Origin: Bolinopsis microptera
Lineage: Eukaryota; Ctenophora; Tentaculata; Lobata; Bolinopsidae
Direction of reading: 5' to 3'
Assembly: GCF_026151205.1 (NCBI RefSeq)
Contig: NC_087073.1
Span: forward strand, 6,283,001 to 6,347,000
DNA length: 64,000 bases
The notes beneath the pieces were generated by a model, which was given only the letters and a program-made list of their open reading frames with translations, searched no databases and was not told where the DNA came from. This document shows, piece by piece, positions 1 through 64,000 of this stretch. The translations under genes and the position numbers were made by a program. The stretch's first letter is position 1; every line of letters starts with the position of its first letter.

Positions 1-210
1 ATTGTTTCACATATTATTCTGTAATGTTATCCAATGAGGAACTTCTTTCAATTCACAGAGCAAGATTTATGCGAGACTAATATCAACTACTCCAACCAAA
101 TTTCCCGGATTATTTGGCAACACTTAATCACATGTACATTTGTACAACATGTGTATGTCTGTACAAGGTACATCATACTTCATAATATTATATTACAACC
201 AATAATTCAG

Positions 211-3200
211 GATGTAGTAGAGCGCCGCATTGAAGACGGTAAACTGTACACAGTAAGGTTTATAGTGAAGAAGCAACGTATCCCTACATCTTTTATGTGG
301 ATGGTCCCTGCAAAACACAAGGCCTGTTATGTTAAGGAAACTTCTGTGGTGAGTTTCAATACATTTATCAATCAATAAGTTTGACACAACTAATTAAATC
401 TTAGAAGTAAATCATTGATGAAAGGGAATACTAAAGCATTCATTCATTTATTAAATTCGCCTGTACAGTCCTTCGTTATGAATAGGTCTTCCACTACGGT
501 TCTGAATCCAGCCATTTAACCAATTCAATAGTAGCTGTGTATCGCCTCCCTGCAAATAGCCTCCTCCTCCTCACTTAAACTCTTCCCTCACAGATAGATC
601 CAGTGAACCAGGAGTGCACGATAACAACAGAGAACTTGAACTGCAGGTTTATCAGTCTGGTTATAGAGACCCTCAAGTACAAGAGTGTTAGAATGTGTGA
701 GACTCTCATGGAGAGACGAACTCGCATATCCGCCAAAATAGAGAGCATACAAAAGTTAGTATTTTATCATCAGATGAAGAGAGAACTTGATTTATTGGTA
801 TAAATTGAAAGTAAATTACCAAATGATTAATAAGTATATAATGGTGTCTGTTAATTTCATGTTTTAAACTTAACCTATAACCATATTGCCAACGGATTTA
901 ACATCTACTTCTCGTCTATTGCTCGTACTCTTAATTCAAAAGTTCAATCTTCTGTACCATCTCGTACGGTAACTGATGGCAATTTCAATAAAACGAAGTT
1001 TATACAATACCTCAAGGGCAGAGAAAGAATAGTGAACTCTTTTTTTCTCAGCCCCTGTGACGAGGAAGAGATAAGTAAAATTATTGGTAGCCTTGAAAAT
1101 GGGAAGGCAAGTGATATCTCTGTTAAAGTCTTAAAAAAGAGTGTAAATTATCTGTCTGGTCATATATCTAGATTCTTTAATTGGTTCTTGGACAATGGGG
1201 TCTTTCCAAACAAGCTTAAAACGGGCTCTATTACACCAATTTATAAAAAAGGAGACTCACGATGCCTTGATAACTATCGACCTGTTTCTACATTACCGAT
1301 ATTTGGAAAAATACTTGAGAAAATAATTTATAATAGGTTATATAATTACCTCAGTGCTATGAACGTGATTTATGATCGACAATTTGGTTTTAGAAAACAA
1401 CACTCAACATCTCATGCCGTAAACTATTCTGTCAATAAAATACTTAATGAGATTGAACAGAAAAATCATGTAATTGGAATATTTATTGATCTAAGTAAAG
1501 CATTTGACACAATTGAGCACGATAAACTCCTGCATAAACTTGAACACTATGGAGTAAGAGGTATTGCACTAAAAACTCTTGCTAGCTATCTAACAAACCG
1601 TAGCCAAGTAACTTCTTTTCAAACTGAAAAATCGGATAAGTGTTCAGTTGAGTATGGTGTACCCCAGGGGTCAGTGTTAGGACCTCTACTATTTCTGATT
1701 TATATAAATGATATTGTGAGCTCCTCAAGCTTGGCTGAATTCGTCCTGTTTGCTGATGATACAAATATTTTTGTGATAGGTAGTTCAGCACAGGAAGCTT
1801 TTGAAAAAGCTAATCATGTAATGAAACAGGTCAGTAACTATATGGAGTCTAACAAGTTACATATAAATGCAGGGAAAAGTTGTTTTATGCATTTCCAGCC
1901 AGGTTTGTCAAGAGCAACACAGACCTGTGCCAGAACACGGCCCTTTAACAGGAATCTAACGATTTTAATAGATGGCAAAAAGCTAGAAAAAGTTCAATGT
2001 ACAAAGTTTCTTGGGGTGATAATAGACGAACAGCTAAGCTGGGAACCACATCTTAATCATTTATCTTTAAAGCTGAACTCCAGTATTGTATCGATTAAGA
2101 GAATTTGCAAATTCATTCCCAAATCTGAATATTTGAAACTATACAATGCTCTTTTTATGTCACATCTTAGCTATTGTATAAGTTGCTGGGGTGGTATCCC
2201 TAAACATAAGCTGAATAAAATCTTTGCAATTCAAAAACGATGTATAAGACTGCTATTTGGTAACATTCCCAATTTTGATCATAAAGAATACTATTTAACC
2301 TGTGCACGTTCAAGAACTTATAACGAACATATGGCTAGCAAGAACTACTGTCTTGAACACACTAAACCGCTATTCACTGAGCAGAAAATTATGAACCTGG
2401 AGAATCTGCACATGTACCATACATTTATGGAACTATTCAAAATTCTTAAATTTGATGTCCCCCAGTCGATTAAAGATCTTTTCAAGTTCTGTCCTAGAAA
2501 TGAAAAACTTCGTCTGATTGTCCCATTACTGAGGTTAGATATCTCCCAACAGAACTTTTTGTACACCTCTACGAAAATTTGGAATGACCTCAGCCCCTAT
2601 GTATTTGAAATTTGTGATGCTAATAAAGATGGGATAATAATCCCGGGTTCTTCCAAGAATTCAGACTTGTCAGCCTCGTCAGGTATTATTAAATCTAACC
2701 TTAAAAAGCACTTGCTATCCCTCCAAAATCGAGATGACCCTAATACATGGTAACTACTTTATATTATATCTCAAATTCTAAATCCGGTACGGCTCTGCAC
2801 ACATGATATCTCTCTCTGCCATGAAACATGGCTAACCTTTTAAACTATAATTTAAAACCTAAACCTAAACTAAAACTCAACTGGGCTCTCCTATGTCACC
2901 AAACTAAACCAATAAGTAATTTTATATTATTATATTTTTCTATATTTGTATAACAAGTATATTGACGTAGTGGATGGTTGAGGGGGTTTCAAGCACAGGT
3001 CACTCTCAAATCTTAAAGATAAGCAGTGGCCTTCGGCACTTGAAACCTCTTCAAACCTCCCCTGATTTATTTATTATTGATATTGTTTGATTGTGCCGTA
3101 AAAATAAATATTTGTTTTATTAAAATATTTGTTTTATTATTAACGATAAAATGTTATTTTCAGTTACACGTTCGACAGATACCAGAAGAACATCGCCAAC

Positions 3201-3281
3201 ACTGATAAAGGCATGATGTGTGTTCTGGGGTTACTGGACGAGTGTAAACGGCAGGGTCTCACCGGTCAATGTACTCTGTAA
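211..3281 (+). CDS. PRELI/MSF1-domain protein, 5' end outside window
   Basis: Three coding exons are visible: 211-348, 594-754 and 3164-3281 (stop TAA 3279-3281). Phases agree (0, then 2). The first starts DVVERRIEDGK and ends KETSV, and the next continues IDPVNQ. That junction matches the beta-strand pattern of PRELI-domain proteins (PRELID1/PRELID3, slowmo). The last exon, with the DRYQKNIANTDKG stretch, matches the C-terminal helix of the domain. Known family role: these proteins move phosphatidic acid or phosphatidylserine across the mitochondrial intermembrane space, usually with a TRIAP1-type partner. The donor at 755 (gttagt) is weaker than average but is the only one that keeps frame with the last exon. 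The 2.4-kb last intron carries a LINE in the same orientation. The first ~40 residues are not found and probably lie upstream of the window. A possible AATAAA poly(A) signal lies near 3766. Subfamily is not resolved. Confidence 0.82.
852..3125 (+). mobile_element. CR1/jockey-type LINE, 5'-truncated, in the PRELI-gene intron
   Basis: An uninterrupted reading frame runs from 855 to a stop ending at 2753. It encodes a non-LTR reverse transcriptase. Visible motifs are NYRPVS, the motif A segment FIDLSKAFD (near 1482-1508), PQGSVLGPLLF, the catalytic FADD at 1749-1760, and thumb and C-terminal parts ending near NLKKHLL. The endonuclease half and any ORF1 are missing, so the copy is 5'-truncated, the usual fate of LINEs. 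The 3' flank is AT-rich, with repeated TTTGTTTTATT near 3110-3140, and probably holds the element's tail. Target-site duplications were not identified with certainty. The long intact frame suggests a fairly young insertion. Family placement within the CR1/L2/jockey group is by motif style only. Confidence 0.9.
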
Positions 3282-3299
3282 TAACGGCCACTACTCTTG

Positions 3300-3391
3300 T
3301 TTAAACCGTTCAAAACCGGTTTTGGACGATTTCCCAACAGGTTTAAACCGGTTTTGGACGATTTCCCAACAGGTTTAAACCGGTTTCAGGT
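3300..3391 (+). repeat. Short tandem repeat, ~31-bp unit, about 2.5 copies
   Basis: A unit of about 31 bp containing AAACCGGTTTTGGACG repeats head to tail just after the PRELI-gene stop, probably inside its 3' UTR. The AAACCGGTTT core is itself palindromic. A run of C follows at about 3408-3422. Confidence 0.75.
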
Positions 3392-4229
3392 GGTTCCCTA
3401 CACCTTCACCCCCCCCCCCCCCTAGTTTCAGTCACGTGAGCTGCCCCCATGCCTAGTACAATCATTTGGTATTAATTGTAGAGTTTATTATTAATGCTGA
3501 GCATTAATATATAAGAGGTATTACAAACGGTTGTTAAGGATCTTACTTCAAGGACTAAGATTGAGTTTTTGTAAATGATTAAGTGATGATTTTGTTACAT
3601 GTGTGCTTCATGTTTCATTCATGTTCCGAGTATTAATTTAAGTTATTTTTTGATTGATGTTACTTTTTATAGAGGAGGTAAAGCTCGTTTTTGGGCTAAA
3701 TTATAATATACAAAATAGGAATTAGAGATCTTAGAGTATACATGTGTTAGAGTAACGATTTTTATAATAAACTCTATAACGAACCGTTTATAACAAAGTT
3801 TGCAAAGGTCCAGGACGGTTCTTATATCGATTAGGAATATCACGATGCAGACGATGTCAATTTGCTCAAGTTGGAGGAGTTGCCTTTATAATTTATAAGT
3901 TCTTTTGATTCAAACACTATCAGACAAATTTTTCATGCATCCCAAGTATATTGTGTGACTGAATCTTTGTACCTTAACTAATTTATTACCTTAACTATTT
4001 CCTTGTTTCACTGTGATTTGTCATTGAATCTTTTGAATCTGAAATCTGAATTCTGAGTAGCTCTATAAAATGATAAAATAATTTCACACGGTAGAGATTG
4101 CATGAATTTTTGGGTAATCTTTGCTATGTTACTTTTATAATGCTCTTAGAGTATAAAATATTTCAAATATAATGAATCATCTACCATATTAAATGCAAAT
4201 TATCTAAATTACTGATTCTAGTCTAGTGT

Positions 4230-7200
4230 ATGTCTAGTATGGCATCATTACGACCAACTTCCACCATCGCACGTTTGGCAAACACCCTGTCAAGATGTAA
4301 GTCAGCAGCTGCTGCAGCGCCTGCACTGGCGCCCCGCGAGAAGACCTTCCAGATCTACAGATGGGACCCAGAAAAGCCAGGAGACAAGCCTCATATGGAC
4401 ACTTACAAGGTTCGTTAATTGAAATGTATCATTATTGTTAACTTAATTATAAGCATGTAATTACTGACTTTAGCTTCACAATATATAGAAATTTATAGTA
4501 TAGTTTGTAATATAGTTTGAATCCGACTGGAATTCCAATTGCTTCACTGGACCAGATCTGAAAGAAAAACTTATTCAAAAGTAGCTGGTCGGTTTAAAAG
4601 CAACGACTTTTTGTATTGAACTAATCGTATTGTAAATTTAAATAACCTCTAGTTGAACCTGAATGAATGCGGCCCTATGGTACTGGACGCTCTGATGAAG
4701 ATAAAGAACGAGCAGGACCCAACCCTGACCTTCAGAAGATCGTGTAGAGAGGGGATATGTGGATCTTGTAGTATGAACATTGGTGGCACCAACACTCTCG
4801 CCTGTATCAGGTATAGTCACAGCGCCATTTCTTAGACATTTCTGCGGTGAATTATTCAGTTTGAAAATGGCGAATAGAAATTGTCACTTTGAACAGATGA
4901 TAACATGCGATTTTGTTTAAACGATATTTTAAAACCCATATTTTATCCCAAACTGTTACCAACAACCTCACTTAAATGTCACCCTTTTTCCAGTCGAATA
5001 GACCCTGACACAGAGAAAGCTATCAAGATCTACCCACTTCCCCACATGTACGTGGTGAAGGACCTGGTACCCGACATGACTCACTTCTTCGAGCAGTACG
5101 CCAGTGTGCAGCCTTGGTTACAGCAGGACGAGGAGATTGACTACGGAGCAAAGCAGATCTATCAGTCTGTGGATGACAGGAAGAAGCTCGACGGACTGTG
5201 AGTACTTTATATTTACTTGTTTACCAGTTAATCACTTAATTAATTTGATTCTTAGTTAAATATAATCTATACAATTATCACTGTAACAAATAATGTTATT
5301 GGCACACATACATTGTTGGTATTCGCTTAAAATATACAACATTTTACATGCAGCTAACATCGGACTATTTAAAGAAATGGATAATTCTGTTAAATAAATG
5401 TGTGCTGAAAAATACGTTAATAAATTCATAATCGCTAGTCGTATCGCCCTAGATCATTCTTGACCTTTTCAATGTATGGAATGATTCTGGTAATTTCTTC
5501 TTTGACGCATGCATTAATATTAAATCTGCATTCTACTATACAATTAACATAACACGATACCAGTGACGCTGTTTCATGTAGTGTTATCTAATTGTGTTGT
5601 TGGCAATATGTTAGACAGAACCAGATTGTTCTAGAACGTTTCACTAAATGGAAGGCGCGAAAAAGTAAATGTTGTAGTCGGTACGTGCTTTTTACGCGCG
5701 CGTCATATGATGCGCGCGCGCGTTTATCACACGCGCGCATATTAAATGATGCTATTTTGATTCGATAATGCATGGAACGTTATCTATTCCGGAATCGGTC
5801 GCTGTGAAGTCACGGAGTAAAGTTTGATGGTTAGTTGTAAAACAACGTACAATAATACTCTTTTAAATCCTAGCTGATCATTGACCACTCTTCACGCCAA
5901 ATTTTACACGAACCCTCAATTAAATACGAATGCTACCTACCGGCTACCTATTGAACCTATCTAGAGGTTTAGAAGTAGGCATCTTCACGGCCATCAGTCA
6001 TCACGCAATCTGCGGACCACCTCCTTGACTGCACCAGTCTATTATATTAATTTATCGAGTTAGGGTTTTCTGCACTGTATCCAGGAGTAGAGGGCTTGTC
6101 TGGAAGGGTGTCTAGGAAGTTTCCAAGAGATGTCTTGAAGCTTTCCAAAATCTTTTGAGTATTGACAATTTTGGGGAGAACATTCCAGAGTCTTCCAGCT
6201 CTCACTGCGAATGAGTGGTTGTAGGTGGAGCGTGCAGCGGCTGATGCTTTTTTGCCAGAATGAGAGAATGCCAGACTCCCAGTCTGGCATTCTCTCCGAA
6301 CTGTACATCTAGATCATTTGGACATATACCCTGGAGAACTTTCCACAGATGTATGATGGTGTAGCGTTCTCGGCGTCTTTGCAGGGATGTAAGTTTCAGT
6401 TCCTTCAGTCTATTCCAAAAATCGGTGTCTTTGAGCCCTATAATCCGTCTAGTGAACTAGCTAAGGTTGAGGGGGTTTAAGTTTTAATCTTACGGTGTGA
6501 GTTATAACTAACAATATATTATTGGGGACGAAATGAGAGTTTTCACTGCAAAAAAATACACAATGTATTGTCGACGTTTCGGTTACATGCCTTTGTCATA
6601 TACGAAACGATAATGACTATTTACAGCCATGTAAAGAGTAATCGTTTCATATATGACAGAGGAATGTAGCCGAAAGCTCGACAATATTTTGTTTTAGTGA
6701 GAGGAGATTCTCATTTCGTTCCCAGTAATCTATCAGGATCGACCCACTCAAGAGAGCGATAAACGAAACAAACTAAAAACTAATAGTGAATAAAAACAGC
6801 AGCATATTTGTCTTTGTTGGATTGACAATGTTTCATTGGCCACACATCGACTTGAATTTGGCTGCTAACTATTCATTCGGGCACAATCTCAGTAGAGATG
6901 TGGATATGATTAGGTACAGTAAAATGTAGTAACACTTGCACTTGTCACTTGTCAGGTATGAGTGCATCCTGTGTGCTTGCTGCTCGACATCCTGCCCTTC
7001 TTACTGGTGGAACAGTGACAAGTACCTAGGACCTGCAGTGTTGCTCCAGAGTTACAGATGGCTAGCCGACAGCCGTGATCACAAGACCAAGGTTTGTTCC
7101 TTTTCTGGTCTACATTCCCCAGTCGCTGTGACGTTCTTATCTAATAATGTTATGTTTTTTGGAACATTACACAATTTGATAGTAATTTTAACTTTTAAGC

Positions 7201-7486
7201 ATTGGCAATTCTCCAATTTTTGTGTGTACGTACGCATTGCCTCTTATAAAATGTTACTATATATTGTGTTAATAAAGATATTAGGTAACCACTTAATCAC
7301 TACTAGGGAGAATGTTCGTGCAAATAAATAAAAACTTTTCCTCAGGAACGACTTGAAAAGCTGGCTGATCCATTCTCCGTGTACAGATGCCACACTATCA
7401 TGAACTGCACTAAGACTTGCCCAAAGGGTCTCAACCCAGGCAAAGCCATCGCAGAAATCAAGAAACTCATGGCCAAGAACTTATAG
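4230..7486 (+). CDS. SDHB: Succinate dehydrogenase iron-sulfur subunit, mitochondrial
   Basis: Five exons: 4230-4409, 4653-4810, 4994-5197, 6956-7091 and 7346-7486 (stop TAG). They give 272 residues (human SDHB is 280). All introns are GT-AG and phases match. This is the complex II subunit that carries electrons from FADH2 to ubiquinone in the inner mitochondrial membrane. Residues 1-40 are Ser/Ala/Arg-rich, as in a mitochondrial presequence. The [2Fe-2S] ligands are C91, C96, C99 and C111. The ferredoxin-type ligands fall in C184-x2-C187-x2-C190-x3-C194 and again at C241, C247 and C251. Exon junctions align residue by residue with human SDHB (for example TYK before LNLNECGP). A second ATG at 4239 could also start the protein. 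All cluster cysteines are present and nothing looks damaged. Intron 3 (1.76 kb) carries repeats. Confidence 0.97.
5694..5738. repeat. Alternating CG palindrome in SDHB intron 3
   Basis: Runs of alternating C and G flank CATATG, and another short CG run follows. This is a strongly self-complementary, Z-DNA-prone patch in AT-rich DNA. Similar CG hairpins occur near 14385, 22400, 24156 and 56936. Confidence 0.6.
6047..6450 (-). mobile_element. 3' fragment of a LINE ORF2 (C-terminal tail)
   Basis: The minus strand encodes the conserved tail that follows the reverse transcriptase in CR1/RTE-like LINEs. It starts [10 protein letters not shown], then [17 protein letters not shown] (near 6400-6350), and continues after a frame change with [13 protein letters not shown]. 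It ends at a TAA at 6047-6049. No catalytic RT motif is left. It is a decayed 5'-truncated copy inside SDHB intron 3, opposite in sense to the gene. Confidence 0.82.
6521..6730. mobile_element. Foldback element with hammerhead-like arms
   Basis: An imperfect palindrome of about 210 bp. The left end GGGGACGAAATGAGA matches the reverse complement of the right end near 6706-6723. Both arms, read outward, contain a short GGC/GCC-type stem followed by CGAAACGTCGAC (left) or CGAAAGCTCGAC (right). These resemble the stem II plus GAAA part of the hammerhead motifs carried by many animal Penelope-like elements. The CTGATGA box is degenerate. No coding sequence is present. Confidence 0.55.
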
Positions 7487-9553
7487 GCAGTGACCCTCGC
7501 CCTATAGCTGAAGAGAACATCTTTACTTGAACTGTGCTAGTGACCCCAAAAAGTATTGTGGATTTAAATTAGAATAGTGCTACAACGTTGACCCTGTTGG
7601 CCTTTCATAACCCAAATGTGTTATCATCGGTAGATAAATTTGGCGGTAGATAGATGGATCAAAAAGGCTGTAGAAAAGTGCGATCTATGATCACTATTAG
7701 TTAATAGTTTAGAGTTCCTTCCGGTATAGGTAATTTTAAGTTAACAATTTAACCTACACAACTTACAAGTGAATTCCCGTGATAATAGATAGCACTTTAA
7801 TATCCTTTTCAATCCATCCATCCAACACCCGAGAATCTGCTGATGATATCACAAATGGGTAAAATTGGAATTTATTTTGTATTTATTGACAATTTTTAAT
7901 TGGGATAGATTATTGAATGGCTGATTATGTGACCCTTTCATAATGGCGTGCTGCCAACTGCATGCAAGCATTTGTTAATCCACCATCTAGCTAGGATTGT
8001 AAGATATGAGGTATTCGACTTTTGTTCAGTAAAATAACATAATACTAATAGTGTAAATTTGATAAATCAATTGAACTTTAACATTTCCCTAAGTTGGACT
8101 TGCTTTCTTGTTTATCGACTTAGGGGTCGTTCACATATTAAGTAATCAATATTTTAGCAATTTTTACCCCCCCCCCCCCCCTCCGTAATCAACCGTAATC
8201 AAGACCCAACCCTCCCCCCCCCCCCCCCCCCCCCGGCCCCCCTCCTGACAGCAATATTACGTAATCATGGCCTGACCGCCCCCCCTCCCCTCGACTTTTT
8301 TCCCTAGAAAACACTTTTGTCTACGTTTCATGCTACCCTGATCATGCTATCATGATGAGCCGAAATCATTGTTATATGACATACGGCCAAGCATCTTCTA
8401 AACTACTTACTATTATAGCCGGATATTCGATCAATTTCTAAATTTTATCACTATCAGAGTGAAATCAACCGTAAGCATTTGAAACCCCCCCCCCCCCCCC
8501 CCCCCCTCGGCTTTACGTAATATGTGAACGACCCCATATGGAGGCTCAGGTGATTTTGTGGATTTATACGGTATCAGGCTCTGATAACATTGATATGAAC
8601 AGAGAGTACTGTTGAGTAATATAATAACACCACAGTGATCTAATGAAATGTCACGTTACCTAACCTGCTATCCAGATATCCTGCAATCTATCTTGTGAAG
8701 ACTGATCTTAACAACTCCAGCTCAGGTTTTTAGCTATATGACTATTTTACTGTATTCAGAAAACTCAATCTTCTTTCCATACGTGTTCTTGGTTATTTAA
8801 TTAATTGGTTGATTAATTTGAGGGATATTTTAGTTAGTGTCATTTTAGAATACGACAGCCGGCACGTAATTTTAAAGCGGTAAGATTAAGAGACTCTCGT
8901 GGAGTATATCAGATTTCAGTGGACAGAAGTAGAGGATCAAAACAACTTGTTCTACATATAGTCAATCTTGTGAAGACTCTACGCTAAGCCTATTTTATCA
9001 AGTTAGTAAATGTTTTAGTGTTCAGACTACTCAATCTTCCTTCTGTGAATCGTTATTAATTAGCACAATTACATTATTGTAAACTACAGCTGCCATGAAT
9101 ATTTCATTTAAAAAGCATAATTTGTTGTTGTGAAACCAGCTTTTTTTGCCGGTACCCTTAAGGGATTTCAAGTCAACTTATAAAGTCAAAAAATTCACAC
9201 ACCAAACAATATCTCACTCCCATCGGGCAGAAATTAGCCTTTAATAAATCATAGTAAGTAAATGTATAGTCTATAGAATATGCGTATGAAAACTTAGCCT
9301 AGTTAAATAAAACCTACTGGTGAGACTTCCTTCACGATTGCTATTCAGCAATGTATGGTCCAAAAATCATCACGGGAAATTATATGAGTAACAATCCCGT
9401 TGGCCATACTTCATCAGATTTCAAAAAGTCTGCACTTCGAGTTGCTATACCAAATTTGAAATTCAGCGAAATCACGCACTTTATTCTAAACTCTTAAACT
9501 CAGCCCAATTGCGCACAAATCAACAAAGAAGATAACAGATTAATCTGAGTTAA
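7487..9553. other. SDHB 3' region and intergenic DNA
   Basis: The stretch holds the SDHB 3' UTR, one MITE (8123-8535) and AT-rich DNA without a recognisable gene. On the minus strand an AATAAA-type signal near 9476-9486 could serve the ORF1-like gene upstream of it. Confidence 0.6.
8123..8535. mobile_element. MITE, family with GGGGTCGTTCACATATTA ends, copy 1
   Basis: The ends are GGGGTCGTTCACATATTA and its reverse complement TAATATGTGAACGACCCC, with a GTAAT motif just inside. The interior has three long C runs (around 8167-8182, 8212-8234 and 8486-8506) and no ORF. Two more copies lie at 22493 and 45038. The autonomous partner is not in the window. Confidence 0.85.
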
Positions 9554-10402
9554 TTATCTCTTATATGCATTCACTACACTCAAAACTTTTCCGTCGTTAA
9601 TATAGTGATACTTCGACGGTTCAGCAGATATTTTCTCCTTTAATTGAGCTACAAGTTTTTTATGTGTTGCTTGTTCCTCTCGGTTTCTATCTGGAGCAAC
9701 GAACCAGCTGTGGTAGGTTGTACAGAGGGACTTTTTCAAATGATTTGCTCTCGAGAGAGCCTCTTTCACTGATTCGTTACTATTCATAGTCACTTTGATT
9801 GGCCTCGGCCTACCATCCTCCCGTTTCTTCACACCGATACGATTAGCAGCTACAATATCAGAGTGGTTATTGTGTTGCAAAATCTTGTCCAGTACTTCAT
9901 CTGCTAAATCAGCGGGGCACGTGGAGTAATCCTCCGGGACTCCGTGGACGATGAAGTTCCTGCTCCGAGCGTCGTCTTGAACAGCAGACTGTACTGCTTT
10001 CTTCACTGTCTTCAAAGTTGGAGCTTTATTGTCGCAGTTTTTCCTGGCAATTTCGCTCCATGTCTTCATCTCCGTTTTAATCTCAGTTTGAACAGTCTCC
10101 TGCACAGATTTTAGCTGCTCTCTCTGCACTTTTATCAGTTCTGACTTAACATAATCGATGGTACCGGCTGCAGATTTGCATAAAACAATGTTACTGATCA
10201 GTGATTTGGTTAAGTTCTCAATGAGTTTTGCCATCGTGTCCTTGTTACATTTCATGAGTGCTGCATGATTCAGTTCCTCAAATTTTTCAATATTGACAGC
10301 GTTCTTCGCAGTATTTGCAGTATTGACAGCTTTTAAAACTTTTTCCACTGATGAATGCAAAGCTTCCTCTTGTGTGTGTAGATCTGCTACGTTGAATTCC
10401 AT
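9554..10402 (-). CDS. LINE ORF1-type nucleic-acid-binding protein, without ORF2
   Basis: 282 residues from the ATG at 10402; an upstream in-frame extension reaches 10435 but has no ATG. The N-terminal half is rich in Lys, Glu and Gln with heptad-like spacing, suggesting a coiled coil. The central part has the RRM-like ORF1 signature: RNFIVHGVPE, then ANRIGVKKR and RPRPIKVTM. The C-terminal part (APDRNREEQATHKKLV, then HYINDGKVLSV) is typical of invertebrate LINE ORF1 proteins. Such proteins bind element RNA as trimers. No reverse transcriptase follows on the minus strand below 9554, so this is not an ordinary 5'-truncated LINE. It could be a HAL1-like ORF1-only element, a 3'-deleted LINE or a co-opted gene. 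The frame is intact. Confidence 0.75.
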   Translation of the reverse strand: MEFNVADLHTQEEALHSSVEKVLKAVNTANTAKNAVNIEKFEELNHAALMKCNKDTMAKLIENLTKSLISNIVLCKSAAGTIDYVKSELIKVQREQLKSVQETVQTEIKTEMKTWSEIARKNCDNKAPTLKTVKKAVQSAVQDDARSRNFIVHGVPEDYSTCPADLADEVLDKILQHNNHSDIVAANRIGVKKREDGRPRPIKVTMNSNESVKEALSRANHLKKSLCTTYHSWFVAPDRNREEQATHKKLVAQLKEKISAEPSKYHYINDGKVLSVVNAYKR

Positions 10403-11184
10403 TGTCAATTGTACAACAAACGGGCTGTACAGCACGGTGCTGTGTTAAAGTTGATAAAACAGCTGATAAGAGACGATTTAAACCGTTGCATAAGCTAGAT
10501 AAAATGATTACTAAGAAAATAACATGGAGAATTTCAGGATTTGGTACACAGAAAGAGAGGATCAATCCAACTCAATTTTAACAGTCTCTCAACACCAGGT
10601 ACCAAATTGAAATACTTGTTTGTGTCATTTTGATAAGGGGGCATACGCCAAAAGTTTACTGACCATCTAGCGCACCGTTTCCTCACCAACAATTTTTGTT
10701 GAGGATTCCCATTTTTGTAATCGAGCATTTCCTTGTATCTACCAGATGATGAGGTGGTGGTATCTGGTAGTTATGATTATCCCTATTATTCAGCTCTCCT
10801 TCATGACTCATTCTTCATCCTAAATTAAAATAATAATTTAAAATATTCCGCCCCGCACATTTGTAGTCCATGACATCTTATCAAAAATTATCTATCTTGC
10901 TCGCAATAATTGACAGGATAATATATTTTAGGTACCAGATTCCGGTCAAAGATTAAGCTGCGTTTCTGATATTTTCGTACCAAAGATCAACATTTATCTT
11001 CAATATTGAGGTATGTACGTAATACTCAACCCCTCACAACTCCCCTTAATCGAAATGAAACTCGTACTTTATCCTGAAAGCTGAACACCTGGTGCCTCAT
11101 CTCATTTACAAATTATGACTACTACATATAGCTTTAAACTTTTAACAGTTTCATTTATCTCAGAATATCTTAACTTACTGAACA
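10403..11184. other. Spacer between the ORF1-like gene and the NERD-helicase gene
   Basis: No convincing exon is visible. A small inverted repeat, CTACCAGAT/ATCTGGTAG, lies at about 10739-10771. The two flanking genes are divergent, so this 0.78-kb spacer should hold both promoters. No clear TATA box was identified. Confidence 0.5.
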
Positions 11185-13308
11185 ATGGACAACTATGTAA
11201 AGAACGGAAAAGAAATCTTCCTCAAGTTCTGCACCTCTGATGACAAACGACCTACTATGCTGCCGAGAGCTCCAGATCAGTCGTATATAGACAGGTACCC
11301 GGAGAGTAGTGACTTCAGAGACGAACGACAACGTCAGTCTGATTATGAGGCTGAAGTCATGGTGTGTAGGGCTTTAGAGAAATTACCGGACGATAAGATC
11401 ATCGTTCTTCATAACTTTGAATACACGCACCATCAATATCGTTTGTGTGATCAGAGTCATTTGTGGAACAAGAAGAAGTGCAAAGGGTGCAAGAACCCGT
11501 CGAATAAAGAAGGAGAATGTGATTTTTTAATTTTATGTTCAGGCTCCATCGTTATAATCGAAGTTAAGAACATGACTCACATTTACAATGCGGTCGACAA
11601 GGAAAAACACTTCAAGGCATTATCTGGTACGTTCACAAAATCAGTTGAGCAGAGAAAGAAGATAGAATCTCTGATTCAATGTATAGAAAAAGACACAACT
11701 ATCCGTCAGTTCACTGCGTATCCTTATTTCAGTAAACAATTTAAAGGACATTTCCAGGCTAGTGAAGATACAAAACTTCAGCTAAGCGATTCAGAATTAT
11801 CAACTGTAATATTTTATGAGGACATTATAGACTTATCAAGTTCTGGTTCTTGGTGGAATAACAACGCAACAGTAGCTCAAGATACAATAATTAATTGTGA
11901 TGCCTTTCAAAAGGTTAGGAATATGTTACTTGCTATCTGGGCTACCGATAAAAACTACGATCAATCGAAATGTAGTTTAGCAAACTGCATATTAAACATT
12001 GATGAACGGCTCAAATCAGGAAAATTTACTTTTTTACCAAAAAAAGGGAAGAATCGTGCACAGAATCCTGGAGTTGTAACAGCTCCTGATGTTATAAAAA
12101 ACTATGTTAAAGTGGAAAACTTGACAGTAGAACAAAGTGAAGCGTTCGAATCAAGCGAGAATCTGTTGTGGATTAACGGACCTGCAGGGGCGGGGAAAAG
12201 TGTAATACTTTGCGGTAGAATAATCCAACTGGTACAACTTAATGAGGACAATAAAGTTGTGTTATTCAAATTCGGCGGTGATGGTAACAACAGTCAGCTT
12301 TATCAGCGTGCATTAGAAGAAGCTAGTGTAGAATATCAAGAGACCAGCATGTCTGACGTCACTGCCACAGAACTACTATCAGAACTATCAGAAAGTAAGT
12401 GTAAAGTTATCATTGTAGAGATAAGAGATTATCAGACATTCCATCAGAAGATACAGAAGATACAGAAGTTAACAGATACAATCAGTGCTGTGACCAACTG
12501 TCACATATTCATTGACGATATACAGGAGTTATTGTATTCCTGCTCAACTAAGGAGTGTAGTGTACTGATGGACAAGTTGTTATCTTTAGAGTGCACTGTC
12601 AGGGTTGCATGTGACCTGGCACAGGGTTATTGGTTATGGATCGGACGAGGTGAAGGATTCATTGACATACTACTAAGAATGATATCTGACAAACTATCAT
12701 CCACTCAGTTGGTACGTTTATCAATGAGCCTTAGAAATACATGTGATTTATCTGACATCTTATGTATAATACGAGAACAATTTAGAGAATTTCATTTTTC
12801 AGAAATACCTGATGTATCACTATCAGATATGATTTTACCTACACAATTACAAGGACATTTTATACACGGTCCATTGACTGTTATACATGTTTTTAATGAT
12901 TACAATGTTGATAATATTAAACGTGTAATTGATAATGAGCTTGATAGATTATGTGATGAATTAAATTATTCTGATATAGGTATAGTACATACTAATGTCA
13001 CTAGTAGTTTAATATCAATAGTTAAGGACAGTGTTAATATGAGATGTGAAAACACTGATAGTAAGATTGCAGTGTGTCGCAGTGGGGATAGTTATTCTGC
13101 TCAGTGGCCAGCTGTAATAGCACTGCATAAGTCGGGGTACACTGAGGACGTGGAGGACCTGACTGAACTTTACTTAGCGTTATCCAGAGCACGTGTTTAC
13201 TGCTCTGTTGTTATATTCCCATGCGAGGAAATCACATTAGACCGATATTCTCATATTTTACGTTTGTTAGATAAACTGAGTAACTTTGCTCGTATCATAC
13301 GGTATTAG
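11185..13308 (+). CDS. NERD nuclease - SF1-like helicase protein, single exon
   Basis: 707 residues in one uninterrupted exon. An N-terminal NERD (nuclease-related) domain at about 40-190 shows the PD-(D/E)xK pattern: D113 in GECDFLIL, then E126 and K128 in IIEVKN. A cysteine pair just before it (KKCKGCKN, near 100) is unusual. A helicase/ATPase part follows: Walker A GPAGAGKS at 332-339, Walker B-like FIDDIQE with D444/D445, SLRNT (SF1 motif IV-like), and YLALSRAR (motif VI-like) near the C-terminus. NERD fused to UvrD/DUF2075-type helicases is common in bacteria, where it is thought to act on DNA. In animals the role is not established. The start follows a clear ATG after an AT-rich leader; an AATAAA lies near 13646. 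The lack of introns next to intron-rich genes suggests retrocopy or transfer origin. Confidence 0.85.
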   Translation: MDNYVKNGKEIFLKFCTSDDKRPTMLPRAPDQSYIDRYPESSDFRDERQRQSDYEAEVMVCRALEKLPDDKIIVLHNFEYTHHQYRLCDQSHLWNKKKCKGCKNPSNKEGECDFLILCSGSIVIIEVKNMTHIYNAVDKEKHFKALSGTFTKSVEQRKKIESLIQCIEKDTTIRQFTAYPYFSKQFKGHFQASEDTKLQLSDSELSTVIFYEDIIDLSSSGSWWNNNATVAQDTIINCDAFQKVRNMLLAIWATDKNYDQSKCSLANCILNIDERLKSGKFTFLPKKGKNRAQNPGVVTAPDVIKNYVKVENLTVEQSEAFESSENLLWINGPAGAGKSVILCGRIIQLVQLNEDNKVVLFKFGGDGNNSQLYQRALEEASVEYQETSMSDVTATELLSELSESKCKVIIVEIRDYQTFHQKIQKIQKLTDTISAVTNCHIFIDDIQELLYSCSTKECSVLMDKLLSLECTVRVACDLAQGYWLWIGRGEGFIDILLRMISDKLSSTQLVRLSMSLRNTCDLSDILCIIREQFREFHFSEIPDVSLSDMILPTQLQGHFIHGPLTVIHVFNDYNVDNIKRVIDNELDRLCDELNYSDIGIVHTNVTSSLISIVKDSVNMRCENTDSKIAVCRSGDSYSAQWPAVIALHKSGYTEDVEDLTELYLALSRARVYCSVVIFPCEEITLDRYSHILRLLDKLSNFARIIRY

Positions 13309-13394
13309 GTTTAATGTTATTGTGTAATAACGTTGGTGGGTGACTAGTTCTATTTTTCTGAAACGTGTATACACAAGCATTTAATGCGTGAACT

Positions 13395-13485
13395 AATTGA
13401 CGATTTTTGAAATTTTGACCCAACCTCCGGGCTAAAGGGCCAAGACTAACAACTATCAACTAACCAATTGCGCCACTAAGGTGAC
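13395..13485 (-). repeat. tRNA-derived SINE fragment
   Basis: On the minus strand TTAGTGGCGCAATTGGTTAG looks like a pol III A box. GGAGGTTGGGTCAAAAT, some 45 bases on, looks like a decayed B box. It resembles the better-preserved copy at 22587-22682. Confidence 0.6.
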
Positions 13486-13728
13486 ATTTATACAAATATA
13501 TTAAGCTAGCAATTATGACTTGCAGATAATTTCACCCACTAACTTAAGTATTACTATTATTTAATTGTGTTTCCTCTCTGAGTTATTGTTAAATATTACA
13601 GTGCTTTGTATCGAAAAGTTTTACACAATAATATGAATGGGCCAGAATAAACATAAAATTAACAAAGTGATTACAAAGTGATAACATTCGTCATTCGTGG
13701 TTTGGAAACAGACATATTACCCCAAATA

Positions 13729-14270
13729 CCTTAAGAATGACAAATTTAGTCTACCATAAATTTAGTCAAACTTTTTACTAAAATTGTTGCAAACCAAATT
13801 TTATGTGACTTAATTTTTCGGCGACTAATTTTGAAGTAGACCAACATTTTAGTAGAGCATATATGTATTAAATTTTGTTGAGCTTACATTCTTTATTATA
13901 TGTTTATGATAAACAGTTAAATATCGCTAACTGTACACAAGATCTTAGTGATACAGACTCTGGATCTGATGTAATTGAAATTCCTGAGTAATGCATTGAA
14001 AATTAATCTGTAATGCTCAGACGTGTGCTCACTGCTCATTGCTGAATCGATAGATAGCAGTTTATTTTAGAAATTGATTGTTTTATTTCTTAATATGCGA
14101 AATTGGAAAAAAACTAGCTTTATAATGGAAAAATCAAATGAATGGAATGGAAAATGATCTCGAAAAGTCAAAAAATGCGACTAAAATTGTTGTAGACTAA
14201 AAATTTGCGAAATTTGTGCCCAAAATTATGGTAACCAAAATTTATGGTGACCCAAATTTGTTGGCCCTAA
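13729..14270 (+). mobile_element. DNA transposon remnant, CCTTAAG...CTAAGG family, copy 1
   Basis: The ends start CCTTAAGAATGACAAATTTA and finish TTTGTTGGCCCTAA, loosely inverted. Internal short motifs of the AAATTTAGTC type repeat in both orientations. A coding tail ending SGSDVIEIPE then stop lies near 13945-13990 and may be the end of a transposase. A longer copy lies at 43235-43896. The superfamily is not recognised. Confidence 0.7.
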
Positions 14271-15599
14271 ATGCTAAGGTGTAAGGTAATGAAGAATGTC
14301 AAAATATCTAAAACAGGACTACTCTGCCTAATAGTAATAACCTATTACTAATAGGTAGTTGACTTGTAGCGCGATGCACTACTGGGTCGCGCGCGCATCA
14401 AATAATGCTTCTCGCAACCACAGTAGTGTGCAAACCAACATTCGAACCACCAGCAGCTGGTGGTCAATTTCCTACGAACGCGACTTAATTTTGGTTCAGA
14501 CTGGAGTCGAGCGCTACGTTATAGCTGTATATATAGCTCGTTTCACGACGAAATCTTCATTTATTGAGTTTGTCTGTCGATTATGTTGGAGTTTGTATTT
14601 TTAATTTTGTACTCGAATACTGTTAATTTATTTTTATTAAATAGTTGTTTTTCGTAACAGCACACTAGTACGTGATTCCTTTTGTTATTCTTACATAATT
14701 AGGAAGATTTTAAACTTCAATACTATAAATAATCAAATATTTACGAACACCGATCATCGGATTGTACCCATTATGCATTATTGGTATCGAAGTCTTATGT
14801 TGAGCTGGATATCGAAAAATTTCAAAATGTAAGGCTGTAATTTTGTACTTGTTTAGGTGTAGAACTAGGATTAACAACTTGATTGCTAGGAGCTAGGAAG
14901 AGATTTTAGTAATGATGACCCTTTAAACTTAAACTATATCTCTAGTGCACTTCGATCGGTTTTCTTTTCAATTTTGATAAAACCTAGTCGTGATCTTTGT
15001 TTCAGAACTTCACTAATTATTAAGTTTTGTAGTTTATATAGACGGAACATGAGCAGATACCATTTGATTAATTATAATATATCCGATTTGAAATATTATT
15101 CTGTCGGAGTTTGAGTTCAACATGGACACATTTATTAACATCCCGCATGAATTTGTGTCGTCTTTACAATTTTTTGCGCTGAATTTGTATGCTTATTAAT
15201 ACTGCCGCATGATATCAGTAGCTGCTATAAAACTAGAGTGTATAGCATGTGTATTATACGATGTTTCCCACGTAAAAATCGCAGGTTGTTTTGGTGCGGC
15301 TGGGCACTCTACTGGTGATTGACACCAGAGACTGAGAAAAACTTTGACATAATTTTCAAGTTTGATATGACCTAATAACTACCACATTTACAGGAAGTAT
15401 GGTAATACATTCTTGTCAGCTGTCTGGGCAAATCTTCTCTCGCAGAATTGGATTAAAATTTAATGTATTTTATTTCTCACTTCCAACGATGTCGCAATTA
15501 TTAGGTAAAATTTGAAGTTATTTTGAGATTCAATTAATAAATTTTAGATTGCAGCTTGATATCACTTAGTATGTACATTGTACTCGGTTGCAAGGGTAG
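14271..15599. other. Intergenic AT-rich DNA
   Basis: No gene was recognised. There is a CG-rich patch at about 14379-14396 (GGTCGCGCGCGCATC) and otherwise only low-complexity AT-rich sequence. Confidence 0.5.
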
Positions 15600-16500
15600 A
15601 ACTTATGAGAATACTATCATAGTATTATTGCACTATACTATTATGGGTTCATCAAAGTTCGTATCATGATTTGTCACAATTAAACCATCGAGTCACTTGA
15701 GGAAACCCGTTAAAGCTCGCAATTGGCGACGAGATAAAGTTTGTGGTACCTCTAGATGTTAAGTTAACTCTTAGGCTCCAATCTTCCTTACTATACCTAC
15801 CACTCCTTCTTCCTTGATAAGAAGTAGATCCATCTGGAACAGTGAGCTGCTTCTTCCCTTCTATCCCGTACTAGCCTACTCAGCTCTCTCCAAACCGTGA
15901 ACAACTACTCCCGGTGCTAGAACTTTAACCGCATAATTATAACAGCACAATTCTTTCGCTTGAATCTCAGTCTGCTGTAAGACTGCTGTACCGGTAGAGT
16001 TTTTACTTGTATGATTCAGCAATCTGCTCTTTAGATGGTACCGTTACCTCCCGCCATAAGACTGTGCCGTCTTGGTGACCTTGAGAATATCATAAGGTCC
16101 GATATATAAAAGCACTATCCAATATCGAGACCCACTCAGGATCCCAAACCACGACTCCTTTCGGTCGTCTGTACTTGCTTTTTTCCTCCCAGCATGGACT
16201 AAGTCAATGATACTGTCTTACATCGCTGGCCTTGTTCTTATAAGTGTTCACTCGGCGCTCACAAGATAACATGTTCAGAGATCTGTTGCAGAACCTTGTC
16301 GTGCCGTCATTTATATACTCCTTGACTAAGAGCTACTTAACACCTACAGCAAAAATGTGCTAAATGATACCCATCCTCTCCTCACATTACTGTACTTGCA
16401 CTTACCATCCTCATCTTCGCCATAGAGGTGGTTAAGAGGGTGACGTACACAGCATCTAGCACGAATCCAATAAGTGAGTCTACAGTGCGTGTCGAAATAC
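15600..16500 (-). mobile_element. Possible LTR-retrotransposon relic (Ty3/mdg4-like), doubtful
   Basis: The base composition changes to more balanced, codon-like DNA. The minus strand near 16070-16190 has short stretches resembling the GPY-type module after integrase in Ty3-like elements. The copy is clearly broken, with several breaks, and looks old. No LTR pair was found, so the borders are rough and the family call is weak. Confidence 0.25.
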
Positions 16501-16949
16501 ATTGCATGTACCCTTATATATTAATTGAGACAGAATTTTAATAAATCAACAAATTCTTAAAATTTAAAAAGGTAGAATTTAATTCTTTGGCATTTATTGA
16601 AACCTGCTTTTTTAAAGTTGAGAATTGGTTTCAATTTCTAGAATATCACGATAATGTTGACTCAAAACTGTTTCAGGCAGCTATCAAGTCTCAAGATATG
16701 ACATAATTTGATAGAATGTTAGTACCAACGCTATCAGTGCATTGAAGTCGAGTTCTCGATACAGGTATTATAATTAGGTTCTATCGACCGTTTTTGTAGT
16801 CTTAACTCATTTTTATTTGTTATTATACGACCAATTAAAACCTAGCAAACCAGACTTCTTTATGTGCTAAATGTTACTTTAACCTTAATAATAGCAGCAT
16901 TGTGGCAGATATCCAGTTACATTTTTTCCAGCCGTATATTATAAATATA

Positions 16950-17211
16950 CAGGGTGGGCCAAAAGTCAGTGTGCAAACGTTGGCATTAATAGCTCAGTCA
17001 CTGAGTGCCCAATTGAAATAATTGGTTCTGGTATGACTTACTACCACCACTGGTTCGAGAAATTTGTCAAATCGAAACATATTTGTGTTCATTGTTTTCA
17101 AAAGAAGGTTCATTTTCGCATTTATTTGATAGTTTGGATAATCGGATCGAGCCAAATTTTATTGAATTGTGTTTAGCCATTTAAATTACGTTTGCTCTAA
17201 AAAAATGAGAG
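16950..17211 (+). mobile_element. Tc1/mariner-like MITE, copy 1, truncated
   Basis: The element starts TA|CAGGGTGGGCCAAAAGTC and follows the left third of the complete copy at 22895 (for example TAGCTCAGTCACTGAGTGCC, then CACATTTATTTGATAGTTTG with small changes). It stops where the 1.24-kb duplication begins. The right end is missing. Confidence 0.8.
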
Positions 17212-17320
17212 TATATATATATTACTCATGCAACTAAGATAAATTGAGTATAAATACTCAATTTATCTTAGTTTAAGTTCCAAGTTATATAACTCATTTT
17301 CTAAAGGTCTCGTAAACTTT

Positions 17321-17544
17321 AATCAATTACAGAGGGTGTGGCCTCTTTTTCACTGAAAAGACGCCATCAGATTTCATTGCATTCTGGGACCAATTTTGGT
17401 GTGATTTAAAGTATCCTACAAATTGGTGTTTACTGTTTCGACTTTTGTAAAATCACTGTAACAATATAATCTGTATTCTTATAGTTTCAACCATAATAGT
17501 GAAATAGAGGGGCTGGCCAATAGCCACACCCTCTGTAATTGATT
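17321..17544. mobile_element. Small MITE with 22-bp TIR, within the duplication
   Basis: The left end AATCAATTACAGAGGGTGTG is mirrored at the right end near 17522-17544. The element is 224 bp with no ORF. The duplicate copy is at 18557-18780 and differs by very few bases. Confidence 0.8.
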
Positions 17545-18179
17545 TAAGTCAGCGAAACTTTCAGAAATTTGTGTGTAATTCGGAGATAAATTAAACAAGT
17601 TGTTATCGGCCACCATGTGTAAACGGAATGTTCTAGCAGACTGTATAATACTATAACATACATTTTCTTACACACACATAATCTAATCTCTAGAATGTTG
17701 CTATGATATCAATGGCAATGTTTTGATACTGTGTATTATCATGATTATGCCTTACAGGCCGATCTTCCGATGGAGTTTCGGTTGCCATGGCAACACATCA
17801 ATATGATAAAGAATTTGTAAACGCAGTCACAACTCTGTCGTGTACGGTGTGAGCGGTTATTTTATGATAGGTAACATCTACTTTTTCAGCATTTGCGGGA
17901 TGACCAGTTCACACGTATATTTTCGCAGACACAACTTCGCATAAAATTATATCCAATTATTCTATAACCAATTATCTACACGGACTTCTGTCTAAATATG
18001 AATGAAATCGAGAAAACCAAATATTATATGTTTCATCCTGAAGTGCTGAGTTCTCAGGCAGTAAAATCATGATCCTGATAGATATCGAAGTCTCCTTAAA
18101 TGATTGTCTCTGCTGCTTAATATATCTGGATTGTCGTTGGGAGGCGATGCAGATTTGTTTACTTTTAAGGGGGAGGTTC

Positions 18180-18377
18180 TGCTCAGCAGGAGAAAGAGGT
18201 GATGCACATTTTGTATTTGTCTGACATGTAGGACTTGAGCCACGTTTCCGTAAGTGCAATAAACGGTAACGAGTGGTTTTTGGATTTCTCCTGAATAAGA
18301 GCTGAGATTTTTGGCACTTCCCATATACTCGCACTTGATGCACAGGATTCATGGACTGGACATTTAAGACGAGGCAT
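18180..18377 (-). mobile_element. LINE endonuclease N-terminal fragment (duplicate 1)
   Basis: The minus strand encodes KISALIQEKSKNH and then LPFIALTETWLKSYMSD, the start of an apurinic-type LINE endonuclease. The frame is lost after about 45 residues. No reverse transcriptase follows. Confidence 0.72.
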
Positions 18378-18556
18378 GAGGAATAACGGGCACGTGCAGT
18401 GTATCCTCTGAGGCGGTAGGAACTGCTGGTAGTGGTATAGTGGGTAGTATATATATATTACTCATGCAACTAAGATAAATTGAGTATAAATACTCAATTT
18501 ATCTTAGTTTAAGTTGCAAGTTATATAACTCATTTTCTAAAGGTCTCGTAAACTTT

Positions 18557-18780
18557 AATCAATTACAGAGAGTGTGGCCTCTTTTTCACTGAAAAGACGC
18601 CATCAGATTTCATTGCATTCTGGGACCAATTTTGGTGTGATTTAAAGTATCCTACAAATTGGTGTTTACTGTTTCGACTTTTGTAAAATCACTGTAACAA
18701 TATAATCTGTATTCTTATAGTTTCAACCATAATAGTGAAATAGAGGGGCTGGCCAATAGCCACACCCTCTGTAATTGATT
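18557..18780. mobile_element. Second copy of the 22-bp-TIR MITE
   Basis: It arose by the segmental duplication, not by transposition, because the flanks match those of the copy at 17321 exactly. Confidence 0.8.
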
Positions 18781-19415
18781 TAAGTCAGCGAAACTTTCAG
18801 AAATTTGTGTGTAATTCGGAGATAAATTAAACAAGTTGTTATCGGCCACCATGTGTAAACGGAATGTTCTAGCAGACTGTATAATACTATAACATACATT
18901 TTCTTACACACACATAATCTAATCTCTGGAATGTTGCTATGATATCAATGGCAATGTTTTGATACTGTGTATTATCATGATTATGCCTTACAGGCCGATC
19001 TTCCGATGGAGTTTCGGTTGCCATGGCAACACATCAATATGATAAAGAATTTGTAAACGCAGTCACAACTCTGTCGTGTACACTGTACGGTGCGAGCGGT
19101 TATTTTATGATAGGTAACATCTACTTTTTCAGCATTTGCGGGATGACCAGTTCACACGTATATTTTCGCAGACACAACTTCGCATAAAATTATATCCAAT
19201 TATTCTATAACCAATTATCTACACGGACTTCTGTCTAAATATGAATGAAATCGAGAAAACCAAATATTATATGTTTCATCCTGAAGTGCTGAGTTCTCAG
19301 GCAGTAAAATCATGATCCTGATAGATATCGAAGTCTCCTTAAATGATTGTCTCTGCTGCTTAATATATCTGGATTGTCGTTGGGAGGCGATGCAGATTTG
19401 TTTACTTTTAAGGGG

Positions 19416-19830
19416 GAGGTTCTGCTCAGCAGGAGAAAGAGGTGATGCACATTTTGTATTTGTCTGACATGTAGGACTTGAGCCACGTTTCCGTAAGTGC
19501 AATAAACGGTAACGAGTGGTTTTTGGATTTCTCCTGAATAAGAGCTGAGATTTTTGGCACTTCCCATATACTCGCACTTGATGCACTAGGATTCATGGAC
19601 TGGACATTTAAGACGAGGCATGAGGAATAACGGGCACGTGCAGTGTATCCTCTGAGGCGGTAGGAACTGCTGGTAGTGGTATGGTGGGAGCGCTGTTCCT
19701 GGCTGAAGAGGTGGATGTGGTCTGGGGTAGTGGTAGGGCATTTGAGTTTGAGGGAGGCTGGACCGGTGGACGACTATTTCTGATAGGAGTCCGATCCTGG
19801 TTTGCATCGTTTCCAACAGTCTCCGTAACT
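19416..19830 (-). mobile_element. LINE endonuclease fragment (duplicate 2) with more 5' sequence
   Basis: It has the same endonuclease start as at 18180-18377, but this copy keeps about 150 extra bases upstream (to ~19830) that encode a Pro-rich stretch. It therefore represents the original junction, and the copy at 18 kb is cut by the duplication border. Confidence 0.68.
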
Positions 19831-20595
19831 ATAACAATCCTGTGATCTGGTATTGGTTACTTAAACTTATTTAATTGAACATGGTGTTTGACGTTGGAGC
19901 TTATCACTTTACAGTTTACATCACCTTACCTGAATAATTGAATAGGATGAATACTGAATAGCATTTATTAATGCTTTCTTTACCCGGAGAACTCTGTTTT
20001 ACTTGTCCCTCGGTAACACAAGACCGTGAGCCGTGACACTTAGTCACAATAATTAAGTCATAAGTCAGAAAGAAGTCCATAATTCGTACACCCATGATTA
20101 TGTTAAATATAGATTGACTCCAGTCTCCATTGTTCAATGACTTCGTCAAAATGTTTTAGGAAAATGTTCACAGATTTGTTAATTTTGGACTCAAATTAAC
20201 GTTGAGAAAAACTGAATTTATTTTGGAAAAATCCCGGCTAAAACCAAAATCCCGGCCGGTACCGGTACAAAATCGCCAAATACCAGCCGGTATTCCGGCT
20301 GCGCCGGTTATATCCCGGTCGAGTTCTGTCTGAGACCTAATTTTCTCTATTTCTCGTGCAATTTTAGATCAGACACAGTCATCTAAATTATTTAATAAGA
20401 AGGTTTAAATTATAAGCAATTAAAAACAGTTGGGACTATCATTGTTTGTGAGTACATATTATACGAATATAAGGTGGTTAATATAATTATAACACATTTA
20501 ATATAAAACATTTAAGACACATTTTTTTATTCCTGCATTGTACTCATTAATTTAACTAGTAATATTATATAAAAACCACATTTCTATTTGTACAG
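19831..20595. other. Intergenic DNA
   Basis: No gene was recognised. A short CCGG-rich cluster at about 20229-20325 (repeats of CCGGTA and CCGGC) stands out in composition. Confidence 0.45.
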
Positions 20596-21046
20596 GGAGC
20601 TGCTGGTAAACTACCGTCGCTATACATCGACTATGACTACAATCCTACTTTTAAAAACAAACTACATACATATCTCACATTTGCGAGGACTACTTCATCA
20701 CAAGCAAAAAATCGACATTGGTAAATAAAGGTAGGTTCTTTTCACTGACTTCGTTAAATGAGTTACATATTTTCACACAAATTACGTGCGTGATCATTAA
20801 AGGGTTGCTTGTGTGCAGTTACTTCTGGGCCAGCGCCACCCTGTTGGGAGTTTTCACATAAGTAAATTTGCCGATAATACAATTTTACTCATTCTGGACA
20901 TGTTACCTATATTATCATTATACTAGTATTTCTTCAGGTCTGTCTTCTATAACCACGATGAAAAGAAAAGCTGGGCGAAAACATTTGAGACTGCAGATTG
21001 CAGAACTGGAACACTCTATTTGAAGACAGTGGCTGCTGAGTGCTGA
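20596..21046 (+). CDS. Last two exons of an unidentified gene
   Basis: Exon 20596-20720 (acceptor TACAG, donor GTAAAT) and exon 20938-21046 (acceptor TTCTTCAG, stop TGA 21044-21046) join in phase 2 without a stop. They encode about 76 residues: GAAGKLPSLYIDYDYNP, then HTYLTFARTTSSQ, then W/SVFYNHDEKKSWAKTF and a final TLYLKTVAAEC. Aromatic and charged residues with two late cysteines suggest a folded, perhaps secreted, C-terminal domain. I do not recognise the family. Upstream exons were not located; the DNA before it is repeat-rich. The call rests on the open, phase-matched frame with good splice signals, so it could still be chance. Confidence 0.45.
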
Positions 21047-22492
21047 ACTGCATCAAATCTATCAGCATCATGTAACTTCGATCAGGAACAGACTCCATTT
21101 CATTTCCGACAACTAGCACCTGTTTTCCCTAGACTTACCAAGTATTAAGTAACTGCATTAGTATTAGGTTAAATTAAAGGCCCTACATCGAACAAGTCTA
21201 ACAATTAAAACTTAAATGCAAGAGTGCACAATTTATCACTAAATATCTTCCTCTTTTAATTCTAATCAACACACGGTTTCGTCTTTGTTTCACCCAATCG
21301 TGCTGATAATCAGTAATCATGCACTCTGCACTCTAACTTCGAGATGTTTCAAAAGGGCTCCCGACGAGTTGAATTAGATCAATATTTTCTTTTGATACAT
21401 AGATACTGATTGGGAGGTTCATCATACTATTCTTGTCACATGGTAACGATTAACGATTAGCTGATCAGCTTCCAGCATCGACAGGCCGAAATCCATAAAT
21501 ATAATCAGTTGTAATTTAATATTTATCATCGTCCGGATCATCATAATATTTTAATTTAAAGTTACAATTGAACGGTGTTAAGAAAGATAATTTAAGAGAA
21601 ATGTTTTGAAAGTGCCTGATTTCGAGTATAAGATCTGTACTGATACATTAATTTTCAGATTGTTATTATAGTTTATTTGTATTTTTTATATTATCTTATC
21701 CGCACAAGTTCGGAAGCCATCTGAACGCTATTGCCAGACACAGGCATATATTTATTTTGGGGTATCATGCTCTCAGAAATTTCAACTCAGTCCGATATTA
21801 TAGTTATACTAACCTGCATTGCATAAGGTTAATTGTCTCGCAGTCTAGTGCATAAACCTTTTATTTTGTATAAACCCTTTATTTTGATTGGGAAAACTTT
21901 AGTTTAATGTGGTTACCGTCTCTAAAGTTGGCATGATAGTTAATAAACTCTTATCTATTATGTCACTGAAGATGACGCCTTGCAACATGTTTGACGATAG
22001 CCTGTAGATTGATAGTTTGATCTAAGTATTTACAACAATTCATCTAGTTTGATTGATTCAAAGGGAAACAAATTCCTCTCTTATCTATTATGACTATATT
22101 TAAATTCAATCCTGTAAAGTGATACTCCTTTTTTAGTAATTTAAACATGTGTTTTCTCCTTCTGATTTTTAAACTATTACCGGTCACGCTGAATAATAAT
22201 GACATCAGTGAATTTAAAGCTATCGTTAACATCACTCAGAAAATGCGCGTCTTTAGCGCGTGTCTTGTTGTTATGCATCAATCCTTCGGTAGATCGGCGA
22301 GATGCACCACTGTGCCTCACCGAGCTGCGAAGGATTGACATCGTGAATCAAGTAGTTGACATACTAATAGTATTAGTTGACATACGTTGCTTGCCACTTT
22401 CCGCGCGCGAAGCGCGCGCCGCCGTATTTAAATTCACTTATGATAGCAGTAATAGTAGTATAGAGTTTACATTTTTTTGACTAAGCGGTGAA
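21047..22492. other. Intergenic AT-rich DNA
   Basis: No exon-like stretch was recognised on either strand. A GC hairpin (GCGCGCGAAGCGCGCGC) lies at about 22403-22419. Confidence 0.5.
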
Positions 22493-22586
22493 GGGGTCAT
22501 TCACATATTTATACTACGTAATCAATATTTTGGCCATTTTTACCACACCCCCCCCCCTCCGTAATCAACTGTGTCTGTAATCAAGA
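22493..22586. mobile_element. MITE of the GGGGTCGTTCACATATTA family, truncated copy 2
   Basis: It starts GGGGTCATTCACATATTTAT and carries the family's C run and CCGTAATCAA motif. It is then cut by the SINE at 22587. Confidence 0.75.
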
Positions 22587-22699
22587 CCGAATGGCTTAGT
22601 GGCGCAGTTCGTTAGTCGACCTGCCCTACTCGTGATACGCTGCTCGATCACGAGGTTGCGGGTTCGATCCTCGCCTGTGTCACTAGCCATGGGGTGAGC
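22587..22699 (+). repeat. tRNA-derived SINE head
   Basis: TTAGTGGCGCAGTTCGTTAG matches an A box. GCGGGTTCGATCCTCGC forms a five-pair T-arm and matches a B box. Between them sits a perfect eight-pair stem, CTCGTGAT/ATCACGAG, where a tRNA would have a five-pair anticodon arm. It is therefore a SINE rather than a working tRNA gene. Confidence 0.7.
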
Positions 22700-22882
22700 G
22701 GTAGAGTTTGGTGTGGGCAACATCACCAACAGCATAGCCATAGGTGTCTAGAAACTCAACGCCGTCCCTAGAGTAGTCGTAAGTGAACAAAAGGTTTGGG
22801 TGGATACTGTTAAGCCATTCCATGAATTGTAATAGTTCCTCAACAGTACCAGGCCAAGCCATATGAATGTCATCACGTAATC
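22700..22882 (-). mobile_element. Penelope-like element fragment
   Basis: The reverse complement is nearly identical by eye to 63384-63567 of the element at the window end. It covers the RT motif C region (RDDIHMAWPGTVEELLQF) and then LNSIHPNLLFTYDYSRDGVE. It is a short piece between a SINE and a MITE. Confidence 0.85.
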
Positions 22883-22894
22883 TCTATATATATA

Positions 22895-23682
22895 CAGGGT
22901 GGGCCAAAAGTCAGTACCGGCCATACGTCGGCCTTTATAGCTCAGTCACTGAGTGCCCAATTTAAATACTTCCTTCTGGTATGAATTAGTACCACCACTG
23001 GTTCGAGGAATTTGTCAACTCGAAAAATATTCGCGTTCATTTTTTTTCAAATGGAGGTTCATTTTCACATTTATTTGATAGTTTGGATAGTCGGATCAAA
23101 CTAAATGTTATTGAATTGTGTTTGGCCATTTATAGAATTACGTTTGTCCTGAAAGAATTAGAACTGTAGCCTTCTCAGATGACCGAGATATGAAGCATAA
23201 CGAGTTTATTCATTACGTGTGATCAGGTGATTGGTTTACCTAATCACGTGATAAGGTGACCCCGTTAACTACCCCGTTCAACATTATGGGAATTGTTAAG
23301 GGTGCCCAATTAAGGTGTCGTGTCACGGTGTCACATAATCACCCAGTCAATTTTGTTAACGATATACAGAAAATGCTTGATAACTTCGTCATTTCAAATC
23401 CGTTTTGCCTCATATTTTCAGATCATATGCAACATTTGATAATCTACCGTCTCTAAAAAAATCAGGCATTCAGCATGTTCAGAGAAAACAATATCAGTGT
23501 TTTAATATTGAATGGGCGTGGTCTAAAATATTCGAATTTTCAAATTTTGACGACGGAATCCTCGAACCAGTAACTGTAAGACTAAGTACAGTATGCCATC
23601 TGCAAAGCAACAGCTCTCAAATATAAAACACGGCGGAGCTATTAAGGCCAGAGTATGGGTACTGACAATTTGGCCCACCCTG
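22895..23682. mobile_element. Complete Tc1/mariner-like MITE, copy 2
   Basis: 788 bp flanked by TA on both sides. The left end is CAGGGTGGGCCAAAAGTC and the right end GACAATTTGGCCCACCCTG. A subterminal inverted repeat around GGTACTGA continues the TIR. There is no transposase ORF. The TA target and TIR style fit the Tc1/mariner group. Confidence 0.88.
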
Positions 23683-23688
23683 TATATT

Positions 23689-24009
23689 TACTTAGGACGT
23701 CCGACAAAATCGCAGATTTTCAGACCTCCCCGGCCCCCTCCCACTGTTCGGGTGTGCGAATTTTCAAAACCCCCTCCCCCTAGCTGACGTCCGGATTTCC
23801 AGCTACTTTTAAGAGTACGAATAAAACCAACTCAAATTCATTGAGTAATTATAGTGTCAAAGAGTTGATATTAATGGGACTTTTTCGTTAATTCTGCCAA
23901 AATTTCCGGACGTCGGGATTTTCAGAAACCACCCCCTCCCGCTGTACTGTCCGGATTTGTCCGAAATTTTAAAACCACCCCCCTGCCTATTTGCCGGACG
24001 TCCTAAGTA
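23689..24009. mobile_element. MITE with TACTTAGGACGTCCG ends
   Basis: The 15-bp terminal repeat TACTTAGGACGTCCG is mirrored as CGGACGTCCTAAGTA. The interior contains repeated blocks of pyrimidine runs with GACGTCCGGA or CCGGATTT. It abuts the Tc1-like MITE with only six bases between them. Confidence 0.8.
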
Positions 24010-24903
24010 GATACCCACTATAAGTTTTGGTAAAATTGCCTTATTTTTTTACACTCTGTGTAGAGAATAATAACACCCTATCTCCATTTGTATCACGTTG
24101 TGACACCCACGGTCGTTTCACTAGGTCACCTTTATCGTCCTGACGATACAGGGGGAGCCGCGCACTTCGTGCGCGGCTGGTCATACAACGTATGACAAAT
24201 CTCCATTAGCTAACCGCAATAGTGGGGAGAGAATAGAGATAACGATGAGATAAGAAGTTTGAATGGCAGATCTGATTAAACGTGACTATAACTTTATCCT
24301 ATTTGATACGAGTGGATATTTTTAATTTTACTGTCTTACGTACGTGAGTCACGTGACCAGCTCATAGCTATAGAGAGCCAATCAGATGGTCTTACCCGAT
24401 TGGTTACTTGGCACGCCAATCCGATAACAATGGCAACACAATGGCTATTAATGTAATGGTCAATAGGATATTGGAGGTTTTAAATCATGATTCCTACAAA
24501 GAAAGAGCAAGTCTTGTTCATAAATAAATCAATTTTACGGTGATAAAATTATACTGTATAGAAAAATAACTGGTTACAAGATCTTCACATGCACGGCCAT
24601 ACCAACTCGAAAATATTTCATTTTACAGGCTGTCTTTCAGTGAAAACAAATCTAAAAAATGTCGTGCCCTTTCTTGGAGCAAATGGTCAGCATCGTGTAA
24701 GTGTAACAGATGAATATACCGTAATTAAGTTAAATAATTTATTAAATAAGCTTTATATATATCACATCAGTTCACTGCTTTAAACTAAGCTCCTACGATT
24801 GTCTCTGAGATACCTTGTAGTTACTCGGCTATCGTTGCCAATACCATGATTACTTGCTCTTACTCTTTAAGAGAACCAGCGCGGTCACCTGGTGAAATTA
24901 CCT
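24010..24903. other. Intergenic DNA before the ARRDC stop
   Basis: A perfect GC hairpin, AGCCGCGCAC-TTC-GTGCGCGGCT, lies at about 24156-24178. The region otherwise holds AT-rich DNA and probably the ARRDC 3' UTR. Confidence 0.5.
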
Positions 24904-27900
24904 TCATCTGGAGCACAATCTGCTGTTTCTCCTTGAGTTAGAGTTAGCTGTATACTCAGGTATGGTGGGAATGTGAGTGGTGGGGGACGGTGGGGAGCTG
25001 TCCTCGTCTAGGATACTGTCCAAACTGCTTGAACCGTTTGATTTGGAATAGTTTTTATTGTTAGAAGTGGAGCTGACTCGGTTGATGGTTTTGCTGGTTG
25101 CGTGTCCACCGAACGTGGAGGTTCGCTTGTAGAGTACGTAGTTAGGAGTGAACGAGTTTCCTGAAACAATGAAATGTTAATTGTTAATTTACAAATTTTT
25201 AGAGAGAGAGAGGCCCATAATCTGCGGGCGATGGACATAGCGAGATATAGCTATAGTCTACATTTATACTGGTGACGTTAACTTTTATGTATTACCCTTA
25301 TTATACAACTAGTATTCAATCTAAGATGTTGTTATGGTAACCTGCTTGGCTGACACGGCGCTGGTTAGTGTTAAGCTCTGTCTTGCCCCACACGCTTTCT
25401 GCGAACTGCATTGAGGGAGCCTTCCTGCCGAATGCCTCTTGGAGGGACTCCGCGATTGTGTCCAGTTCATCTTCGAACTGATCAGCGTCTTCTTTGAGCG
25501 GGATAGTGCCGATTATTAGGGGGATCTGTAGTTTCTGTTTGGGGAGTCTCACTGTTTCCACCGTTAGTTCTGGCAAGGAAGTGTTAAAAGGAAATATGAA
25601 ACAAAAATGTTGAAATTACATGGACTTTAACATACAGTACCTGCTATTTATAGCAAGTGTTGTAATAAGTGTTGCTATATAACAACACTTATTGAATATT
25701 AAAATAACTAATCTAGTCCGTATACTATATACTACTATGTTACTGAAGGAAGTTGGGACAAACTCTAAAGAGGAACTGCGAAGTGCGAACCCTGATGCGG
25801 GACAGGAATATATGGAGGGGGTTATCTGGCGTAGATCGGACTTAGTTCCGACATAGTAGTAGTAGTATATATACTGATCCAGAAACTATCTACTCACTGA
25901 TATAGTACTCAAGGTGTATGATATGACAGTATACCAGCCCAGAAGGGGGTATGGGAGGGATATCTAGCATCACGTGCCAGGTGTCCTTGGTACCGCGTGG
26001 TATAGGCCCTCTCTTGCACTTAGCTACCACCCGCTTCGTTGTCTGCTCCTGTGATATTGCGTTAATATTATACGTGTAAATCTCAGCAAACCCACACCAG
26101 TCTCGTACCTACAGCGTGTGTTAGTACTTGGTAGAATTTCCCACGTGCTTGTTTAAACTAGAATAGTTTATAACAGGAAACCGAATAAACGTCATTGGAT
26201 ACGACCCAAAGTCTCGTACTCAATTGCTTTAGGTTAGAAAACGCCAATTTGTGGAATTTTATGCGGGATACCAGATTATCAAATGTATGTGATGGTAGTC
26301 ATGGTAGCACATGACGCGCAAACGGGCCCGGAGTTAATGACCATATATTTAGGGTTTAGAAACTACATGAAAGGTCGTTTATCTCTGACCCCAGCTCCAG
26401 GACCTCTCCATGCAAATATGCAAGTAGAACAAGAGCAGTAGTTTACTAGGATAACTAGGATTATTAGGGTTACTAGGGTTAAGCTGATAGGGTTATCAAA
26501 ACTAACCTGGTCACAAGCTTGGTATTTACAGACCTCCACCAACTCTGTCTTCGAGGATATGACAGAATGCATTGTCTTGTTATCCACACTCGCCTGGATT
26601 GGAATCTGTCTAAAAACTTGGTCACAGATCAATTTTATTTAACTCGAAATTAGAGATTTAGTCTGGTCAGAGGCCCAGACTTCAGTTGGTCGAGCTCTCT
26701 TTATTGTAAGACTCGTTCCAAAATGTTTCCTAGAATGTTCTACCACATTTTGCTAAACTATAACACAAACTCACAAAAGCAGTAACAGTCTGGCCGGGAA
26801 CAAATCCTTTTCTGGGGACATTTAAGGTGGTTTTCAGGGACCTTCTAAGCAGCACCTGATAATGGAGGTCGTATTTGAAACAATGTTGCATTTATACAAT
26901 TGTTAAAATGAATTGTAATTGTATTGCGAATCTAAAGAGAAAAAAATCTGATTAAAGGTTAAAGGGTGAAAGCTGAAAAGGGCTTAACATTTTGAGTGAA
27001 CAGCAGATGAGTGCGAATAATTTCAATCCAAGCCATGCCATGCACTGTATAAGAATAAAATATGTATATTTTTTTAATCAATGGTGATCGGAATATCTAA
27101 AAACAAATACCTCTTTAATATTGGTAACCAAGGGATAGCCAGCCACAAAAAGTACCTGATGATGCTCAGTCTTCCTCTCCTCCGAGCTCTTTGTGTCTGG
27201 TGAAAGATTTAGATCGAATATAGAGTTAACTGTTATGCACTGGAGTGTTTGTTGGAAGTGATTACCTCCTGGCCAGTCTAACTGGGACATCACGAAGTAT
27301 CTGAGAATATGTTGAGTAAGTTAAAATAAGTTTAAGTAATTTAAAAGTATTTGAAGCGAAGGGAAGAGAGGAAAACACTAAGTTTTGACATTTAGTGATT
27401 CGTAGGTTTTTGGTAAGCGTTTTCCTCTTGTCTGTCCAGCATCCAACTGATGTCTAAACCGACATGTGACTTAATGATATTCACGTCATTCACATCCCAC
27501 TGCTGCATAATTAATTAATTGTTGCATAATAAATTAATTGTCTGTAATCAGTCCCATTGACGTAAGATCGACTAATGAGCTGTCAGCCAATGTACACTAC
27601 GTCATGGAATTATGGTAATGATCTAACCGGCCCTTAGATGGGCTTCTCTCCAAGTTTATCAACAGTGGAAACTAGAAGATCCAAACAAATAGAAACGACA
27701 TAGTAAAATGACAAGATCATTTGCTTGGAAGGTCTTTTGCTTACCTGATATTGCCATGAGATCCCTCGAAAGAACTTGGAATCTTGCGGGGAAGTGTGTA
27801 GTTGAACTCGAACTCATGGGCACCGGGCTCTAGTTTAACCACAGTCCTGGGGTTTCCAAGAAAGAAATGGGACCATCCCAGACACTGCTGGTAGTTGCGG

Positions 27901-28539
27901 TAGTGGCGAGGCTCCGCCTGATAAGGGGATGTCATTTAATTGATCCACTTAAAGTTCCGGTCCTCAATTGGTCCGGCATGAGCTGGTTGCAAAGTTGAAT
28001 AAACTTAATAGATTGTCAGAATGAGAAAACAAGATAATTGATATTAAGGTATTTCAAGTAAGATATTGAGGTATTCGAAGAAGAAGAACCTTGTATCCGT
28101 TGCACTTCTCGGTCCAGTGTACGTTGCAGTCTCCCTTGATTTGTATAAAAAGGCCTCTGATATAGATAGGGTGGTTAACATGGAGCAAAACCTTCCCTCT
28201 GACAGTCTCTCCTGAGGGATGTTGTACGGTTTATGGACTAATCGTGGGGAGGTTAACAAATAACACGTGACAGGAATTAATTGTGAGTTCAATGTGTCGA
28301 TCTTGCAAGTTGATCGGTTAATCTTTGACATGCCTAATCTTTTCAAATATCTTAATCTTAGACTACAGAAGAATTTTAATCTTTGACAACGACGTGCACA
28401 ATTATTTTATTCTAAATATAATAAAATCAAATTGAAACAACATTCTAAAGGAGTAAAGGGACTAACCCGCGAAATAAACAGGTGGTTTATCGAGCTCTAT
28501 AGAGAAATAAGATACAAACACTCCGCCATGTATTGTCAT
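24904..28539 (-). CDS. ARRDC: Arrestin domain-containing protein (alpha-arrestin)
   Basis: Nine exons on the minus strand: 28539-28467, 28211-28090, 27917-27745, 27300-27156, 26855-26787, 26605-26507, 26048-25898, 25569-25342 and 25160-24904. They give 438 residues with consistent phases. The N-arrestin domain starts MTIHGG, then KPPVYFAGETVRGKVLL, YIRGLFIQIKG, GAHEFEFNYTLP and SFEGSHGNIRYF. The C-arrestin domain follows with RKGFVPGQT/IPIQASVDN, KRVVAKCKRGPIP and LQIPLIIGTIPL. Family role: adaptors that link membrane receptors to NEDD4-type ubiquitin ligases and endosomal sorting. Two oddities stand out: the Ser/Asn-rich tail has no PPxY motif, and the only PPxY-like string (PPVY) is in the first beta strand. 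The donor at 26786 (gttact) is weak; that junction was chosen because it restores the conserved PGQTIPIQA strand. The exact ARRDC paralogue is not assigned. Confidence 0.92.
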
Positions 28540-30413
28540 ATCATTCTGAGATTATCAGAGCTCCGCCGAGATTCCTGTCCTTACAAATAGTACATTAAGT
28601 CTTGTGAAGTGAAGGAGTGATGTACTGTGGTTAACAAAGTAGATTTCAACAAAAACTTATACAACATCGAATGTGGATATAGCAAAACGATGTGTTTTTG
28701 CACATTTTAGCGTAGAATCTTCAATGCAAATGGTATAATGGTACAACTGCCCAGGAATTTACGTCCAATTGTTCTGTTTACAAGCGGTGACAGCCTAGGA
28801 AACATGAACAGTAACTTTAACATTAAACATAATCCCAGCTAAAAGCTGAAAGCTTGTGAAGAGCAACTAATTATTATAGAGCCGAAATATAAAAAAACGT
28901 CAAAATTAAAGATAAACGGAGTCTACTGTTGACTAATTAAAGATAGCACACAGATAATTATCAAATTGTGGTTTTATTGCACGACCGTCCGCAGTTAACT
29001 TTAGGTTCACATATGGTGCAGCCAAGTACAAATTAAGTTGTGTGTCCTAGATTGTAGAGCTTCCGGCGTAAACGTTTAAGAAGAAAAAACATAAAACAAC
29101 TACTGGTTATCAGGTTATTACTAATTCTACTTTAAATTAAGTGAAGCCTCCCCGCGTGCCAACTTTAACTTAGTTAATATCTGGAATTATTAAAAGTTGT
29201 AACTATAAGCACATTCACTACATATAGATCAAGTTATAATTGTACTTCTACTTCGGAGAATGTGTATTGCTTTCATCAGACTAGTCAACAGGTGCTACAA
29301 ATTCATAATTTAGATACAGTTTTATAATATCATCATTATTTAACGCGTTAGATTGTAGATAATTTTGAGACTGAAAGATCAAAGAAAAGATCATAACGAT
29401 CAGATCGAAGGAAGATCAAAATTGAAAAGAATGTCACAATAATCATAACTAACTCAAACTGATGACTCAAGACATGACAAAGGTTATACTAAGAATAATC
29501 AGATCAAATATTCAAAAATATCCACAACAATAAATATTAAATTAAATTGGCTCAATTATTAATGAGTCTACACTATAAGAAGCACGTGCTATTAAAAGTG
29601 TTTCGCATTGCAAAGTAATCAGAGATTTAATTCAATTATTTTGGCTCATTGTTCCAATATACAGTAAAACTAAATACTAATGAAAGTTGTAAGTTGTCCA
29701 AGTAATGAGAATTGGAGGGTGTGTTACTGTTAGGACTTAGGGGGCGTCATTAAATTAATGTGTTTTATACCGGGCGTGTTTAATTAAAATTAAGATAAAT
29801 CAGGGTACAAATATCATCAACAGCAGTAGAAAGTTTAATTAAGTAATTTTTGATAATGTAACCTGTAAATCAAATTTGTGAAGAAGTGGCTTATGATCCG
29901 CCTTTGAGCCTGGTGAAATTTTGCCACATTCAATTTAAATTAAACAATTGTTCATTTAATATCAAATAAAGAGGATCATTTGACCGTTCAGCTTGTTGTC
30001 ACATAAAGAATGCAGTAATAGTATTTAAAAGAATGGGATATTGCTATTTGCTATTAATTACTAAACCCAGTTTATCAATTTATAGCATATTTGCAAATAA
30101 CAAAATTTACTAAACTCGGGGATCTGACATTTAAACGCATTTTACTTTATAAATTGGCTGGACATCTTAAAAAGGGGCCAATCACAAAACAACAATTACA
30201 ATCAAAATTATTGCAAATCTTAATTGAATTTATGAAGACAAGATAAGGATTGACAGAGATTGCGTAATAACGACAGAAGGAGCATTGTTAAATCTGTATT
30301 GAAATACCAATAAAAAAACGTAAATCTAAAAAGTCCGGGGAATTTGATTTTTATCAAGAATTTAGAATAACATAAATTTGTCAATGAAAGAACAAATACT
30401 AGTCTAGACTTGA

Positions 30414-30512
30414 TGGTAGTCATGTTGACATGAAAACGACGTATCTCGTGGCGACCCACTTGTGAGTCACAAGCGGGTCGCCACGATCATGTTTACATTA
30501 CTACCACCAACC
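30414..30512. repeat. Palindrome with 1-base loop
   Basis: The core arm CGTGGCGACCC (30447) pairs with GGGTCGCCACG, extended by TTGTGA/TCACAA around a single central G. Weaker outer arms (GGTAGTCATG and its partner near 30501-30512) extend the structure to about 100 bp. Confidence 0.8.
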
Positions 30513-31123
30513 TTAAGAGCTTAAAATTCTACACTCGTTTATAATTATCTTAGGGCGAATGCGGCTGCGAATACCATCATTACTGAGTTGTCAATTTCAT
30601 ATCGAACGTCTAGTCAGCTAACTCTCATCACAATTCCGTCTAGACTATATACATTAAAGAATTCAAATTAATTATTAAAAGAGGATAATATAGACTGACG
30701 TTGGTATTAAATGTATGTTGTATAACACTAACTATAATCAAACTATTCGTTATTCGTACGATTTGGTGGTACTATAGTATAAAGATGCAACAATTTTGAG
30801 ACCTGCATCTTTAGAATAATCATAGCATAACGAACCAAAGCATAACAATGTTAACAATCATTTTTCAGTAAATTTTCACATAAAATAGATTGGTCCAGTT
30901 GGAGTTAGTAAACTTCGCTCTCTCGATCTTTGAACGTAAGAAAAGGTAACAGTGGGAAACTCACAGTCAATCCGCATGCGCGGCTCCACTGCAGTAGCAC
31001 GTGTCGTCTGAGAGATCGAAGCTCAAATTTATTCTCGAAAATTCCCAGCGATTAGTCTAAAGTGTATTGGAAGTATGAGGAATGTTGCACTTGAATGAAG
31101 ATTAAGATGATATGGCAATAAAG

Positions 31124-31186
31124 CATGTGTCAGTTTCTAAAAACAGTTGAGCAATCATTGCTCAACTGTTTTTAGAGACTGACATG
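31124..31186. repeat. Long near-perfect palindrome A
   Basis: The arms contain CTAAAAACAGTTGAGCAAT and its complement around one central C. The stem is about 27 pairs with one mismatch and a two-base bulge. Confidence 0.9.
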
Positions 31187-31190
31187 GTAC

Positions 31191-31259
31191 TAATGGTACT
31201 ATAATTGCGACATAATGAACATTGCTCAGCAATGTTCATTATGTCGCAATTAGTACCAT
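31191..31259. repeat. Long near-perfect palindrome B, next to A
   Basis: The arms contain AATTGCGACATAATGAACAT and its complement around one central C. The stem is about 32 pairs with a two-base bulge in the left arm. Only a few bases separate it from palindrome A. Confidence 0.9.
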
Positions 31260-31910
31260 CCGTACTTTAGTCATTACGCGACATACACAATGTATTTGAT
31301 ACAAATCTGGCGTTCAAAAGAGCTTGTCGTTGTCATTGTATAATCAGATGTTATGGTGAAGTAGTTAGGAACGATATAGGGTATGGTAACCAAATAAGAA
31401 AACCTATTTTTAAACCTTGCAAACAGATAAACAACAAATTTCCGACACGTTTGATTACTCCCGGTTACAGTATTATGCTTGATCGATTACTAAACTGGAA
31501 CAAAGCTCCCCCTTTAATTCTACTAGGAATTAATAACTAGGAACTCAAAACTGAGTTAAAGAAGAGGTACTATTCTCGGAATGGGATGAGACAACTCAAA
31601 CTGGCATGCGCAGCTCCACTGTAGCACGTGTCAAACTGCAAAGAATTCATGCTACAACCAGCTCCTCGATATAACTTTAAGAAGGAAGAACCACAGTTCA
31701 CGAGTCCAGAGTCAAAATTACGCAGCCATTTTCGATTACAATCAACAATCGTTAACCTTTGCACTGCTTTTTGTCTCAAGATCAGTACAACAAAAGAGAT
31801 ACATTTTTAACTTAAGCATGTTTTAACTAAAGCCATTACTATTAGTAACTAGGTCTAGTTGCTACGCCCTCTGCAGCTTTCTCCACATATATGTGGACCC
31901 AACACTACAG

Positions 31911-31950
31911 CCAATTGTGGCCTTAAACTTAAATTTAAAGGCCACAATTG
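31911..31950. repeat. Short palindrome
   Basis: CAATTGTGGCC pairs with GGCCACAATTG across an AT-rich spacer of about 16 bases. Confidence 0.75.
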
Positions 31951-32447
31951 CCTCAGTGGTTGGCCTATTTCTAAGGAAGCATAAATAATCAACATTAATC
32001 CCGTTTGCTAAACCAATAAGTTACTTAAGTAATAGCAAGTGCTCGCCACTTCTTTCTTTCAATTTGTTATTAATTGAAAAGTTCTTTACCATTTCTTTAA
32101 CTTAAGTTCTTGAAGTTGAGGTCAGATAGTTAATATCTGATTATAATATCATATTATAAATATAATTGGCTAAATAAATTACTTGGATTAGATGTCGCCC
32201 TTTCCTATTCCTATAAGTTCATAAGTCAATTATAGTCAGAGCAAACTTTCAAGATGTCATCGCATGTCCAAACATTTAACAAATGACAATAAAATGGTCA
32301 TGTTCCTGACCCTGTTCCACTTCATGTTCATGAGTAACCACTCTAACTAAAACTAATCGTACCAGGTAACTTCACGTCTTCAGCGTGACGTCAAACTTTA
32401 TACTTCATGTTTAAACCACGTCCCGGCTCCACCTTAATTTAATGGCG

Positions 32448-32731
32448 CAGGTTATATCTCCACCGAAAGCACATCCAATTTGATACGTATGAAATATGTC
32501 TATAACTATTAACTAAGCTTGCTTGATTCTGCACTAATTTAAGTTCGCCTTTTGCGACCAAAATTGAACGAGGAATCATTTAATATCACTTTCGAGGCAC
32601 CTCGACAAATGCTCACGCTATTGTGCTTTTCGTGGAAAAATACGTCAGTAACGTTTTCGAGCTTGTTATTTTCGTTCAAAATTGATCCGAGTGTCACTGT
32701 CAGAGTGTGCTTTCGGTGGAGATATAACCTG
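32448..32731. mobile_element. MITE with perfect 26-bp terminal inverted repeats
   Basis: The left end starts CAGGTTATATCTCCACCGAA (32448-32473) and the right end at 32706-32731 is its exact reverse complement over 26 bp. Total length is 284 bp. No long ORF and no clear target duplication were seen. Confidence 0.85.
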
Positions 32732-33552
32732 CACCTGATTCAATCCGCATCTAGACTCTAGAAGGAATCTCGAGATAAAATGAAGGACCTGAAGGGGGCC
32801 ATTGTCTTAAGTTAACCAAACAAATGGTACACACGCGATGTCCCCAAAACATAATGTAAATATCAATCCCTAAAACCTGGGAATTCAAATTTATTAGGAC
32901 ACAAAAATATTGGAGAAAATATCATGATTACAAGGTACACCTTAGGTAGCAAGCCATAATCCTCATTAAGACCAAGGTTTTGTATATTAATAAAACGGTT
33001 TTTTAAAATCTCTTTAAAAACTGGAGTCATTGTTGACGGAGTTTGTTACATCTATTCCGGACGAACCTCCTGTTACTGGATATTGTTGCCAGAACGGGAA
33101 TTCGTTATTAACCTGGACTGTGGAGCGCAGAAAAGACAGCAACGTCGCTGCACGGGTGGTCAGCCGTTCTGATGACCCGATAGAGGATCTATGAAGCAAC
33201 CTCAAGTAACCCAAGTAAGTGGAGCTGACAAAAGAAGACATTACATTGCTAATAATATAGCTGATATAACTGCAGCAACCTATAAATACATACTCTTAAC
33301 TTTTACGCTTTGATCGGTAGCCGTCAAAATGTTTAAGTCATTACAGTTGGTAAAAGTAACACTAATTGCAAATAAGGCCCGGTCAAATAGCCAAAATATA
33401 GATCAAATACAAGGGGAGGAGTTTATCAAACAAGATATTTAAGCTGGGAGGCTCCGTTCAGACCAACTGGTAATTGAATGGTAGGCTCAATAATATAAGT
33501 TTAATATAGGTTATAAAATTGGTTCGACAAAACACCTTCTTGATATGAATAC

Positions 33553-33639
33553 AGGTACGGAGGTAACAGAGGAACGGTACGGAGGTAACAGAGGAACGGT
33601 ACGAAGGTAACAGAGGAACGGTACGGAGGTAACAGAGGT
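33553..33639. repeat. Tandem repeat, 22-bp unit, about 4 copies
   Basis: The unit GGTACGGAGGTAACAGAGGA plus two bases repeats with single-base variants. Confidence 0.85.
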
Positions 33640-36600
33640 AAACCATATTTTTGACAAGTGTTTAACCAATAACCAATCTCCAGTGCAGCATCGACCAATC
33701 AAAACCCAGAATGGCTATACCATGTGTAAAACGAATATGGTTCACTTTTTCAAAAGCATCCACATCTATAAAAATTAAAAACCTAATAATATGTAAGTTA
33801 ATTAAAGTTAAACTACTAGAAGCCACGGCCTTCAAAGTTCAAAGTGAGGTTATCTTTGTCATACTTATACAACCAAATAAATAAATGAAAGGGAACAGCA
33901 AAATGTAAAGTAACAAAACAAAATAACGGAATGCGCCGATAACTTAGGCCTCGGCAAAGGCCTAGACTAGGCACATTTTTGATCTTTGTTATCAGTTTAT
34001 ACTTAATATACTTTATACTTATATGACCGGATAAAGGAACAAAAGAAAATAATAAATAAGACGACACAATGAAGTAACACAATATGTTATAAAACAGTCG
34101 AACAGAATTTCGCTTTAGCTTTAACTAATAAAATTTGAAATTAAAATAATTTGTGTTACTGTTTAGTTACTATTAGTTAGCAGAGTCAGGATTCTAGAAT
34201 CTCAAAGAGTCAGGATTCTAGAATATCCTATTTATCAAAGTATGTAATATGTATTGAAATATGTATTGAAACATACAATCAGGAGCAACCAACTCCAAGA
34301 TCGAAAGAAAACGAACTCTCGAGTTAAAAATAAACGACCCGAATTATCACAAATCGCGTGCGTCATTAACATAAAAATTCCCAAATTAGAAAATGTAAAG
34401 CGTGTAAATTCAACCGTGAGAAAAATATAAAATTGTACACATGTATAATGTACTCCTAAGTATATGCTGTCGGACACAACATGAAGTTATGTGCGCCAAT
34501 GTGAACACAGCCCAAGTTCTTAATCGTTTACAAATTTGCTCGAATAGTGAATTAGGATACAAATTCAAAACCAAACCTAATAGTTATACTTATCATCCCT
34601 TGCTCGAATGAAAATACAAAACCAAACACCTGATCCTATTTAACGGGCAGGGCACAGCTCATTGAACTGAGGTTAGAAGTATAAATAATTTATATAATTA
34701 TTGCGACAAATTCTTGCAGAATGCAGCTCAGGTACATGGCTTTTGAATATATAATTATACATTTTCATTCGGCCATCATCTAATAGTAATAAATGTACAA
34801 CTTATAATTTGGTATTCCCCGCTTACAGTTACTACACGGTGTTATACCACATAAAATGTGACTATCAGAAAAAAATAACAAACAGTTAAACTTAAAGAAG
34901 GAGCAGTTGCTAAAAGCTTTTCATCACATAGTTGATAGAGTGTTCCTACTGAATCGCTCGCCCAAATAAAAAATCGTGTGTCTGTGAAAAGGCCCTGAGG
35001 GTATAAAAGCAACGTTGTTCGATGTATTTTTGGACGCTAATTCCGAATCGCCCCCATGACGTAGGGCTAAAATGCTTCTGTGAAGAGTTATGGGCAAAAA
35101 CCAGTTTTGGTCACGTTTTGTTCGGCTGCAAAACCGTAAAAAAGGTTTTTAACGTGATGATTTTTTGGCGTACGAAATAATATAAGCTCACATAATGTTA
35201 ATGTGCATGGAATTTATGCACACCAAGTTTTGAGATAGGCTTTAAAAAGGTTTCATTAGATTTTTAAAAGACTCGGGTACGCTTGTTGCTTTTTCCGATT
35301 TGTACCATTATCGCTACAATTTGTAACTGATCAAGCTATACACATATTCCTTTGTCAAATAGGGATTCGGTCTGGGCTCCTGGTCACAAATGTGTTATTA
35401 AAACTACGTTCAAAGCACGACATTTGTGCCCAACTCCAAAGAAATCGTTATCCTGTCTGGAAGGTAAGAACTAAGAAAAAAACAGGAGCCAGAACCTACA
35501 TTTTCGAGACAGGCGCGGAGATCAAACATGAACATGTTGTTTTGTTAGTAGGTTCGTGGGAAACAATGTCACAAATTTGGCCAACTTAATTAAACAGGCG
35601 CAGCGCCCGGATAATCATGACACTGTCCTGGCGGAGAAAGAATTTAGATGAATATAAAAACAGCAACATCGCAGATGGTTCTAACAATACCATCGGCAAA
35701 GGCACAGTGACCACTTACCTGGCCCTAGCCTTCAGTATTTTATATAAATACATCCAAGTACGCGGGGCCGTGATGCTAAGGTTACAATTCCCGATCCCTG
35801 ACGGCCATAGTTTAAAAGGATATTAACTGGTCCTTGCTCAGACAACGCATTAGTATAGTACACTTTTGTAATACTCCTAATGATCAACCGAGAGAAGACA
35901 AAGCAATCCCAATGACCTGAGCGACAATATTGAAAGACACTAAATAAAATGTTCTGTTTTCCAAACGGTGATGATTGTTGTTATGCTGCTTTATGTGCAG
36001 GATCTGGAAGATCTGGTGGAGACTGACTACCTAGTAGTAGTGGAGATTACCTAGTCATTTCTCAGTGGTAGACGGAATAGTTAACCTCGTAAATCGTTCA
36101 CATTAGTGATATGGTACATATCGTACTGAGCCCTAAATCATAATATTCATTTTGACTGTATAATGCACCTGATAGAGTTTATAAATTAGAACACTTGTGG
36201 TCTAGACAGAGCTGAACAACAAGGATAATTCCAGCTACAAGCTTCAAGACGAAAATTTAGCTAACTAATCGGCGCGAGACACCAAACCATTGTTGTGGAG
36301 GTTAGAGTGGTCGCTTAGGGGGATTGTGTCATGATCGATTATCCTGGCAGTAACTCTAAAGTAAAACTTGATATCAAAATGGAGCAGACGTTAATTTAAA
36401 ATATGATGCCAAATTGTTCTATTTACTTCTGTAATATGTGAATTTAACAATGAACAAAATAGAAGATAATTAGAATTGGTATTTAAATCATTCGTCATTG
36501 CACTAAAAGATTTGAAACAAACTTGAATTAGGATAGGTCACCGATCATTATGGAATGAGACAGTAGTCCTGGTCTTAACACCTTATAAATTATCATTCAT

Positions 36601-36856
36601 GAATCGAATGAGACGGTCGTTTGATATGTTGATATCCTCATCATAGATATGAGAACGGTGCCTATTTAACAACTGCCATATCCATACACACGGAAACTGA
36701 TAAACACTGAATCTTCTCCTGAAAATAATCACCATTTGATTGCCAACAATAAAAAACATAATACTATCATGGCACAGTCAAGTTGTAAGCAGGTTTGCCA
36801 AACATATTTTAACATATTTTATCCTGTATATTATGCACATTGTCTAATGCAACCTA

Positions 36857-36885
36857 CTGGCTGGTGAGTAGAACTCACCAGCCAG
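36857..36885. repeat. Perfect 13-bp hairpin with 3-base loop
   Basis: CTGGCTGGTGAGT is followed by AGA and then its exact reverse complement. Confidence 0.85.
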
Positions 36886-37708
36886 CCAATTAGAAGCAAG
36901 AATGTTAATGAACTAGTTGTCACATTGTTGTACTGTTAGCTCCTATTGTAATAAGTATGGATCTGAGTACGTTTTAATAACATTAAGACGCTTGTGTTGC
37001 ACAAGTATACCACATGTACCTGTAATCTGTATAAGTACAGGTACAAGTATAAGTGCAGGTACGAACAGTGAACTGTTTATTTCTTTACTTGCGATCTTAA
37101 AATCACTCGTTTTGTGATCGATATAAGAACTATCTGCATTATTGATATGATGCATATAATCACATGTAAGCAATGAGTGAACAGCTCGCTCAGCAAATGA
37201 TCTCCAGAATGGAGGAGAGCTATGGTGGTGCGGTGTTTACTGTTTGTTTTGACAGCAAATCAAGGATCACTTGAATGATGATGTGAGCTGATTGGTTAAT
37301 CTCTGTCACGTGACAAAACAAACTTTCGTCACCTCTCCACCATTATAATTGAACCATTCAGCGATGCTAATCACCGATGGCCGTCACATGACACATACAA
37401 GGTTCAAGTTTGGTTAATTGTTCCGACTTTTAACCTTTCGACGTTGACGAACCCGATATGATTCTTCTAAAACATATATGATAATCCTTTGATGATATTA
37501 GTGAAGGAGAGAGACCTGTGTGCAAATAGGGCTTTAAGGGATCCTCAACTTAGAAATAATGGAAAAGTGGAATTAAAACTTACAGACAGAAAATTTGAAA
37601 CAGTAGACTGGAAAACAATCTGTGTTAATCGAGCAGCGGTTAACAGAGTTCCTCCAAACTAATAAAATATGTTGATTGAAAATTAGTTAAAAAGGGTGTT
37701 TTATCTAA

Positions 37709-37766
37709 ATTCATAGCAGGGGGCATTCTTAATTACAATTTGTAATTAAGAATGCCCCTGCCCCCT
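37709..37766. repeat. Palindrome flanked by G and C runs
   Basis: GCATTCTTAATTACA pairs with TGTAATTAAGAATGC across a three-base loop. Outer arms TAGCAGGGGG and CCCCCTGCTA pair with a small extra loop. Confidence 0.8.
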
Positions 37767-40700
37767 GCTAAGAATTTTTCAGTAATACAAACAGCAAGCA
37801 GCACCCAAGAATAACTTGGCAATATAACACTACAGAACAAGGAACTCCAGAGAAATTAGAAAAAAAGTTGTTCATCACCAGTACTATAATACGGGTGACG
37901 TTATAATGGTAATGTAAATACATAAGGCTAGGTGAGACTGATATAAAGAATAATAACTAAAAACTGCAAATGTCACATGAAGTTAGCAAAACACAAGATT
38001 GTTTTTGACAAATGACAGCGATTCGAGGGCTTGATTGATCAATTCAGTGCACGCTGATCAGTCAATACCATCTGTCACGGGACTCAACAAGCTTCCTCCA
38101 CATAACTACACATGTGTCAATTAGGAGGTAGGTATTAGCCTGATAAAACTTCCTCGCAATCGATTACAAGATCAAAAGCTGTGCGGTCGCCGTGCGCTGG
38201 TCCGGTGGCCGTTCTTCAATTAAATCCTCATTACCTGCCCAGATATTTCTAATATTGACACTTTAATTACATCTGAGATAATTCCAATTAATTGGTAATC
38301 AGAGCAGCTGCTCGCCGGTAGGAGATGATATAGTCTAATTTACTAATGAATAGTTGTAATAAATATATACTAATTAACTAATTAGTAGTTGTAATAAGTA
38401 CTTATAGCTACGTACTTGTAGCTCTTACTAAAGTTTGCTTTAAACACAGTAGTGACTATGTTAGAAGGAACTATGTGACCTGTGATTACATCACAGCAAC
38501 TACCAGTGAGGCAGGTGAAGAGTACGCGTGCTCTACAAAATGGTGGGGAAATTGATTGGATTAATTAATATAAGGAAAGATCATCAGGTTGGAAGAGAAA
38601 TTAACTGATAAATATAAATATTATTTTGATCCTGAATTAGTTCGGAACAAACCGATGAAACAAAGCCTAGCGGAATAAGTGACCGGACAAAAACAGTAAG
38701 GAAAAATAATTGGGAACGTAATTAACATCAGGGTATGGGGGTTAAGGAATGTTCTAACGTTTATAAATTGGTGCAACTGCGGTGAATCTAAATCTATGGC
38801 TATCACGATGATTTCCACAAACAAAATAACGGAATAACTCGTGCAGGCAGGCAGCCGCTGGGAGAAGTTTAAAGTAAGCAGAGAGGACGAATCCTACTAG
38901 GAATCCCAGTATTCTGTGTGTGGAGGGACGAATTAAAGGCAAGTATTGTACTTGTAAACTATGACGAGAACATGTGAATTATGGTAGACCCAGTACTGTC
39001 TAACATGACCATTAGTATTGGTAGGTAATACCTTCCGCTACCATAGTAATACCTCGGTTAGTTACCATCGGTAAAATAGTAGCGCTCTAGGAGGTCATAA
39101 GTCGAAGTACACAATAAAGGGTGGTATGGAGCCTGGAGGAGCACGTGTAATTGATCGCGTGTAATTGATCTGCAGTACGTGTAATTGATCATGTGTAATT
39201 GGTATGCAGTACGTGTATTTGGCAAACCAACCTAGCCGTTACATATATTAATAGGCCACAAGATGCAAATTGACGAACAAGCTGATTAAAAATGCCAGCT
39301 ATGTAGCCCGCGGTTATAAATATAATACAGTTTAAAACGATCAACATTCTAAGTAAAGATTGCAATGTCACTGTTATGTAGGTATGTATTAAAGAAGATT
39401 AACTGTACGTTGGATTCAGGATTTAAACATTAAATATGACAAGAATTGGCTTCGGGCTGCTGCATGCTGGGAGTCGCCTTTATGATAGAGAGACAACGTG
39501 GAACTGGAAGTAATGGAGAGTTTTCTTCAAAGGGTTTGCACTTCCAAACGGTCAAGAAAGTGATACTGCAGCTAACAAATACCAATTTTACTACCACAGG
39601 CTGCTCAGTATCTTAACACATGGCAAACATATTAGTTTTTAGTGACGTGAAATCAAATCACAGACAATAAAACACCCGCTAGCAGCGCAGGGGTATTGTC
39701 TCGGTTATCAACACCGGACAACATACAATAAAACACTCACTACATAAAAACAACGTAAAACGAAGTAATTATCGTCAGAAATCTCTTAATTGAGCAGGAG
39801 AGTAATTTCACGAATTTCTCAACAAAGGCTGAAAATTCCATCAAGCACTCTGCAGATTCGCAACCGCCTACAAGCCCTAACGAAAGGAATAATCACCATT
39901 TTTTTCGTAAGCAATCCTGAATAATTCGACAACGTCAAACTATGCCTCCTCGGAGAATCTAGCATCTAGAAAAAAGGGCAGTTTGCAATACTCACAGTCA
40001 CAACTACAAGTAAAGACCGGAGGTTGACTAGCGGCGCGCGTTACATACAGTAACACGGTGCGCGTTACAGTTACACCGGATAAGTGGGACAGGTCAGGTG
40101 AGAGACTGTCAGTCGAGATCAGCGAGTCTGCAGGATTAGATTGAGGTATTTTACAGGTCAACTTGGACCGAAACACGTAATGTTAACCCAGTTCAACGCT
40201 GCTTTTTTGCAGAATGTGAAGTTTTGCCAGGAGGTGAAGGAAGCCGGAGAGTGAATGTGACGACCGAGTGCAGCGCGAGTTCGTATTACTATTCTGTTAC
40301 TGTACACTCGCTCTGTAGTCACTGGTTTTAACAACAGTCCTGAACCATCGAACAAGTTATATTATCTAGTGGCATTGCACTGATTACTGAAGGGTATCAG
40401 TTTCATTGTTCTTTTTACTGGTAGATTCTGAAGTCTTTATCATTACGAACCTGGTGGCCGTAACAGCGAGAGGAGAAATTCCTTCAGCTGTGAACAATAG
40501 GATTCTATGGTGGCCGGTGATTTTCAAATATTAACCGTTACCTAATAACTTAAACAGTTAGATCGTCTTGAGACATGAAAGTTTCTGAAAGGATCTAAAA
40601 CGGCACAGAAGACAACATAAGTATCTCTAAACAAACAATAGTAGTGCTTCTCTGAAGTAGAACTAGAATAGTATCTAATTCTAAAGTGCATGGGTATTGG

Positions 40701-43234
40701 GTAGTACCTAAAGTTCGTGGATAGAAAAAACTTTAACCTGGCCTGGTGTCCTTGCTGCCTGCACAAGAGCAATTCTAACTGCACATCTAAATTTTTGTGA
40801 ACAAACTGATATGAATCCTATTTGCACAAAATTGTATGTTATCTGCACACCAAACCTTTCTCGAGGCATACTAAAGTGACTGTCATAATATACTGAATAA
40901 AATAAACCAGCTCAATGAAAAATTATCTTGCTAAAAGTTTCATTCAGGCTGGTCAGTGTTATAGTAATGAGGACGAAAGAGACAGTGGTTAGTTAAAAAA
41001 GAAAGAGACACGTTGAAGCTTGTAGACGTAGTTCAATAAACATGTACACAGTAGAGATATAGATATATAGAGACGTGGCCGTGGTGATGACTGTGATCAG
41101 TAGCAGCTCCTGATTTGCCTGAATGGAATGTACTCAAAGGGAGGCTATATTGAACAAATTATCTCCTCCCACACTCGCCAGCTCATACAAATTAATCTTC
41201 ATAACTACAGTGTAATTATTTTAGATTGTCGGTATTGTTTGGTGAGCATTGGGTGAACTATCCTTGAATGGACATGCTACAGAATGGTAAGGTTAGGTTG
41301 GAAACAGCGCGCTGTTTGCAATTTGGGAGACTAATGACTCAATACCTGCTGCAGCATATTTCAATTTGTCTTTAATTCCTGTTTAATTCACCTGTTCAAT
41401 ACGTGCCAACTACTTGGCAACTCATCAGACTGTAATTAATTTCCCCAGACTAAAGAAAGCGCAGACTAAAAGAAGTGGTTATAAATGGCACGTTCTCATG
41501 TTCTTTTAATGAAATTGGCACAAACTACAAGCAACTACGAGGAGAGACACAGAGAGAGAGCTGACGACACTAGTTACAGAAAATATAACCACAAGTAATC
41601 CTTTGTCAAGTGAGAAACACTCTTGCGAGGTTGACTACTTTATTGTTTACTGGGCTAATTACTAATTTATCACTTAGATAGGGACTACTTCAATGGTAGA
41701 GGGTTGTCTTGATAATTATACAGGGTAAGCAAGTCCACAGCCCTCTGTAAGGGGGTACGGGAAGCTTTTTAAATTGTGCGAGAGGGCGTGCCCCTGATCA
41801 ACTGAATTTGAATTGCAAGACGGGCTAAAGATTATATGTTTGGAATTTAAGGACCATCACATTCCGCAACTCAAACACGTTTAGTTGGCACTGTGCCAAT
41901 GGCACATCTCCAATCTCCTGATTAACAAGGCAGAAAATAGTGGGGCAAAGAAATCGGTCAGTTTTATACTCGTAATTTTAATTAAACTTTAATTTGAACA
42001 TTGTTTAAGCCAAATTAGTTAAATTGCACCATTTGTTGTTGCTTTTTATTATTTTTTAGTACTGTCCTTATTAATTCAATAAGGACACGTACAATAAGGT
42101 TAGAGGATAGGGTAAATCGAGAGATGGCGACATCGTCAATAAGCTGGTAATTTAAACTAAATAATTAAACCTGCATTTCGTCAATTTCAAAGTGAATGTA
42201 ATCAGAATTTAACATTAATATTGGGGCACCCCAAAACAAAGTTTAAATATTAATACGATACCCCAGATATAATGACTTCCATGACCAAGATTACCTTGAT
42301 TGGGTCACGGTTGAACGGTAAAATAGGTCTGTGATTATAAAACGATCACAATATAGAAAATCTAATAAATTACTAAACATTTTCGAAATTAAAAGAGTTA
42401 CAAAACTTCAGTTCGACTCAGATCACTGCACTTTGGCAAGATACCCTCAGTTTTTTGTAAGAATTGTATCTCTTCAGCCGGATACCAGTTTTCAATATTA
42501 CCAGTTTAAAAAACCAATTTTTCGACAGTTTTGTTTTTGCAAAAGCTTTTCTTGAGACCAATTTATAAAGGAAAATGAAACTCTGCCCTGCAACTTATAT
42601 GTGCGGTGTCAACTCCAAAATACGGGAAGTTTAAATTATGATATTTATGACACCATCTCAAATTTTCAAATTTTGTGGTTCGAAGTTTCAGCATAAATGA
42701 GGGTAGGACGTAGTCAAAATTTGATATGACTCATTTGGTAGATTTAAACAGATGCTCGTCAATAAAAGCTAGTAAGTTGCAGCACTCATGCAGGGAATTT
42801 CCGGAGAATAGATTACGATTTCCGGAATACACTTGCACTATGAAATAGCAAATATTTTAAAAACTCAAGGTTTTTCGATTTAAAAAAGGCTTTTTTTCTC
42901 CAGGTTCAATAATGCAGACTTACTTATGTCACGCACAAATGCAGACACTTCGATACTAAGAAACATCGCGACTACATAAATCATATTATAGGACGCGTCC
43001 GGAGTCCGGACGTGGTCATTTTGATTAAGCAGCATTGTTAAAGGAGTCATAGTAATAGTAATAGTCATCAGTCACGCAGGATGGTTCTTTTATCTTTCCT
43101 ATTGATACAATGAATGTCAAATGTTGGAGTAGTTCGCTGTTTATTATTATTTATGATACAATGAAGTTTGTCTAGACTACTAGTAAAGTGTACTTTGCAC
43201 AAAATCTCTGGAAGGCGTAGACGACATCTTACTA

Positions 43235-43896
43235 CCTTAAGAACAACAAATTTAGTCTACCATAAATTTAGTCAAACTTTTTACTAAAATTGTTGTAAAC
43301 CAAATTTCATGAGACTAAATTTTTCGGCGACTAATTTTAAAGCAGACCAAAATTTCAGTAGATCAAATATGACATGAATATTATTAAGCTAACATTGTTT
43401 ATAATTAATATATGACATCACCGTTCCTACTGCACAAAACCGTACCAAAGTCCTATTGCATTTAAACTCAAAGGGTTAGAACTCCTCTTGGACAAATTTT
43501 TAATCGATCCATCCCAATGCTTGCTCTGTTGAAACGGCTGAAGGATCATAATAATCATATTGACATGAACTACGTCGTTCCGACAAAAATGGTAAAGTCG
43601 AAAAAGGATGAAAAAGAAACTGAACAGTTTACTGAAGAACTTAGTGATACAGAGTCACAAACTCTGGATCTGATGTTATTGAAATTCCTGAGTAATGCAT
43701 TGCAGCTTAATTTGTAATTTTCGGCGGGGTAGACTAAATTTGTAAGGTAAATGAAATGGTAAATGGTCTCGAAAAGTCGAAAAATGTGACTAAAATTGTT
43801 GTAGACTAAAAATTTGCGAAATTTATGACTAAAATTATGGTAACCAAAATTATGGTAACCAATTTTTATTGTGAACCAAATTTATTGGCCCTAAGG
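43235..43896 (+). mobile_element. DNA transposon remnant, CCTTAAG...CTAAGG family, copy 2
   Basis: It starts CCTTAAGAACAACAAATTTA and ends TTATTGGCCCTAAGG, with TA on both flanks. At 662 bp it is longer than copy 1 and keeps more of a coding tail (near 43465-43690: RTPLGQIFNRSIPMLALL, then a Lys/Glu-rich stretch and ELSDTES). The frame then shifts relative to copy 1. A transposase end is likely; the superfamily is unknown. Confidence 0.7.
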
Positions 43897-44989
43897 TATA
43901 TATAAACCTGTACATATGTACATATATGCTTATTTATACATCCCTACCATTTTACTGACACCACGGCATCAACTTTAACACGACGTTCCGCAAAAACCGT
44001 AAAAGATATAGAACTTAAACTTTTTTGACTGGTTCAAATGCTTTAATGGCCTTCAAATGAGCAGGTTAAAATAAAAAATTGGCCAAGGAATAAGAATTTT
44101 AGTGCCCAAAAACGCAAATTAAATAGGTAATAATTATTTTAGTCTCTTGAGTCTTGACACCACTTAAGGGTTAAGTTAGACGGGTTCCTGCTAGTTTTAA
44201 TAATGCTCATAGAATATTTAGCTGGTATCGTTTTTGTCATGAAGTTATAAGTATCAGGTAGGTTAAAAATAAAATTTTCAGAAAGTTGTACACTCAAATC
44301 GTGACTAAAATATAAAAATTTCAAGAGTTTCTTACAATAAAACTGAGTGCACCAATCGATAAATTACCCTAAATTTGATCTAGAAAACAAAAGAACACAC
44401 AGAACAGTATTACAGTGATATGCTGCCCGAGCGGAATTCACTTTTACCTAGAGTAACGTTAATCACTACACTTCTTCCTTTGCTGTTCTCCAACTGAAAA
44501 GAAGATCTTTACTCTTTAGTGCTCGTTTAAAAACACCAATTTGGGTTAGTCTCATTACCATAAATAAATGACAATGTCGTTGGTAGTCGGTAACTAAGGA
44601 TAAAAAGGCAATTATAAAGCTACAGATGGCAAAGAACTTTCGCTTTGGCTGTGAAGTAGTTTCACTTTCGCTGTGAAGTAGTTTCTATAGGTTACGTAAC
44701 CGGTTACATGGAGAAAGAAATGATAAAAACTTCAAGTCTAATGTAAATTTGAATTCGATCTAATCCATCAAACAAACTCATCATTGAGTAATGAGTATTG
44801 ACTTCTTTTATTTAAAAATTATAGTAAACAGAGTACTTGTAGTTACTAATTGAAGGTTTCAGTACAGGTTTAATCAGTGTATTGGTAGTCAGAAGTGGCG
44901 GAGGTTTTCACTATAGACAGCAAATAGACAATTTTGGATGAGACGCAGATTTAAAAAGTTCCGATGTCAGACATTCGTCAATAAGTTTT

Positions 44990-45475
44990 GTATTCTTGTG
45001 TAAATTTGTATTGATCCCGTTTGAAGCGACAAGGGCCGGGGTCGTTCACATATTACATAATCATTTTTTGGAACATTTTTACCCCCCCCCCCCCTCCTAC
45101 GTAATCAGTTTTACACAGAGCTATTGTGTCAAAATTACGCTAGCGTAATCATTCGGAACCCCCCCCCCCCCCCCCCTCAGCTGATTACGTAATATGTGAA
45201 CGACCCCCAAGGAAAAATGCTCTTATTAGAAAAGGAATTACTCAACGTTTCAGTGTTACAGCATCGTATTCATGATCTCAAATTATTCGTTTAAATATAG
45301 TAGTGTTGAAAGTATCGAGTTTTCAATACTTTCAACACTACTATATAACAAATAATTTGAGATCATGAATACGATGTTGTAACATTGAAACGTTGAGTAA
45401 TTCCTTTCCTGATAAGAGCATTTTTCCTCGCATCAAACGGGATCAATACAAATTTACACAAGAATACATTGCAAC
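44990..45475. mobile_element. Foldback element interrupted by a MITE
   Basis: The outer arm TTGTATTGATCCCGTTTGA (about 45006) matches the reverse complement near 45434-45452. The inner arms (AAATGCTCTTATTAGAAAAG, ACTCAACGTTTCAGTGTTAC and ATAGTAGTGTTGAAAGTATC) match 45313-45425 in reverse. The copy at 45038-45207 is inserted in the left arm only. Right-arm DNA around 45330-45395 is related to the small insertion at 58366-58499. Confidence 0.82.
45038..45207. mobile_element. MITE of the GGGGTCGTTCACATATTA family, copy 3
   Basis: The ends are GGGGTCGTTCACATATTACA and GTAATATGTGAACGACCCC, with two C runs inside. CAAGG at 45030-45034 and 45208-45212 could be the target duplication, leaving GCC unexplained at the left. 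It interrupts the foldback element and so is younger than it. Confidence 0.85.
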
Positions 45476-45568
45476 CATGCGAATCATGAACAATATTCCA
45501 ATCCGGATTTTTCAATAAGTTTTGTTTACTGTTTTACTTTTAAAAAAGTGCCCTCAATGTCCTCTTAC

Positions 45569-48500
45569 CTGAGCAAGTTTGAGCGTGTCCTCAATGTCCC
45601 CTCTAGATGCGCCCTCATCAATACTGAGCCCTACTGCACCGTACTGCTCAGCTACAGAGTGATAGGGTGTCTTCTTGTTTAGCGTGGACCCCACATCACT
45701 ACCCAACATGGTACTCTGATCCCGCTCTATCTGACCCCATGATCCGTTGTTACCTAGTTAGTAGTTAGGGTTGTTACTTAGTTGTTGTTACCTAGTTCGG
45801 GTTGTTACTTAGTTGTTGTTACATAGTTAAGGTTGTTACTTAGTTGTTGTTACCTAGTTAGGGTTGTTACTTAGTTGTTGTTACCTAGTTAGGGTTGTTA
45901 CTTAGTTGTTGTTACCTAGTTAGGGTTGTTGCTTAGTTGTTGTTACTTAGTTAGGGTTGTTACCTAGTTAGGGTTGTTGCTTAGTTGTTGTTACCTAGTT
46001 AGGGTTGTTACTTAGTTGTTGTTACATAGTTAGGGTTGTTACTTAGTTGTTGTTACCTAGTTAGGGTTGTTACTTAGTTGTTGTTACTTAGTTAGGGTTG
46101 TTACTTAGTTGTTGTTACCTAGTTAGGGTTGTTACTTAGTTGTTGTTACATAGTTAGGGTTGTTACTTAGTTGTTGTTACCTAGTTAGGGTTGTTGCTTA
46201 GTTGTTGTTACTTAGTTAAGGTTGTTACTTAGGTGTTGTTACTTAGTTAGGGTTGTTACTTAGTTGTTGTTACCTAGTTAGGGTTGTTGCTTAGTTGTTG
46301 TTACTTAGTTAGGGTTGTTACTTAGTTGTTGTTACCTAGTTAGGGTTGTTGCTTAGTTGTTGTTACCTAGTTAGGGTTGTTACTTAGTTGTTGTTACATA
46401 GTTAGGGTTGTTACTTAGTTGTTGTTACCTAGTTAGGGTTGTTACTTAGTTAATAGTTGTTGTTACCTAGTTAGACTTGTTACTTAGTTGTTGTTACCTA
46501 GTTAGGGTTGTTGCTTAGTTGTTGTTACATAGTTAGGGTTATTACTTAGTTGTTGTTACCTAGTTAGGGTTGTTACTTAGTTGTTGTTACCTAGTTAGAG
46601 TTGTTACTAAATACTTGAGTGGACAATAACATTGTAACACTGGTCATTGTGAACTATCAAATTTAGAGAAGGCCATTTTAACATGAAACTAACCAACGAT
46701 AGCGATGAAGGGGAGATCGTGTGTGACAGCACGTTCAATTTCAGCTATACTGTAAGTACAACTACCGTCACCCCATAGCACCCAAACCTCCGAGTTAGGC
46801 TTCACCGCCTTCACGCCTGGTAAGTGGCACATTGGAAATTAATGGAGAAGAAATCATAATAGATATGTTGAAGTTATAATGGTAAAAAGCAGTTACAGGC
46901 CAGACAGTCGGACCACAATTGATGAAAATAACTTACCCAGTGCAAAGCCTCCTCCTACACCGAGAGTACCGTAAGCTCCAGGATCTAACCAACTCAGTGG
47001 TTTCTTAGGTCTTAGTATTCGGGATGCTGTTCCAACAAAGTCACCACCGTCCCCTACAAAATAAGTTAGATATTATTAGGAATAAATACGCGCGTGAGAC
47101 GACTCATTGTCGATATATAACATTTCCAGTTCACTCTGTTCATCATGACAAGTTGAAATGTGCGATACAGTTGACAAGACGTGTAGAACATAGAAAAGAT
47201 GTAATTAATCGCAAAAGTGGAAATAGTTTAATCAAACTTTGAATTCAACATTCTAGAAGGTGCTATAAGAATCAGTTTTATCGACAACACTCCCTAAACA
47301 ACCTGCTCCGGTGCTCCCATACTTATCAATAAAAACATCATTGTAAATTAAAAACTAAAAAGCAATCACACTGGTCGAGTTTAACATACCTATAAGAATA
47401 GATTTGTCGGTTAAGACAGTGTCCAGGATTTCAAATAGTTGGACGGGGTTGATGCCTCCTTCCAGTTCCTTACTGCTTTCTGACCTGTGCAGATTATAAT
47501 ATATTAGTGATCACTGGATCTAGCTACAGGTGGGAACCATATTTGAACGAGGCAAGAACGAGGCAAGAAAACCGATTTGCAAACTCTAAAAAATGTTTTT
47601 ACTTTCCCTTCGCGACTCAAATTAAACAATAGACAAAAACAGAGAAAAATAAATTCAATAAATAAGCTCCAAGGTCCAGTAAAAAGCACACTATAAAATA
47701 ACTCACAACATCTTGGCCTCCTCGCCCTTCTCCCGCTCTGCAAGGTGCAGTAACCAGTCAGGGCAGGTAGCTGTACCAACCCTCGTCACTATACACTCCA
47801 GAATTTCTCCCTCCATCTGGAGCTTCGCTGACCAGAATATTCGGTGGTTCAGGGAGAGCTGGTTGTCGGATCGGTTTATAGCCACCACCTGGGCAGAGGG
47901 TTTAGAGTACCATGGTTACTAAACAGACAAGGCATGGTTACTATGGTTACCATGGTATATATAATATATATTTTTGCTATATAATATAGCAAAAATTTGA
48001 CTTTCGGACGAATTTAACTATAAATAATCGAAATTTCGCCGAAATAATGTTGTCCGAATAAAGAGCTTATATTGTCATTAAGCATAATAGTCTACAGACT
48101 ACAGTTACACTGGTACGGCTTGATCTGAGATTGTCGGGTATTAGGAGTATTGCTTTATTGCTTTTGAAACCGGGCTTAGACTAGCTTTATCACTGAAACA
48201 GTCTAGATACCAAGTTGATTATAACATACTTTTTTCATGTTATAAATCATGTAGTATCTAAACAAACCATCAACTCAACAAATTATAATAAGATTTCGTA
48301 CGTACCAGAGCTTTTCTACCTAAAGATCTGCCATAATCCAGCCTAAAATCACAAACTGCTCCTGCCAATATGATCAGATCTGCTTCTTTGAGGGCAGCTT
48401 TTCTGGCTTGTCTGAAGAAGAGCGGATCATCCGCACCCAGCAACCCACGTGACATTCCCCCTGTCACAATGTGTTTATCAGATTTTCTAACGGTGTAGTA

Positions 48501-50683
48501 AAATTTATACATGAATCATGATCGTACCCCAATAATTTTACGGAATGAAAAGCACTATTTGGATGTGCTGCCTCAATCATTAATCATTTTCGAGAAGATT
48601 ACAGAAACAATTAAAAACAACTGAATAGTTATCAACTCATTATAATTACCGAGAAAAGCGGGTATTTTGCAGTCCCTGATGGCTGATGCCAATCTGTCAG
48701 CGTGGATTGCTCCACCGGGTAGCATAGCCTGACTCCCAATAACCATGACTGGCCTTTTGGCGGCTGTTATCAGCTTACCCAGTTTCTTTATTGAGTATGG
48801 GTTCGGTTTAACTTTCTGAACCTGGTCAGTTTGTAGTGTTAGTTATGATGTAATAATGTTTCACGAAACGTATTGATGCACGATAACAGTGATCAGTCAG
48901 CAGCTTACTCACAACTTCTCATGTTAACGCAGATTCATTCAAAGATTAAAAATACTCAGAGGTGCAATTTCATACCGGCATGGGATCTACAGGGTGAGTT
49001 TTAACTCCGGCAAATATAGCGTCCACAGCCCATGAGATGTAACGTTGAGATAAACCCTTTGCTTTCCCTTTCACTCCCGACATCTCCTTAACTGTAAGAA
49101 AAACTGATAAATCATCAAATCAACAAATGATCTATAAAACAGGAGCCGAGAGGATCATCCTCTGAAGATGGGGAATTAAAGCTTTTCTACCTTTTATAAT
49201 TAGACGACCATAATTCCATCCATGTACCTATAGTTTATTATCTTGCATAAGAAGAGGGATTCCCAAATCGAATCCCTGAAATAACAACAAGAATCCCACC
49301 TAACTGATAAGGATACAGCAGGTCAACAGGGAGCTCCAACATGACTGGGCCCGGAACATCGCTCTGAGCGATCCACAGTGCTTCTGTTACTTTGTCCTGG
49401 AGGTCCCGGAGACGGGTAACTCTTATTGTGTCCTTGCAGATAGAGGAGAAAACGGAGGTTTGGTCAACGTCTTGTAGCGCTCCTGGGATAAAAGGCCCGT
49501 GTGAAACAGTGGTACCGTGTAGTGGTGTGGTACTGAGTAGTGGTACCGTGCAGTGGTATCGTGTGAAACAGTGGTACCGTCAACCGTGTACTGTGTAGAC
49601 CAAGACTGTAGCGGTATCGTGGCACAATGTTAATAATCATAATCAATAATCTACGACATATTAACCTTGTGTCTAACATTATTTAGAAACGAATCTTGAA
49701 GAAAAGTTATAGAAATATGAACAATAATAGTAGATGGAAGGTTGTCCTAACCTCTGCCCTTGAGTAAAGTGGGAGCAGCCCCACCAATCAGCAACACAGC
49801 TGTCTCTGCCATCTGAGCGTTCTTAATCGCAGTAACCGTGTTAGTCAGCCCCGGTCCAGCCGTCACCACACAAACACCCGGTTTACCAGATAACCGACAC
49901 GCGGCATCAGCAGCAAACGCGGCACTCGCTTCATGCCGTGTGTCGATAACTCTTACTCCGGCTGTTTGGCAGCCGGTTAAAATGGGGGATATGTGACCAC
50001 CTGTCAGTGTAAACACCTGTAAAGTAACATAGAGTAATTAATTGAAAAGCATTAATAAAGTAATATTAAGTAACATAAAGTAACATAAAGTAACATAATG
50101 TAACATAAAGTAACATAAAGTAACATTAAGTAACATAAAGTAACATAAAGTACAACATAAAGTAACATAATGTAACATAATGTAACATAATGTTACATAA
50201 TGTAACATAATGTAACATAATGTTACATAATGTAACATAATGTTACATAAAGTAACATAAAATAAGTATATTGCGTTTATGAACCTTTAATGGAATTGTT
50301 CTTTAGCAAAGTTTTAAAGTTTAAATTCAAATCGTTCGAATTTTTATTGGTAACAATGGAGGTTGGGGACTGGGGAGGATATTTAAATCTGTTTTGACGT
50401 GACAACGGTTAACTTTAATCAGCTTGAAGTTGCAACCAAGCTTCAATTTGAAGCTTGGTCATTAAGAATGAAAATATTATCAGTTTCGTGCAATAGAATT
50501 TAAAACTCTTAAGAACAGTACCTGGTAAATGCCGTGTTGTTTCAGAGTGTTAGCCACGATATCTCCGCCATGATACGGACAATTAGGATCTAATTTGTAG
50601 AATAATCTGTCCACGTTCAGAACACGACGGACCGGTGTCAGAGCTTTCCACACCGTCATGAATTTACTTTTATGTAACATCAT
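45569..50683 (-). CDS. ILVBL: ILVBL/HACL2, acetolactate-synthase-like 2-hydroxyacyl-CoA lyase, 3' end missing
   Basis: Eleven exons on the minus strand: 50683-50522, 50016-49752, 49482-49300, 49091-48976, 48821-48650, 48460-48306, 47888-47707, 47484-47390, 47053-46937, 46816-46694 and 45753-45569. They give 585 residues, all phases consistent. It is a thiamine-diphosphate enzyme; the human orthologue is an ER 2-hydroxyacyl-CoA lyase in fatty-acid alpha-oxidation. The catalytic Glu is E83 in [23 protein letters not shown] and [12 protein letters not shown] follow the human protein closely. The cofactor motif is GDG (498-500) to NN (525-526). The last ~30-40 residues (human ends near RTDFRDGSIAV) were not found. 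Human ILVBL has an N-terminal membrane segment; this first exon lacks one. An AG acceptor-like site just upstream (about 50690) allows a further 5' exon, so the start is uncertain. Confidence 0.93.
45755..46610. repeat. Minisatellite, ~31-bp unit, about 27 copies
   Basis: The unit TTGTTACTTAGTTGTTGTTA followed by CCTAGTTAGGG repeats head to tail with small variants (ACATAG, GCTTAG). It lies in the ILVBL intron between exons 10 and 11 and touches the exon 11 acceptor. Confidence 0.95.
47973..47997. repeat. Small AT palindrome in ILVBL intron
   Basis: TTTTTGCTATA pairs with TATAGCAAAAA across a three-base centre. Repeats of ATGGTTAC/TACCATGG lie just before it (47929-47956). Confidence 0.7.
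50050..50268. repeat. Short-unit tandem repeat in ILVBL intron 1
   Basis: A 9-10-base unit (TAACATAAAG / TAACATAATG) repeats more than 20 times between exons 1 and 2. Confidence 0.9.
50435..50459. repeat. Perfect 12-bp palindrome with 1-base loop
   Basis: ACCAAGCTTCAA, a single T, then the exact reverse complement. Confidence 0.85.
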
Positions 50684-50690
50684 GATGCCC

Positions 50691-51400
50691 TGTTACACAA
50701 ATTATTAAGATTGTAGTTGTAAGGACTGGTTTAATGAGTATGGAAAAATCCTTGTTAAATGTCACTTATTAATTAAAAAGGCATGGACAGTAGCAAAATG
50801 GTAGTTTTCACTCGAAATGATTAAGAATGTTTGTAGCAAACTAAAACGTCTGCCTTGTAACCAAACTTTTATAGTTATTTGAGACCCACTTGCACATTTG
50901 AAAATTCCGACGAATAAAAATACAAACTATAAAAATCAATTGCATCGAGGTTTACTTCAATATACATTATCAACTTCATGTCTACACGAAACCAAGATGG
51001 GTCATTTCTTGGTGTTATGATAAATAAATAGAGTGTGATTTAGATTTAGCAACAACTCTAGTAACCATAGTAACCATAGTAACCATCAAAATTCTTATCT
51101 AAAATAAATAACTTATCGTAACATTTACTTAAATAGACGAGATCATAAATATTTCATATTCATCGAAATTTATCAACAATCTCAAGAATCAACAAAAGAT
51201 CAATACTGATCAGTATACAAAAAAAAACTAAACATCTCACAAAATGTTCAGTTTAAAGCGAAATTGAGGGGTCACCCATTTCAATTTTAACAATTCTACT
51301 CCCTAAGAAGATACGTAACAAGATACAGTACATACCAAGATAAATAACAAGCAAATTTAATCAGCTTACAAAAAACGGGAAACGAAACTAAATCTCCTAG
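50691..51400. other. Spacer between ILVBL exon 1 and the PPOX stop
   Basis: AT-rich, with no recognised exon. GTAACCATA repeats three times at about 51061-51083. An upstream ILVBL exon could lie here or beyond PPOX but was not seen. Confidence 0.45.
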
Positions 51401-52935
51401 CTACATGCCCCTTTCACGGCGATACTCCTTCCATTCCTTGTAGTTCGCCATGAAATCAGTTTCTGGTGTAATAATCTCCTCCTCAAGTGCAGGATTGTAA
51501 CCATAATATCTCTCATTCATAATCTCGTGGAGAGGCTCAGTATGATCGATAGCATTTGCTATACAGTCTGGTATACCTGCTCCGCTGTAGGAGTTCCCTA
51601 TCAGTGACAACCGCAGGTTATCCTCCTTGATCAGTCTGAACAAGTGCTTCACTCTGTTTCTGTGTCCCACCGTGTAATGTGGTATACATTTCTCTAGAAT
51701 ATCCACGTGACATTGACTTGGTTCTGCGGTTATTCCTAAGTATTTTTTAATTGTGTCCAGAGCCATAGTTCTGATGAGGTCCCGATCACATGTTTTAGGG
51801 TCGCCAAAATATTTCTCAAACCATTCACCACCAATCATTAAAGATAAACGATTTGATTTGTATTCTGTTGTGTCGTTCTCAGGGAAGATTACTGAATCGA
51901 ATATGATCCCCAAAACTGCTGGGTTTTCGTAGGAAGGTATCAAACAACCAAACGCTTTAAGATCGAATGAAATATCCTTGAATTCTAACGAAACATGAGC
52001 AACGTCTACAAAATTGATTTCTGATAAGCGTTTGCCGATTTCCTCGTCCGGCAGTGCATTAGCGAGTGCAAAAGATGGAATAGCCGAAACTACATGGTCG
52101 AAGTGTCGAGCTTTTCCATCCTTTACTGTAACTGTCACTTCAGGGTTTCTGACTGAAATGTGTTCAACAGGAGAGTTTTCATATATATCAACATTTGAAC
52201 TGTCTCTTAAAATATTGAGGATGGCTCGAGGTAGCTGTTCCATCCCATGTTTGAAATTTAACATTCGCCACCCATCTAATTTAGCTTTCATTGCAAACTC
52301 ATTTTTATTCCCAACAAACTCAGGCACGTTTACCTTGTTATGGTACATGGATTTGATAATGCTCCTCCGTTCATATTCACCCTTAACAAGCTGAGGAAAC
52401 ATAGCTGACACACCCAACGTCCTGGAATCGCTAGCAGAAATACCTCTACACATCGGGTCTGAGATCAAATCTGCTATTTCCCGTCCAAACCGCCTCGTGA
52501 AGAACATGTGTACTGACTCATCATTAGCAGAATACCGTCCTTTAGAGACAAGGTCCTTCACAGCGGCTTTAACAAACGCGCTCATTTTGTCGTGTTTGAT
52601 TGCAGTTGTCAGACTGGATGGTAACGCCACTAACTTACCCTCTAACCCTATATATCTGACCTTTGCAGCAGGATGATCCTTCGTCACACTCAAAACCTGA
52701 GAGTTCAGAGCAATCTCGTCCACTAGTTCTAGCAGCCTGATACCGTTATTTCCCACACACCTCAGTGAATGTGGTCCCAGCTCAAACTTAGCTCCGTTTT
52801 CAGTTCGTCTAGTCTGGATCCAGCCCCCAAATCGAGAGAGGCCTCGTAAAGAGAGACATGAGCAGCGGGGTTCAGGGAGAGATTGTAGGCTGCTACCAGT
52901 CCTGCAATCCCCCCGCCGAGAACTGATATCTTCAT
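51401..52935 (-). CDS. PPOX: Protoporphyrinogen oxidase, single exon, with an apparent 1-base indel
   Basis: The minus strand starts MKISVLGGGIAGLVAAYNL at 52935, the FAD-binding GxGxxG fold (G7, G9, G12). It continues to a stop at 51401 after one frame change. PPOX converts protoporphyrinogen IX to protoporphyrin IX at the inner mitochondrial membrane. Matches to animal PPOX include GWIQTRR, KFELGPHSLR, DHPAAKVRYIG, DPMCRGISA, FGRE, VVSAIPSFALA, PAVLGIIFDSV and IPHYTVGH. The frame break falls at a run of five C (plus strand 52824-52828); six would keep one frame and give about 511 residues. It may be an assembly error or a real mutation. The C-terminus is about 40 residues longer than the human enzyme. 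Absence of introns is unusual (human PPOX has about 13 exons) and suggests a retrocopy. Confidence 0.9.
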
Positions 52936-53653
52936 TGTCTTGTACCCTATGGAGTTAGTTAGCACTTGTTAAATTTGAGTAATTCAGGACATAATAAACT
53001 TGTTAACATAAATTCTGTTCAGGTAGGGTAGTTTATTAATTTGATGCTTCCAAAGAAATGAATATAGCAGTACATTCCCGATGTAAACAATATTAAGGAA
53101 CAAGTCTGAAATTGTATTAAATATGATTAAAAATAATTATAATTAAAAATAAGTATTAACAATTGAACAATACATCGATGTTTCACATAATATATTATCT
53201 TCAAATACAAAAATAAATCACTTTTTAAAAATGAAAAGATTATCGCTTAAGTAATTTAGGAATAAAAATATATTTGAACACAGTTGATAATTTGAGAAAC
53301 AAGAGATTTGCAATAGAACACAAAAACACAAACTCGGATAAAAATGTGGTATCATTCTCATAATTTCACTCAGGTCAACCACTGATCAAGTAGTTAACGG
53401 CCCAAACCAAGGTCATAGACCCAACCACTCATACATTACTCGACGACCTGATGTACAGCCAAAAACTTCATTATCAGGTGAGCCCGCGTAACAAATATCA
53501 GTCAAACATTCCACTCTGTCTCTTTCATCATAACCATATTATTTCAACCCAATCCAGTCGGTAAAATAAGTAGGCTAATCCTCAATGTTGATTGTTGGTA
53601 TGTATGTGATTTTGGAGGGTTCGTCTCAAAACATATGATTCTACTGCAGTCCC
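52936..53653. other. PPOX 5' region and spacer
   Basis: AT-rich DNA with no recognised exon. It should contain the PPOX promoter and the 3' UTR of the lipase-like gene. Confidence 0.45.
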
Positions 53654-55594
53654 TCAGTCATCAGCAGTATCGCTGCCTGCTTCAGATCCTACTGCATCAT
53701 CAGTATCGCTGGCTGCTTCAGATCCTACTGCATCATCAGTATCGCTGGCTGCTTCAGATCCTACTGCATCATCAGTATCGCTGGCTGCTTCAGATCGTAC
53801 TACATCACAAAACTTTACCATCTCGTCAAGCACCTGAACAATTCACAAGTTAGATCTAAAAAGAAATATTGTGCTCATCGAATGGTTGACATCTTTTATT
53901 TATAGACCTATTTCACCCTGTTACAAACCTTGATTGTGCACTCAGGCGTGTCCATGTGGAGGTAGTGTTTAGCTCCTTCGTAAAACAAAAGTTTTGTAGT
54001 TTTGGAGCATCGTTTCGACCATGCGGTTAGATTAGTTTTCTAAAATAGGAAACATTACAAGCAATTTTAATCTACAAAAGCTGTATAGATGGCCACATCT
54101 TCTAGAAAAACAATTTAAACTATATTAAACTATAAACAATTAACCATGATGTCAGACTTTTGATCAGTGCAACACAGTTGTACAGTTACAGTATGTACAG
54201 TTACATACATTAAGAAGCTGATCATCCTGTCCACACTGTATAAGTGTAGGGCAGCTCAGGGGCTCCTCAACCTGCTCCAGATCACCCATAGCTGTCGTTA
54301 CAGCGTGTATTGTGCTGAGACGGGGCCCTTCGTGCCAGATAAACGGGTCACGTGCGTACTTCATTCTTTGATCCTGGGACAGTTTAACTGTTGAAATTAT
54401 TGCCCACAATGGTCTTAAACTCACGTCACTTTTCTGTGACTGCAAGATGCGAATAAAAATGACCCCTGCAGTTTTATATACATATAATTTATGATTGTAG
54501 ATCGTTGAAGATATCGAGGTAAATCTAGAGTGATTTTATAAAGTTACTATTTACCTTGTCGGTAATGAGAAGAGCTGGATCAGTTCCGTTAACAGGACTG
54601 TACGCTAGTGGTAGTACATAGGACAGATACCAGCATACGTTCACTGTACTGGCGTGCTCTTCTAAAAACTGTAAAGGGGAACTTTAGCTTGTTATAATCA
54701 TCATTAGCACAGTATAAAGCTAGGATTACTCGTGAATTGAACCGCTGGACCTTAAAACTCGTACTTATGGATCAGCCAACCTTAAAAGATAAATACCAAG
54801 AATGAAAATCTGAATCAAATTAATGGAATCTAAAAGCACCTTGAAGATAGGACCATGAAGTATCAAACCCTTGACAAAACCAGGGTTTTGTGCGGCTAAG
54901 AGAGCGGCAAGTAACCCACCCACTCCGTGCCCGAACAGTAAGACATTGTCAGTGTCTTGGTACTGGCACTTTACTTCCTCTAAACACTGAAGAGTGTCCG
55001 CAACGTACGTCTGGAAGTAAGGATGTCAATCAACTCTGATCTAAATGATATTTAGCCAGAAAAAAGGACAGGATTTATCTGTTATTTGTACTTTTCGGAG
55101 GCAAAAGTTTACGATTAACGTCCAACAAAATTGAAATATCGCTGATTTCAGGCTAATTTTGGTAACCTGGTAGTTTGAAGTGTGAAGTCTGGTGCCACTG
55201 CTGAGCCCATGTCCGTACTGGTCGTGAGAAGCGACAGTGTAACCAGCCTCCAGGAACCTAGCTGCTATCACATCGTACAGCAAACAGTGCCCTCCTAACT
55301 CGTGTACTATGTATACTATACCTGGTTTATGCGAATTTAAATATTGGTATAATAATATTGATACAATAATATTAGCTTATCTAAGGGTTAATGTCAATCA
55401 AAAAAGAGCAGCAAGCACTTTCTAGTTTTATAGTGAGAATCTTTGAAAAACGATTCATGGTATTTGACTCCTGAGTTGTAATAAACGCAGCCTTCACCTT
55501 TAGGTGCTGTAGATAGAGGCCACAAGCGGACAAACAAGCTTTTGCCCGTAGTATTTGAAATAATCTGTAGTGAATTATCCAAGAGACTTCCCAT
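53654..55594 (-). CDS. Monoglyceride-lipase-like alpha/beta-hydrolase without the nucleophile serine
   Basis: Seven exons on the minus strand: 55594-55498, 55321-55167, 55010-54840, 54668-54555, 54439-54209, 54039-53929 and 53833-53654. They give 352 residues with consistent phases. The fold follows monoglyceride lipase (MGLL/serine aminopeptidase S33): SHDQYGHGLSSGTRLH, then the nucleophile elbow, CGQDDQLLN with the acid D252, and FYEGAKHYLH with the base H281. At the elbow the usual GHSMGG reads GHGVGG, so the serine is Gly113. The oxyanion HGxG region reads HELGG. Hydrolase activity by the standard mechanism is therefore unlikely; a binding or regulatory role is an inference. The C-terminal exon carries four acidic 12-residue repeats of the SEAASDTDDAVG type. 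The protein is not truncated. Confidence 0.88.
53660..53808 (-). repeat. In-frame coding minisatellite, 36-bp unit, about 4 copies
   Basis: The unit encodes SEAASDTDDAVG on the minus strand and makes the C-terminal tail of the lipase-like protein. Two full units are identical, so it expanded recently; the end copy has changed (SEAGSDTADD). Confidence 0.9.
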
Positions 55595-56137
55595 CCTGAA
55601 TAAATCGTCTTTTTAAAAAGGAGGAAAGTTGTTGTAATCGATAAAATGGAGATAACATACAGTTTTATGTAACAGGAAAGGATAGAAAATGGGAAACTAA
55701 AGCGATGAGAGGCATCAATTAGAGAAATAGTCGCATATCAAGGTTCAGTAATTTCGATGGGTATATGTGTCCTAAGATATTTTAAATATATCCAAGTATA
55801 GATATCAAAGTATATATAATAGCATGTCATAATATAGCAGTCAAAATTTGTTACATATAAATATCAAAGTATAAATTACGCCAGGCTACATAGCATAATA
55901 TAAGTTTTACTACATAAAATTGTGCTAAATACGTCTGTTTCTGAACAACGATGTGATAAATAAAGTAACAAAAAATCTGATATGATAGACAATTGCATGG
56001 AAATATATGTACAAAATGCCTGCCCTTTATAATTACAAAGTAATAATACATGATAGTAAAAACGAGTTAACCATAGCTGTGCTCTGTCTTCTGAAATCGG
56101 TCAAAATCCCTACATAACATACTAAGATCTTAGATAA
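55595..56137. other. Spacer between CCDC77 stop and the lipase-like gene start
   Basis: AT-rich, nothing recognised. It should hold the lipase-like gene's promoter and the CCDC77 3' UTR. Confidence 0.5.
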
Positions 56138-62453
<6,316 letters not shown>

Positions 62454-62499
62454 CTGTGATACATTAAAAGTAAGCAGAATTGCACAATATAAACTTTGA

Positions 62500-64000
62500 T
62501 TTAGGAAGTTACTGTATAGTACTGATAATAATCTTACTATATATAAAGCGAGACGATATATATATAGAGCAGCTCTCAAAGAAGTCAAAGGTTGGAAAGA
62601 CATTGTAATCAGACCATTCGATAAAGGAGTAGGATTCTTCCTTCTTAGTGAAGAAGATTATATTCAACGAATAGGTGTACATTTAAATGATAGATCTGTA
62701 TATAGTATTGTAAATAATGTAGATGATTTAGTTGTAGAATTGATTGATAAAATTTCGAATTGGACAATTGAGTTTAAAGATGAATTAGGTATGTCCAAGA
62801 AGGTCAAGGAGTGGGTTATTCCATGTACTGAGCTTAACCAGCCTGGAAACATGTACCTGAATCCCAAGGCACACAAACCACCTTTGTATCCTGGGAGGAT
62901 GATTACCACCGGCTGTGGTTCATACATTGAAAACCTTTCTGCCTTGACTGCGTATGAATTGAAGAAGGCTACTTTGAATTATAGAATTATTGATACCCCT
63001 CACTTTCTGAGGAAGATTGATAGCCTGAACGAGTCTAGCATATTGTTGGGAAAGGAGGTTATACATGTTGCCATCGATATATCTAACATGTTTACCAACA
63101 TTCCTAGGGATATGGGGATCCAACAATGCACTAAGCACCTGAATAAAAGGAGTAGTGGTGATCAATTGTTTAGTACAGAATGCATTATTAGTGCACTAGA
63201 AATTACTCTTGATTACAACATTGCTTCATTTAACAGTATAACATACCGCCAGGAGCGTGGAGCAGCGATGGGTCCTAAGAACTCATGTGAGTATGCTGAT
63301 TGTGCTATGGATAAGATTGATATTTTAGTTAACGAAGGAGATCTAGAATATGGCCCGCCTCATAGACCAGCATTCTGGGGTAGATTACGTGATGACATTT
63401 ATATGGCTTGGCCCGGTACTGTTGAGGAATTATTACAATTCATGGAATGGCTCAATAGTATCCACCCAAACCTTTTGTTTACTTACGACTACTCTAGGGA
63501 CGGCGTTGAGTTTCTAGACACCTATGTCTATGCTGTTGGTGATGTTGTCCACACCAAACTCTACTCTAAACCTAGTGACACCCACTGCTACCTTATCCCC
63601 ACGTCATGCCATAGGAACCATGTTGTAAAAAACATACCTTTTGGAGTGGCGAGGCGGGTGAGACAGAACAACAGTGAAGATACTAACTTCTTGGAGCAGA
63701 GAGAGGTCTATACACGTTACCTTCTAGCCCGAGGTTATCATTCCAGTATTATAGAAGATGCCTTTAACAAATTTAGTGATATAGCTAATAGGAAAAACTT
63801 GTATACCCTTAAAGACAAGGATGAGTCGACTGCCTGTTTAATACCCATGGTGATGGATCAAAATCCAGCACTTCCCAACATGGGGGGCATTATCCATAAG
63901 TATAAGCACCTTCTCAACCTTGATCCGGCCCTGAAGAAGCTGGTACGTGCGGACAGTGTATTCGTGAGTCATCGAAAGAATCAAACTATCGGTGGCATGC
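62500..64000 (+). mobile_element. Penelope-like element, reverse transcriptase, runs off the window
   Basis: One frame stays open from 62500 (after TGA 62497-62499) to the window end. It encodes a Penelope-type RT. An N-terminal part reads DIVIRPFDKGVGFFLL, followed by MYLNPKAHKPP and RMITTGCGSYIEN. Motif A is AIDISNMFTNIP (Asp at 63076), motif B is ERGAAMGPKNS, and motif C is LRDDIYMAW (Asp-Asp at 63391-63396). The KLYSKPSDTHCYL and SCHRNHVVKNIPFGVARRVR block is characteristic of the group. A GIY-YIG endonuclease, if present, would lie beyond 64000. Motif C lacks the usual YxDD tyrosine. The element is probably 5'-truncated and lies opposite to CCDC77. The coding frame is intact in the window. 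Confidence 0.88.

Follow-up and report, generated by a model that had tools for sequence, protein, structure and literature searches.

A NERD nuclease and an SF1-type motor encoded by one gene in animal-like DNA of the ctenophore Bolinopsis microptera

The pairing of a NERD nuclease with a helicase was met elsewhere in this analysis only in bacteria and archaea, in which it is associated with antiviral defence, and the question raised by this locus is what such a gene is doing in the DNA of a ctenophore: whether it belongs to the animal, where it came from and what its protein may do. The gene lies in a stretch of 64,000 nucleotides of Bolinopsis microptera (RefSeq assembly GCF_026151205.1, contig NC_087073.1, positions 6,283,001 to 6,347,000 of the forward strand), which as a whole is called the window, and the gene product is called the window protein. 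A sequence-only reading had described a single-exon fusion of a NERD nuclease with an SF1-like helicase in an animal genome, being either an animal-specific family or an acquired gene. The observation of a nuclease-helicase fusion gene is confirmed here and the interpretation is partly supported; the gene is genuine, its frame is intact, and in an animal it is out of the ordinary.

The open reading frame list of the window gives the gene as one intact frame starting with ATG (Table 1), and the chance of an open run of 708 codons is about 1e-21 at the stop frequency of the window. The start codon stands in a favourable context, ACAATGG, with an in-frame TGA two codons 5′ of it. The claimed lack of introns holds for the coding region, whereas in the 5′ untranslated region acceptor-like tracts ending at 11148 and 11163 leave an intron possible. 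The motifs that had been named (D113, E126, K128, GPAGAGKS at 332–339, FIDDIQE at 442–448, YLALSRAR at 663–670 near the C-terminus and KKCKGCKN at 97–104 before the nuclease core) were all found at their places, and LTVEQ, CDLAQ and SLRNT were added to them.

Table 1. Coordinates of the gene and its features in the window (residue numbers of the window protein in brackets)
Feature	Position	Strand	Basis
Coding frame, NERD nuclease and SF1-type motor, intron-free, 707 aa	11185..13308	+	Frame, Pfam, tailored profiles
NERD (PD-(D/E)xK) domain (53–167)	11341..11685	+	Pfam NERD; profile of prokaryotic NERD halves
C88-x3-H92-x6-C99-x2-C102, in an insertion of about 19 residues ahead of the nuclease core	11446..11490	+	Spacing
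Predicted nuclease core D113 ... E126-x-K128	11521..11568	+	Alignment with 87 prokaryotic relatives
Q motif LTVEQ (313–317)	12121..12135	+	Q317 aligned with Q in 87/87 sampled relatives
Walker A GPAGAGKS (332–339)	12178..12201	+	Sequence, alignment with relatives
FIDDIQE (442–448), motif II in the preferred register	12508..12528	+	hmmalign, spacing, glutamate count
CDLAQ (476–480), motif III in the preferred register	12610..12624	+	hmmalign, alignment A1
SLRNT (515–519), motif IV	12727..12741	+	R517 conserved; S515 against N in 84/87 sampled relatives
YSAQ (637–640), altered motif V	13093..13104	+	Relatives have KGLE
YLALSRAR (663–670), motif VI with R668	13171..13194	+	Sequence, alignment, segment profile
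AATAAA, possible polyadenylation signal, 338 bases past the stop codon	13646..13651	+	Consensus match alone

The nuclease half was identified by HMM search, in which Pfam NERD (PF08378) passed its cut-off (35.9 against 22.1 bits) and a profile of prokaryotic NERD halves gave 30.1 bits, the best of 2000 shuffles reaching 8.1. The comparison set consisted of 87 prokaryotic NERD-SF1 fusions, namely 8 plasmid proteins and 79 genome loci; for the latter, the best 80 were kept out of 430 confirmed relatives and one of them was then set aside as incomplete. In these sampled relatives the catalytic columns hold D in 86/87, E in 87/87 and K in 86/87, and E111 and F114 are also the residues of 85/87 and 83/87, so that the NERD claim stands with D113, E126 and K128 kept. 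The distance from E57 to D113 is 56 residues in the window protein and 34–43 (median 37.5) in 30 bacterial relatives. The cysteines and histidine in this longer stretch may form a small metal site, C88, H92, C99 and C102 being the putative ligands; residues 86–100 have pLDDT below 50 in the model described further on. That the cysteine pair is atypical of the family was borne out by a search for CxxC in the N-terminal 110 residues of each of the 87 fusions, where a single one (L071) has it, sited on the ExK catalytic strand. Cysteine makes up 3.5% of the window protein against a mean of 1.4% and a maximum of 2.8% in the same relatives.

The motor half is less easily named. Pfam UvrD (PF00580) and SLFN-g3_helicase (PF09848, which we take to be the former DUF2075) remained below their cut-offs, with 16.2 against 23 and 16.8 against 24 bits; an NCBIfam scan gave nothing near cut-off, and PHROGs matches were confined to the Walker A region, the best being PhoH-like at E 4.9e-5. 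The tailored profiles gave clearer results: a full-length profile of the 87 fusions scored the window protein at 47.8 bits, no shuffle out of 1000 exceeding 5.3, and the first full-length profile, of 54 prokaryotic NERD-SF1 proteins chosen by regular expression, at 38.5 bits (best of 1000 shuffles 4.7). When the profile was divided into thirds, the region of motifs I–III gave 25.3 bits and that after motif III 14.1 bits beside the NERD score given above, and none of 2000 shuffles reached any of the three. The SF1-like helicase of the sequence-only reading is thus supported by the tailored prokaryotic NERD-SF1 profile and not by Pfam. The window protein and the prokaryotic fusions are collinear over the whole length with both domains matched, which gives the fusion a prokaryotic precedent, while hhalign of the relatives' alignment A2 with the window protein spanned just residues 54–356. 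Judged by the profiles, the window protein is homologous from end to end to prokaryotic NERD-helicases.

The individual motifs were placed by hmmalign, which sets Q317, K338, D444, D477, R517 and R668 in the Q motif and motifs I, II, III, IV and VI. The register of motifs II and III varies with the method. Alignment A1 gave the 444/477 register, as did hmmalign and the first of the full-length profiles, and alignment A4 gave 412/444; among 40 random subsets aligned by MAFFT --auto, 444/477 came up in 7, 411–412/444 in 21 and other registers in 12, and nine MAFFT runs in other modes gave 1, 5 and 3 respectively. FIDDIQE was placed on motif III by L-INS-i with all 88 sequences, by a segment profile and by most MAFFT runs, whereas hmmalign and alignment A1 put CDLAQ there. 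In the alternative register motifs III and IV stand 73 residues apart, against 26–42 in the relatives, a range taken from alignment A5 of 30 relatives, itself picked for 444/477. We prefer 444/477, which has the spacing on its side as well as hmmalign and the first of the full-length profiles, but do not regard it as certain. In this register D445 replaces the glutamate which all 87 sampled relatives have in the D-E-x-Q of motif II, and in the other the motif II strand is VIIVEIRDY, which misses the aspartate. In place of KGLE the altered motif V lacks the glycine that is invariant in the relatives (87/87), and an alternative motif V at G651 would lie 17 residues before R668 against 26–38 in the relatives. 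As motifs II and V are off-family in both registers, it is safer to conclude that the motor has changed than that it is an ordinary helicase.

Structure prediction had been proposed as a check. The AlphaFold2 model built with 30 relatives has a mean pLDDT of 66.8 and a pTM of 0.52, with many blocks at 80–90 and 175 of the 707 residues below 50, and the order of strands and helices matches NERD and RecA-like domains by eye. A model from the single sequence reached a pLDDT of 36.4 and was discarded. Foldseek against the PDB placed SF1 helicases first, with SLFN14 (E 6.2e-11), SLFN11 (8.5e-10) and Dna2 (2.9e-9) at the top and Ighmbp2 and Upf1 also among the nearest solved folds (E below 1e-8), but TM was about 0.3 throughout these and SF2 helicases followed within the top 50. 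Many helicases were matched among viral models, the best being a putative SDE3 helicase (1.8e-12). Because the 30 relatives had been picked for one motif register and the alignment was bacterial apart from the window protein, the model and the Foldseek matches count as consistency and not as independent proof.

Of the less probable alternatives to the reading preferred below, three carry some weight, in falling order a repair enzyme, a STAND-type switch and the cargo of a mobile element. Under the first, the protein would be an active, processive SF1 helicase-nuclease of repair or replication, Dna2- or AddA-like, whose motif V has changed with its function kept. The retained Q motif, Walker A and motifs IV and VI and the high rank of Dna2 among the fold matches fit such an enzyme; the change of KGLE to YSAQ and the replacement by aspartate or the loss, according to the register, of the motif II glutamate common to every sampled relative do not, and we consider it unlikely, though it is the strongest of the three.

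The second alternative takes the C-terminal half for a STAND-type NTPase of the nephrocystin-3 N-terminal or NACHT-like kind, so that the NERD effector would sit on a signalling switch. It arises from Pfam NPHP3_N (PF24883, STAND NTPase), which passes its cut-off on residues 322–465 (29.4 against 24.8 bits) with weaker matches to nSTAND1 and nSTAND_NTPase5, and FIDDIQE is, we assume, similar to a STAND Walker B. STAND NTPases carry a winged helix after the NTPase and are not known to have SF1 motifs III–VI. In the window protein SF1 motifs IV and VI were found, and CDLAQ, SLRNT and YLALSRAR come after FIDDIQE in SF1 order and with a spacing within or near the range of the relatives. The score of the C-terminal third with SF1 relatives also lies far from that of its shuffles (14.1 bits; best of 2000, 3.9), and the Foldseek ranking puts SF1 helicases first in a model that is not independent of SF1 relatives. 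On this balance a STAND-type switch appears rather improbable.

Whether the gene belongs to animal DNA was judged from its neighbours. The protoporphyrinogen oxidase (PPOX) gene at 51404–52954 (−), whose coding region is mostly one uninterrupted stretch, has its closest matches in 3nks and 4ivo (3e-75), well ahead of 2ivd (6e-27) as the next kind; we take the first two to be human and the last to be myxobacterial. The SDHB piece at 4893–5198 has its best matches in the mitochondrial SDHB of 3vr8 and 1yq3, presumably worm and chicken. The Fer2_3 domain is divided over 4653–4832 and 4893–5198, the second part being below cut-off, and a TPP enzyme gene and a Hydrolase_4 gene of the window likewise come in separate pieces. 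The animal genome of the sequence-only reading is therefore upheld in the sense that PPOX and SDHB are closest to animal proteins, no animal-only gene having been identified in the window. The gene is flanked by repeats at 8122–8535 and 13727–14263, which lie 2.65 kb 5′ and 419 bases 3′ of it and have further copies in the window. Contamination is unlikely because PPOX and SDHB are animal-like and the flanking repeats recur in the window, and by these sequence comparisons the gene is part of animal-like DNA. Its GC3 is 0.344 against 0.445 in the host gene pieces, and its codon use correlates with theirs at r 0.62, hardly more than the 0.56 and 0.52 of the retroelement frames; neither codon use nor GC3 decides anything on the origin of the gene.

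The window holds further repeated and element-like sequences. The repeat copies at 13727–14263 and 43233–43871 are 83–89% alike in three pieces, the two halves of a duplication (17482–18457 and 18718–19592) share several translated frames at full identity, and tandem arrays were found at 58827–60480 (326-base unit, 5.1 copies, 97% matches) and 45770–46608 (31-base unit, 26.8 copies, 91% matches). The reverse transcriptase frame at 1032–2753 (+) matches Pfam RVT_1 with 135.9 bits. On the opposite strand a frame of 293 residues at 9554–10435 (−) adjoins the gene; it has no Pfam family above cut-off and resembles, we presume, a retroelement ORF1. An open frame of 500 residues at 62500–63999 (+) reaches the end of the window with no Pfam match at E ≤ 0.01 and is perhaps, as we suppose, a Penelope-like element.

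It is against this repeat-rich background, with a reverse transcriptase frame, an ORF1-like frame and repeats on both sides, that the third alternative arises, in which the gene would be the cargo or a core gene of a mobile element and not a settled host gene. A second copy of the gene was not found within the 64-kb window, and the best inverted and direct repeats of the flanks score 11 and 10, while scores up to 15 and 14 occurred in 100 shuffles each. We give this alternative slightly less weight than the STAND-type switch.

Where the gene came from was addressed by searches for relatives. Four phylum scans (394, 398, 294 and 292 genomes, together 1,378) gave 10 genomes that matched part of the window protein at E ≤ 0.01, most strongly at E 2.8e-5 over residues 323–427, and none with a two-domain match. 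In 10 further genomes, each with a NERD-helicase locus, there was one match, at E 0.35; as genomes with known loci thus went mostly unmatched, the search misses genuine NERD-helicases that are remote and excludes close relatives within the sampled genomes. No direct relative was found in the viral collection, none at E ≤ 1 in phages or plasmids, and 16 pattern matches in the genome contigs collection yielded no confirmed relative. The SF1 part alone gave two matches at E 5–6. A plasmid match to the NERD part alone (E 0.6, 46% of the query) was rejected, the frames there being un-NERD-like by eye.

That the gene came from bacteria only recently, or is a bacterial contaminant of the assembly, could be suspected from the intron-free coding region, the prokaryotic company of this domain pairing and a GC3 below that of the host gene pieces. 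The 1,388 genomes, those of the phylum scans without a two-domain match included, show no close prokaryotic relative, which argues against a recent transfer, as do the collections of plasmids, phages, viruses and genomes, in which nothing matched at the limits used; the cysteine content above the maximum of the sampled relatives and the nearby repeats, which recur in the window, point the same way. A recent bacterial donor is accordingly judged unlikely from the searches, and this explanation, contamination included, is the least probable of those considered. In a tree with the 87 prokaryotic fusions the gene could not be placed, its branch being at least 4.3 substitutions per site long, and it may be native or anciently acquired. 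Among the open papers on NERD that were listed, no title or abstract opening mentions an animal NERD-helicase, and uncharacterised animal database entries may well exist; NERD itself is reported from a eukaryote, in bean genes (PMC9197503).

The prokaryotic NERD-SF1 fusions (PADLOC RTasNERD-Hel and C3a187, "NERD+UvrD") share with the window protein the domain order, the nuclease residues, the Q motif, Walker A and motifs IV and VI, at 14–20% identity. They differ in the stretch from NERD to motor (139–167 residues, against 191 in the window protein), and the window protein has the cysteine-bearing insertion and does not keep motif V or the glutamate of motif II. In PADLOC the window protein left both RTasNERD-Hel and C3a187 unmatched, its sole match being mad8 (E 0.0007), while 7 of 8 plasmid relatives scanned match RTasNERD-Hel and all 8 match C3a187; the relevance of these models is that all eight plasmid-borne relatives match models of candidate defence proteins. 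One of the plasmid genes, from Arcobacter (L008:2842–4710), is flanked by cas6-type and csx20 CRISPR genes.

Other systems also couple the two activities. Schlafens of group III (SLFN11, SLFN14), the best fold matches, are animal proteins in which an SF1 domain comes after the nuclease, and a mainly bacterial profile matched SLFN11 (E 7e-29) and GajB (6e-14) in the PDB. The Schlafen nuclease is of a different fold from NERD, and the Schlafen-type (AlbA) nuclease is not among the 14 Pfam families that the window protein matched at E up to 1; it has NERD instead. Gabija GajB and Hachiman likewise couple a helicase to a nuclease. The nuclease and helicase of Gabija are separate chains, as those of Hachiman are reported to be, unlike the single chain of the window protein. 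Bacterial Nhi shares the single chain with it, being described as a single-gene, anti-phage nuclease-helicase tied to phage SSB (PMC12904381); the PADLOC Nhi model did not match the window protein at E ≤ 1. NERD is given for "Mokosh type I, Nhi-like" in PMC10952713.

The nuclease residues of the window protein are intact, its Q motif, Walker A and motifs IV and VI are recognisable, and its motifs II and V are altered. A kept nuclease beside an altered motor suggests, by analogy with these systems, that the nuclease is gated and the protein a sensor of abnormal nucleic acid. The reading which we favour, with somewhat more confidence than doubt, is a single-chain animal NERD nuclease-SF1 protein, the SF1 half of which is a nucleic-acid-gated sensor, probably in cell-autonomous defence. 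The SF1 half would bind ATP and nucleic acid, its motor being weak or non-processive; as a sensor it would restrain the nuclease and then free it, or position it, on an abnormal substrate, which may be viral DNA, replicating DNA or RNA. Such gating would be as in bacterial Nhi or Hachiman and the vertebrate Schlafens, and the targets of defence would be viruses or mobile elements. Action on foreign or replicating DNA, which had been proposed, is likewise what we infer from the comparison, cell-autonomous defence appearing the likeliest role and DNA repair the second; an immune function is to be taken as a lead, argued from relatives only.

A bolder form of the favoured reading, which we put forward only tentatively and hold to be less probable than not, is that the protein is an animal innate-immune effector built on the bacterial anti-phage NERD-helicase plan, its helicase now serving as a sensor of ATP and nucleic acid. 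It would then be independent of the Schlafens and a second "nuclease plus SF1" solution. The window protein would offer a single-chain system in which sensor-gated control of a nuclease can be tested, and if the immune reading is true it would add one more case to the repertoire common to prokaryotic and animal antiviral proteins.
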